From Hysterangium stoloniferum (lineage: Eukaryota; Basidiomycota; Agaricomycetes; Hysterangiales; Hysterangiaceae): DNA of 64,000 nt. Position 1 is the stretch's first letter; every line of letters begins with the position of its first letter. Location: contig WHVD01000031.1 of assembly GCA_015178975.1 (NCBI GenBank), positions 1 to 64,000 of the forward strand, in the 5' to 3' direction. A program made the position numbers and the translations under genes. This document shows, one piece after another, positions 1-64,000 of this stretch. The notes under the pieces were generated by a model. The model was not told the origin of the DNA, did no database searches, and worked only from the letters and a program-made list of their open reading frames with translations.

Positions 1-209
1 TGTAATAAAAGTATTTGTTTCTCAATATCTTGTGTCAGTTAGTGTAGCACCTCCTGACAATATAGGTTGGATGCTCTGGGAGGTGTATAGTGGTTCTGAC
101 ACACATTAACCTCCAAAAGCATGGTCCACAATTAGCATCTTCATATGAAAAGTTGCAATAATTGGTGGACTCCCCTATAAAAAGGTGTGTTTCATCATCA
201 AATTTAACA
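1..209 (-). repeat. 3' LTR of copia element 1 (truncated by window)
   Basis: This stretch matches 4543-4752 base for base except one C fewer in the C run near 172-175. About 61 bp of the LTR lies outside the window. On the minus strand the LTR starts with TGTTAAATTT at 209. Confidence 0.93.
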
Positions 210-220
210 CACCCCTTGAT
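210..220 (-). other. Polypurine tract of element 1
   Basis: On the minus strand the sequence CAAGGGGTG lies directly before the TG of the 3' LTR. This is the expected place of the plus-strand primer in an LTR retrotransposon. Confidence 0.6.
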
Positions 221-247
221 GAAACACTTTTTTAATCCCATATCTGT

Positions 248-3200
248 TCAATTTCCTAATCCCATCATAGATCTGAACTTTTCCACCTTTGGTTTTGGTA
301 ATGCTTTGGTTAAGATATCTGCCGGCATTTCATCTGTTTGTAGGTAGATAGGGTTGATTGATTCCTTTTCTACCATGTCACGTAACCAGTAGTAGCATAG
401 GTCCAGATGTTTCATTCGTCCATGATGTTCTGGATTCTTGGCTACAGTTAGTGCTGACTGGTTGTCAATGAAGAGTTTTGATGGACATGGTGCCTTGTAT
501 CCAATTCCTTTAACAGGTTCTGCATCCAACAGATCTCCTTCCCTGCTGCAACTGCAGCAACATATTCAGCTTCTGTGGTGGATAGTGTCACAATTGGTTG
601 TAGTTTGCTGCTCCAACATACTGCTCCTGATCCCACTTTGATTATGTACCCTGTTGTTGATTTTCCACTGTCCTTGTCTCCACCATAACTAGCATCACTG
701 AAGCCAACGAATAGATCTGTATTTAATGGATCAGGACCATATGTGAGTTTCATATCCATAGTTCCCTTCAAATATCGGAATAGATGCTTGACAGCCTTCC
801 AATGTGCTATACCAGGGTTTGAATTAAACCGAGCCAATACTCCTGCAGTGTATGCAATGTCGGGACGGGTGGTAGTGGCCAAGTACATCATGGACCCAAC
901 TGCATTAATGTAGGGAATGTCACGCATTTCATTCTGTTCCTCCATGGTTTTGGGTGACTGATCTGATGATAGTTTTGCCCCTGGATCCATGGGTGTACCC
1001 ACTGTATGACAATTTGACATCCCAAATTCCTGTAATTTGTTCAAGATGTACTGGCGTTGTGATAGAGAGATAGTCCGCTTTTCTCGATCTCGTGTGATTT
1101 CAATGCCTAATAGGAAAGATGTAGGTCCTAGATCCCTGAGTTTGAAATGTGTAGCTAATTCAGCTACAAAATCATCCAGGACTTTTTCGGATGGTCCTGC
1201 AAGGGTGATGTCATCTACAAATATGGGAACAATGACTTTGATTCCATCTCGTTGATAGATATAGACCGATGGATCAGAATAAATCCGCTTGAAGTCCATT
1301 TTCTCTAGTACACTCCGCAGGTGTTTGCTCCAGAGATTGCTTGCCTGCTTGAGTCCATAGAGCGACTTGTCTAGTCTACATGCTACATCTGATCCTCCTT
1401 GGTGAAATCCTTCTGGCTGGACCATGTATATTTCTGCATCAATATCACTGTTGATGAATGCATGTGATATGTCAACTGATCGGAGGTGAAGGCCTTCTGC
1501 TGCAGCCAGTGCTAATACTAGACGAATAGTAGCATGGCGCATTGTTGGGGCAAAAATCTCTGTATAGTCAAATCCTGGTCTCTGGTTGTATCCTTTAGCA
1601 ACCAATCGTGCCTTAAACCGTTCTATTGATCCATCTGCCTTGCGTTTCACTTTGAAAACCCATTTTGATCCTATAGCCTTTTTTCCTGGTGGTAGTTTCA
1701 TTATGGTCCAAGTTCCATTGCTCATGTGTATGTTCATTTCCTCCAAGGCTGCCTCTCTCCATTGTCTTGCCTGTGGACCATTCATTGCCTCTGTAAATGT
1801 CCTTGGTTCAGAAATAATTGACACATGTGCCTCCTCCAATTCCACTTCATCGGTACTGTCAGAAGTGGTAGGATTGGGTTCCCAGGTTTTCCACCATTCA
1901 TTAGGAGGTTTTTTGTTGCGCAAAGGTTTTCGAATAGCAATTGGTCTGTTATCTTCCTCCTCCTCTTCCTCCTCCTCATTATCTGTGATCTGGGGGGATG
2001 GTGTGATAACATTGTCTTCGGATTCGGGTACAGGGATTTCATGATCCTCCACAGGGGCAGTTGGTAATTCATTTGGTGGATTATCATCTTCTTCAACAAC
2101 TGGACCCCCTGGGATATAATCCCTCGTACTTGATTCATCCTTCCCACCAGTATCTGGAACTTGTGGTGGTTGGTGTTTCCATGTGTATCGTTCATCGAAT
2201 TCAGCTCGTTCACTGATCACTATCCTTCTTGTCAATGGGTTGTAGAATAACCATCCCTTATACCCTTCAGGATACCCAATGAAGATGCATTTCTCCATGT
2301 GAGATCCCAGGCTTGATCGTTTATCCTTTTGAATGTGGACATATGCAATGCATCCCCAAACTCTGATGTGACTGATATTTGGTTTCCTTTTGTGCCAAAT
2401 TTCATATGGAGTTTTGTCCTGTAAGGCAGATGATGGGCAGTGGTTCCAGATGTGTACAAATGCAGCCAGGCAGTACTCCCAGAAGTTCTTGGGTAGTTCA
2501 GACTCTGTTAGCATGGTTGTAATCCCTTCTGCTAATGTCCGGTTTGCACGCTCTGCCATTCCATTTTGTTGAGGTCTATTACGGACTGTATGCTGACGCA
2601 AGATACCATGTTTATCGGTGAATTCAATGAATGCCCTTGACATGTATTCTCCACCCTTGTCATCCCTAAGTTTCTTTATTTTCCGTCCAAGGAGGTTTTC
2701 TGCAAATGCTTTGTACCGTTTGAATGCCCAGAAAACACCACTTTTGGACTTGATTGGGATGACGTAATAGAATCTTGAAGCCTCATCAATGAATGTAACC
2801 CAATAGTAACATCCAGATCGGGATCTTGTGCCAATATAATGTACATCTGTATGTACCAACTCCAAAGGTTCATTGCAGTGATGTTCTGAGGGGGGAAATG
2901 GGTTGGCATGCATCTTTCCTGCAAGACATGGTTCACAAATTGGATCTGGTTTAGCCTTTGAATTAAGTACCAATCCTTTGACCATGTTTCTTCTCATTAG
3001 ATTCTTTATCCCCTCATAGTGGTGATGTCCCAATCTTCTATGCCACAAAGACAGATCTAGAGGTAAAGTAGAGGACATGTGCACATTCTCCATTCTATTT
3101 ATAATAGTCTTGCCATCCAAGTAGCCCACATTTCGATCAGTGATTGATGCAGTGAATAAAAGATTCCCATGGCGATTAAATCTTATGGTTTTGGATGAAA

Positions 3201-4317
3201 TGTGTACATCAAATTCTTTATAACGTGTGAGATATAGGACAGCAAGAAGATTATTATGTAAAGCTGGAACATGTAATACTTTTGTGAATTCAACCTCCCG
3301 GCTAACTCTTCCATCAATGATTGGTTGAAAAATAACACTCCCAACACCTTCAGAATATACAATTCTATTGTCTGCAAGTTTTATTGGGGTTCTGTATGGG
3401 GTATAGGTGTGGAACCAGTTGTAATGGGGTGTCATATGCGATGTGGCCCCTGTGTCTGTATTCCAATCATAGATATTAGCTGAGGTTGCACATGCATCAT
3501 GTTGTGAAAAGACACTTGCTTTTCCTGTCTGTTCCTCTACTTCCTCTATTTTTGCCTCTTCCATCTTGTTAGCACTGTTGCGTGACTGCCAGTATTGCTG
3601 TATCTTTTCTTTATTCCTTGGCTTTGGACAGTCATAGCTGAGGTGCCCTTCCTTGTCACAATTATAGCAAACCATCTTTTTTCGATGCTTGATGGGTGCT
3701 TTGGCCCTATTAACCATTTCTCCACGGCGATTGCGATTTAGTTCCTCGCTTCTAAATGCCTGGAGAATGGTATTCTTGTCCAACTTCTCCATGAGTAATA
3801 ATGATGAGGAGAGGTGTGCATATTCCTCAGGAAGAGCCCGGATGAGTGCCATGCATTGTAATTCTTCATCCAACTTTTCAATTGTGAAGTCCTTTGGGCG
3901 CAGGTTTTGAATAGTCCCCATTGCTTTATCAATTCTGACACCCAAATCCATCAAAGACTCCTTTTCATCCTTTTGGATTGAGAATAGGTCATCATAGGCA
4001 TTGAAGCGGGCTCCTGGTTTTTGTTGTAAGTGTGTCCTTTCCAACAAGTCCCACATTTTGATTGGATCTTCTTCAAATCCACGGAAATGCACCCTCTGAT
4101 CATTTTCCACCATAAGATATATCTCTGCAGCTGCTTTCTCTGCCTTTGTTTCCCACTTCTCAATGTTATCACTGCCATTTACTGGCTTGATTTCTTTTCC
4201 ACAAACAAGCTTCCAATAACCCAACTTCATCAACCATGCCTTCATTTCTCCAGACCATTCTGGATAATTTTGGTTGTTTAATGGTTTGAATTTTGGTAAT
4301 GATTCTGAGGATGTCAT
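248..4317 (-). pseudogene. Copia gag-pol polyprotein of element 1, one frameshift near the C terminus
   Basis: The polyprotein would supply capsid, aspartic protease, integrase, reverse transcriptase and RNase H. The first ATG in frame is at 4317; a GTG lies three codons upstream. Visible in order are a CX2CX4HX4C zinc knuckle near residue 212, protease DTGA near 286, an integrase HHCC zinc finger from about 425 and a DDE core with GMAER, an acidic Glu-rich linker, RT with FVDD near 1032, and the RNase H start FSDASYGG near 1209. The frame is open from 4317 to about 501. There one G seems missing from a G run on the minus strand (plus 501-502), so the last part (IDNQSAL, then ADILTKALPKPK) continues in the next frame to 248. 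RNase H is therefore split. Because the lesion is a homopolymer indel in a very young element, a sequencing error is a real alternative. Confidence 0.9.
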
Positions 4318-4466
4318 GCTTGACACAGTAGGGAAATTTTCGAAAATCCGAAAATTAAGGTTTCTTGCTTATGCAAGCAAAAGTGACAGGCTCAACCAAA
4401 CACAAAAGTTGGTTTGTTATGCCTCCAAATTCAAGTACTTATAGTAATGTGTATTACAATTAGAAG

Positions 4467-4481
4467 CCGGGGCCCATAACC
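4467..4481 (-). other. Primer binding site of element 1 (half-tRNA type)
   Basis: GGTTATGGGCCCCGG on the minus strand abuts the 5' LTR. It is complementary to the anticodon stem-loop of initiator tRNA-Met rather than to a tRNA 3' end. This priming mode is known for Drosophila copia and yeast Ty5. Confidence 0.8.
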
Positions 4482-4752
4482 TATTAAAAATAGTATGAGT
4501 TGACTCTATTGCAATACACAATATACAAGGGTTTAATAAGCTTGTAATAAAAGTATTTGTTTCTCAATATCTTGTGTCAGTTAGTGTAGCACCTCCTGAC
4601 AATATAGGTTGGATGCTCTGGGAGGTGTATAGTGGTTCTGACACACATTAACCTCCAAAAGCATGGTCCACAATTAGCATCTTCATATGAAAAGTTGCAA
4701 TAATTGGTGGACTCCCCCTATAAAAAGGTGTGTTTCATCATCAAATTTAACA
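4482..4752 (-). repeat. 5' LTR of copia element 1
   Basis: The LTR is 271 bp. On the minus strand it starts TGTTAAA and ends TTTAATA, so the ends form an imperfect inverted repeat and the last dinucleotide is TA, not the canonical CA. A TATA-like CTTTTTATAG lies about 25 bp inside the LTR start. Confidence 0.88.
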
Positions 4753-5064
4753 GTTACAGATTTTAAAGGGTACCGAAAATGGGCAAGCCTTGGGAACTTT
4801 CAATTTGAAGCAATTGGAATTATGACGCTTTCAGTCCCCGGATTATGTAATGTGGGAAAAAGAATTTTAGACAGCAATTCTAATATTTTTACAACTTAAA
4901 ATAGTTTCAACTCTTATTTGGTTGCCATCTGAAGCCACTTTCGAAATCATCTTTCTTATTTAAATGAATAAGCGCCAAGACCCTTGTCCCGTTTTGGGCC
5001 GGGATGCTCGGTTCTCACAATCAACAATCAAGCCGTTCTTGCTCTGCAGGCTCCCAGGTTTCCT
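4753..5064. other. No gene seen
   Basis: This is unique sequence flanking element 1. I see no ORF with coding character, no RNA gene and no repeat shared with the rest of the window. Confidence 0.6.
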
Positions 5065-5370
5065 TAACAGGTCTATATCATCATGTTTTCTCAACAAGTC
5101 TATACCATCTGTTTCTAAAACCGGTCTATATGATCATATTTGCCCAACCAGTCTGTGCCATCATATTTGCCCAACCAGTCTGTGCCGAGGTGCCCAATTG
5201 TTCTGTAATCATGTTTGCCCAACGTTCCATACCGTCGTAGTTTTCCCCCAAACCTGTTTATATGATCACTCTTCCCAACCGGTCTGTGCCATTATGTTCG
5301 CCCAGCCAGGCTACACCACCACGCTTCCCCAACCAGCCCACATCGTGTTTCCCCAACAAGCCTAAGAAAT
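5065..5370. repeat. Degenerate minisatellite, units of about 30-36 bp
   Basis: The unit is built on CCAACCAGTCTGTGCC followed by ATCATRTTTGCC. Two adjacent units near 5137-5185 are almost identical and the rest have diverged. A plus-strand frame stays open through much of the array (repeated TSLCHHICP-like peptides), but this is a by-product of the repeat and not a gene I can support. Confidence 0.7.
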
Positions 5371-6049
5371 ATTGCAGTAGTTTCCACGGGCATAGTGGGT
5401 TATTTCCCTATAATAATATCTACTGCGTTTGAAGCCAACTGGGTGGTCTACCCCTCGTAGTATGGATGTGTCATATCCATCTTTATATCGCTCTCGTTTC
5501 AATCCCTTGCCCTTCTCATTATTATCTGTTTGAATAGCAAAGAACAGATATTACTTCTTGCCCAACTTTGAAGTGGTGGTTGAATTCTTCATGCGATTAT
5601 CATACTGAAATCAAGATGTAATAAATATAATAACTTCAATGCGCATGAGCTTATTAGAGGGATCGAGCTATTGTCTTTTGACTATCAGTACAAACGTATT
5701 AGATATTCTTCATTTTCTAACAGTCAAGGGATAAAATGCAGTACAAGTAATGAGGGCAAGCTATGGATGCGTAACGTGTTTGCAGGCCCAGCTACGTGAC
5801 ATTATTCAATAGAACTCAATCCTTGTATATATTCTAAACATGATGGAAGCGACTTGTATGTAACCGAGTGATGACTACCCGGCATAATATCCTATCCTTC
5901 TCCTCACGACGATCTTTTAGATGACAACGTTAACATGCGAACAGCTCGGCAAAGAGCATAGAAATGAATATCAGGCCTGGAATCGCTGACTCCCATGGCA
6001 CGTCAATTCTGGACACTAACGTCAAAATTTCACATATCTTGTTTCCACG
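5371..6049. other. No gene seen
   Basis: No coding frame, RNA gene or repeat can be supported here. The sequence has normal CpG content, unlike the depleted blocks further right. Confidence 0.5.
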
Positions 6050-6482
6050 TATAGCTCGGCTACAATATAATTCCCCTCAACGGTGTTATATAGCTTCATG
6101 TTGTAAGTATATAGAGGCGTAACAAGCCGATAGGCGTGTGATGCTGTAATAGTGTAGATATCAATGCAGAGAATGTAAATGCAACCGAATTAAACTTTGG
6201 ACACTCGACTCTGACCTTATAAGACCCTTGAAAGAAAGGTCGATTCTATGGACTCGGATATAGCTGTTCATAGTATGCCACAGCACACAGGCGGCACATT
6301 TTACCGAATGTTCACCAATAGCCACCCCTCCAATATCTGGCTTAATGTTGAAGCCGTACTTTAGCCACCTTATACGTAACACTTATTACTATAAGACTAT
6401 ATAGTAGCGAAGCCATCTTGACCTGACAGCCTTAGACGCCCATATCCGCCCATGTAAAGTAGACTCGATGCGTGCTTGAACA

Positions 6483-6707
6483 ATGATAGATATCGGTGGA
6501 GTGCCTGTTGGTGAGCAATTCGATAAATGTGCCTCCTGTCTGACGGCGTACCAGCGAGCGCTCAATAGCGACATAATACCCGTGATGCCCAAACCATTAC
6601 AAAACACAAACATCTACAGTATAGTTGAGTATGAGGACGGTTCACCATTAGGTCTTGCTCGCGGTGACCGACTCGTGGTTAGAGAAGAGTCTCGCTGTAT
6701 GCATTGA
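6483..6707 (+). CDS. Small hypothetical ORF, 74 aa (doubtful)
   Basis: I do not recognise this frame. It contains MIDIGGVPVGE and KCASC. A related peptide (DIGGVAIGE then KCAAC) is encoded on the opposite strand at about 6260-6370, so the two form a diverged inverted repeat. In duplication copy 2 (near 31864) the same frame begins identically but is broken by stops. The peptide may therefore be a decayed gene fragment; I would not treat it as a functional gene without transcript evidence. Confidence 0.2.
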   Translation: MIDIGGVPVGEQFDKCASCLTAYQRALNSDIIPVMPKPLQNTNIYSIVEYEDGSPLGLARGDRLVVREESRCMH

Positions 6708-7089
6708 AGTAGAGGCGTTGCGGTTGGGATTTTCCAGTCAAAATAGAAGAATTTAAAGGGTAATTACTGATTATCTATCCAGCCAGATATTTTCTGTTTC
6801 TGTTCAAATCGCCGCATTAAGGGACAGTGACCAGGTGTTTCAATATGCGGAGTCCGCCATCCTCTGCCGCACACAACAAGTCCAGGGCTGAGGTAAGTGG
6901 GAATGGCCTGATATCTCACACGTTTTCCCGTAGAAACTGAATATTGTCTATTGAAACTTTTCTTTCCCAATCACATAGCAAACTAGTAAGACTACGGATG
7001 TAACAAGTATACGGGGGACGCCTCAAGAAGTGTTCAATAAACGGATCCTCATCTCGTATAAATTTCATGGCTCCTTTCCGAAATGGATT

Positions 7090-7633
7090 TTAGAGGGAAA
7101 TGGGAGTGCAACCGACGTTGACCTACATGTCCGATTAATGGGATTTCCTTTTTGTCAGAATTTAGTACTCACAACACCGTCGAACTTAACATCCTTGCAG
7201 CATACGGGGTGTTCGGCGCAGTTTGCTCCTTTTCCGTCTCCACTGTCAAAAATATCTCAGAGAAATTACGACGAGGATGCTACGCTACAACTTACACAAG
7301 AGTGAGGGTCGTGCACTCCAACCCAATAATAGCAGTAGGATCGTCAAGGGCAATATTGAGCGGCTTCAGGAGTGCGCTCATGGGGGTGCTGCCTGCGGCT
7401 CCAACGTTCTTGCAACATTTTGGAGATCCTAAGGTGGCAGGGCTCATTAATAAATAGTTAAGTGGATTACTGGAGGATGGAGTATGACTACCTGTGTTGC
7501 ATTGAGAAGGAGTATTTGGTGATGCAACAGAAGGAGGAGTATTTGGTGATGCAACAGAAGGAGGGGTACTTGGTGGTGCAGCAGCGGTAGCGAGGAGACC
7601 GAAGACAGCAGGGACAACAAGAATGAATTTCAT
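7090..7633 (-). CDS. Class I hydrophobin H1, four exons, 125 aa
   Basis: Hydrophobins are small secreted amphipathic proteins that self-assemble at water-air interfaces and coat aerial hyphae, spores or fruiting bodies. Exons on the minus strand are 7633-7492, 7428-7296, 7242-7173 and 7122-7090. Introns are 63, 53 and 50 nt, all GT-AG. The product has a signal peptide (MKFILVVPAVFGLLA), a Pro/Ser-rich linker with two near-identical SVASPNTP blocks, and cysteines spaced C-X6-CC-X32-C-X13-C-X5-CC-X12-C-X5, which is the class I basidiomycete pattern. It ends CTPISL. A TATA box lies about 80 bp upstream of the ATG. Its closest relative is H3; H2 is the inverted partner. Intron 1 is a multiple of three without stops, so a naive frame reads through it. 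Confidence 0.9.
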
Positions 7634-7710
7634 TTTGATTTGCTGAAGAGGAAGCGATATAATGCTCAACTGTGTTGTTTTGTTGGGGAAATGTGCTCAC
7701 TCGTGGGCCT

Positions 7711-7716
7711 TTTATA
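7711..7716 (-). promoter_or_regulatory. TATA box of H1
   Basis: TATAAA on the minus strand lies about 80 bp before the H1 ATG. The same spacing occurs before H2, H3 and H4. Confidence 0.65.
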
Positions 7717-8285
7717 CTTGAAAAGATGGCTGAATATTTTTTGTTTCACATAATATGAATCAAAAATATCGCGTCAAGACGACCAACTTCAATATCCATT
7801 ATCCGGAACGTTGATCTACAAGTGATTCAATTGAAAATGGTCACGATATCAGAAAGACGGCGAGGATATTCGTTTGCCATTCGATCTCGCGCTCAAGACA
7901 ACGCTCCGCAGCGTGTGGTTCCCATTGTAACACCGCTTTTCGGCTAAATATCGGGGCCCGGGACAAGATCGCAGCGTTGCTAATACGCTCTAAGAGAAAA
8001 CAGGGTCACTCGGCGATGCTCCGACCGAGAAGGTAGAAAAATCCTAAGGATGGTCTACAGACCTAGTTACACACGTGATTATGGAAGGTGACCTCAAGCC
8101 CTGAAACAGCACGAGAGGGGTTGTAACAGAACCAGTTCAGAATCATTCAGCACCTAGGACAGCAGGATGACAAGTGATTGATAGAAAACCTTCACCGAAG
8201 TAATCTAGACGTTGACGCAGTTTGTTGCCACGGCATGACAGAACTCAGTAATAGACCCAGAATGGTGACCGGATATACTGGTTCT

Positions 8286-8854
8286 CTACTCTGAAGAGTT
8301 TCCACTGACAAATACAGTACTGCCGCCATCAGCCAGATCAGAAGAAATACCAAGGAAGCGCAGCAGCGCGCAGTCACCTTCCGGCTTGGGGGTTCCATAG
8401 CGTTGTAAAGTCGGAAGCTGTGGCAATCTGTTTCCTGTGAAGCAAATGAAAGTATTGAAACGAAGCAAAGTCACTGACACGAAAACAGACTCACTTCGTG
8501 CACAGTGGAACGTTCAACTAACGGTATAAACAAAAATTGCATTTTTACCTCTTGCAACCGGACATTACCAGATACGGACCTCGCCTTTTCCTTGGTAAAC
8601 CATGTTCTGACCATGAGAATACCCAGTTTTCCTAGAAAAGGATCTCTATAAGTCTTTGGAGGTCTTATCGGGTACTCGCCTGCCATGAAGAAGCCGAGAT
8701 CAAATGCGGGCAGGCGCCGAGAGCCGAGACTTGGTTTAGCTAAGCTCCCCAAAATTCTGACTGTGCTTGCCGTCGTCTCGAACGCTGGCCTTAACATATT
8801 CTCCATTGCTGCCGACAGTATGGCATTTACCAGTGGGAGCTCCGAGTCGGGCAC
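8286..8854 (-). CDS. Unrecognised gene candidate in the hydrophobin spacer
   Basis: Two overlapping open stretches lie between the promoters of H1 and H2. One (8854 to about 8555) contains MAGEYPIRPPKTYRDP and FLGKLGILMVRTWFTKEKA, then meets a GTAAAA-type donor after VRLQE. The second (about 8480-8286) contains NRLPQLPTLQRYGTPKPEG and ends GNSSE. They could be exons of one gene, but I cannot place the family. In duplication copy 2 the same region has an extra C near 34143 and a 10-bp insertion near 33737, both breaking the frame. This may therefore be a decaying gene or non-coding promoter spacer. Confidence 0.25.
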
Positions 8855-9203
8855 TAGTACATCCTCTACTACTGAAGTTCTTAATCAAAATCACCAAGTG
8901 ACCCTTTTTTCTCTTAGAGCGTATTCGCAGCACTGCGATCTCGTCCTGGGCCCCGATGTTTAGCCGAAAGCGGGGCTACAATGAGCCACACGCTGCGGAG
9001 TGTTCCTCGAGCAGGAGATCGAATAGCAAGCGAATATCCTCGCCATCTTGTCGCCCCATTTATAAATCAACGTTCCGGATAATGGATATTGAAGTTGGTC
9101 GTCTTGACGCGATATTTTTGATTCATATTATCTTCTCGAATAATGCTTGAATATGGAGCTTGGGAAAATCCTTGGAAAAAAAGAATTCAGCCATCTTTTC
9201 GAG

Positions 9204-9209
9204 TATAAA
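9204..9209 (+). promoter_or_regulatory. TATA box of H2
   Basis: TATAAA lies 81 bp before the H2 ATG and is followed by a C/A-rich leader (CTTCCCCAACAAAACAACAG) typical of a strongly expressed fungal gene. Confidence 0.65.
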
Positions 9210-9284
9210 AAGCCAGCGAGTGAATACACTTCCCCAACAAAACAACAGTTGAGCATTTTATCGCTTCCTCTTCAGTAAATCAAA

Positions 9285-9807
9285 ATGAAATTCGTTCTTG
9301 TTGTCCCTGCTGTCTTCGGTCTCCTCGCTGCCGCTGCTCCACCATCAAGTCCCCCTCCTTCTTCTGCTGCATCACCAAGTACTCCTCCTTCTCAATGTAA
9401 CACAGGTAGTCATACTCCATCCTCCAGTAATCCACTTTACTATTTATTAATGAGCGCTGCCACCTTAGGATCTCCAAAATGTTGCAAGAACGTTGGAGCC
9501 GCAGGCAGCACCCCCATGAACGCACTCCTGAAGCCGCTCAATATTGCCCTTGACGATCCTACTGCTATTATTGGGTTGGAGTGCACTACCCTCACTCTTG
9601 TGTAAGTTGTAGTGTAGCATCCTCATCGTAATTTCTCTGAGATATTTTTGACAGTGGAGACGGAAAAGGAGGAAACTGCGCTCAACACCCCGTATGCTGC
9701 AAGGATGTTAAGTTCGACGGTGTTGTGAGTACTAAATTCTGATAAAAAAGAAATCCCATTAATCGGACATGTAGGTCAACGTCGGTTGCACTTCCATTTC
9801 CCTCTAG
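9285..9807 (+). CDS. Class I hydrophobin H2, four exons, 118 aa
   Basis: Exons are 9285-9405, 9469-9601, 9655-9724 and 9775-9807 (357 nt in all, in frame, stop TAG). Introns of 63, 53 and 50 nt carry donors gtagtc, gtaagt and gtgagt and acceptors ending ttag, acag and gtag. The protein has a signal peptide (MKFVLVVPAVFGLLAAAA), a Ser/Pro linker, and the class I cysteine pattern C-X6-CC-X32-C-X13-C-X5-CC-X12-C, ending CTSISL. It is transcribed away from H1, with about 1.65 kb between start codons. It nearly equals H4 at 34675. Intron 1 is 63 nt and free of stops; splicing it is what restores the family spacing between Cys1 and Cys2-3. Secretion and interfacial self-assembly are inferred from the family. 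Confidence 0.92.
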
Positions 9808-9911
9808 AATCCATTTCGGAAAGGTACTATATATAATTTATTTAAGATGGAGGATCCGTCCAACATTCCTTGATGTCTTTCTCGTATACTTGTTACATCC
9901 GTAGTCTTAAA

Positions 9912-11394
9912 TTGTTCCTCTATCTGATGGAAATAATCAGCAAAGTGACGCTTCAATAGACAACGTTCTGTTTTCGTTGGAAAATACGTCAAGAGATATA
10001 CCTGGCAGAGGGTGGCAAACTCTGCATTTTGACACACCTGATCACTGATCCCTACCAATGGGACCATTTGAATCGAGAATTGCCAGGCGTTCACAGACTC
10101 TGCTTTCATTTTTCCGATTATACTATTCTGTCTGCAAATCCCAACCGCATCCTCTCGGGGGGCTAATACACAGCGAAACAAATGGGGATGATGCTGGGAA
10201 CCTTCTACTAATATGAGACTGTTTTAACCTTAGAACCAGAACCTGTTGTGCATTGCCTCCTGAGGGGTTTCATCCTGAAACCAAATTTTCCACTTCAAAG
10301 GCGTTCTTCCACAAGAGCGAAAGCAGACAAACGAGGCAACTTTTTATTTTATATTATTTTTTCAAATACCTTCAAGTGAGCACTCTTTATTGACGTTGTA
10401 TTTAAAGTGAGTCGGGGTTCCGCTATCTGAAGCCTCCTACTCCAAACCAAAATTGACAAGACGGCAAGGAGGATCGGTATCCTACGATTTCCGGATCCCA
10501 GAGCTGACTCTGAGACATGGAATAATAGAAACCATGACTCATCCCCCTGAACCCCATGACCATATCAATGAAATGTGGATCCTTTTCATTGTGCCAGGCC
10601 TAAAGGCTTGGGAGTGATTCTCAGCACTGGAAACATTACACGTCTTATATATCTTCCGGTATTAAGGATGGTGCCGAAATCAAGTTGTATAATTCAATTT
10701 GGAAAGTACTTGGAGAATTCATTAGAATATGGAATATCTCCCACACATTTTCAGAACTTTGAAGATTCTCAGAAATATTTTATATATTCTATAAACTTTA
10801 GAACATATTCTGACAAATTGGACTGGACAATTGTGTGAGGGCATAGCACATAAGCTGAAGCCAAGTCCTACCCATTCCTGGAACATCTGTGGGGTTTCCC
10901 TGGATACCCACCTTGCAGATGGGGAGTATCCTTCCCCTCTTATGTTGATTGTCATTCACTAGCTATAGGCAGGACCATGTGTTGAACTTTTGGCCATTCA
11001 GTAATAATCTCACTGTGATGACACTTGTGGGTCCTTTTGTCCCCATGGCATGTACCTGTGTCAACACTGTGCACTATCTTAGCCAGTGCAAGTCACAAGC
11101 TCAACTGACTTGATGAAGTGCCCAGCAATTCATAACCTCCCCCATTTGTAATGAGTTAACTGTAAGCTGCACTGTCAAATGGAAAGTAAGTTGATCTTAG
11201 AACAGCACCTGATTTATTTCAACAGTTTTCTCACTGATGCAGATGATTAATTAAACATTGACACAATTCAAAATTCATTTAGGTGTAGATGTTCACTCAG
11301 ACTGAGATATGTTGGCTAGTGCAGACATTATCTCTTATTTTGATTATAGGATTTCCCAGTGCTCACAATATCAATGCACAATCTGGTTACTAGG
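9912..11394. other. Intergenic tail of duplication A, no gene supported
   Basis: The sequence is present in both copies of duplication A but has no convincing frame. From about 10840 it holds a remnant with the motif AAGCTGAAGCCAAGTCC (10852-10868) that recurs in the LTR relics of this window. CpG content falls sharply to the right of about 10600. Confidence 0.5.
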
Positions 11395-11885
11395 TGTTAG
11401 GACCAGGAAACTGCCAGGACCCAGAACCCATCCTATAGGTATTTGACTCTCTATATCACACAAACTAGCCACCAGACTCTACTCGGACATTCTGGACCCC
11501 TTGTTCCCAATCTGTCTTAGCCCATTTGACATCTGGTTCAGTCTGCCTCTTGTTCTGAATCAGTTTGACATCTGGTTTATTGTCTTATTGTATGCCTGTT
11601 ATGTCTCTTTGTACCTCTGGATATGTAGTACAATAATCTACTAATCTACACATGTATATAGTCTAGCTACTACCTGTACTTACAATCCAATCAGAAAATC
11701 AACTTAGCTTCAACTTAGTATCTGCTTCAGCATATTCTTGGAACCCACAGGTTTCCCATCTGCTCCTGTCTGAAGTTGGACAATGTGATCTTGCGAGGGC
11801 ACAGCACATAAGCTGAAGCCAAGTCCTTTCCCAGACCATCTGTGGGTTTCCCCCATAGACCCACCTGTGAGCCCCACACTTAACA
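11395..11885. repeat. Probable solo LTR, family beta
   Basis: It begins TGTTAGGACCAGGAAAC and ends ACTTAACA, and contains AGCTGAAGCCAAGTCC (11811-11826) near one end. The same sequence starts at 36754 in duplication copy 2, so it predates that duplication. I see no clear target duplication, so the limits are tentative. Confidence 0.5.
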
Positions 11886-12900
11886 GGGGATCAGTATAGG
11901 AGGAAATCTGAAAACTATTAAGTATACCAAATTTTAATATACTCTAAAGGTCATTTAAACATCTGGGATGTGATTCGAACATAATTTGGTTTTTAAAACT
12001 TTTTGAAAGTTTAAACTCTCTCATACATTACAAACTAAAGAATCTTTCCAGACAGGAGTAGACGATAAAAAAAATTAGTAGTTTGAAACACTAATACTTT
12101 TAAAAAATAGATACAATAGTTCATTCCATACATATGTATTGTATATCATTGGCACCCCTAAATACATATGTATTACTTCAGAATGGATCTGTCAATCTGA
12201 ACAGATTTCTATTTGATTCAACATACTCAGAATATATAGGTGATTTCACCCAACTAAGAAAGCCACAGGACAAAGAATTTCCAATTATATATCACATATT
12301 TTACTAGGAAATACATAGCTACAGTTTAGCTTTTAAAAAACAAATTAACAACAAAAGTATTAGCAAGTATTTACATAACTTGGAAAACCATATACAATAG
12401 GTTCTATTAATTGACTCTGAATTGTTTAGGATGTAATATGGAGAATTGTTTTTTATGGTTGATGGTTAACAATATAATAGTCTCAGAGGATATATCACTA
12501 TTTAAAGATGGAGTTTTTTAGAAATATAAATTTTACCAGTAAACATCTGATATTATAGTAATCATGGACAACCTCCATAGGGTACAGTAATATTAAAATA
12601 ACCACAAGCCTGGTGATCAAAGTATGAGGACTTTCTACCAATGGTACAGAGTGAGCAGTGTAGAAGTAAACTGATAATATAGCTAGGCTTCTAGTGGAAG
12701 TTTCTACTCCTCAACTAGACTAGACTATATACTAGTACATGGTCTGTGCACTGGTCTATGTGTAAACCTTATAGGAGAAACATGGAATTAAAGAACACTA
12801 AACTATAAATGCTATCATGGAAGATCCATGAATTTGTCAGAACTAAGCAATCACAAGACAAGGTATGAGATCATAACTAATCATATGTTTCCATATTCTA
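11886..12900. other. AT-rich, CpG-poor stretch without a gene
   Basis: There is no coding frame or recognisable element. The base composition suggests old, deaminated repeat DNA. Confidence 0.5.
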
Positions 12901-13057
12901 AGAAGTAAATGGGGGTGAGTTGGCTAGACTAAGACCCCTTGTAGAGCTAGACTCAATCAATCCCTGTGTATTATTTTTCCCCAACCAGCACACATCATTC
13001 ACATATGATATGCATGAACTTCCCAGAATTAGACAAAATCCTAAATGGAATGGAATA

Positions 13058-13792
13058 TCATGTCCTGCTTGTCCGCATTTGCGACAGACCTATATTATTA
13101 GTGCCATGATACCAGATGTTGGCACCGAGAAGACCAGCAGTGAATGTTGTCACTGCATGGTGAGGAGATGATGACACTTCCAAATCAGCCCATTCAATCT
13201 CTAGAGTCTGTGATGACATTGTTTTTTCTCTACGAATGGCTTCTCACAGGTTTAGTAAAGTTCTTGCAGTTAATATAGCATGCATGACATGCTGCATTCT
13301 GATGGAGAGAAATTCACAAGTCAAGGCAAACAAACACAGTCAACTAATACTTTATGAACTGATCTAACAGAAGAAATCATTTTTCCTGAGAGTGAAAAAG
13401 ACACATGAGTTGTAAGTACAATACATAAATTGACTTTGTATGGCATACTGAAATTGTTCCATTGAATACATTTAGCAGAGAGAGCGCTAAGAAACACAAG
13501 CCATTATCACTATCATTGAGTTTATATGATGTGTGAAGTCACCGATAAGACCAACACAATATAAGACCACTGTGAAGATCTCAATATTTGAACATATAAT
13601 AACTCTGATAATATGAGGCATTACCATCCCTAAACAAAATTGACACGAGACCAGATCTGCTGAATTGAGCTTTATACATTACATATAAGTGTGAAGTAAT
13701 TACTGTTGTAAGTGCAGAGCACCCACCATCATCTCTACTCTTGTAAAGAGTTAGCAGCAGGATTACTGGGAAGACGGCTTGTAAATCGTGAT
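13058..13792 (-). pseudogene. DUF6533-like copy A, 3' half (split by element 2)
   Basis: This is the C-terminal half of a multi-exon gene that continues at 19062-19999. On the minus strand it encodes ILFRDG (part of the conserved RDG-x-LY region of the family) near 13625 and the C-terminal block MQHVMHAILTARTLLNL near 13270. That block is cut by TGA at 13244-13246, where copies B, C and F have CGA (Arg). The copia insertion at 13793 separates the halves, so the gene is dead twice over. The family is fungal integral membrane proteins of unknown function; my assignment rests on motifs, not on a search. Confidence 0.7.
13788..13792. other. Target site duplication, left copy (GTGAT)
   Basis: GTGAT directly before the left LTR equals the five bases after the right LTR (19057-19061). 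Confidence 0.92.
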
Positions 13793-14153
13793 TGTTGAAG
13801 ACAAAAGGCACCGCATATATGTGGCAGGGTCAACATATTTGGGGACTGTCTGAATAATGGTGATACCGGTGCGGTAACAACATGATCGGTCATCACAATC
13901 AGGCTCCACTCGTCCACACGTCTCACATATGAGCACATGGTCCTTTTATTTATGTAGAATATATAAAGGGATAACCTACATAGCTTAACCTCAGTCCGTT
14001 ATACTTATACGAGACTGAGGTGAGCACAGAACGATCCTTTCTCTCTTAGTATATGCGCTTACTGTATACAATAGCTCTTCTTAGGTACACATTATATGAG
14101 TCCGTTATACTTATACGAGACTGAGCTCTTCTTAGGGACTATATATTTTAACA
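13793..14153 (+). repeat. 5' LTR of element 2
   Basis: It starts TGTTGAAG and ends TTTTAACA. It contains a TATA-like TATATAAAGGG near 13970. A block beginning AGTCCGTTATACTTATACGA occurs twice inside the LTR; the first copy is flanked by CTCAGTC and GACTGAG and can form a hairpin. Confidence 0.95.
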
Positions 14154-14164
14154 GGTTATGGGCC
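14154..14164 (+). other. Primer binding site of element 2
   Basis: GGTTATGGGCC directly follows the LTR end and matches the internal initiator tRNA-Met priming site of the other two copia elements. Confidence 0.8.
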
Positions 14165-14206
14165 TTTGTCCCTACTGAGACACTTACCCAATTTTTTTCG
14201 GCCACC

Positions 14207-17200
14207 ATGTCTATGCCGGCCTCTACCCCGTCCATCCCTCTGTTGCGCACGTCTGTTGTTTATGCAGATACTAAGCTCAATAAGGATTTGGGAAACTACT
14301 CTGAATGGTACCGCAGTGCTCGGCACTACCTCACGGTCACTGGCCTCATTTCCTATGCCCTTGGCGCCGCCCCCTCCCCAGTATCTTCCGATCCTCTTGC
14401 TATGCAGAACTGGGCTGCAAATGATGGCCTCGCCCATGCCTTGATCCTCTCGACCCTGTCCAGGGCTGAGTGGGACTTCGCCGAGCCTATTCAGGGTGCG
14501 AAGCCCTGTTGGGACGCCCTTCTGCTTCGCCATCGGAACGAGGGGCCCATTCGCCAGGTGCAACTGATCCAGGAGGCCCTCACTCTCCAGTGTTCCAAGT
14601 CGATCTCTCTCTCTACTACCGCCTCTCAAATATGCCGTGCTATCTCCCGTGCATTCGAGATGGGCCAGCTCACTGAGGACCTTTTTAAGTGCATTGCCTT
14701 ATTGAACTCCCTTGGGGACTTTCCCCATTTACGCTCCTTGATCACACGAGACCTTTCTGAGTCCTCTGCATCTACCCCTTACACTTCCGCTCGCATTATC
14801 CTCCTGCTCGAAAATGAGCAGCGCCTTCTTGCATCTGATACCCAGCGTACTGCGCCTGTGGACGCCATCGCCCTTTCAACACAATCCGCTTCCCCAAAAC
14901 GTCCTGTTGTTACCTGTAGCAACCCGAATTGCCGCAAACAGGGACACACGATCGCGTACTGTGTTTCAGCTGGGGGGGGGATGGCTGGCAAAAGCATTGA
15001 AGAAGGCAAAGCTGCCCGGCGCAGGGATCTGGAAGCTAAGAAATCCGGAAATTCTACACCTGCACCTGCAGGTAAGTTCCCCATCAGCATCACAGGTGCG
15101 AACGGTCAAGTCTTTACCGCATATATGGACACGCCCCTACCAAATGATGCAGCTTTCGCTGGTACCGTGATTGAAGAGCCTGCCATGGTGATGACGCCTT
15201 CTGATCAGGCTGAATATGCTGGATGGATAGCCACTAATGATAACCCACATGTCACCGTAAATTGGAACCTACATAGTTCTCCAGTGGGCACATTGGCGCT
15301 GGCCACATCGGCCCCTCCCCTTCTCAGCTCACCTCCCGTTCCACACCCCTTCTGGCTTGATACAGGTGCCAGTATACATGTATCACCAGACCATACCGAC
15401 TTTATCTCCTTACGCACCATATCCCCACGCCCTGTCACAGGTCTGGGGGGGTCATCGGTCATGGCTATCGGATTGGGTGATGTTCACCTTCGCATTGAGA
15501 ATGGGACCCACATTATTCTCCGTGATGTTCTTTACATCCCTACTGCATCCGTTCGACTTATCTCTGTTAGGTGTATCACTAGAGATTCCAATGTGACTGC
15601 TCATTTCAGTCATTCCTCATGCTGGCTCACGAGTCCTTCTGGTGCAACCATTGCGCAAGGCTCACTACTTCCCCACAGGAACTTATATTCCTTAACATTA
15701 CAGTCTACTGCCTCTGACCAGGTTTTCTTCTCCCATGGTCACCCTGATCTTGCCACATGGCACCGTCGTTTGGGTCACGCGAATTATCAATCCATCCTGG
15801 ATATGGTCAAAAATGGTCTCATCAAAGGTGTGCCACTCTCCACTCACCAGCATCCACCCAAGTGTGATTTTTGCATCCTCGGAAAGCAGACCAAAAATTC
15901 TGTACCCAAGGTGAGAGCACAGGGGGATGGGCATAAGGCTACAAGGCACTTGGAAAAGGTCTGGGTGGATTTGGCAGGTCCTAATGATGTTGCATCCCGC
16001 ACAGGATCATTATATATTATGAATATTATTGATGATTACTCACATTACCCCTGGTCAATCCCGCTAACCCATAAAAGTGATGCTTTTCCGGCGCTCCAGA
16101 CCTGGGAACGTGCACGGGAGGTGGAGACCGGCCTGAAAGTCGGAGTGTACAGGACAGACAATGGCGAATTAAGAAGTAATCGAATGCAACAGTGGCTCGA
16201 GTCTCGTGGGACCCGGCACGAATACACAGCACCTTATACATCTGCGCATATAGGCCGTGTCGAGCGCATACACCGTACTTTAATGGGGAAGGCACGTACT
16301 ATGCGTATATATGCTGGCTTACCTGCCCAATTTTGGGAGGAATTTTACCTTACTGCGACTCATGTACACGCAAAAACTACTACAGTTCAACTTCAGAAAC
16401 AATCACCTTGGGAACTTTGGCATGGCCGGTCACTGGATGTCACTTATTTACGGGAGGCAGGGTGTCGGGCATTCGTCCTCATCCTCAGCAAACATAACCC
16501 CAAAGTATACGAGCGATCAATCGAATGTATTCTTCTAGGATACGAACCCAACATGAAGGCGTATCGATGCTACGACCCAAAGACGAATTTGATTTATGTC
16601 TCTTACCACGTGCGATTCCTTGAAAGTCACGATGGCCACATTAGGCCAAGCCCAGGCTCTAATGGTACATTACCACCACCGCACATCCCATCACCACCCC
16701 CGTTGGATGACTCTGAGCCGATCATTCCTACACCTAGTACCTCCAATGTGCCACCAGTTCTTCCTACCCCAGGTACCGATTCGATACCCCCTGTCCCTCC
16801 TGTCCCAGCACTCCCTGTGCCCACTGATATTAACATCCGTCGGTCCAATCGCATAGCCACGCGCGTTGCAGATCGCCCCTCCCGGGTAGCTACTGCTGTC
16901 CAGGCCTCCATTGACAGTGCAGCCCATGTGCGTGCACAGAAAGAACAGCGTCGCCTTGCTCTTCAGCAATTGCATGCAGACGTTGCTGACATTCCCGAGG
17001 ACACAGAGGAGCCGGGGGGGCTGGCCGAGTCCCATGAGGACGTATTAGCTGCGATCTCTAGTGGTTCAGTGCCCTATGAGATGGACCCACTTACCTGGGA
17101 GGAGGCCAGGGATTCACCTCATGGTGATGCTTGGCGTCTCAGCTACCAGGAGGAACTTGCATCTCTGAAAAGTATGGGAGTATACAGGTTAGTTCCACTG

Positions 17201-18658
17201 TCTGATGTCCCCTCGGGCACCAAGATCCATAAGGGCAAGCCCATTTTTCATGTCAAACGGAATGCCCTAGGTGAGGTGACTCGGCGCAAGACTAGGCTGG
17301 TGTTTCGGGGGTACGAGCAGGTTCATGGCCGGGATTACACTAAAACGACCTCACCTACAGCTCGGATGGAGTCGTGGCGACTTCTCCTGCATATCGCAGC
17401 ACATTTTGGTTGGGATGCACAACAGATTGATGTCAAGACCGCTTTCCTGTATGGCCTACTCCCTGACGATGAGACTCAATACATGTATCAACCAGCGGGC
17501 TTTGAAGAAGCAGGAAAGGAGTCTTGGGTTTGGCATCTTATCCGGGGTTTGTATGGCATGAAACAAGCTGGCCGCATCTGGAATCGGACCATGCATGACA
17601 AGATGGTGGAGTGGGGGTTCACACAATTGTCCAGTGAATCATGTATATATTACCACCACACCTCGCAGGGCACAATAATCGCTGCTGTCCATGTGGACGA
17701 CTTTTTGTCCATTGCATCCTCCCAGGCCGAGAATGAACGATTCAAAGCACAGATGCGAGAAGCTTGGACCATTTCTGACCTCGGGGAAGTCAGTTTTGTC
17801 GTCGGTATTGCGGTTGAATGGGACCGGTCAAGTCACACCGTTAAACTCTCCCAGACTGCACTTATCGATCGGATTATTTCCCAGTTTGGCCAGTCTGACT
17901 CTTCTCCTCTCTCCATCCCCATGGTCCCTGGCCTGAAATTGTGGCGCGTCCTTCGATCTGCCCTTCCCCCAGATGATCAGGAGCACCTCTCTAAACTCCC
18001 ATATCGCTCTCTCGTCGGGTCCCTCCTCTATTTAGCTATTTCCACCCGGCCCGACATCTGTTATGCTGTCCAGCAACTCTCCCAGTACCTTGACTGCTAC
18101 TCTTACGAACACTGGAATGCTGCCGTTCGGGTCATACACTACCTCAAAGGCACTCGGACCATGCAACTCCACCTTGGGGGCCCTTCCCCCATACAGCTGG
18201 TGGGCCACAGTGATTCAGATTGGGCCAACTGCCTCGACACGCGTAGGAGTGTGGGGGGGTTTGCATTCTCCTTGGGCTCTGGCGTCGTGTCTTGGAATGC
18301 CCGAAAACAAAAAACAGTTGCTGCGTCTTCCTGCGAAGCCGAGTACATCGCAGCCTTCACTGCCGCAAAAGAAAATGCATGGTTGCGGTCAGTCTTTTCT
18401 GGTATTAACCTCCCTTTTAGGGACCCTACAGTAATCCATTGTGACAATAACGCCGCCATTTGCCTCTCAGAGGATCCACTACTACACGATCGAGTCAAGC
18501 ACATCGACATAAAATACCACTTTATTCGAGAATGTGTAGAGTCCGAAGCACTAAAACTCAAGTACATAAACACTAAGAACAACCTTGCTGACATATTCAC
18601 TAAGGCACTAGAGAGCCCACAATTTGTGCGACTTCGAGGACTCCTAGGCCTACAATAG
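14207..18658 (+). CDS. Copia gag-pol polyprotein of element 2, 1483 aa
   Basis: I choose the ATG at 14207 because it follows GGCCACC, an ideal Kozak context. The frame is open upstream to 14096, but that codon lies inside the LTR. Domains by rough residue are Gag with a CX4CX4HX4C zinc knuckle (about 236-251), aspartic protease DTGAS (about 384), integrase HHCC finger from 518 and catalytic Asp, Asp and Glu near 586, 649 and 684, Pro-rich linker (about 820-880), RT with HVDD (about 1161), and RNase H with SDSDW (about 1335), EAEY and DNNAA (about 1411), ending in ADIFTKAL. No stop or frameshift is present. The product would be cut by its own protease and would copy and integrate element RNA. 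Confidence 0.95.
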   Translation: MSMPASTPSIPLLRTSVVYADTKLNKDLGNYSEWYRSARHYLTVTGLISYALGAAPSPVSSDPLAMQNWAANDGLAHALILSTLSRAEWDFAEPIQGAKPCWDALLLRHRNEGPIRQVQLIQEALTLQCSKSISLSTTASQICRAISRAFEMGQLTEDLFKCIALLNSLGDFPHLRSLITRDLSESSASTPYTSARIILLLENEQRLLASDTQRTAPVDAIALSTQSASPKRPVVTCSNPNCRKQGHTIAYCVSAGGGMAGKSIEEGKAARRRDLEAKKSGNSTPAPAGKFPISITGANGQVFTAYMDTPLPNDAAFAGTVIEEPAMVMTPSDQAEYAGWIATNDNPHVTVNWNLHSSPVGTLALATSAPPLLSSPPVPHPFWLDTGASIHVSPDHTDFISLRTISPRPVTGLGGSSVMAIGLGDVHLRIENGTHIILRDVLYIPTASVRLISVRCITRDSNVTAHFSHSSCWLTSPSGATIAQGSLLPHRNLYSLTLQSTASDQVFFSHGHPDLATWHRRLGHANYQSILDMVKNGLIKGVPLSTHQHPPKCDFCILGKQTKNSVPKVRAQGDGHKATRHLEKVWVDLAGPNDVASRTGSLYIMNIIDDYSHYPWSIPLTHKSDAFPALQTWERAREVETGLKVGVYRTDNGELRSNRMQQWLESRGTRHEYTAPYTSAHIGRVERIHRTLMGKARTMRIYAGLPAQFWEEFYLTATHVHAKTTTVQLQKQSPWELWHGRSLDVTYLREAGCRAFVLILSKHNPKVYERSIECILLGYEPNMKAYRCYDPKTNLIYVSYHVRFLESHDGHIRPSPGSNGTLPPPHIPSPPPLDDSEPIIPTPSTSNVPPVLPTPGTDSIPPVPPVPALPVPTDINIRRSNRIATRVADRPSRVATAVQASIDSAAHVRAQKEQRRLALQQLHADVADIPEDTEEPGGLAESHEDVLAAISSGSVPYEMDPLTWEEARDSPHGDAWRLSYQEELASLKSMGVYRLVPLSDVPSGTKIHKGKPIFHVKRNALGEVTRRKTRLVFRGYEQVHGRDYTKTTSPTARMESWRLLLHIAAHFGWDAQQIDVKTAFLYGLLPDDETQYMYQPAGFEEAGKESWVWHLIRGLYGMKQAGRIWNRTMHDKMVEWGFTQLSSESCIYYHHTSQGTIIAAVHVDDFLSIASSQAENERFKAQMREAWTISDLGEVSFVVGIAVEWDRSSHTVKLSQTALIDRIISQFGQSDSSPLSIPMVPGLKLWRVLRSALPPDDQEHLSKLPYRSLVGSLLYLAISTRPDICYAVQQLSQYLDCYSYEHWNAAVRVIHYLKGTRTMQLHLGGPSPIQLVGHSDSDWANCLDTRRSVGGFAFSLGSGVVSWNARKQKTVAASSCEAEYIAAFTAAKENAWLRSVFSGINLPFRDPTVIHCDNNAAICLSEDPLLHDRVKHIDIKYHFIRECVESEALKLKYINTKNNLADIFTKALESPQFVRLRGLLGLQ

Positions 18659-18683
18659 GTATAGAATACAGGAGGAGTACTGC

Positions 18684-18695
18684 GGTGAGGAGGAG
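18684..18695 (+). other. Polypurine tract of element 2
   Basis: GGTGAGGAGGAG directly precedes the TG of the 3' LTR. Confidence 0.7.
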
Positions 18696-19056
18696 TGTTG
18701 AAGACAAAAGGCACCGCATATATGTGGCAGGGTCAACATATTTGGGGACTGTCTGAATAACGGTGATACCGGTGCGGTAACAACATGATCGGTCGTCACG
18801 ATCAGGCTCCACTCATCCACACGTCTCACATATGAGCACATGGTCCTTTTATTTATGTAGAATATATAAAGGGATAACCTACATAGCTTAACCTCAGTCC
18901 GTTATACTTATACGAGACTGAGGTGAGCACAGAACGATCCTTTCTCTCTTAGTATATGCGCTTACTGTATACAATAGCTCTTCTTAGGTACACATTATAT
19001 GAGTCCGTTATACTTATACGAGACTGAGCTCTTCTTAGGGACTATATATTTTAACA
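18696..19056 (+). repeat. 3' LTR of element 2
   Basis: It is 361 bp like the 5' LTR. It differs from the left copy only at positions matching 13858, 13892, 13897 and 13912. Confidence 0.95.
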
Positions 19057-19061
19057 GTGAT
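19057..19061. other. Target site duplication, right copy (GTGAT)
   Basis: The five bases after the right LTR equal 13788-13792. Removing the element and one copy gives the sequence seen, slightly diverged, at 57220-57240. Confidence 0.92.
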
Positions 19062-19999
19062 ATCAATAATAAATAAGTGTAAAATGACACCACTTGATTC
19101 AAATAATATAATCGAAAGGAAAGAGAAAAGCATCAGTGGGTTCAAAACCTTCGTTATGGTGCATCCTAGTAATTGAATTGGTTCCGGGAGTCCGACTAAA
19201 TTGAATGTGGTTGATGAAAACAGCCAACACCGTAACCCGATTAGCGACTCACATTCCATACCTGAAAGTGTTTCATAGGCAAAATAAACGGAAAGAGCAC
19301 CCAGGATTCCGAGAAATATCAGAAGGCCTATGAAAGTTTGTTGTTTCTCTCCCAGACGGCCCAAGTCCGGAATACAAGAACTACTGCACGTCGATTGTCA
19401 ATTCGGTGGCTAGCGCAACAAGTTACAAGTTACACACATTCGTAAATTAATGTGCCTACAATTGTGGACCCTGGGAAATGAGTGTCATGAAGTGATACAT
19501 ATGCCACGGCAATTACACACAAACAGCGGCAGTATGTATTGTCTTGCACATCGATAATGATAGCCCTGGATACTTTACTGTAGCAACTTATGACTTCCTG
19601 ATTTTCAGTAATGTAAGCTGAAACACTGACAATAAAAAAACAAATGTCTATCTATGAGAGCAGAGTAGCGTGTTGCGACATAAAGTAGTTTCCCAACATT
19701 CCAAGGTGATGGCCAAATCAGTTCCACCTCTCTTCCCAGACGTAATGAATGATCATAAATCTTGATCGGTAACAATAATTAACTTGCGAAGTGCAGACGA
19801 ATGTGAAAACAAACCAAGAGCGCAAAGCTAGCGACTGGGATTCGCATCTTTAGCACACCTCTCAAACCCCATTCTGTCAATCTTTCTCACTGTTACAACA
19901 CTGTGGGAGATTAAGCACAATCAATGGTAGGGGAAATGTTTTTCCAATGCTCACAGCCATAATATAGTGCTCCTCCACGGTGTATGTGTACAGCTTCAT
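19062..19999 (-). pseudogene. DUF6533-like copy A, 5' half
   Basis: The start codon remnant is at 19999 (MKLYTYTVEE). An exon near 19763-19644 encodes IYDH, LGREVELIWPSPWNVGK and TRYSALID, the typical start of DUF6533 proteins. A later exon near 19370-19280 encodes RTWAVWERNNK followed by a membrane segment (FIGLLIFLGILGALSVYFAY). The gene is cut by copia element 2 at 19057. Confidence 0.7.
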
Positions 20000-20943
20000 T
20001 TTGTATATGAAGGTGTAATGAGCCGATAACTATGTGATAATATAATAAGAGTTAGATATCACTGTAGAGGATGGAATGTAATTGAATTGAACATTGGAAC
20101 ATTCGACTATGATCTTATGAGACCTCCGAAAGAGAAGATGGTCCCATTGACTAGGCTGGAACTGTTCATATTGATCGACTGGTAAACCTCAGCGCAGCCA
20201 ACGTCCAACTTGACCTCGCAACCATGGACACCCATAAAACAGACTTGATGTTGGCATAGGTCATGATGTATCCAAATCACGTGGCGCACCAGCCACGGAC
20301 CCCATTACCTCGCTTCAGCCACTTTCGGAGTAAACTTACACTAAGTCCACAGCTAGGCGCTTTCAAAAAATCCAATCTGCGCGCGGTTATTTTTTAGGGG
20401 CGCTCGCAGCCTTGCTGTGTTCCTTGTGTTCCTTGTGATCATACTGTGTGGTATATTTGATATTATCCCAAGGAGATGGCGAGCCATTGATCCGTACCCG
20501 AATAGCGCAGCATCAACTCTACGCGCCGTTGTCACAAAAAAAATGAAGGCAGGATTTCTAGACCCTGGCTCATGTATTGTACTATTACGATTATATGTTC
20601 AGCCGGTTTGATGGTGATATGAATTCTTCCGTTTTTAAGAAGAGTTTTTCAGTAGCATACTTCGAGAACAAGTCAAGGACAATTCAAAAAAGAGTTCTTT
20701 TATGCAACTAAGCTTTCCTGGCGGTACCAAAATGAAGGGCAATGGGAAGCGCCCAAAAAGTACCAAATTTCGGTTCGGTGCGTGACGCGTGAAAGATAGA
20801 CAGATAAGTTCCATGGTCATAGTAGCTTCAGGCCTGTAAGGCCTATGTGGCTACTTCTGGAACTCTATGTGTACATTATATGTAGGCTAGTCGTTATCTG
20901 GTATGAATTATATGGGAAAAATCTGAAAGGTTTAAAGAGACAG
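20000..20943. other. Upstream flank of copy A, no gene seen
   Basis: Parts of 20000-20500 resemble the upstream flanks of copies B and F (24015-24570 and 58160-58730). The remainder to 20943 has no frame I can support. Confidence 0.5.
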
Positions 20944-22366
20944 TGGCCGGGGTATAGTGGGGCTAGGATGCAGGGTTCCTGATGGTGGGGGGTTGGGGGT
21001 GGTACGCATGTCCCGTATGGGAGGCCTACATGTGAAGTCGTAGGCGGTGGGCGTGAGTCCTAAAGCAGATGTCTCAAAGAGGCTGAGCGCTAAACGAGGC
21101 GGAGTCAGCATCATAGTAATACAGGAATTTCGGGAAGCGTTTGTAGTGACAGTAATCCAATCATTAATTCTTCAAACTACTACCTACGGATAAGTAGTGT
21201 CAGATTCTGTGCTATATATAAAAGGGTTCGGGGATAACTAAACATGACCAGCTTTCGTCGCTACCTGTAATATTCGGTCACCATTAAAGGACTGTGGATG
21301 CCATTCATGGAGGCAGAACTACATCAGGGATTTGGGAATGTCTACACCCATTATGTAGACTCCCCAGCCTTCCTAGCCTCCCTAGATCTATAGTAAGCTT
21401 TTATACCGACTAGTAAATAGGGATCTCGCGAAAGTAGTGTGTCTAGCCGAGCTAGCTAGCCCTCGTAGATGGCTCTAGACAATATAGACGGCATACTTCC
21501 TCATCTTCCCACTTTCCTGATGTACTCATCGCCTTGCTCCTGATAATGCTCGTGGCCGTCGTCAAATGGACTTTGGGCCGGGGGTATAGACAGAAGATTT
21601 ATCGTTTATATTGTATCTGACGAAATAAGTGGACCGGCGACGTATTGCATGCCTTGCCAGTATTAAAGAACGAAGGATTAATCCAGGGCCAGAGATACAG
21701 CATCACTGATATGATCATTTCCTGAAAATCCGGCATTTAAGTATGTCATACAGCGAGACAGAATGGTTCCTTGGATCCAGTAGCACATCTTCTTGGAGGA
21801 ACGCGATGTACTCCTACTGTACCAGGATATCTGTACATCTAACTACATTTAAGCGGACAATAGCAGGGACTGAAATTATAGATCTACGGGTTGCTTCGTA
21901 GCTTGGATATGAGTCAAGGTTAGATTAAGAATAAATCAGAAATGTCCCTCTAATCTACCCATCGTTCCACGATCGAGCCCATTTCTTAGTTTATTGTCAT
22001 GTGGAATCGTGGAAACAACATGTAGCCGCAAGATTCAAGCCAGTTCTACTTCATCCAGAAGGTCTCCATTGGGAGGGGTTATGTATCATTGCGAGGACCC
22101 CAGGGCTCCGTCCTCCTGAAACTTGCCAATTGTTGGTGGGTTATAATAATTAAGTTAAGTCGCAAAGAGTAAATCAGGGGCGAGTTGGAAATGGGTAGAT
22201 CTAAAGCTCTTGAAGAGCCAGATACAAACTGATGGCAGTAAATATTCGTGTATTATTTTCCTGTAACTATTATTACTTGTTTAAGTACGATATGCACGGC
22301 TTTCGAAATATTAGATATACTCCCAAATTGAATGATGTTTCATGTCCTGTTCATAGTACACATTTG

Positions 22367-24014
22367 TTATGAACCTATATTGGTAGTACTATGATACCAG
22401 ATATCGGCACCAAAAGCAGAACCAGTTAATGTTGTCGCCGCAGGTGGAATAGCTGACTGTATTTCCTCAGAATGTGCCCATTCTACCTCTGAAATTGGTA
22501 GCATCGCTGTGTTTCTTCTATTAACGGCCTCTCGCAGGTTTAATAGAATTCTTGCTGTTAAAATAGCATGCATGACGCGCTGCATTCTGAAAGAGAGAAA
22601 TGCAAGTCAACGCGAAGAAATCGGTCAGTGAATACTTTACGAACTGCTCTAGCGGAAAAATTTGTTTTCTCTGAGAGTGAGGAAGAGACTTGAGTTAAGA
22701 GTACGGCACATGACTTGACAACTTGCATTACATAGTAGAATTGTCCGATCGAATACATTTAACAAAGAGACCGCTAACAAACACAAGTCATTATTACCTC
22801 ATGGAGCTTACATGGCGCATGAGGTCACCTATAAGAACAACACAATCTAAGACCGCTGGGGAAGAACTCAACATTTGGACATATAATAACTTTGATAAGA
22901 TGAGACATTACCATCCCTAAATAAAATTGACAAGAGACCGGATCTGCTCAATTGAGCTTTAGACAGTGTAAATATAGGTTTGAAGTAAAAACTGTAAGTT
23001 GCAGAGCTACCCACCAGTATGTCTACTCTTGTAAAGAGTTAGTAGCAGGATTACTGGGAAGAAATATGGTAAATCGAGATATCAATAGGAGATAGATGGA
23101 AAATGACACACTTGATTTAAATACTATGATCGAAAGGAAAGTAAAATGCACTAACGGAGTCGAAACTTTCGTTACGGTGCATCCAAACAATGAAATTGGT
23201 TCCAGGTGTCCGACTAAATTGAACGTGTTTGATGAAAACAGTCAAACATTGTAATTTGATTAGTGACTCACATTCCATACTCGAAAGTGCTGCATAGGCA
23301 AAATAAAACGAAAGGGCACCCAGGATTCCGAGAAATATTAGAAGGCCTATGAAAAGTTTGTTGTTTCTCTCCCAGACGGCCCAAGTCCGGAATACAAGAA
23401 CTACTGTACGTCGATTGTCAATTTGGCGACTAATAAGTTATAAGAAACGTACATTCGGAAATTAGTGTACCTACAATAGTGGACCCTGGGAATGAATAAG
23501 TGTCATGAAATGATACATATGCATGGCAAATACACACAAATAGCGGCACTGTATATTGTTTTGCACATTGATAGCGATAGCCCTGGGGACGTAACTGTAA
23601 CAATGTTAGAGTTTCCTATTCTCAGAAATGTAAGGTGAGGCACTTACAATAAAAAAACAATGGTCTATCTATGAGAGCCAAGTAGCGTGTTGCGAAATAA
23701 AGTAGCTTTCCAACGTTCCATGGTGATGGCCAAACCAGTTCCACCTCTTCCCAGACATAATAAATTATCATAAATCTTGGTCAATATCAGTAATTAATAT
23801 ATGAAGTGGACACAGATATGAAAACAAACCAAGAGCGCAACGCTAGCAACTGGGATTTGCATCTTTAGTACACCTCTGGAAGCCCATTGCGTGATACTCT
23901 CTTACAGTTCCAACACTATGGGAGATTAGAAAACAAGCAATGGCAGGGAAAATGTTTTCCGATGCTCACGGCCACAATATAGTCCTCCTCAACGGTGTAT
24001 GTGAAGGGCTTCAT
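22367..24014 (-). pseudogene. DUF6533-like copy B, probably broken by a 2-nt deletion
   Basis: The likely start is ATG 24014; exon 24014-23970 (MKPFTYTVEEDYIVA) ends at a GTGAGC donor. The next exon starts near 23775 (IYDNLLCLG). Later exons encode a block with AAIWSTIVGTLISE, RTWAVWERNNK with a membrane segment, GCTVTKV, ILFRDG, and the C-terminal MQRVMHAILTARILLNLRE ending near 22367. In the exon near 23745 the tract ccacctcttccc lacks two bases present in copies A, D and F (ccacctctcttccc), so GREVEL is lost to a frameshift. The family is fungal membrane proteins of unknown role. Confidence 0.6.
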
Positions 24015-24755
24015 TTTATATATGAAGGTGTAATGGGCCGATAACTGTAAGAGTATAGATATTACTGTAGAGAATGAGAAAAATCGAATTGATCTTTGGA
24101 ACATTCGACTACGACTTTATAAGACTCCAAAAGAAAAGGCCGTCCGTCCTATCCGATTCAACTCGGATGTAGCTGTTCATATTGATCGATTTGCAAAGCC
24201 CGGCTTGGCCAACTTCGACCAATTTGACCTCGCAGCCATGGACGCCATACAACATAGGTCGCCTCGATATTGGCAGCTAGGCTAGGTTGTTATGTATATA
24301 AATCACGCGGCGCACCGGCCACCCATCCCATCATCAACTTGCTTGTCTCACGTTCGCAGTAAACTTACGCACAGTCTATCACCAGGCGCTTGCAACGAGT
24401 TCAATCTAGGCCTGTGTTCAAACGCTGCTTCAATAATCAACTCTCTAGTCTGATGTTCTTTGGTGACAGGCTCTACTTATGTTGTGATGCTTTGAGGACG
24501 CTCGGGGCTTTGCTGTGATAATACTGTGTGGTATATTGATGTTATCCCATTTATCCCAAAGGAGTGGCGGGCCGTGTTACAGTAAAGTCATTTGGGAAAT
24601 TCCAAATACAACTGAAATGACAGTAAGTAAACTACTACAGTAAAGTAAGAGAAATATCCGTACTTCTCAGTGAGTGATAAACCTTCACTGAGAGACTACG
24701 CGGTCGATTTCCATTCCGAGTTCAGCAACGACCAGGATTATACAGTCGTCGTCTA
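24015..24755. other. Upstream flank of copy B
   Basis: No coding frame is supported. On the minus strand a TTTATATACATA box lies near 24293-24304, about 280 bp before the copy B start codon; the same box occurs upstream of copy F (near 58445). This could be the family promoter. Confidence 0.4.
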
Positions 24756-25180
24756 TCCACCATCGTCTTGCTGTATGGACATCGACAAATCCGATCCAGC
24801 AAGGAAACTTGCTGGCCTCGGTACTCACTCCCAACCGTATACTACCCACCACTGGGTCACCAAGATTCTCAGAGTTCGATGCACGCGTAGGTCGGCACGA
24901 ATCGTCTATCTTATCACTCCCTTTGGACCAGGCTCAGTAGTAGACTCCTAATCAGTAATTCTGGATGGGCGAAACGGTCGGGGTAGCGGTATCCCCCTGA
25001 TGAGAGCTCTCGTCGGCTCGAAACCGTTACTATCCCGTTTCCCCTAGCCACCCTCTACACTAGCTGACAAAGTTCTATCTTCGGAGACAACTGTTTGCGG
25101 CGAGTGATAAGGTGGTGGTCCGCCCAGCGGCGCTCTGGTGGACGCTGGTGACCATTGCGTTGTCATGGTCACCTGGCTAA
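24756..25180 (+). mobile_element. 425-bp hammerhead-ribozyme element, copy 1 (retrozyme-like)
   Basis: This non-coding sequence differs from the inverted copy at 45346-45770 at only three of 425 positions (24827, 24905, 25010), with no indels. The flanks of the two copies are unrelated. Compared with paralogous locus 58870-58900, which lacks it, copy 1 interrupts the sequence between about 24742 and 25191. It contains a type III hammerhead ribozyme, a perfect 8-bp hairpin with a GAAA tetraloop (24796-24815), a 9-bp hairpin near the end (25147-25173), and TCCACCA at the start able to pair with TGGTGGA at 25136-25142. No protein or LTR is visible. A non-autonomous element spread via RNA is my inference. 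Confidence 0.75.
24973..25028 (+). ncRNA. Hammerhead ribozyme, type III, copy 1
   Basis: All conserved parts are present in order. Stem III is AACGG (24973-24977) pairing with CCGTT (25024-25028). The cleavage triplet is GTC, with predicted cut after C24979. Stem I is GGGG (24980-24983) with CCCC (24993-24996), closed by a 9-nt loop. The core is CTGATGA (24997-25003). Stem II is GAGC (25004-25007) with GCTC (25016-25019), closed by an 8-nt loop, followed by GAAA (25020-25023). Helices I and II are closed and III is open, which defines type III. GGAT (24963-24966) and ATCC (25032-25035) may extend stem III. The RNA would self-cleave and, as a multimer, could yield unit-length circles. Confidence 0.92.
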
Positions 25181-25560
25181 TTTACTGCATTCTAGCTTAC
25201 CGAAGGTAGCTTATGTAACGCTTCTACAGGCCCCGTACCTGAGCAGAGAGGGGTTCCCAGCAGTGCTGCCTGTTCACATCCCACGTGCCTATATTATAGT
25301 TCTTATGGAGAGACGATCCCACGCATCTTTCATAGACCGGCGCTTAGAGTTAATACTGCCCTATTGCGACTTTGATGATGTGATTGTAACGATTTGCAAT
25401 TGATGACAAAGTAAGAAGATATTTCCTTCCTAGGGTGACACATGTGGATTAAATTTTTTTGTAACCAAAAACTTTATTTCCCCACCCCTTCATTCCACAT
25501 GTTTTAATGAAATTTGAACACTCGTAAGTAAGTAGTAAAGAAAAGATTGGAGCAGAATTT
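25181..25560. other. No gene seen
   Basis: The first part (to 25312) matches the end of duplication B at 58890-58995. The rest has no supported frame. Confidence 0.5.
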
Positions 25561-26660
25561 ATTTTCTTCCCTCTCAAAAATCCGCTGCCTACTTTTAGCC
25601 TTTAAGCAGCCCGCCGGACGTGTAATGGAGCCCTCACATCAGTGAACCTGTGTACATCGCAATTTGTAATGTACTTGTAAACCTAGCGCCTCGGGCTTCC
25701 TAACGAGCCCTGGGTAGTCATAATCTCGATTTTTCTGACGCCCAGCCATCATCCTGTTCAATTAGTCACTAGTCTCTCGAGGAATACAACGTCAGTGAGA
25801 ATCGTTGGTGACAGCCTTTTACCTTGTAGTGACGGCAATCCAATCATTAATTCCTGAAAATGACCACCGATGGACAGGTCGTGCCAAAATCTCTACTACA
25901 TATGAAAGGTTTCGGGACAACTAAACATGACCAGCATTCGTCGCTACCAGATAATCGCCATTAAAGAACTGCGAAGGCCGTTCAAGGAGGCAGAGCTAAT
26001 CACCACCTTGCTCCTGCCCTTGCTCCTCGTCGTCGTCAAATAGACTTTGGGTCAGGGGTATGGACAGAATATTTTGTATTTCGTATCGCATCTGACGAAA
26101 TAAGTGGACCAGCGGCGTATTGGATGCCTCTCCAACAATAAAGAACTCGTGGTTAATGCAGGGTTAGAGATACAACATCACTAGTGTCGGCCAGTTCCTG
26201 AAAGGCAGGCATTTTAAGTACGTCATACAGCGGGACAGAATGATTCTTGGGGATCCATTAGCATATCTTCCTGGGAGATACGCGATGTTCTTCAACTACG
26301 TCAGGATATCCGTGCATCCAACTGCATTTAAGCAGACAACGGCTTACACTCAGATCATAGATCTAGGTGTTGTTTCGTAGCTAAGCTGGGATTTGAGCCA
26401 AAGAATAAAGATAAATAAGAAAGCCTACCCTAAATCGTCCAACTCTCGGTCAATTGTCAGTGCGTTATCTTAATAAAGTCAAGGGATCAGAGCGGCAAAA
26501 AGTAAATGAGGGCAAGTTGGCAATGAGTAGATCTATAGCCCTTGTAGAGCCAGACGCATGACACCATCCAATGGCAATCAATCCTCCTGTACTATTTTTC
26601 CTTTAACCATTATCACTCGTTCATATACGATGTGTATAGTTTTCTCAGAATTAGATACAG
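25561..26660. repeat. Downstream block of DUF6533-like unit C
   Basis: This matches 21130-22360, 53880-54560, 55500-56520 and part of 39541-40060. It is the shared sequence that lies 3' of the DUF6533-like gene in each copy. A minus-strand frame encoding VPLYDVLKMP recurs in several copies, but its nature is unclear. Confidence 0.55.
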
Positions 26661-27460
26661 TCACAAATAGAAGGGACTTCTTGTGCTGCTCGCAGTCCAT
26701 ATTTGCAATAAATCCATATTACTAGTACTATAATACCAGATATCGACACCAAAAATACTACCAGTCAATGTTGTCGCTGCATGTCGAGTAGACGAGAGTA
26801 CTTCCTCAGAATACGCCCATTGGACCTCTGAAGTTGGTAGCAATGTCGTGTCTCCGCTATCAACGGCTTCTCGCAGGTTTAATCGAATTCTCGCCGTGAA
26901 AATAGCATGCATGGCGTGCTGAATTCTGATGGAGAGAAATTCAATTAAAGGTAAAGAATACTTTACGAACTGCTCTACTGGAAGATATTGTTTTTCTTTG
27001 AAAAGACCCTGAAAACGACATGAGATATCAGCAGACGACACAGCAATTGGCAACTTCTATCACATGCGTTAACAATACAAGTTATTCTCAGTATCATGGA
27101 GTGCAGATGATGCATTAATTCATCCATAAAAACAACAGAATATAAGACCGCTGTTGAGAACATCTAGTATTGCAACATCTGCATTCATAAGATGCTATCC
27201 CTAAATGAAATCGATAAGGAACCGGATCTGCAGAATTGTGCTTTATGAGGTGTATGTATATATAAGTGATAGTCTAACTTTTTTAAATGGCAGAGCCACC
27301 CACCGGTTTCTCTACTCTTGTAAAACGTTAGCATATGGATTACTAGTGAGAAGTGTTGTGTAAATTTCAAAGATCGATAAGAAATAATAAGTGAAAAATG
27401 TCATACTTAATTCAAATAACATAATGAGAAGAAAGTCAACAGATACAAATGGTTTCGAGA
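26661..27460 (-). pseudogene. DUF6533-like copy C, 3' half only
   Basis: The C-terminal exon is open (26661-27053) with MHAIFTARIRLNLREAV, and the exon encoding AVLYSVVFMDELMHHL is present near 27155. Similarity to the family ends near 27480, so the N-terminal exons with the RTWAVWERN and IYDHLL motifs are missing. CpG content is high, unlike its relative copy E. Confidence 0.65.
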
Positions 27461-27660
27461 CCTTCGTTGCAGTGCGACCTGATGATGAAATTTTGTCTAC
27501 TCTGTGAAGACATCAATCTTAAGCATTGTTTAGTGGAACGACTTCTACCAACTATAAAAGGGCAGACAGTGGCGGAACTAGATAATCAGCTATCAAGGAT
27601 TATAAGGTTGTACTAGAAGTCAGTGGCCGCCTGCGAATGACTATAGAAACAACTGAGGTG
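27461..27660. other. Junction sequence, no gene
   Basis: This short stretch lies between truncated copy C and duplication C. No frame or repeat is recognised. Confidence 0.4.
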
Positions 27661-28248
27661 CTACACTAGGAACTTCTTCCTCTTGTATTTATCCGTATCC
27701 GGCATGGTCGAGCTCGGCTTCATGACAAACGAGCCGTTGAGGTCGGAGTCAAACTCATTAGACGAGGAAATGTTAACGATCAATTTGGTTTGTCGAAGGT
27801 TGAAAGTGAAATGAAAGTACTCAAGGTGAGTGGCTCGGTGACGTAGTGCATCTGCTTCTAAACCGGCTCTCATACCCTTAGTCTTTCAAAAACCCCAACA
27901 TTGTTCGTCACTACGACGTCACTGAGACCGACAGGCATATTGGCACTATCCAAGAGCATGCACCAGGCGAATAGCTCTTCGACCACATTCTTGCCCACTG
28001 ATAAACGAGTTTTAACACGTTCCGATCACCTCATGAGACGTCATGCGGTTCACTATGCCACTCGGAACTTGTCATCTCTAGATGTTCGCTTTGCGGTTGA
28101 TATATAGAGCCATCCTTTAGGCAATAGCTGCAGGCGGCTTAATTATCAACCAGCTGGAGTGATAGAAACCGAATATGAAACACTGTAAAGGATGTTCAGT
28201 TGTAGAGGTATGGCGGGTCCTGAGAATAGCACAGACAAGTGAAATCAA

Positions 28249-28402
28249 CGTACCTGCCCTTCGATGATAACATTGACCGTGAGAGCAACAACATCAGCCT
28301 GCTCTACCAATATATTTGTCAACACACTTTTGAACGGTCCCTGCTGAGACGTACGGCCACCGCTGGACCCTTTCACCAGACCCAAAACGACAACCGGGTC
28401 TG
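28249..28402 (-). other. Open exon-like stretch, unrecognised
   Basis: A minus-strand frame reads GLVKGSSGGRTSQQGPFKSV and continues to VNVIIEGQ, then meets GTACGTTG, a good donor. The partner at about 43950-44110 keeps part of it. It looks like one exon of a lost gene; I do not recognise the family. Confidence 0.25.
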
Positions 28403-29029
28403 CATGAGATTATGGCTCATTCTGTGGTGCCTTGCGACCTGCGTGTTATCTGTCCATTCGAACCCCCGGAGCTCGAGAAGGTCGCGATGAAGCAACAGAA
28501 GAACAAACAGGCGTATCAGCACCGATGCTAAGCAGGCTAATGCGCATATTTTTCTAAAGCATTGTCTCAATTCTTCAGTTGCTCCCGGTCAGACCTGAGG
28601 TGACGTGACGCACTCTATAAAGAACAGTGTAGATGCACGCCGATCCCGGGCAGCAGCTCAGCGCGCACATATGCTGTTCTCTTTGATTTCCTCTATTTCT
28701 CACACTACCTGTGGCTACACCTCGCTGGACCATCGCAAGTGCGATTGTCATTGGATCTTCGGCTCAGTTCAATCTTACACCCAGACTTGACCTGACGCCA
28801 ACGGAGTGGCCTGTCGATCAAAGTCCAACAGGGGTTCGCAAAGCAAGGACCTTGCCCAGAAGATCGAAGACATCCGCAAAAATTCCAGAGAAGGAGAAAG
28901 AGAAAGCAGTATGATAGAGGTATACCATTTACCTCGGATATCCAGAAGGCGCATGGTAGTTGCAACAACTGCCAATGGTTAACGACGAAAGAGAAGCTCT
29001 CTCGTACTCGTCCGAAGACACTCACGCAA

Positions 29030-29330
29030 AGCCCAGAGACGGAGAAAGAGAAAGAGAAAGAGACAAACCGAAGACACCCATTGACAGGGTCGGTGGGAGC
29101 TGGTTTTGTCGCCGACTTTGTGATGGACGTTGTGGCTTGGAGAATATGGTGGGTGAGACTGGAGGAGAAGGTGGCTTCATTGATGGGAAGAAAACGCGAG
29201 GGAAGACGCTGAGCTTAAGCCCAGAGAAGGAGAAAGAGACAAACCGAAAACACCTACGCAAAGCCCAGGGAAGGAGAAAGAGAAAGAGACAGGGAGCAGA
29301 TGCAACAAGACAAGAGGGTACAGGCATATA
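29030..29330 (+). repeat. Purine-rich low-complexity repeat
   Basis: Runs of GGAGAAAGAGAAAGAGAC alternate with CCGAAGACACCCA and GCAAAGCCCAG-type segments, forming degenerate units of roughly 60 bp. A shorter version lies at 44620-44840 in the partner. Confidence 0.7.
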
Positions 29331-29787
29331 AGAGGACGGGTCGCAGTAGCCCCCAACAGATATCAGCGAACCAGCAGCTCTCTCACTATCACTACCGGCT
29401 TTAACGTGTCCATTGAAGGTCGGGACGTTATTCACGCCCCCTACCCCTCACGCCGATACAACTCACCGAGCCTATTGCGACATCCAGACTGGCTCCGTCA
29501 GTGCTTGACGGGGTCGGTGGGGACTGGTTTTGTCGCTGACTTTGTGATGGACGCTGTGGGATGATGGGAAGTGGAATGACCTGACCTTGTCCGATGGGGA
29601 GCCTTTCAATAATGCAACTTGTTATCGTGCAAGATGGTGGCTGTTGGGGAGAAGTGAGACTGGAGTAGAAGGTGGCTTCGTGGATGGGAAGAAAACGCAA
29701 GGGAAGACGCTGAGCTTGATTTCGGAGCCCATAACCAGATGCGACGAGTCGATTGATGGATTGTTGACACTGTTTGGCTATGACTGA
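29140..29787 (+). pseudogene. Unrecognised gene-like region with repeated module
   Basis: A peptide with GGFIDGKKTR and GKTLSL is encoded near 29160-29215 and again near 29655-29715 (GGFVDGKKTQ, GKTLSLISEPITRCDESI). A third diverged version lies at 30180-30275 (VEEIKSREKTLSLMAVPISR then CMESI). The shared pattern suggests a domain repeated within one ancient gene. The frames are broken and I do not recognise the family. At one codon the copies show CGA (29197), CAA (29698) and TGA (45237), as expected from CpG decay. Confidence 0.3.
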
Positions 29788-30393
29788 GTACTTGGTCTTG
29801 CTTTGTTTTTTTTACAGGACAACTGGAGGTCGCACGCCATCGTTCGGTTACGATTGGGGTAAAAAAACAATGAAAAAGCCAAAGCGCAGATAGGGCCTGT
29901 ACAAAAACTCGAAATACACTCCGTCTGCAATTTTTGCTGCATGCCTACAGTACCCGGCGGATTTGAATCTAATTCTACATTTTTATCTTTCGTTCTGCTG
30001 CCACAAACTGTTTTCTACCCTGTCAGTGAGACCATTGTGAACTAGTTCCGGCTGCGAAGGCACGACCCAGACCTCCCTTTTGATTTCATTGGAGAAAGTC
30101 CCCTGCGGGCCACAACTGCAGTCCGATGCGGGGTCCCTTAATAATACGACGAGTAGGAGGAGGGTGTCTGTCACTGTGAAAAATGGGGGTGCGAACGCTG
30201 TCGAGGAGATTAAGTCAAGGGAGAAAACGTTGAGCTTGATGGCGGTGCCTATAAGCAGGTGCATGGAATCGATTGTTGCTTTTTTTTATCGTTTGCCACT
30301 AGTTTTTGTACTAGTGTCGTGTCACTTCGTTTACTTACAGCACAATCAAAGAGCCCATGAACAATCTTTCGGTAACAGTCGAGGTCGAAAATA

Positions 30394-31490
30394 AAATTGA
30401 CGAAAGACCGGATATGGTGAATGGAGCTATATTCAGTGTATATATAAGTGTGAAGTAACAGCCTCATGTGGCAAAGCTACCCACCAGTATGTCTATACTT
30501 GTAAAGAGTTAGGATGAGGATTACTGGGCAGAAGTATTATAAATCGAGATATGAATAGGAAAAAGTGGAAAATGACACACTTGATTCAAGTAGTATAACT
30601 AAAAGGAATGCATAAAGCATTAACGTGCTCAAAACCTTCGTTACGGTGTATCCTAATATTGAAATTGGCTCTAGGGGGCCGACTAAATCGAATGTAGTTG
30701 ATGAACATTCTCGCCATCCGTAATTTGATTAGTGACTCACATTGCAGGCTTGAAAGTGTTGCGTAGGCAAAATAAAAGGAAAGAGTACATATGATTCCGA
30801 GAATTACGAGAAGGCTTATGAAAAGTTTGTTGTTTCTCTCCCAGACAACCCAAGTCCCTGAAAACAAGAACTACTGTACAGCGATTGTCAACTCCATGGA
30901 TAGAAAATTAGTTACAAGATAAATACATTCGGGTATTGGTTTACCTAAAATAGTGCACCCTGAGAAAAGAATACCATAGCGCCATGAAATGATATATATG
31001 CCACGGCAATTACCCACATCTAGCAGTAGTATATATCGTTTTGCACATTGATAGCTAAAAACCTGGGAACACAACTGTAGGAAAATATAAGCTTGTATTT
31101 TGACCGCCGTAAGTTGCAGCACTTACGAGAAAAAAACAAAGAGCTATCTATGAGAGCCGAGTAGCGTGTTGCGACATAAAGTAGTTTCCCGACGTTCCAA
31201 GGTGATAACCAAATCAGTTCCACCTCTCTTCCCAGAGATAATAAATGATCATAAATCTTAATCAATAACAACAATTACTATACGAAGTGCAGATGTATAT
31301 GTTTACAAACCAAGACAGCAAAGCTAACAACTGGGATTTGAATCTTTAGTACACCTTTTACAGTCCATCGCATCAACTCTCACTGTTGCAACACTGAGAG
31401 ATTACAAATAATCAATGGTAGAAGAAAATGCTTTACAATGCTCACGGCTACAATATAGTTCTCCTCAACGGTGTTGTTATATGGTTTCAT
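30394..31490 (-). pseudogene. DUF6533-like copy D, 5' half only
   Basis: The start codon is at 31490. The exon near 31275-31130 encodes IYDHLLSLGREVELIWLSP and is intact, ending at a GTAAGT donor. The WERNNKLFISLLVILGI exon follows near 30850. Similarity stops at 30394, where duplication C begins, so the C-terminal exons are missing. Confidence 0.65.
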
Positions 31491-32471
31491 TTTGTAAGTA
31501 TATGGAGTTGTAACGAGGCGATAGGCGTAAGATGCTGTAAGAATGTAGATATCAATGCAGAGAATGTAAATGCAACCGAATTAAGCTTTGGCCACTGGAC
31601 TATGATCTTATAGGACCCCGGAAAGAAAGGGCGGTTCTATGGACTCGGATCTAGCTGTTCAGAGTGTGCCAGATCAGACAGGCGGCACACCTTCCAAATG
31701 TTCACCAATTGCCACCCCTCCAATATCTGGCTCAATATTGAAGCCGTACCTTATACATAACACATATTACTATAAGACTATATAGTAGCGAAGCCATCTT
31801 GACCTGACAGCCTTAGACGCCCATATCCGCCCATGTAAAATAGACTCGATGCGTGCTTGAACAATGATAGATATCGGTGGAGTGCCGGTTGGTGAGCAAT
31901 TCGATAAATGTGCCGCCTGTCTGACGACGTACGAACGGGCGATCAATAGTTAGGTAATACCTTGATAGTCAACCATGCCCAAAGCATGACAAAACACTAA
32001 CATCTACACTATGTGGACGGTTCACCATTAGCTCTGGCTCGCGGTGACTGACTCGTGCGTAGGGAGGAGTCTCGCAGTATGCATTGAAGTTGAGGCGTTG
32101 CGGTTGGGGTTTTCCAGCCAAAATGGAAGAATTTAAAGGATAATTGTTGATTATATATACAGCCAGATGTTTTCTGTTTCTGTTCAAATGGCCGCATTGA
32201 GGGACAATGACCAGGTGTCTCAAGATGTGGAGTCCGCCATCCTCTGCCGGACATATCAAATCCAGGACTGAGGTAGGCCTGATATTTCACATGTTTTCTT
32301 GTAGAAACTAAATATTGACTATTGAAACTTTTCTTTGCCATTCATTAGAATCGCATAGGAAATGAGTTTAAGACTACGGATGTAACAAGTACAAAGGGGA
32401 CACCTCAAGGGGTGTTCAATGGACTGATCTTCATCTTGTATAAATTATATCGCACCTTTCCGAAATGGATT

Positions 32472-33018
32472 TTAGAGGGAAATGGGAGTGCAACCGACGT
32501 TGACCTACATGTCCGATTAATGGGATTTCCTTTTTGTCAGAATTTAGTACTCACAACACCGTCGAACTTAACATCCTTGCAGCATACGGGGTGTTCGGCG
32601 CAGTTTGCTCCTTTTCCGTCTCCACTGTCAAAAATATCTCAGAGAAATTACGACGAGGATGCTACGCTACAACTTACCCAAGAGTGAGGGTCGTGCACTC
32701 CAACCCAATAATAGCAGTAGGATCGTCAAGGGCAATATTGAGCGGCTTCAGGAGTGCGTTCATGGGGGTGCTGCCTGCGGCTCCAACGTTCTTGCAACAT
32801 TTTGGAGATCCTAAGGTGGCAGGGCTCATTAATAAATAGTAAAGTGGATTACTGGAGGATGGAGTATGACTACCTGTGTTGCATTGAGAAGGAGTATTTG
32901 GTGATCCACCAGAAGGAGGAGTATTTGGTGATGCAACAGAAGGAGGAGGGGAACTTGGTGGTGCAGCAGCGGCAGCGAGGAGACCGAAGACAGCAGGGAC
33001 AACAAGAACGAATTTCAT
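32472..33018 (-). CDS. Class I hydrophobin H3, four exons, 126 aa
   Basis: Exons on the minus strand are 33018-32874, 32810-32678, 32624-32555 and 32504-32472; introns are again 63, 53 and 50 nt. The protein has a signal peptide (MKFVLVVPAVFGLLA), a Ser/Pro linker with a changed repeat (SVASPNTPP then SGGSPNTP), and the complete class I cysteine set, ending CTPISL. A base change at the second donor (CTTGG before gtaagt) replaces the Val of H1 with Gly after TLTL. The TATA box is at 33096-33101. It is the direct counterpart of H1 and head to head with H4. Role as for the family: secreted surface-coating protein. Confidence 0.9.
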
Positions 33019-33095
33019 TTTGATTTGCTGAGAAGGAAGTGATAAAATGCTCAACTGTGTTGTTTTGTTGGGGAAATGTGCTCACTCGTGGGCCT

Positions 33096-33101
33096 TTTAT
33101 A
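33096..33101 (-). promoter_or_regulatory. TATA box of H3
   Basis: TATAAA on the minus strand at the same distance from the ATG as in H1. Confidence 0.65.
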
Positions 33102-33659
33102 CTTGAAAAGATGGCTGAATATTTTTTGTTTCACATAATATGAATCAAAAATATCGCGTCAAGACGACCAACTTCAATATCCATTATCCGGAACGTTGAT
33201 CTATAAGTGATTCAGTTGAAAATGGTCACGATATCAGAAAGACGGCGAGGATATTCGTTTGCCATTCGATCTCGCGCTCAAGACAACGCTCCGCAGCGTG
33301 TGGTTCCCATTGTAACACTGCTTTTCGGCTAAATATCGGGGCCCGGGACAAGATCGCAGTGTTGCTAATACGCTCTAAGAGAAAACAGGGTCACTCGGCG
33401 ATGCTCCGACCGAGAAGGTAGAAAAATCCTAAAGATGATCTACAGACTTAGTTATATACGTAATTATGGAAGGTGACCTCAAGCCCTGAAACAGCACGAG
33501 AGGGGTTGTAACATAACCAGTTCAGAATCATTCAGCACCTAGGACAGCAGGATGACAAGTGATTGATAGAAAACCTTCACCGAAGTAATCTAGACGTTGA
33601 CGCAGTTTGTTGCCCTGGCATGACAGAACTCAGTAATAGACCCAGAATGGAGACCGGAT

Positions 33660-34250
33660 ATACTGGTTCTCTATTCTGAAGAGTTTCCACTGACAAATAC
33701 AGTACTGCCGCCATCAACCAGATCAGAAAAAATACCATGATTGTCGGAGGAAGCGCAGCAGCGCGCAGTCACCTTCCGGCTTGGGGGTTCCATAGCGTTC
33801 TCAAGTCGGAAGCTGTGGCAATCTGTTTCCTGTGAAGCAAAGGAAAGTATTGAAACGAAGTAAAGTCACTAACACGAAAACAGACTCACTTCATGCACAG
33901 TGGAACGTTCAACTAACGGTATAAACGGAAATTGCATTTTTACCTCTTGCAACCGGACATCACCAGACACAGACATGGCCTTTTCCTTGGTAAACCATGT
34001 TCTGACCATGAGAATGCCCAGTTTTCCTAGAAAAGGATCTCTATAAGTCTTTGGAGGTCTTATCGGGTACTCACCTGCCATGAAGAAGCCGAGATCAAAT
34101 GCGGGCAGGCGCCGAGAGCCGAGACTTGGTTTAGCTAAGCTCCCCCAAAATTCTGACTGTGGTTGCCGTCGTCTCGAACGCTGGCCTTAACATATTCTCC
34201 ATTGCTGCCGACAGTATGGCATTTATCAGTGGGGGCTCCGAGTCGGGCAG
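33660..34250 (-). pseudogene. Broken counterpart of the spacer gene candidate
   Basis: This corresponds to 8286-8854. MAGEYPIRPPKTYRDP is kept near 34081, but an extra C in a C run near 34143 and a 10-bp insertion near 33737 shift the frame. Confidence 0.3.
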
Positions 34251-34593
34251 TACATCTACTACTGAAGTTCTTAATCAAAATCACCAAGTGACCCTTTTTT
34301 CTCTTAGAGCGTATTCGCAGCACTGCGATCTCGTCCCGGGCCCCGATATTTAGCCGAAAGCGGGGCTACAATGAACCACACGCTGCGGAGTGTTTCTCGA
34401 GCAGGAGATCGAATAGCAAACGAATATCCTCGCCATCTTGTCGCCTCATTTATAAATCAACGTTCCGGATAATGGATATTGAAGTTGGTCGTCTTGACGC
34501 GATATTTTTGATTCATATTATCTTCTCGAATAATGCTTGAATATGGAGCTTGGGAAAATCTTTGGAAAAAAAGAATTCAGCCATCTTTTCGAG

Positions 34594-34599
34594 TATAAA
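34594..34599 (+). promoter_or_regulatory. TATA box of H4
   Basis: TATAAA lies 81 bp before the ATG, as in H2. Confidence 0.65.
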
Positions 34600-34674
34600 A
34601 AGCCAGCGAGTGAATACACTTCCCCAACAAAACAACAGTTGAGCATTTTATCGCTTCCTCTTCAGTAAATCAAA

Positions 34675-35197
34675 ATGAAATTTGTTCTTGTTGTCCCTGC
34701 TGTCTTCGGTCTCCTCGCTGCCGCTGCTCCACCATCAAGTCCCCCTCCTTCTTCTGCTGCATCACCAAGTACTCCTCCTTCTCAATGTAACACAGGTAAT
34801 CATACTCCATCCTCCAGTAATCCGCTTTACTATTTATTAATGAGCGCTGCCACCTTAGGATCTCCAAAATGTTGCAAGAACGTTGGAGCCGCAGGCAGCA
34901 TCCCCATGAACGCACTCCTGAAGCCGCTCAATATCGCCCTTGACGATCCTACTGCTATTATTGGGTTGGAGTGCACTACCCTCACTCTTGTGTAAGTTGT
35001 AGTGTAGCATCCTCATCGTAATTTCTCTGAGATATTTTTGACAGTGGAGACGGAAAAGGAGGAAACTGCGCTCAACACCCCGTATGCTGCAAGGATGTTA
35101 AGTTCGACGGTGTTGTGAGTACTAAATTCTGATAAAAAAGAAATCCCATTAATCGGACATGTAGGTCAACGTCGGTTGCACTTCCATTTCCCTCTAG
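34675..35197 (+). CDS. Class I hydrophobin H4, four exons, 118 aa
   Basis: Exons are 34675-34795, 34859-34991, 35045-35114 and 35165-35197. Introns and signals match H2 except that the first donor is gtaatc. The protein differs little from H2 (for example GSIPMNALL in place of GSTPMNALL), keeps all eight cysteines at class I spacing, and ends CTSISL. It is transcribed away from H3, which lies on the opposite arm of the inverted repeat. It is probably secreted and assembles on the hyphal surface, by family analogy. Confidence 0.92.
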
Positions 35198-36753
35198 AAT
35201 CCATTTCGGAAAGGTACTATATATAATTTATTGAAGATGGAGGATCCGTCCAACATTCCTTGACGTCTTTCTCGTATACTTGTTACATCCGTAGTCTTAA
35301 ATTGTTCCTCTATCTGATGGAAATAATCAGCAATGTGACGCTTCAATAGACAACGTTCTGTTTTTTGGAAAATACGTCAAGAGATATACCTGGCAGAGGG
35401 TGGCAAACTCTGCATTTTGACGCACCTGATCACTGATCCCTCCCAATGGGACCATTTGAATGAGAATTGCCAGGCGTTCACAGACTCTGCTTTCATTTTT
35501 CCGATTATACTATTCTCTCTGCAAATCCCAACCGCATCCTCTCGGGGGGCTAATACACAGCGAAACAAATGGAGATGATACTGGGAACCTTCTACTAATA
35601 TGAGACTGTTTTAACCTTAGAACCAGAACCTGTTGTGCATTGCCTCCTGAGGGGTTTCATTCTGAAACCAAATTTTCCACTTCAAAGGCGTTCTTCCACA
35701 GGAGCGAAAGCAGACAAACGAGGCAACTTTTTATTTTATATTATTTTTTCAAATACCTTCAAGTCAGCACTCTTTATTGACGTTGTATTTAAAGCTCGTC
35801 GGGCTTCCGCTACCTGAAGCCTCCTACTCCACACCAAAATTGACAAGACGGCAAGGAGGATCGGTATCCTACGATTTCCGGATACCAGAGCTGACTCTGA
35901 GACATGGAATAATAGAAACCATGACTCATCCCCCTTAACCCCATGACCATATCAGTGAAATGTGGATCCTTTTTATTGTGCCAGGCCTAAAGGCTTGGGA
36001 GTGAAACATTCCACGTCTTATATATTCTGGTATTAAGGATGGTGCCGAAATGTTGTATAATTCAATTTGGAAAGTACTTGGATAATTCATTAGAATATGT
36101 AATATTTCCCATACATTTTCAGAGTTTTGAAGATTTTCAGAAATATTTTATATATTCTATAAACTTTAGAACATATTCTGACAAATTGGACCTGACAATT
36201 GTGTGAGGGCATAGCACATAAGCTGAAGCCAAGTCCTACCCATTCCTGGAACATCTGTGGGTTTTCCCTGGATACCCATCTTGCAGATGGGGAGTATCCT
36301 TCCCCTCTTATGTTGAATGTCATTCACTAGCTATAGGCAGGACCATGTGTTGAAGTTTTGGGAATTCAGTAATAATCTCACTTGTGGGTCCCCTTTTGTT
36401 CCCATGGCATGTACCTGTGTCAACACTGTGTACTATCCTAGCCAGTGCAAGTCACAAGCTCAACTGACTTGATTCAGTGCCCAGCAATTCATAACCTCCC
36501 CCATTTGTAACGAGTTAACTGTAAGCTGCACTGTCAAATGGAAAGTAAGTTGATCTTAGAACAGCACCTGATTAATTTCAACAGTTTTCTCACTGATACA
36601 GATGATTAATTAAACATTGACACAATTCAAAATTCATTCAGGTGTAGATGTTCACTCAAACTGAGATATGTTGGCTAGTGCAGACATTATCTCTTATTGT
36701 GATTATAGGATTTCCCAGTGCTCATAATATCAATGTACAAGCTGGTTGCTAGG

Positions 36754-37137
36754 TGTTAGGACCAGGAAACCCACTGGGACCCAGAACCCATCCTATAGGT
36801 ATTTGACTCTCTATATCACACAAACTAGCCACCCTGGACCCTTTGTTCTTAATCCATCTTTCCTGTTTGACATCTGGTTCAGTCTTCCCCTTATTCCAAA
36901 TCAGTTTGACATCTGGTTTATTGCCTTATTCTACATTTGTTATGTCTTTTTGTATCTCTGGATATGTAGTACAATAATCTACTAGTCTATATAGTCTAGC
37001 TACTACCTGTACTTACAATCTGATCAGAAAATCAACTTAGCTTCAACTTAGTATCCACCTTAGCATATTCTTGGAATCCATGGGTTTCCCATCTGCTGCT
37101 GTCTGAAGTTGTACAATGTGAGCTTGTGAGGGCACAC
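36754..37137. repeat. Family beta LTR remnant, split by a later solo LTR
   Basis: This starts TGTTAGGACCAGGAAAC as at 11395. It is cut at GAGGGCACAC by the solo LTR at 37138 and resumes at 37874 (CACAGTACATAAACTGAAG). Confidence 0.55.
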
Positions 37138-37873
37138 TGTTAAGAACTGAAAACTGACTAATGTTGGTAGGCCGATGGGGACTGATCGGAAGGACTTGGC
37201 TTCAGCTTATATGCTGCACCCTCACAAATATCTGTCAGGTGTCCTTAAATTTCAGATGGGTGAAGACTAGTCCTAATGAGTACCTCACGGTGAGTTACTG
37301 ATCAGGACCGAAGGATAAGTTGAGTGTCGGGCCAGGTGGGGACCGAGAGTGGGCAAGTGCACATGTAGGTGGAAAGTGGGATACTTAGTATAAGACTTCT
37401 AGAGATGAATGTGGGTGTTCTGAGTTGATATTCTGATTGCCTAGTAACTACAACTACAGTGGGCATATACAAGTATTCGGTGTCTAGAAAATACTAACTA
37501 AGGGAAGAGCGGAAACATTATTGACAAATAAACTTGACTAGGAATGGGAAGGTTACAATAAGTTTGGAGGCTGTGATTAACTGAGAGTGGAATTACGAGA
37601 AAAGGAAATAGTCCAAGGGTTACAAGTATATATAGGCATATGTGAAACATGGAGTAGAATGGATCATCATAATGAAAAGGGGATGTATCAGAGTATAACC
37701 AGATTGTATGAGTATATTTTGACGGGGGCGTAAACGGGGTTTGATCACTGTGAAAGCATACATCAGCGTCGGGAGACCAATGGTTTCCGATGCAATGACT
37801 TGAGCAATAACTTGAAATGTCAAATAGGTGGCGATAACCTCGGGGACTGTCAGGTTGTGACACGGTCATAACA
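37138..37873 (+). repeat. Solo LTR, family gamma, nested in family beta
   Basis: It starts TGTTAAGAACTG and ends GGTCATAACA (736 bp). Flanks are CACAC on the left and CACAG on the right, a 5-bp target duplication with one later change. It matches the solo LTR at 41995-42715 along its length, including GGACTTGGCTTCAGCTTAT near the 5' end. Confidence 0.8.
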
Positions 37874-37940
37874 CACAGTACATAAACTGAAGCCAAATCC
37901 TTCCCCAGAACTTCCATGGGTTTTCCCCAGAGACCCACCC

Positions 37941-38103
37941 CTGAGTCCCATGCTTAAGGAGGATAGTTACAATTCATTGAACATACAAAATTTTATGGAA
38001 AAATCCTCATATTTTTAAGTGGGACTATTTCCTCTGGTGATGACTACATGTTTTAGGGTTTATATTTCACCACCCCAAAATTTCATCTTTAAGACTTGTA
38101 TGC
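37941..38103. other. AT-rich spacer, no gene
   Basis: No feature is recognised. Confidence 0.4.
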
Positions 38104-38389
38104 TCTTTTAAAATATGCACAAATGTCATTGGTATACAAGATTATCTGGGTTGTTACCTAATCTTTGGGATAAAATGCATTCTCTAGTATCTCTGTGACT
38201 TTTTAAAAATATGCACAAACATCATAGTTAAACAAGATTATTTGGGTTATGACTTAATCTTTGGGATAAGATGCATTATCTAGTATCTCTGTGACTTTTA
38301 AAATATCCACAAATGTCATGGTTAAAGAAAATTATTTGGGTTATGACTTAATTTTTGGGATAAGATGCATTCTCTTGTATACATGTGAA
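38104..38389. repeat. Tandem repeat, three units of about 95 bp
   Basis: Units start near 38104, 38199 and 38295. Each contains AAAATATGCACAAA-like sequence, TTTGGGATAARATGCATT and GTATCTCTGTGACTTT-like sequence. The copies have diverged by point changes. Confidence 0.8.
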
Positions 38390-38810
38390 CTTTCAAATGT
38401 AGTTCATATTTATTTGGTTTAGAAAGTTAACCAGAACTATCTGGCCATGTTGTGGAATTTATCCCCAAAAGGATAATCTATATATGTTTGTTTGACTAAC
38501 TTTTGTCAGATATAAGATAAATATTAATATTTCCTTATTCTCCAGAATGTCATCTGATAGACTGAATTTGATTAAATCTTAATTCTACAGCAAACAATAT
38601 AAATATATATTCTTTAGTGGATAAATAACTTTTAAAGTTTTGGGTTATCCTCCAAAGGTGGTATCTACAACATAGTGTGGAGCTGGAATCTATCAGAGCT
38701 TGGAACACTAAATTTCCAAGAAGGTCACAAACAGGTTTTACAAATAATAACGAGTCAGGATTGAAAGAGTGGATGTGTTGAGATGGATAATCTCAGAAAC
38801 ACAGGGAGAG
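38390..38810. other. AT-rich stretch, no gene
   Basis: No coding frame or known repeat is recognised. Confidence 0.4.
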
Positions 38811-39540
38811 TCAACACAACCCTCTGTCTGTACAGATTCTGGAGGGTTGCTTACTCTTTTTTTGACTCTGTGGTGGGTTTCTCCTTGGATATTGAAGTAA
38901 TAGTGGAAGTTGCCATGTGAGCCTTGGAAGAGTTTGACTTAGTGGTGCAGTTGAAAACCTTGTGTCTGCCTTTCCCACAGAAAAGGCAGAGGTCATTATC
39001 CATGTGTTGTTGTTTTTCCTTTGGGGTGAGTTTACCATTGGAACTCAACAAATGGGAAATGTTGGGTTTATCAGAAATTGACTGTTTTCCCTTGTTGAAT
39101 TTCTTGTCTTTCTTCTGATTGGAATTTGATTTGCCAGTATTATTGCCAGAGTTGTTGCCAGAAGACTTACTGGTCAACACCTTATTGCTTTGAGAATGTT
39201 CTGTCAGGGGAAATTTCCACTTTTCATTCCCAGTAGTGGGCTTTGGATTTCTGAGCTTTCATCCACATGAGTTGGAGAGTTTTTGGTTTTCATTCTTTGC
39301 AGATGTTGTCTTTCAGGTGTGATGGAAGACCCATATAGAAATAGTGTCCAAAGGCAGAATCATCCCAACCACAGCATGCAGCAAGGGTATTGAACTTGAC
39401 AAGATAATCAGAAACTCATTGATTGTCTTTCATCTTGAGTGCCATTAGTTCATTTTCTGCTTCACCAGATTGATTGTAAGGTCCAAAATTAGTTTCCAGT
39501 TCTTTGACAAATGTGTCCCAGTTGTTGAGCCATGCAGGTG
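38811..39540 (-). pseudogene. Ty3/gypsy gag relic
   Basis: On the minus strand a frame broken by stops and shifts reads TFVKELETNFGPYNQSGEAE, LVKFNTLAACCGWDD, and further on LCLFCGKGRHKVFNC, a CX2CX4HX4C zinc knuckle (open segment 39180-38851). This order, with the FGP and AEXEL patterns, is typical of gypsy Gag capsid plus nucleocapsid. No protease or RT follows. The relic abuts DUF6533-like unit E at 39541. Confidence 0.8.
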
Positions 39541-40029
39541 TTTAATGCAGGGTTGGTGATACAACATCATTGGTGTTGGCCAGTTCCTGCAAGTCAGGCA
39601 TTTTAAGCATGTCATACAGCGGGACGAAATGATTCTTGGATCCATTAACATATCTTCCTGGGAGATATGTGATGTTCTCCAACTATGTCACATGCATCCA
39701 ACTGCATTTAAGCAGACAATGGCTTACACTCAGATCATAGATCTAGGTGTTGTTTTGTAGCTAAGCTGGGACTTGAGCCAAAGAATAAAGGTAAACAAGA
39801 AAGCCTACCCTAAATTGTCCAACTTTCAGTAATTGTCAGTGTGTTATCTTAATAAAGTCAAGGGCTCAGAGCAGCAAAAAGTAAATGAGGGCAAGTCAGC
39901 AATGAGGAGATCTAAAGCCCTTGTAGAGCCAGATGTATGACGCCATCCAATGGCAGTCAATCCTTGTGTATTATCTTTTCTTTAACCATTAGCACTCATT
40001 CATATACAATATGTATAGTTTCCCCAGAA

Positions 40030-41984
40030 TTAGATACAGTCACAATTGGAATGGGACTTGCTTGCAGTCCATGTTTGCAATAAATCCATATTACTAGTAC
40101 TATAATACCAAATATCGGCATCAAAAACAATCCCAGTCAATATTGTCACTGCATGTCGAGTAGATGAGAGTCCTCTCTCAGAATACTCCCATTCAACCTC
40201 TGAAGTTGGTAGCAATGTTGTGTCTCCACTATTAATGGCTTCTCACAGGTTTAATAGACTTCTTGCTGTGAAAATAACATGCATGATGTGCTGCATTCTG
40301 AAAGAGAAAAATTCAATTAAAGGTAAAGAAATACGGTCAATCAATACTTTACAAACTGCCCTACTAGAAGATATTGTTCTCCCTTGAAAAGACCCTGAAA
40401 ATGACATGAGATATCAGCAGATGGCACATCAATTGGCAGCTTGTATCATGTGCACTAACAATACAAGTTATTATCAGTATCATGGAGTGCATATGATGTA
40501 TTAATTCATACATAAAAACAACACAATATAAGACTGCTGTTGAGAACATCAGTATTTCAACATCTGCATTCACAAGATGGGTTATTACTATCCCTACTTG
40601 AAATTGATAAGGAACTGGATCTACAAAATTGTGCTTTATGAGGTGGGTATGTATATATAAGTGATAGTCTAACTTTTCTTAAGTGGCAGAGCCATCCACC
40701 AGTGTGTCTACTCTGGTAAAACATTAGCATATGGATTACTAGTGAGAAGTGTTGTGTAAATTTGGGAGATCAATAGGAAATATTAAGTAAAAAATGTCAT
40801 ACTTAATTCAAATAACATAATGAGAAGAAAGTCAAAAGATACAAATGGTTTTGAGACCTTCGTTGCACCTGAGGATGAAATTTTGTCTAAGCAGCCGACT
40901 AAATTGAAGATGATTGATGGAAGACCTCATGGGTGTAGTCTGATTCGTGGCTCATATTCAAATACTTGAGATGGTTTGATAGACAAAACAGATATCTATT
41001 ATCCCAAGTATTATCAAAAGTCCTATGAAAATCATCTCCCAAATGGCCCAAGTTGTAAGCCTGGTGCCCCCATCTTATGCATTCACTATTATTTGTGTTC
41101 ACCTGTTGTTGCATTCACCTTTTGTCTTCCCTTTTAGTTTCTATTACCATGTGATCATGTCATATATAGCCTGGGGAGTTTTCCTTCTCTTTCCTTACTG
41201 TACACTGCCCATCATGTAGACTGTTCAGTAGTTCATCAAGCAATACACCATAATCCTATGGACTCATGTGACTTAGACCCAGTGAGCCTATTTAACAACA
41301 GGCTTCCACAAGTCCTGAATATAAAAACTACTGTATGGTGCTTGTTAATTTGGTGGATAGAAAATAAGTGACAAAATATACACATTGAGCTATTAGTGTA
41401 CCAATAATACTGAACCCTGGTAGGTAAATGTCGCCCATTGTTTTTCAATCTATATCCCAAGAAAGTTATCCATATGAGGAAACAATGTACATATATTCTC
41501 CTGCACATTAGTGGCGATATGCCCGGGAAGACCACTGCAAAAATATGCACATTTAAGGTTCTCATTTAAGATCAGCATTATTTTGTGTCCATTGAAGCAC
41601 TTACTATAAAGTAATAAAGAGCTATCTACATATAAGAGCCAAGTAGCATGCTGTGACATAAAGTAGTTTCCTGATGGTCTAAGGTGATGGCCAAACCAAT
41701 TTCACCTCATTCTTCAGACATAATACATGGCCATAAACCTGGATCAATAACAGCTATTGATCAGAAGGCTGCAGATAAATAAATATGAGGATAAACCAAG
41801 GCCACGAAGCTAGTGACTGAAAAATATGGATTATCTTTAGTACACCATTAAAGTTCATGGCATGAAACCCACTCACTGTTGCAACACTATAGAGGGTTAT
41901 GAATAACTGATGGTGCAAAGAATGCTGTATAAATCTCACAGCAAAAAGATAGCTATCCTTAAGTGTAAATATGTATGCCCTCAT
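40030..41984 (-). pseudogene. DUF6533-like copy E, CpG-depleted and interrupted by a solo LTR
   Basis: The start codon remnant is at 41984. Degraded exons correspond to those of copies C and F, with many CG to TG or CA changes relative to copy C. The C-terminal exon has TGA at 40243-40245 where B, C and F have CGA. A solo LTR lies at 41054-41308, next to the RTWAVW exon, and another begins 11 bp before the start codon, at 41995. Confidence 0.7.
41054..41308. repeat. Solo LTR, 255 bp, target duplication CAAGT
   Basis: It starts TGTAAGCCTG and ends CAGGCTTCCA, an inverted terminal repeat matching at 9 of 10 bases. CAAGT flanks it on both sides (41049-41053 and 41309-41313). Removing insert plus one CAAGT restores the CCCAAGTCC sequence of the other copies. 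The family is not represented elsewhere in the window. Confidence 0.85.
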
Positions 41985-41994
41985 TTTGACTTGG

Positions 41995-42715
41995 TGTTAA
42001 GAACTGGAAACTGACTAATGTCGGTGGCCGACGGGGACCGATCGGAAGGACTTGGCTTCAGCTTATGTGCTGCGCCCTCGCATATATCCGTAGGTTGTCC
42101 TTAAATTTTGGACAGGCGAAGACTATATCCTAAGAAGAACCTTTCGGTGAGATACCGATCGGAACCGAAGGACAGGTCAAGTGTCGGGCCAAGGGATCGG
42201 GCCGAGAATGGGCGAGTGCACGCGAAGGCGGAAGGGGGTTCTTCTAGTATGAGACTGCTACAGACGTATGAGGGTATTCTGAGTCGATATTCTGATTGCC
42301 TAGTAACTACAATTACAGCGAGTTCATATACAAGTAACAGGCGTCTAGAAAATACTAATGGGGAGGAGGGCGGAAAACGGCATTAACATTAAGCTTGACT
42401 AGGAACAGGAAGTTTATGATTAGTTCGGAGGCCGATGATAACTGAGAATGGAAATTACGATAAAAGGAAATAGTTCGAGGACTACAAATATAGATAGACA
42501 TACGTGGAACATAAGATGAGACGGATCAACATGATGAAAGGGACATATCAAAACATAACCAGACAGAAAGGCGTAGTCGGGTTTGATTGACCGGAGAGCA
42601 TACGTCAGCGTCGGGGAACCGACGGCTTGCGAAGGGTTGTATTGTCGAAGACGTATAATGAGGGTATTCCATCAGGGACCGTCGGCCTGCGAAGGGTTGC
42701 GACACAGTCGTAACA
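41995..42715 (+). repeat. Solo LTR, family gamma, target duplication CTTGG
   Basis: It is 721 bp, starting TGTTAAGAACTGG and ending CAGTCGTAACA. CTTGG flanks both sides (41990-41994 and 42716-42720). It is CpG-rich compared with the gamma LTR at 37138, so it is younger or less deaminated. Confidence 0.88.
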
Positions 42716-42720
42716 CTTGG

Positions 42721-43579
42721 TGTAAGGAGGTACAATAGGCTGATGTCCAAAAATTGACATAAATATGTGTAAGAGTTTGGGGATATCACCACTGTTGGGA
42801 ATATAATGACTATTGAATTAAGTATCAACTGTGATCTTATAAGACCTCAAAGGAGGGGGTGGTCCAGCATTCTATCAGGGTTTAAAGATGCTAGCCTTCC
42901 CTCATCTATGGATTTGTTGCAATGTCGGCTTTTTACACTGTCCACACTTTTCTGAGTGTCCCTATGAGTGGATAATATATACAATCTATGGCTCTAGAAA
43001 TAAGCATAACTGGCTAACTATTGGAAATGGACTGCTGTAAAATGCACCACATTCTGGGAGCCCTGAGTATTAAAGTTAGAGTAAAAATGTTGGAGTCTGT
43101 GTATGATGCATAACTACCAATTTGACCAGATTGGTAGGATTATAAGGATTAAGGAAAAGAACCAGTATAGACGCCAACTGCAACCTAATCCCAATCACCA
43201 TGGTCACATGCATAGACATGAAACCAAACCAAATAACTATATGGCACATGGCTCAGTAGGGAAGTCAACTTACTGATTGATGGCACAGGCAAGGAAGGTG
43301 AGTAACAAAAAGTTGAGCAATGGTTAAAGATGTATAAATGACCATGCATGATGTGTCCTCAGTTTGAGCTTGATCATGTGACACAATGTCAGATAAGAGA
43401 AATTATGTTTTGTGTGGAACTTATTTATTGAAATAAAATAAAATAACAACAACAACCAGGCTAGGGCTTTACCTAAGATGATAAATATAGTAATACCTCC
43501 TTCTATCACCGCCAGGTTGCATACCATTGGTCATAGTGCCTGGACAATCTCTTATACATCCCTCATGCTCCTTATTGAG
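42721..43579. other. No gene seen
   Basis: The start (42730-42860) resembles the upstream flank of the DUF6533-like unit. The remainder is AT-rich and CpG-poor with no supported frame. Confidence 0.45.
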
Positions 43580-44619
43580 CAAAATTGGTGAAGGAGAATC
43601 CAGCAAGGTCAAGCTCAACTTCATGACAAGCAAGCCATTGAGTGTAAGGGAGTGAGACTCCCTACACTGCAATTTGGTAATATTTGATCTTATTGTTATC
43701 CATATCCCATTGTTGTCCACATGCCATTGTCCTCATCTCCCATTGTTCTCCACTAATATATTATGTACATTTGGATTTCAATACAGTAGTGGTTTTATTC
43801 TCCATCACTCATTCTAGGGCCTACTGTGGCAGATACTAGTCTTAGATGAGGTTGTAGTCAAACTCCTTAGACTAGGAAATGTTTACAATCAATTTGGTTT
43901 GTAGAAAGTTGAAAGTGAAATGGACAGATCCTGAGAATAGCACAGACAAGTGAAATCAACATACCTATCCCTTGATGATAATCTAGCGAATGTTGACGGT
44001 AATAACAACAACATTGGCCTACTCTGCCAATATATTTGTCAACACACTTTTTAACGGTCCCTGCTGAGGCCTGCAACCCCCTCTGGATCCTTTTACAAGA
44101 CCCAAAACAACAACCGGGTCTGCATGAGATTATGGCTCAGTCTGTGGTGCCTTGCGCCCTGTGTTATCAGTCCATTTGAACCCCTGGAGCTTGAGAAGGT
44201 CACAATGGAGCAACAGAAGAACAAACAGGCAAATCAGCGCCAATGGGCACCAATGCTAAGCAGCCTGTGGACCGAACTAGAACAGAAAAAAGGCAGCAGA
44301 TGCCCAAGACTAATCTACATCAGTTTGCTAGTATATAGATAACTGTCCGTGCAGAAGAAACTCACCTCAGTCACTGCCTAATGAGGCTGTAGGGAAACGA
44401 CTGAGGTTGTACACCATAGCTTCACATATATATATATATATACGGGTGTGGGTGAAAAATGCGCTCGTACGATGAAAAGGAAAAAATGCAAGCGGGTGGT
44501 CCAGTCTGACATGCGGTCTGGTAGTGTTGCCGCATTCGGGGGATGAACATTACCGGTTTTTGTCAGTCCAACAGGGTTCGCAAAGCAAGGACTTCGCCTG
44601 GAAGATTCGAAGACATCCG

Positions 44620-44840
44620 CAAAAATTCCAGAAAGGAGAAAGAGAAAGCAGTATGATAGAGGTATACAGAAGGCGCATGGTAGTTGCAACAACTGGCAAT
44701 GGCAACGACAAAAGAGAAGCTCTCTTGTACAAGCAGCTGGTCCGAAGACACTCACTCAAAGCCCAGAGAAGGAGAAAGAGACAAACCGAAGACACCCACG
44801 CAAAGCCCAGGGGAGGAGAAAGAGAAAGAGACTGGGAAGG
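44620..44840 (+). repeat. Purine-rich low-complexity repeat (partner)
   Basis: This is a shorter version of 29030-29330 with GGAGAAAGAGA runs. Confidence 0.65.
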
Positions 44841-45345
44841 GAACAGACGCAACAAGACAAGAGGGGACAGGCATATCAGAGGACGCGTCGCAGTAGCCCC
44901 CCAACGGATATCAGCGAACCAGGAGCTTTCTCACCATCACTCCCTGCTTTTAACGTGTCCTTCGAAGGTTCGGGAACCCCTCACGCCATTACAACTCACC
45001 GAGCCTATTGCAACATCCAGACTGGCACAGTCAGTGCTCGACGGGGTCGGTGGGGGCAGGTTTGTCGCCAACTTTGTGATGGACACTGGCTTGGAGAAGA
45101 TGGTGGGAAGTGGAATGACCTGATCTCGTCCAATGGGGAGCCTATCAATAATGCATTGAGTTACCGTGGAAGATGGTGGCTGTTGAGGAGAAGTGAGATT
45201 GGAGGAGAAGGTGGCTTCATTGATGGGAAGAAAACGTGAGAGAAGACGCTGAGCTTGATTTCGGAGCCTATAACCAGATGCGACGAGTTGATTGATGGTT
45301 TGTTGACACTGTTTGGTTATGATTGAGTTGACTAATGCTTGGTCT

Positions 45346-45770
45346 TTAGCCAGGTGACCATGACAACGCAATGGTCACCAGCGTCCACCAGAGCGCCGCT
45401 GGGCGGACCACCACCTTATCACTCGCCGCAAACAGTTGTCTCCGAAGATAGAACTTTGTCAGCTAGTGTAGAGGGTGGCTAGGGGAAACGGGATAGTAAC
45501 GGTTTCGAGCCGACGCGAGCTCTCATCAGGGGGATACCGCTACCCCGACCGTTTCGCCCATCCAGAATTACTGATTAGGAGTCTACTACTGAGCCTGGTC
45601 CAAAGGGAGTGATAAGATAGTCGATTCGTGCCGACCTACGCGTGCATCGAACTCTGAGAATCTTGGTGACCCAGTGGTGGGTAGTATACGGTTGGGAGCG
45701 AGTACCGAGGCCAGCAAGTTTCCTTGCTGGATCGGATTTGTCGATGTCCATACAGCAAGACGATGGTGGA
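45346..45770 (-). mobile_element. 425-bp hammerhead-ribozyme element, copy 2 (inverted)
   Basis: This is the reverse complement of 24756-25180 with three substitutions and no indels. The flanking sequence is that of duplication C. Partner site 29786-29801 reads CTTGGTCTTGCTTTG, and here the insert lies between CTTGGTCTT and GCTTTG (insert 45347-45771), so the empty site is visible to the base. I see no target duplication. Both copies share the same ends, which argues for a defined element rather than random fragments. Confidence 0.75.
45498..45553 (-). ncRNA. Hammerhead ribozyme, type III, copy 2
   Basis: Core, three stems and GTC cleavage triplet are identical to copy 1. The single difference is T to G in loop II (position 45516), which does not affect core or stems. 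Predicted cleavage follows the base at 45547 on the minus strand. Confidence 0.92.
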
Positions 45771-46380
45771 CGCTTTGTTTTGTTTATTGGACAACTGGAA
45801 ATCGCACGCCATCGTTCGGTTACGATCGGGGTTGGAAAAAACAATGAAAAAGCCAAAGCGCAGATAGCGCCTGTACAAAAACTCGAAATACGCTCCGTCT
45901 GCAATTTTGCTGCATGCCTACAATACCTTCCGGCGGACTTGAATCTAATTCTACACCTTTCTGTTTCATTCTGCTGCCACAAACTGTTTTTCTACTCTGT
46001 CAGCGAGACCATTGTGAACTAGTTCCGGCTGCGCAGTCTTGGAAGGCACGACCCAGATCTCCCTTCTGATTTCAGTGGAGAAAATCCCCTGCGGGCCACA
46101 ACTGCAGTCCGATGCGGGGTCCCTTAATAATACGATGAGTAAGAGGAGGGTGTTTATCATTGTGAAAAATGGTGGTACGAACGCTGTCGAGGAGATTAAG
46201 TCAAGGGAGAAAACGTTGAACTTGATGGCGGTGCCTATAAGTAGGTGCATGGAATCGATTTTTGCTTTTTTTTATCGTTTGCCACTAGATTGGTGTATTA
46301 GTGTGTGGCGTCACTTCGTTTACTTTACAGCACAATCAAAGAGCTCATGAACAATTTTTTGGTAACAGTTGAGGTCGAGA

Positions 46381-47056
46381 AGAACAAAAAAGACAGCAAG
46401 AAAGGTCTGTGCAACACCTTAAAAATCAACCCGATATCTCTCCATCTCCAATTCCTGTTGTACTAACCACTGTGCCTTTCGGCAGTTCTAATACCACCTA
46501 CGCCTTTGCCTTTCGTCGTGCCCTCCCTTCTGGGGACCGGAAACATGCACACCGCGTCCTGATATGTCTGCTCGTAGTGGAGCGAGAACGTGTACAGCTA
46601 GAATGCTGGAGGCAACAGTAGTCTTATCTCTGTGGACCCGAAAGCACAGCAACATCAGAAGCGATTTATGGCAATCGCAGCGTTGCTGGGGGCAACAGTA
46701 GTCTTATCTCTGGCCCCGAAAGCACAGCAGCATCAGAAGCGATGTATGGCGATCGCAGCGTTGACGAAGGTGATGAAGCACGGTTCTTGGTTGAGTTGAC
46801 GCATATCAGTCGTCTGGAGGATGCCCTTAGCTTGATATCCGCCGTTGAAAGGCGATCTGAAAGATTATAAGTTCTTCTACGGTACTCTTTGAGAATTAGT
46901 TATTCTTATATCTGCGCCCTTCAGCTTTGATACTGATTTGTTTTTCTGATTATACAGGCATTGCGAATTCGAAGGGTAGACCAGTCCCCACATTCACCCT
47001 TGGTCTTGCGGACCCTCCTACTCATACTGCACCCATTATATACCTCTACTAGTCTG
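46381..47056 (+). pseudogene. 3' end of an unrecognised gene with an internal tandem duplication
   Basis: A frame with LKNQPDISPSPIPVVLTTVP is open from about 46409 to 46621. A 78-80-bp segment is then tandemly repeated (46604-46683 and 46684-46761). After it a frame reads GNSSLISGPESTAASEAM and continues to FLVELTHISRLEDALSLISA before a stop at 46867. The two repeat units differ by two bases in length, which shifts the frame. A possible last exon follows a TTATACAG acceptor near 46958. I do not recognise the family. Confidence 0.35.
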
Positions 47057-47549
47057 CATTCATAAGGTGGCAGTATGCCATGAATATCTGCAGGCCCTCA
47101 ATCATGCTCGGAACAATATACCACATATGTCCATGAAACCAGGGTTGCCATCATTATTAAATACTATAACTACATAATGTGAGTGAAAATAAATAATAAT
47201 AATCGTTTCATGAGAGATTAGTAGATCCTTTGGTATTTCAACAGAGAGCTGTAATGACGATAACCATATTCGACCACGAGAATAAATGTTTAGGGATATA
47301 ATCGACATCTAGCCTAAGCTAACAGTAGGCGCTCATGAGTCAGCATTTGGCTTAGGGTTTGTGGGCGCTTAGGCGGCTCAAATAGGTGCTTTTGGTTAGT
47401 GTGCCAACTATTTCGGACTAATGATATCAGAGCTGTGTGGTTGGGTGGAGGGAAAGTGTTAGCTCACCATGTGTGTACTTGCTGCTCACCCACAAAGGCC
47501 TGCTTACTACTGTGGCAAGACTACACCGCTCACCCAACCCTAGGCAGCT
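47057..47549. other. No gene seen
   Basis: No supported frame or repeat, apart from the tail of the recombinase relic at the right edge. Confidence 0.4.
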
Positions 47550-47960
47550 GCTTTTCTGACAGATAGGTTTGATGTGGTGCAAAGTGATTTGTTTGAAGGC
47601 TCTTATGTATGCTTGTATGCTAAGGACTTCCACCTGCCAGCTAGTCATACTATCTCCAGGTCAACCTCTTTGGCCAAGAAGAAGGATGCACCACCAATGT
47701 GGAATGAGTGGCTGAAGGCTGTTCCCCAGCTGCAAGCCTGGATGATTGAATTAATCTGGTGGAGTGCTGCCTTCTTTAGTATTAGTCTGATATCTTCTTT
47801 GTGGTCCTGCCAGCAAAACAAAGGATCATCTGGCCCTGCTGGGACAATTTTGGCTAAATTAATCAAGGCCTCAATTGGGCAGACTCCTTGTTGGTCTGTT
47901 ATAAATACTGACTGTGTCTCTCTTATTTTGGTTGTCTTTGTGGATGGTAGGTCCAATTGT
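47550..47960 (-). pseudogene. Tyrosine recombinase fragment (Crypton- or DIRS-like integrase)
   Basis: On the minus strand the open segment 47956-47645 reads LPSTKTTK near its start, then CPIEALINLA, DPLFCW and SHSFHIGGASFFLAKEVDLE. The H-x-x-R-x-G-G block with IGGASF resembles the catalytic HxxR region of fungal tyrosine recombinases, though the Arg here is His (HSFHIGG). The frame then hits TGA where the family has Arg (EIV-stop-LAGRWKSLAY), and a further single-base shift follows before YIRAF. It is a decayed transposase fragment; the N-terminal part is missing. Confidence 0.65.
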
Positions 47961-48029
47961 GCATATCATTTTCCATCATTGTTGTGGCTAATCAAAGCAT
48001 CCCTTTGTTTTAGGTGTTTGGTGGTGTCA

Positions 48030-48500
48030 AAGTGTGTTCTGGATGTGTCAGGAACCGGAAAACCTGCCAGCCTCCGGGCCCCCGGACCCTGTCCTACATG
48101 CTCCTGACCCTCTATATTGTATAGTAACAACCGGAGTTCCCACGGGAGCCTGCATGTCAACTTGTTTATGCCTGACTCTCTGTACGCACCCCACCTGTCT
48201 GCACCTAACCCTCTGTGTCTCATACACCAGTCCTCGGACTCTGGACTCCACCCTACATACACCCGACACTCTGTGTCTTATGTACCAGTCACCAGACTCC
48301 GACCGGATTCCTGGAACCCCTCTAACAGAGCATAGAACCCCGCTCCTGTTATGATCTGTCTCTGCATCTCACACACCAGTCATCAGAAAACCTACCGGAC
48401 TCCACTGGACCTCCTGCACATCAAACCTGTCTATACCCGACACTATCTTGTGCACCAAGTCACCGGACTCTGACTGGACTTCTGGAACCCCTCTAACTGA
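48030..48500. repeat. Degenerate C-rich tandem repeat
   Basis: Units of roughly 60-90 bp share CTCTGTGTCTCATACACCAG, GACTCYGAC and TGGAACCCCTCTAAC. They have diverged considerably. This may be part of a gypsy LTR, because AAGCTGAAGCCAAGTCC follows at 48882-48898. Confidence 0.6.
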
Positions 48501-49789
48501 GCCCCACTCCAGTTATGGTTAAATAACCTGTCATGATTCGTTCTCTGCTCCCGTTCCGTTCCATCCCTAATTCCCAGTTTAGTATTTACTTGTTTCATTT
48601 TATGTTTAATAGTTCTGCCTCTCATTAATACCGGATTTGGTATTATTACATTTCACAGTCTATATAAGTCTGCTATATTCATGTACTTAGAATCCAGTTT
48701 CAATTTTGAACTAGTTTTCCCCCGAACAAGTTTGATCCTTGAACAGTCTCTAGTCCTCTTGTCTGTCTGCACACTCGATTCCCAGAACTCCCACGGGAAC
48801 TCCAGAATCTATATCTTCCTGTATGCATTCTGTCAGCTCGAAATATGGACACCCAAATGAGTGTACGAGGGTGCAGCCTATAAGCTGAAGCCAAGTCCAT
48901 CTCAGTCATTCACCATACTTTCTGGTAATTATTCTGATATCACCGTTCCTTGTACTAATATCCCCGGAACTTTCCCGGGACCTATTACCCGGGACTCCAT
49001 GGGACAATTCCCGGAAGCAAGTGTGGGTTCGGAATAGTTACCGGAAACCTCCATGGGACTATCCGTGGAGTTTTGTTCAGGAACTTAACAGGATGACACA
49101 GTAACTTCCCCGAAAGGCATTAGTCCCCAGAAGATGCATGAAGATTGGTCATCCAAGTTGGTGATTATGTATGACATGTCAAGTGTTTATATAGTGCCTG
49201 CAACCTATGTCAGATAGGCTGGCATAGTGGCTCTTTTAGCCCAGTTGGTATAGTGTTCATTGCAGGGAATGCTTACATAACAACTTCCTTGATCAGACCA
49301 TTACATCTTCATATAAATTTCTTACTATGTATGCTACTACTCTTCAGTTCTAATATTGACTTAGATCACCCCCATGTAGTCTTCAGTCACCTTAGTCCTT
49401 TCCTAATACCCTCAAAGGCATCATCAGCAAGCCATGACTTCTTACCCCATGACTCTTAGCACTTCGGCCCTCTGATTGAGAGAGCTGAGTATTGTCTTTA
49501 GTTCTTATTGTACTATCTGCTCTGTCCAAAATACTAGAGCACCTTAACAGTTTGTATAAGGGCACAACAGATGGGTTGAAGCCAAGCTCCACCTGTTTTA
49601 TAGAGTTGGACCTCCCAAGTAGTATGATCTCTATCATTGTCTCTCTGACATAGAGCCCTCTTTTACCCCTTTATTTATGTTAATAGTATATTAGAACTGA
49701 AGCTCATAAACTGTTACTCTCTAGTGATGGATAATTGAAACCCTCTGGAAGCAAGATAAGAAGCAATCAGAAGGGTTACACTTTCTACT
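48501..49789. other. LTR relics, no gene seen
   Basis: The stretch contains AAGCTGAAGCCAAGTCC (48882-48898) and a variant near 49562. A tRNA-like A box at 49237-49248 lacks a B box. No coding frame is supported. Confidence 0.4.
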
Positions 49790-50170
49790 GATCAACAATT
49801 TGTAGGATCCCTATTAATGACACTTCTAGAGTATGTGTCAAAGGCATGGACCCCCACATGCTCACCTAGACCTCTTCTGGTATCCCCAAGTACTGCTGGT
49901 AGTATCTTTCAACACACTCTACCCCCTCCCCAATTGAATCACATGATCCACAACAGCCCACATCACAGTAGCCATCCCAGTGGCAGACCTCCAAGTTTCC
50001 ACCACAGTTCACAGACAGTGACAGAAGGACAATGACCACTGCCTTTGGTGTGGCACCCCCAGTCACATAGCAACAAGTGCCCATTGAACAACACTACCAA
50101 GGTTCACACTGCTAAGGCTGAGAAGCCAAGCCCTCAGAGATGCTGACATTGGTGACTGAGTCAAAAGCAA
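49790..50170 (+). pseudogene. Gypsy gag relic with broken zinc knuckle
   Basis: A Pro/His/Ser-rich frame is followed by HCLWCGTPSHIA near 50037-50072, the start of a CX2CX4HX4C knuckle. The final Cys and CPLNN lie one base out of frame. CpG is almost absent. Confidence 0.5.
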
Positions 50171-51339
50171 CATGGACAACCCCTCATGCCCCCAAACAGG
50201 CTAAAGATCATGTTGGATCCTCCTGTGCAAAAGCAGCCTCCTGACCTGCAATGCATCCACTTATTTTTAACCCTCAAGCCTTCTCAGCTTCCTCCATTTT
50301 AGCCTTTGGATTCTTAGCTCCAGCTTGACTGGTCAACCTGGTCTCCCTCAGAACACTTGGACAACATTGTTAACAGTATTTTCACCCCTCAAAAGACTAT
50401 TTCAGTCACCCTTCTGTAAGGAAGTATTTAGGTCATTTTATGACAAAGTCGGTTTTTGGTTATTCAGCAATCCTGGGATGCAACTAACCCACCTGGTGTG
50501 AAGAGCCATTGGAATTCTAACCATTCAATATACAAAGAGTATTGACCTTTTAGGTATGATACAGATGTACATATTGACTGTCAAAGTACAACACAGGTAT
50601 ATATAAAGTAGTAGGAGTTGCCATCTGTAACTGTACAGTTGCCAGAGGTGACTAGAATAAGGAAAATAGAATAGACCTTAATGGTACTATCCACAGTTGA
50701 ATAGACTAAATAAGTAGAGTTAAGGTGAAAGGCTGTTTGCCAGAAGAGGCAGGATGAGTGAGGAGTGTGGTAGTCAATGAGCAAGTTTGAGTGAAGAGCT
50801 CTATGCTGTGACTGTAAAAGTACAGAGCAGAGAGTGAGGTGTTCAAGTTTGAGTAGTGCTGTTTGAGATGGCTGAGATGATACCCCAATCACAACTTGCA
50901 GCAGACACTTCAAAGGATGTTTAGCAAGTTGTGGTTTCTGGGTAAAAGTATCTGAGTTTTTCCTATGCCAACTAGAGTACACAATAGTATAGTATGTGTG
51001 CATTCACAAGAGTCTATGTACCCACAAGCATACATAGATCTTCAAACTAATGCAGGTGAGGATATATGAAGAATATCTATGAAGAATATCCTGATTAGAA
51101 AAATAGTAGAAACTTAAGAAAATATGCGGAATATACATATATGTATGCAGAAGCCCTGGTTTCAACTCCCAGTCTGGTCATTTATTTTCAATACTTTTAA
51201 CACTTTACTTGGAACTGTTAAGTGAACAATAAGGCCATAGACTTTGCAACTAGGATATATATATATATAACCTTGATTAATAATACCTTGGGTTGTGTGC
51301 TCCCCCTGCCTCATGTACAGTTAGCTTTGGCTATTACAA
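50171..51339. other. CpG-poor relic DNA, no gene seen
   Basis: No frame, RNA gene or clear repeat is supported. A short (AT)n run lies near 51256-51270. Confidence 0.4.
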
Positions 51340-51606
51340 AATGTTGGAAATTGGTGATGAAAGCACCCTTTTTTCTAGGATGGTTCACCCATTTTTTCAA
51401 CTTTCCATATGAAAATGCTAATTGTGAACCATGCATTTGGAGGCTAATGCATGACATAACCAGTGTACACCAAACAGCACCAAACCTATCATGTCAGAAG
51501 GTGATTCACTAACTGACACATTGATTGACATACAAGTACTTCTATTACAAGTCTATTAAACCCTTGTAGATTGTGTATTACAATAAGTCAACTCACACTA
51601 TTTTTA
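51340..51606 (+). repeat. Decayed LTR of the element 1 family
   Basis: It aligns over its length with the minus-strand sequence of 4482-4752, including CATATGAAAATGCTAATTGT and ATTAAACCCTTGTA. It has many differences and almost no CpG. With the pol fragment at 53249 it marks an old, deleted element 1 relative in plus orientation. Confidence 0.75.
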
Positions 51607-53248
51607 CTCCTCCTCACACATGGGTGTGCAATCCCATGCCTAATGTGATAACTGGCTGTTTAAGTGCTCCTTGAATGAGTGTGGCCAATCCAAAGAGCTG
51701 GTCAGGATGAGCCATATGCTGAACTCAGTTGCTCTGATCATTTACATAAAGTCACCATGTAGTAACTACCCAGTATATTATCTGATCCTTCAACTCACAA
51801 CATTACTGCAAGTAGTTCAACTAGGAACAGAAAGCCACTTTGATGGCACATCTATATTGGAACATTACAATATCACATTTATCGCTTCCATGTATATATC
51901 AATACTACAATACTAATGAATTTCCAAAAAAAAATATGCCAGGGATACCAGAAAAGTAACCATCAGTACAACAATAAGATACAATCATGTCCATATATCT
52001 TCTCAATATTCCACAATTTGGAGCTTCTTTCATGTAGAACAGTCAATATATGAATAATGCAACAAACTTGCTTTGTCAATGCATACCAATACTAGGTCTC
52101 CTGTGTTCATGCCTGCAAGTCATCAACTCAATCTTGCCCTAGAAAACAGTGTGTGGTAAATAGGGGTAGATATGAGATATGAGGAATACTACTTATACTA
52201 TCAAAGAAAGAGTATCCCACTTTACAAAAAGTCAACATCAATCATTATGGCCACAAGTAGTGTGAGAGTCTCATGCAAGTCTCCATCAATTTCATCTTCA
52301 ACCCCATCCTTGTGTTGAATAATGGCATGTCCAGACTTAGCATCTCTGCATTAAGGTGAAATCCTTCAGATTATGGATTTTTCAAAGCAAAACAGGATGC
52401 TAAATGTAGATTACCAGCATGATCCATGAAAGGAGGTGGCTGCTCATTAGCCTGATGGCATAATTGTATAATAAGATGCTGAATATTGTAAAGATATCCT
52501 TGCAAGGTATCCAAAAGCCTCTTTGTTTGAAGATGTTTTGAGGATGCACATCTGTTCCACATGTGTTCAACTGAAGAACTATAGCATACAACATGAGAGT
52601 GATATACTAAAACAAGATAGATGATCAGGAGGCTGATCATGGAGGTAAGAAGGCAAATGGATAATCTGAAGCAAGTGACAAGATGGAGGGATGATAGGGA
52701 CTACATGCAAAGTAATAGTAGAATACTATCATCAGATCAATTGTCATGAATGTACAAGGTTAAATTCCAATAATATTCAACTCAATTTTCCTTTGACATT
52801 CCTTTGACATTCCTTTGCCATTCCTCCAACTTCCAACTTGATTTCTGACTCAACTATCTTTTGACATTATTCAACTTAATATTTGACTTAATATTTGACT
52901 AACCTTTGACTTGTCTCAGTTTGACATCATTGATGATTTCATACTTATATCATATCATAATCATATGTAAATGGTAAATAACATAAAAGGGGAATGAAAG
53001 AAGTGAGGGAAGTCAGTCAGAAAACCTGTACCATAATCTGTATCCTTATTATTGTATTACTAATTTGACTTCAATTTGAGATCTCTTTGACATAATTATT
53101 TGTGTGTTTCTGTGTCCTATATTTTCCTCACACTTTATCATCAGGACAAATTTGTACTTTGACAAATGTGGCATCTGTACTTGATATTATTGAATATTCT
53201 TTGATTATTATTCAACTTTTATCAAGAGAAATTTGATTTGTGTCATCA
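51607..53248. other. No gene seen
   Basis: AT-rich and CpG-poor. It includes short imprecise repeats of TTTGACATTCCTTTG near 52790-52825. This could be degraded internal sequence of the old copia copy, but I cannot align it. Confidence 0.35.
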
Positions 53249-53771
53249 ATCACCTAAAACCATGGAAGAACAGGATTAAATGTGTAATATTCCTTACATG
53301 AATGCAGTTGGATCCATGATGTACATGGCCACCACCACCTGTCCTGATATTGCATACACTACAGGAGTATTGGCTCAATTTAACTCAAATCCTGGCATGA
53401 CAAACTGGAAGGCTGTCAAACACCTACTATGATATCTGAAGGGAACTATAGATATGAAACCTTCACGTCCAGATCCCTTGAACTCAGATCTATTTGTTGG
53501 TTTCAGCAATGTTAACTATGGTGGAGATGAGGATAGTGGAAAATCAACAAGAGACTATATAATCACAGTAGGGTCTGGAGCAGTATGCTGGAGCAGCAAG
53601 CTACAACCAATTGTGACACCATCCACCACTGAAGTTGAATTGTTGCTGCAGTTGCAGCAGGAAAGGAAATCTGTTAAATACAGAACTTACTAAAGAAATT
53701 GAACAAGGCACCATGTCCATCAAAACTCTCCATTGACAACCAGTCAGTACTAATTGTAGCCAAGAATCCAG
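53249..53771 (+). pseudogene. Copia pol fragment (end of RT and RNase H), element 1 family
   Basis: The nucleotide sequence follows element 1 from the end of RT through RNase H, encoding NAVGSMMYMATTTCPDIAY, FVGFSNVNYGGDEDSGKST and SIDNQSVLIVAKNP across frame breaks. Most CG dinucleotides of element 1 appear here as TG or CA. Confidence 0.85.
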
Positions 53772-53879
53772 TGGTGCATTTGATGTCACCCCATTTATTC
53801 AAATGTTTTTATGCACTTGACTATTCACAAGTAGTAAAGAAAAAATTAAAGGAGAACTTATCTTCCTGCCTACTTTTAT

Positions 53880-54560
53880 GTAATAGTCTAAGCAGTGCGC
53901 AGGAGGTGTAACATAGCCCTCTCATCAGCGAACCTGTGTGTGTGGCGATTTGCAATGTACTTCAAAGCCTGACACCCCTGGCGTACCCGCGAACTCTTAA
54001 TAGTAACCCAATAATCTCATTCTTCCTGATTCCCAGGCCATAATCCAATTCACTTAGAGCATGACCTGCTTTCGTCCCTGCCCAGTAATATCCGGTTACC
54101 TTTAAAGCACTGTGAATGCCATTCAGGCAGGACTCAACATCACCCTCCTTCTGTCAGTGCTTGTCGCCGTCATCAAATGGGCTTTGGGGCGGGAAGTATG
54201 GACAGAATATTTGTATTTTGTATCGTATCTGGCGGAAGAAGTGGATCGGCGGCGTATTGCGTACCTTGCGAATAGTAAGAAATCAGGTTAATGTAGGGCC
54301 AGAGATACAACATCACTGATGTGATTATTTGCTGGAAGTGTTGCATTTTAATGATGTCATAAAGTGGGACAGAATGAATCCTTAATCTAGTAGCATATCT
54401 TCCTGGGACATAAGGGATGTATCCTACTTCACCGGGACATTTGTGCATCCAACTGCATTTAAGGAGACAATGTCACATAATGAGATTATAGATTAGGCGT
54501 CGTTTCGTGGTTGAGAGGTGAGCCAAGGTTAGATTAAGAATACAGTGAGAAATTTCACCC
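53880..54560. repeat. Downstream block of a DUF6533-like unit
   Basis: This matches 25600-26300 and 21130-21900. It is not followed by the gene itself. Confidence 0.55.
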
Positions 54561-55074
54561 TAATATGCCCCTCCCTCACAAGAAAGAGGTCATTTTTTGG
54601 TTAATTTTTATGTGGAATCGTGGACGCAACATGTAACGGAGATTCAAGCTGTTTCTGCTTCATCCAGAAGGTCTCCGTGGGGGAGACGTTGTGCATCATG
54701 GAGAGGATCCCAGGGAACCTGGAATCCTGGTCATCTTACCACAGACACACATCGTCCCCACCAACCGGGGCACCATTGTCTCCGCATCCCGACTGGATCT
54801 CTTATTTATCTCTCTTCTCCGATCAAGATCTCTATATTCCTTTGTTCCAGTATCCCTTTGCTACTCTATTCTCATCATACACATCTACCATACAATGTAC
54901 ATTACATACCCTGTCTACAAAAGATAACCTTGTCCTGTCTGCTACCGACTGAGTGAGGTTGATACAACAATTTTTCAGATCCCCAGCCCTGCCGAAACTT
55001 GGCCAATTCATGGTAAATTGTTATTATGTTATCATAATGATCTCAGGGATCAGTATAGGGTATAAGAAATAAGG
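54561..55074. other. Repeat flank with an inserted segment
   Basis: The outer parts match 21990-22160. Between about 54712 and 54985 there is extra sequence flanked by ATCCC-like bases on both sides. I could not identify the insert; no gene is supported. Confidence 0.35.
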
Positions 55075-55333
55075 GTGAGTTGGAAATGAATAGACTAAGA
55101 CCCCTCGTAGAGCTAGACACGATTAATCACTGTGTATTATTTTTCCGCAACCAGTACACATCGTTCACGTACAATATGCATGAACTTCCCAGAATTAGGA
55201 AAAATCCTAAATGAAATGGAATATCATGTCCTGCTTGTCCGCATTTGCGACGGTTCTATATTATTAGTGCTATGACACCAGATGTCGGCGCCGAGAAGAC
55301 CAGCGGTGAATGTTGTCACTGCATGTTGAGATG
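55075..55333 (-). pseudogene. DUF6533-like copy G, 3' end fragment
   Basis: This matches the 3' end of copy A (12900-13160) and is fused at 55333 to duplication B copy 2. Only the last residues of the protein are represented. Confidence 0.6.
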
Positions 55334-56522
55334 ATGGCAGGGTGTGGTAGGGATAGGATGCGGAGTTTGGACTTGGTGGTACGCATGTCCCGTATGAGGC
55401 CCACATATGAAGTTGTAGGCGGTGGACGTGAGTCCTAAAGAGCAGATGTCTCAGCGAGGCTGAGCGCTAAATGAGGCAGAGTCAGCATCATAGTAATCCA
55501 GGAATTGCGGGAAGCGTTTGTAGTAGACAGTAATCGAATCATTAATTCCTGAAAACTATCACCTACGGACAGATTGTGTCAGATTCTCTACTATATATAA
55601 AAGGGTTCGGGGATAACTAAACGTGACCAGCTTGCGTCGCTACCTGGGAATGTTCGGTCACCATTAAAGGACTGCGAATGCCGTTCAGGGAGGTAGAACT
55701 AGTCATCGCCTTGTTCCTCGTCGTCATCGTCAAATGGACTTTGGGCCGGGGGTAGAGACAGAAGACCCCACAACCTATAGCGGACCGGCGACGTATTGCA
55801 TGCCTTTCCAGTTGTAAAGAACGAAGGATTAATCCAGGGCCAGAGATACAGCATCACTGATGTGACCATTTCCTGAAATTCCGGCATTGCAGTATGTCAT
55901 ACAGCGAGACGGAATGGTTTCTTTGATCCAGTAGCATATCTTCTTGGAAGGTACGCGATGTACTCCTACTGCACCAGGATATCTGTGCACCTAACTACAT
56001 TTCAGCAGAAAATGGCAGGGACTGAGATGATAGATCTACGCGTTGTTTCGTGGCTGGACATGAGTCAAGGTTAGATGATGAATAAATAAGAAATGTCACT
56101 CTAACCTACCCATCGTTCCACGATCGAGCCCATTTCTTGGTTTAGAGTCATGTGGAATGGTGGAAACAACATGTAGCGGCAAGACTCAAGCCATTCTACT
56201 TCATCTAGAAGGTCTCCATTGGGAGAAGTTATGTATAATCGCGACGACCCCCGGGATCCGTCCTCCTGAAACTTGCCAATTGTCAGTAGGTTATAATAAT
56301 AAAGTCAAGGGATTACTGCCGCAAAGAGTAAATCAGGGGCGAGTTGGCAATGGGTAGATCTAAAGCTCTTGAAGAGCCAGATACAAACTGATGGCAATAA
56401 ATACTCGTGTATTATTTTCCTGTAACCATTATTACTCGTTCATGTAGGATATGCACGGCTTTCCCAGTATTAGATATAGTCCTAAATATGTTATTTCATG
56501 TCCTGCTCGTAGTACCCATTTG

Positions 56523-58158
56523 TCATGAACCTATATTGGTGGTACTATGATACCAGATATCGGCACCAAAGGCAGCACCAGTCAATGTTCTCACCGCAAG
56601 TGGAATAGTTGACTGTATTTCTTCAGAATGTGCCCATTCGACCTCCGAAATTGGTAGCATCGCTGCGTTTCTTCTATTAACGGCCTCTCGCAGGTTTAAT
56701 AGAATTCTTGCTGTCAAAATAGCATGCATGACGCGCTGCATTCTGAAAGAGAAACTGAAGTCAACGCGAAGAAATTGGTCAGTGAATACTTTACGAACTG
56801 TGCTAACGGAAAAATTTGTTTTCTCTGAGAGCGAGGAAGAGACTTGAGTTAAGAGTACGACACATGACTTGACAATCTGCATTACATACTAGAATTGTCC
56901 AATCGAACATATTTAACAGAGAGAACGCTAAGAAACACAAGTCATTATCACTATCATCGAGTTTATATGATGCGTGAAGTCACCGATAAGACCAACACAA
57001 TATAAGACAGCTGTGAAGAACTCAATATTCATATAATCACCATGATAATATCAGGTATTACCATCCCTAAATAAAATTGATAAGAGACCAGATCTGCCGA
57101 ATTGAGCTTTGTACAGTGTACATATAAGTGTGAAGTAATGACTATAAGTGCAGAGCTACCCACCAGTATGTCTACTCTTGTAAAGAGTTAGTAGCAGGAT
57201 TACTGGGAAGACGTATGGTAAATCGAAATATCAATAATAAATAAGTGTAAAACACACTTGATTCAAATAATATAATCGAAAGGAAAGCAAAAGGGATCAA
57301 CGGGTTCAAAACCTTTGTTACGGCGGTGCATCCTAATAATGGAATTGGTTCCGGGTGTCTGACTAAATTGAATGTGGTTGATGAAAGTAGCCAACACCAT
57401 AATCCGACTAGCGACTCACATTCCAAACCTGAAAGTGTATCATAGGCAAAATAAACGGAAAGAGCAGTCACGATTCCGAGAAATATCAGAAGGCCTATGA
57501 AAACTTTGTTGTTTCTCTCCCAGACGGCCCAAGTCCGGAATACAAGAACTACTGTATGTCAATTGTCAATTTGGCGACTAGCAACAAGTTACAAGTTACG
57601 CACATTCGGAAATTAGTGTGCCTACAATTATGGACCCTGAGAAATGAGTGTCATGAAATGATACATATGCATGGCAATTACACACAAATGGCAGCATTAT
57701 TTATTGTCTTGCACATCAATGGGAATAGCCCTGGGTACGAAACTGTAACAATGTTAGAGTTTCCTATCCTCAGCAATGTAAGCTGAGGCACTTACAATAA
57801 AACAACAATGGTCTATCTATGAGAGCCAAGTAGCGTGTTGCGAAATAAAGTAGCTTCCCAACGTTCCAAGGTGATGACCAAATCAGTTCCACCTCTCTTC
57901 CCAGACATAATAAATGATCATAAATCTTAGTCAATATCAATAATTAACATAAGAAGGTGGAGACAGATATGAAAACAAACCAAGACCGCAACGCTAGAAA
58001 CTGGGGTTTGCATCTTTAGTAAACCTTTCGAAGCCCATTGCGTGACACTCTCTTACAGTTCCAACACTAAGGGAGATTGAAAACAAGCAATGGCAGGAAA
58101 AATGGTTTCCAATGCTCACGGCCATGATATAGTTCTCTTCAACAGTGAAGGGCTTCAT
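56523..58158 (-). CDS. DUF6533-like membrane protein, copy F (best preserved; possibly functional)
   Basis: This is the only copy in which I find no disabling lesion in the main exons. The start is ATG 58158, and exon 58158-58120 (MKPFTVEENYIMA) ends at a GTGAGC donor. The next exon, from about 57925 to 57796, encodes IYDHLLCLGREVELIW and ends at GTAAGT. Short exons encode AAIWSIIVGTLISE and then LVLVFRTWAVWERNNK with the membrane segment FIGLLIFLGIVTALSVYFAY. Next come PEPIPLLGCTAVTKV, a segment before a CTACTAAC branch point, ILFRDG, and the C-terminal exon with MQRVMHAILTARILLNLREA ending at 56523. The order matches Agaricomycete DUF6533 proteins, membrane proteins of unknown function. Exact internal splice sites in the 3' half are uncertain. 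Confidence 0.5.
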
Positions 58159-58990
58159 TTTGTATATGAAGGTGTAATAGGCCGATAACTATGTGATAAT
58201 GTAAGAGTATAGATATTGATGTAGAGAATGGAAAAAAATCGAATTGATCTTTGGGACATTCGACTACGACCTTATAAGACCCCCGAAATAAAAGGCCGTC
58301 CTATCGGAGTCGACTCGGATGTAGCTGTTCATATTGATCGATTTGTAAAGCCCGGCTTGGCCAACTTCAACCAATTTGACCTCGCAGTCGTGGACGCCCA
58401 TACAACATAGATCGCCTCGATCTTGGCAGCTAGGATAAGCTATTATGTATATAAGTCACACGGCGCACCGGCCACCCACCCCATCAACTTGCTTTGACTC
58501 ACGTTCAGAGTAAACTTACGCACAATCTATAACCAGGCGCTTGCAACGAGTTCAATCTAGAGAAGGAAGGTCTGTGCTCAAACTCTACTTCAATAATCAA
58601 CTCACTAGTCTGATGTTATTTGGTGACAGGCTCTACTTATGTTGTAATTTTTTGAGGACGGTCGCGGCCTTGCTGTGATCATACTGTGTGGTATATTGAT
58701 GTTATCCTATTTATCCTAAAGGGGTGGCGGGCAGTGATAAAGGCATTTGCGAGATTCTAAATACAACTGAAGTGACAGCAAGTAAACTATTACTGTAAAG
58801 TAAGAGAAATATGCGTACCTCTTAGTGAGTGATAAACCTTCGACTACGCGGTCGATTTCCAGTAGTTCACGACCAGAACTATACTAGCTTACCAAAGGTA
58901 GCTTATGTAACGCTTCAGGCCGTTGATCCCGTATGAGCAGAGAGGCGTCCCTGCAGTCCTGCCTAATCACATCACACGTGCCTATAGGAG

Positions 58991-58995
58991 AGACA
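58991..58995. other. Presumed target duplication of element 3 (AGACA)
   Basis: These are the five bases before the left LTR. The matching copy would lie beyond the window end. Confidence 0.4.
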
Positions 58996-59390
58996 TGTGA
59001 GAACTAAGTGAAAGAACAATACTCAGTATTTGCACGCTGTATGCCAAATAGCTAGTTATTGATTACCTAAGTGAAAGAACAATACTAAGGTAATGGTAAT
59101 AAGTAAAAGAGTTAGGAATGCATAGTAGTAAGTATCTCACCTCAGTATTTGCACGCTGTATGCCAAATAGCTGAGGTGAAGTTGACTGGGATGGCTTGTA
59201 TTTAAGCTAACTCGGAACAAAGAGAAAATGAGAACAATAGCATGGAATGTGTACTAGAATGTTCTGGAGAAATATTTTCATGTGACAAAAGGAAACAATA
59301 AAGGAGTACAACAAAGGAAGGCTTTGTCTTATGGGCTGGTATGTCATGACCTTACCATAAAGGGACTATTGCGTGCTTGCTATTCTAACA
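58996..59390 (-). repeat. 3' LTR of element 3
   Basis: On the plus strand it starts TGTGAGAAC and ends TATTCTAACA. It contains internal direct repeats: AAGTGAAAGAACAATACT occurs twice, and CAGTATTTGCACGCTGTATG followed by CCAAATAGCT occurs twice. Confidence 0.94.
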
Positions 59391-59400
59391 TTCCCCCTCA
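59391..59400 (-). other. Polypurine tract of element 3
   Basis: TGAGGGGGAA on the minus strand directly precedes the 3' LTR. Confidence 0.75.
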
Positions 59401-62400
59401 AGCCGCATAGAGTCCTAATGCAGCGGCGAAGTGTTTGACCTTGGCGGAAGGGAGCGCCTTGGTTAAGGTGTCAGCAACCATGTCGTCCGTCGGTGGGGCA
59501 ATAAATGAGTCGAAGGGAGCCATTCTCAATAATCCAACGAACAAAATGAAAGCGGACATCGATATGCTTGGTGCGTCCGTGATATTGATGATCCCTGGTA
59601 AGCGCAATAGCAGATTGATTATCAGAGAATAAAGTCGTGAGCCCATCAGGGGAACCAAACAGCTGGGTAAGCAAGGACCGTAGCCAAAGCGCTTCTTTGG
59701 AGGCGTGGGTTACGGCCACATATTCGCTCTCAGTCGTGGACAATGAGACAATCTCTTGCCGTTTCGCACTCCAAGATACAGCCCCTCCATTGAGTAGAAA
59801 AGCGTACCCGGATATGGCACGGCGATCTTCAGCGAGGCTTCCATCTGCGTCAGCATAACCAGTAAGTCGTTGGTCATTGCCTAGTTTTTTGTAAGTTAAC
59901 CAAAGATCTTTGGTACCGGCCAGGTATCGAAAAATTCTTTTGACGGCAGTCCAGTGTTCCCGGCCAGGATTGATGTTAAAACGTGAGACGACTTGTACGG
60001 CGAAAGCGATATCTGGGTGGGTACCCAAGGCGGCGTACATTAAGGATCCAACGGCTTCATGGTAGGGTATGTCACACATTGCAGCGCTTTCAAGTGTTGT
60101 GGAGGGACATTGTGAGGAAGATAGTCTGGCATTTGGGTCCATCGGGGTGGAGACTGGCTTGAGGTCCTCAAGATGGTAGTGGCGGAGGATCGAGTCGATA
60201 TATGAACGCTGGGATAAACGTAAGATATGTTGGTCTCGTTCCCTTACAACCTCGATTCCTAACAACCAGTGCAGTTCACCCAAGTCAGCGATTTCGACGT
60301 GGCAGGCGACGTCCTTTTTGAAGGAAGCAACGGTGTCTGCCGAGCTCGAAGCAATCGTGCAATCATCTACATGGACTAACACAATAGTCAGGATATCACT
60401 CGCGTTTTGATAGAATACCACTTGGTCAACATCGCTCCGAATAAAACCTAATGCGTCCATAATTTCAACGAGCCTCTGGTACCACGGGCGTCCCGATTGT
60501 TTCAATCCATACAGAGTTTTTAGGAGTCGGCAGACTTGGCCCGTAGAATTTGGGGCGTGGTAGCCAGGGGGCTGTTTCATAAAGATTTTTTCGTTGCCAG
60601 TGAGTGTGCCATTTAGATAAGCTCCCTTGACATCGATCTGATGTAGTTCAAGGTCCTGCTCAGCTGCTATTGCCAACACGGTCCGGATCGATGCCAGTTT
60701 TGCTACAGGTGTGAATGTATCAAAATAATCAACACCGGGGACTTGGGAGAAACCTTGCGCTACCAGACGAGCTTTATACCTGACTACATTTCCGCCAGCA
60801 TCCTTTTTGGCACGAAACACCCATTTTGAGCCAATTATGTTGGCTTCCTCAGGAGGTTCAACGAGTTCCCAGGTACAAGCAGTGTGCAATGTTTCCAGTT
60901 CAGCTAAAATTGCTTGCTCCCATAGTGGCCAATCAGGGCGACGCTTGGCTTCAGCCAATGAACGTGGTTCGATTGCCTCCGCATTGCTGATCTCGAGGGC
61001 CAATGCATACTCATCTTGTAGTTCAGACAGCAACATCCAGTCGGCAGTACCGTCGCCTTCTAACACTTCAGTGAGACCGCTCGGAGGATTGGTGGTGGGC
61101 ATTTGAATGCCAGGGGTGATTTTTGGTTCAGATCACCAGTGAGTGCTTACGCCAGTGCCCTGCAGAATATCTTGAATGCGTTGGCTAGGCTTGCGGTCAC
61201 GTTTTCTTACTTGGGGCTGGTTAGTGCTGGTAGTGGATTCATCGATAATTACTGGAGATGGTGGGGAATTGGTGGATGTGTATCCAGTGCTGTCAGTTCC
61301 TGCCATCTTGGTGAGTTCCAAATTGTCCCCTTCGAGACGAGAGGCTGACACATTGGTGTTGTCATAGTACACATTTCGTTCGACTGTTATGGTCCTGGTG
61401 TCGACCCAATACACTCTGACACCATTGCTCTTCTCATCAAAACCCATCCATCGTCCTTCACGAACACGTCCTCCCAACTTATCGCCTCCCTCAATCCTTA
61501 CCCAGGTCTTCTCTCCCCATTCTCGCAGTTCCTTCAGGTCTGGCTTCTTTTTGAAAACAGCCTCAAAAGGTGTTGTGTTTCCCACAGCCTTTGTTGATGT
61601 TCTGTTCAGCAACCAAATTACATGGCAGGCAGCTTCTCCCCACAAGAATTTTGGCAGCCCACTAGCATGCAGGAGAGCCCAAATGCGTTCGAGGATTGTG
61701 CGATTGCGTCGTTCGGCGATGCCATTGTGTTGGGGCGTGTCATGCACAGTGAGTTTTTGCTCAGTTCCTTTCTTCCGTAGATGTTCCTGGAAGGCATTGC
61801 TTAGGTACTCACCACCTCGATCGGAATGCAACTTCTTGATCTGTATGTTCAGTTGCATATTGCACCAGGCCTCAAAGTCTTTGTAGGCATTGAAGGTCTC
61901 AGCCTTTGTGCTGAGTAAGTGCAGGTAAGTAAAACGAGTGCTATCATCTGTGAACGTCACATAATAACGACGTCCTCCTAGTGTTGGTGTTGGGGCAGGC
62001 CCCCACACATCAGTGTGTATTATGTCTCCAAAACTTGCAGCACGTCCACCCTGATTTATCTTTGCCACTGGTCTCCTGGTGGCCTTTGCATAGATGCATG
62101 ACTCGCAAAAAAAAGGGTCATTGCCAGGTGAGTGCTCAAGTTTGATGCCTGTTACAAAGCCACTTTGCACCAGTCGGCATGCAACATCGGGGGCAATGTG
62201 GCCCATTCGGCGATGGAACATATCAACAGTGAGTTCCTCTGCAGCATTTGCGAAGTTTATCCCACTAATATTTTTGTACAGACCCTTCTTTGATCTGGGG
62301 ATTTCGCCGATCATGCTGCCCTTTGAATTGTAAATAACACATTTGCCATTGCCAAATGTGACAGAAAATCCCATCTCGTCCAGTTGTCCAACAGATATCA

Positions 62401-63751
62401 GTGTATATCCTATGTCTGGGGAATATAATGCTTCCGAGAGGTGCAATGTAGAAGTGTCGACTCCACACGGTAAGTTCATTGTTAGTTCGCCTTTTCCCAC
62501 AGCATGAAAACTGTTTCTATTTGCAGCGCAAAAAGTTTTCGGGGAAATCTTCACGAAATTCTGGAGTTTGTTTCGGTATGGCGTCATTGTTTGAGAGCAT
62601 CCAGAGTCTATTAACTCGATGCACATCTGCTCGGATTGCTCAACATCTGTGGTGGTTGCAGCAGCAATTTCGGGCATGTCATCTGTCTCATCGTTGTCAT
62701 CGATAACAGAGAACCAGTCAGACATGCTATCATCAAAGTCACCCTCCTGATACGAGGAATCACTCATGGACCACGTGTCCAGTGCTCCGTCATCAACAGG
62801 TATTTCGGTGAGTCGTCCCAAGTTGGGCAAACTATTGCTGGAGTCCAAGAGGAACTCAGCATCTGCAGCAAATGCGCCTTCACATTCAGAATCTGAATCC
62901 TCTGCAACATTTGCAGAGCCACCGGACTTCTTGGATAGGTCATCCTGTTGCTTTTCATCCTTTTTTGGCTTGGGACAGCTGTCTTGCTTATGTCCTTTCT
63001 CATTGCAGTTCCAGCATACGCCACGGGGTTTTCGATTATTTCCCTTTCCTGAGCCAGCATACAATGCTTCATCGTCAACATCTTCCTTCGGTTTTCCTGA
63101 GCGCTTGGCTCGTAACGTTTTCTGGCACTCGAATTCTTCAGAAATGAGCATGATGAGTTTGTCTGGTGTAATTGTACCGGTAGGGCTCCACATTCTTGCT
63201 GCTGCTAACTGATTTGAAGCAAAATTTGACATCGCTATGGGCAGGGATGAAATAATAGTGGAACGGTAATCCATTTCATTTATGTCCACTCCCACAGATG
63301 CTAATTCTTCCCTTTTAACTCTCAGAGTGTCCAGAAATTCTCGCACATTGCCTTTTTCGGCACACCGCATGTCGAGGAAACGCGTTTTTAGGTCCGTTTG
63401 TGCGTAAGCACCCTTTTCGGTGTACTCGGAGACTATGGAGTCCCATCGATCCTTTACAGTCTTTTTGGAGTGTACTCGCATGAGGGTTGAGTCGGGAATT
63501 TTTTGGGTGAGCAAAGATTTGGCAGATTTTTCATTTTTGTCCCACAATGTGATTGCAGCTGACTCTTCTTCAGTAAGTTTGGTCTGTTCGGTTGGTCGTG
63601 GGGATTTGCCATCGAAGTGGCCCCAAAATCCTTTTGCTTCAATAGCATCTTGGAACCAGACCGCGAAGATGGCCCAGTTTACACCAGTGTTATCAAGCTT
63701 GGGAACAGAAGATGGAAGGGAGTCAGATAAGGAAGTGGCTGTAATAGACAT
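59398..63751 (-). pseudogene. Copia gag-pol of element 3, one in-frame stop and one 4-bp frameshift
   Basis: I take ATG 63751 (MSITATSLSD) as start; the frame is open to 63814, but that lies in the LTR. Features are Gag, a CX2CX4HX4C zinc knuckle near residue 242, protease DSG near 380, integrase HHCC finger (HRRMGH), and DDE core (TDDSTRF, SDRGGEY, GIAERRN). TGA at 61135-61133 follows THW after the integrase; the same frame reopens at once and encodes RT (HVDD near residue 1124) and RNase H (YADADG, ESEY, DNQSAI). Near 59483-59493 a 4-bp tandem duplication (GACG on the minus strand) shifts the frame before ADTLTKALPSAK, which ends at 59398. The stop could derive from CGA by deamination. Neither lesion is at a gag/pol border, so recoding is unlikely. 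Confidence 0.9.
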
Positions 63752-63775
63752 TTTGAAACTAAGCGTAGTGTAGCG

Positions 63776-63790
63776 CGGGGCCCAATAACC
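63776..63790 (-). other. Primer binding site of element 3
   Basis: GGTTATTGGGCCCCG abuts the 5' LTR. Apart from one extra T it equals the site of element 1. Confidence 0.75.
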
Positions 63791-64000
63791 TGTGAGAACT
63801 AAGTGAAAGAACAATACTCAGTATTTGCACGCTGTATGCCAAATAGCTAGTTATTGATTACCTAAGTGAAAGAACAATACTAAGGTAATGGTAATAAGTA
63901 AAAGAGTTAGGAATGCATAGTAGTAAGTATCTCACCTCAGTATTTGCACACTGTATGCCAAATAGCTGAGGTGAAGTTGACTGGGATGGCTTGTATTTAA
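63791..64000 (-). repeat. 5' LTR of element 3 (truncated by window)
   Basis: It equals 58996-59205 except for A in place of G at 63950. Confidence 0.93.

Follow-up and report, generated by a model that had tools for sequence, protein, structure and literature searches.

A short, high-copy mobile element with a hammerhead ribozyme motif in the genome of the fungus Hysterangium stoloniferum

A 425-bp non-coding unit that is present twice in a 64,000-nt stretch of the Hysterangium stoloniferum genome (the window; bases 1-64000 of contig C235) is a member of a genome-wide, high-copy interspersed family with fixed ends, which inserts without duplicating target bases and carries a hammerhead ribozyme motif in its least variable part. 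The family is best read as a non-autonomous element that is most likely moved by rolling-circle (Helitron2-type RepHel) machinery and whose plus strand encodes a hammerhead RNA that appears to be selected, a reading with about an even chance (roughly 0.5) of being right. Genomic hammerheads have mostly been linked to retrotransposons, as outlined in PMC6155905. A fungal element of high copy number whose single units insert without duplication and bear a little-varying hammerhead would add another kind of mobility to this picture. It would also allow the use of a ribozyme to a transposon to be tested in a mushroom for which both occupied and empty sites are available. Features of the window are collected in Table 1.

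Table 1. Features of the two element copies and their empty counterparts (positions in the window)
Feature	Position	Strand	Basis or remark
Mobile element copy 1, 425 bp, TCCACC...GGCTAA	24756..25180	+	sequence comparison, genome search
Mobile element copy 2, 425 bp	45346..45770	-	3 mismatches to copy 1
Type III hammerhead motif of copy 1, predicted cut after 24979	24973..25028	+	RF00008 match 24972-25029
Type III hammerhead motif of copy 2	45498..45553	-	alignment to copy 1; segment match
5' terminus TCCACCA, inverted repeat near 3' end	24756..24762	+	sequence, alignment
Subterminal inverted copy of 5' terminus, TGGTGGA, 38 nt from 3' end	25136..25142	+	aligned copies
3' hairpin GGTGACCAT-N9-ATGGTCACC, then TGGCTAA	25147..25173	+	alignment
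5' arm of predicted 21-pair long-range RNA stem	24757..24780	+	RNAalifold, 56-pair model
3' arm of predicted 21-pair long-range RNA stem	25093..25115	+	RNAalifold, 56-pair model
Predicted RNA hairpin, GAAA (GNRA) loop	24796..24815	+	RNAalifold, 56-pair model
Predicted RNA hairpin, UUCG loop	25071..25092	+	RNAalifold, 56-pair model
Unoccupied paralogue of copy 1 site, junction ~58884	58791..58986	+	also lacks 12 nt on each side
Unoccupied paralogue of copy 2 site, junction ~29798	29687..29916	+	paralogue alignment

A dispersed family with fixed ends

The two inverted copies in the window share identical ends and differ at 3/425 positions (element positions 72, 150 and 255), just as originally predicted. 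Their flanks beyond the 425 nt are unalike, which argues against a longer duplicated segment. When the genome (111,116,353 bases in 554 contigs) is searched with the element, all 40 scored candidates, out of 187, span positions 1-424 or 1-425 at 95-100% identity; the family thus extends far beyond the two sites, contrary to what a misassembly would give. Pattern scans allowing up to three mismatches return 151 matches to the 5' end (control 0), 147 to the ribozyme segment (control 0; 71 exact among the 100 listed) and 119 to the 3' end (control 6), which supplies the genome-wide count that the original prediction called for and places the family at more than 100 sites. The 3' count falls below the 5' count partly because a longer subfamily of 460-472 nt (L112, L084, L083) deviates at the 3' end. 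Host flanks common to L011/L012, L018/L021/L025-L027, L022/L023 and L083/L084 mark duplicated segments. The view of the element as mobile, recently active and non-coding is supported.

The listed units are single. A listed 5' end could be assigned to 52 of the 56 exact 3' ends, at a distance of 409-485 bp in 50 cases and with other insertions in between in two; two more 3' ends belong to full-length copies in the genome search. Among these listed sites there is little or no 5' truncation. The 100 listed ribozyme matches (of 147) include no same-strand neighbours within 6 kb, and the sole same-strand pair within 1.5 kb among the 100 listed 5' ends (of 151) is a local duplication. Tandem copies, for which the original prediction proposed a search, are thus absent from the listed ribozyme matches and 5' ends. 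A double 5' end at C464 is a local 34-bp tandem duplication; wide end pairs at C531 and C148, considered as a longer autonomous version, are copies split by other inserts. At L061 (1514-2777) an element copy is interrupted by about 1.26 kb with the appearance of a solo LTR, and at L062 (1332-2952) by an insert whose reading frames resemble those of a Tc1/mariner transposase.

The element begins with 5'-TC and ends with CTAA or CTAT-3', shortly preceded by an 8-9-bp hairpin whose eighth pair is A-T in one subfamily, T-A in another and unpaired in other copies. The GGTGGA of the subterminal inverted repeat is intact in 31/35 aligned copies, deleted in L030 and L108 and altered by one base in L020 and L084.

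Insertion without target-site duplication

Paralogues of both host loci lack the element, in agreement with the original prediction. At the copy 2 site, comparison with the paralogue reveals a clean junction; the copy 1 site gives no information on precision because a further 12 bases to either side are missing from its paralogue. Joined flanks of 25 sites from the 28-copy target set described below were searched against the genome, with up to 40 candidates scored per list, and empty sites were located among the listed matches for eight. Seven of the eight record insertion without target-site duplication, if the last T of the CTAT subfamily is counted as the element's, and the eighth (L050) has lost 11 target bases. 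In L041, L034, L051, L046 and L063, taking the element out of the filled site restores the empty site at the junction; some flanks have small gaps elsewhere. In L056 and L052, from the subfamily ending in GGCTA, the filled site holds one extra T. This T is assigned to the element because it follows GGCTA in 11/12 subfamily copies (7/8 in the 28-copy target set described below, 4/4 in L108-L111); a 1-bp duplication is the alternative.

Target bases were analysed in 28 copies with distinct flanks, obtained from 30 rows by dropping two that share the L052 flanks; seven copies (L083, L084, L108-L112) lie outside this set. Exact flank repeats total 7, against 12 expected from re-paired flanks. The base before the element is A in 10, G in 10, T in 6 and C in 2 copies, and the base after it T in 16, A in 4, G in 5 and C in 3, so that the A|T target rule of canonical Helitrons (Helitron1) fails in this set. 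The CTAT subfamily accounts for part of the T excess at +1 (p 0.01; 7/8 of its copies, against 9/20 CTAA copies), and there is no strong target-base rule. Palindromic targets were considered and rejected (mean rank 0.47; 3/28 at or below 0.05).

The duplication-free pattern looks unlike both target-primed SINE insertion and insertion by LTR integrases. Since the latter leave a target-site duplication, the suggestion that copia elements in the window act as mobilizers finds no support in these sites or in the deficit of flank repeats.

The hammerhead motif and its variation

The predicted hammerhead motif was recovered: copy 1 has a catalytic core and three stems in type III arrangement (III AACGGU/ACCGUU, I GGGG/CCCC, II GAGC/GCUC), with cleavage predicted after the GUC at 24979. 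In a search of 541 bases the RF00008 profile matches with 31.9 bits (E 5.5e-5), short of the Rfam gathering score of 48.5; the same search yields no match on the minus strand, and an Rfam scan of the window finds no family at its gathering score. A whole-genome RF00008 profile search returns nothing at E 0.001 and is uninformative, as control genomes are equally silent. In 35 aligned copies, CUGANGA and GUH are present in 35/35 and G12 in 33/35, and L043 lacks part of stem I.

The hammerhead falls within the stretch of the element that varies least. Non-CpG changes number 8 in 42 ribozyme sites (0.19 per site) and 242 in 325 sites elsewhere (0.74 per site); variable non-CpG sites number 5/42 and 94/325, respectively (Fisher p 0.025). 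The 56-nt ribozyme window ranks 7th lowest of 370 for variation, the lowest window starting one base off, and the ten core sites have accumulated no changes (P 0.039 for random sets); these tests are modest, and the related copies are non-independent. CpG sites behave alike in both parts (2.79 changes per site in the ribozyme vs 2.75 elsewhere), and 149/160 CpG changes are of the C>T or G>A kind that decay of methylated cytosines would produce.

A strand-specific RNA fold

The plus-strand RNA is predicted to fold at -160.4 kcal/mol (z -4.68), with 0/100 shuffles as good; z is -2.58 for the minus-strand RNA (0/100) and -2.61 for single-stranded DNA (1/100). RNAalifold applied to 35 copies predicts a stem between positions 2-25 and 338-360, the GAAA and UUCG hairpins and the 3' hairpin, with a covariation term of just -0.82 kcal/mol and both-sided changes in 7/117 pairs. 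The 21-pair stem is maintained largely via G-U changes.

A 56-pair model, which joins the alignment helices to the hammerhead and was partly built from the same sequences, a circumstance that favours it, pairs 99.2% of 1884 cells, compared to 29-44% when slid. Its covariation score is reached by 0/500 shuffles and its both-sided changes at four pairs by 2/500, whereas the number of pair types, reached by 325/500, lends the model no support. Among 23 both-sided cells, 17 fall on one pair of the GAAA hairpin (34 distinct copies, 17 with A-U and 17 with G-C) and may be a single event, five are stem III CpG changes, and one is in a lone copy. Two of the four pairs are the stem III CpG changes and carry little weight, and a third, changed in a single copy, fails to pair in two more; covariation support thus comes mainly from one pair. 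Together, the fold scores and the 56-pair model suggest that the RNA of the element is itself under selection.

In a model that omits tertiary contacts, the ribozyme fold lies about 17 kcal/mol above the best unconstrained fold of the whole RNA. With such a gap two alternative folds are likely, and cleavage would need to take place co-transcriptionally or to lean on tertiary contacts.

Proposed rolling-circle mobilization with a transcript that may take part

In the preferred reading, RepHel machinery supplied in trans would recognize the unit by its defined 5' end and by the hairpin at its 3' end, move it as DNA and insert it without duplication of target bases. The plus strand would be transcribed into a folded RNA that contains a type III hammerhead and would probably matter to the spread of the element; self-cleavage might serve to trim RNA made from a circular DNA stage into unit-length pieces. 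A transcript is proposed to take part because movement of DNA alone does not explain the low variation of the ribozyme.

Exact empty sites, paired 5' and 3' ends, the end structure, including the A-T or T-A eighth pair of its hairpin, and Rep matches in the genome all argue for a rolling-circle route. The genome holds at least 151 Helitron_like_N matches (150 of 342 candidates scored), and one 1912-aa frame contains both Helitron_like_N (Rep) and PIF1 domains. Several Helitron_like_N frames measure 1,700-1,923 aa, and some lie near contig ends or about 7.2 kb apart (C153, C63), which suggests tandem or subtelomeric Helitrons.

Other observations count against the rolling-circle route. The two RepHel loci read run into repeats that mask their boundaries; their matches to the element do not exceed short words, and neither emerged as a partner with matching ends. 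A single element copy lies within 12 kb of one of the 150 listed Rep matches, judged from 100 of the 151 5' ends and 92 of the 119 3' ends. The lack of an A|T target, a hairpin just 7 nt from the end and the deletion of the subterminal repeat in 2/35 copies also fit poorly, and low ribozyme variation is not predicted by DNA-only mobility. A bolder version, in which the family represents a new class of element whose rolling-circle DNA circle is transcribed into multimers, cut to unit length by the hammerhead and dependent on this RNA for amplification, is rather doubtful.

Alternative routes of spread

An RNA-mediated route is a serious, if somewhat unlikely, possibility: a viroid- or retrozyme-like RNA would be circularized after hammerhead cleavage and ligation, copied into DNA, perhaps circular, and inserted at a fixed junction with no duplication, e.g., by a tyrosine-recombinase retroelement. 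It draws on the plus-strand fold, which beats all 100 shuffles and is stronger than that of the minus strand or of single-stranded DNA, on the GAAA and UUCG loops, the G-U-preserved stem and the covariation score, and on the position of the ribozyme within the least variable window. Against it, the element is bounded at 1/425 rather than at the predicted cut at 224/225, head-to-tail copies are absent from the listed sites and the minus strand lacks a hammerhead match; a lone genomic unit cannot by itself give a unit-length cleaved RNA, and the ribozyme fold is not the best one. The circular or multimeric RNA intermediate of the original prediction meets the same two obstacles, the position of the ends and the lack of head-to-tail copies among the listed sites, while the strand-specific fold and the low ribozyme variation leave room for an RNA stage.

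It is improbable that the hammerhead is an inert passenger of an ordinary non-autonomous Helitron. A Helitron copies anything between its own ends, CpG sites in the ribozyme vary as they do elsewhere, G12 is lost in 2/35 copies and the RNA has a more stable fold than that of the ribozyme, all as expected of a passenger; the lower non-CpG variation and the unchanged core sites, within the modest power of tests on related copies, speak against it.

Very improbable is a SINE moved by LINE machinery, e.g., a relative of the Agaricomycete Alu-like megB1: size, interspersion and non-coding nature fit, as does a B-box-like GTTCGATGC at 24874-24882. Against it, target-site duplications and a tail in the flanks are missing, 5' truncation is little or absent among the listed exact 3' ends, no tRNA is found at 24600-25400, no small-RNA family scores at gathering level in the window, and 37 loci, 32 of them with flanks longer than 1 kb, contain no match at gathering score to any Rfam family, those of rRNA included. 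The presence of megB1 in Agaricomycetes, which counts for a SINE, is described in PMC10627285.

Comparison with known systems

The ends and duplication-free insertion resemble the Helitron2 description more closely than that of canonical Helitrons (PMC4289320), which fit less well because the AT rule fails here. Helitron2-/HINE-type elements such as FoHeli of Fusarium, as described in PMC5148889, share with the family fixed ends, a 5'-end sequence that recurs asymmetrically in inverted form close to the 3' end and, in some, end hairpins; their 3' inverted repeats lie about 20-40 bp from the terminus, and one group is without an established insertion preference. The family has insertion free of target-site duplication (7/8), the asymmetric TIR TCCACC/GGTGGA and an end hairpin. 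Beyond the type as portrayed there, it adds a little-varying hammerhead RNA, and the two RepHel loci read revealed no autonomous element that shares its ends. The mushroom Helitrons HELPO1 and HELPO2 (PMC4289320) have a comparable 5'-T[C/G], a CTRR-like 3' end (here in part of the family), a subterminal hairpin and no target-site duplication; they are reported to insert at AT and to measure 1.5-13.7 kb, whereas the present element follows no AT rule and measures 0.4-0.5 kb.

Plant LTR retrozymes are likewise non-coding, with a type III hammerhead and self-paired RNA, but are described with LTRs, a primer site, a 4-bp target-site duplication and two ribozymes (PMC7761336). The element is a single short unit with one ribozyme and neither LTRs nor target duplication, which bears out the original distinction from these retrozymes. 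Metazoan non-LTR retrozymes are also non-coding hammerhead units of a few hundred bases, but in the account of PMC7229834 are tandem and of type I, unlike the single type III units here. In the relevant passages of PMC4918198, on retrozymes, Helitrons are named solely as a comparison for rolling-circle replication.

Hammerhead literature that touches Basidiomycota includes PMC5040776 and PMC10886601. The Hammerhead_3 annotations of Pleurotus ostreatus (PMC5040776) place type III hammerheads in a mushroom genome, as here; the passages on them list five loci and mention no mobile element. The megB1 repeat (PMC10627285; also cited through a reference entry in PMC3918722) is a short non-coding repeat of mushroom genomes too, but is characterized as dimeric, Alu-like and common in the rDNA spacer IGS1, a comparison made by description only. 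An earlier description of the family, above all through kinship with megB1, may exist beyond the open-access literature compared; the combination of a short non-coding unit, a self-cutting RNA motif and spread free of target-site duplication appears unlike the ribozyme-carrying families considered here.

Other repeats in the window

Segments 6630-11332 and 32010-36691 share stretches of 266-300 nt, about 25.4 kb apart and 89-98% identical, and each contains inverted repeats; by sequence they are two copies of a larger repeat. Copia-like polyprotein frames lie at 448-4368, 13790-18992 and 59471-63817, two of them unbroken (1,306 and 1,527 codons). The frame at 13790-18992 is flanked by 300-nt direct repeats, 98% identical, which are probably its LTRs. 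For the copia frame at 61133-63817, the top matches among those with a named organism are to Gymnopilus and Cyclocybe, with Agrocybe lower.
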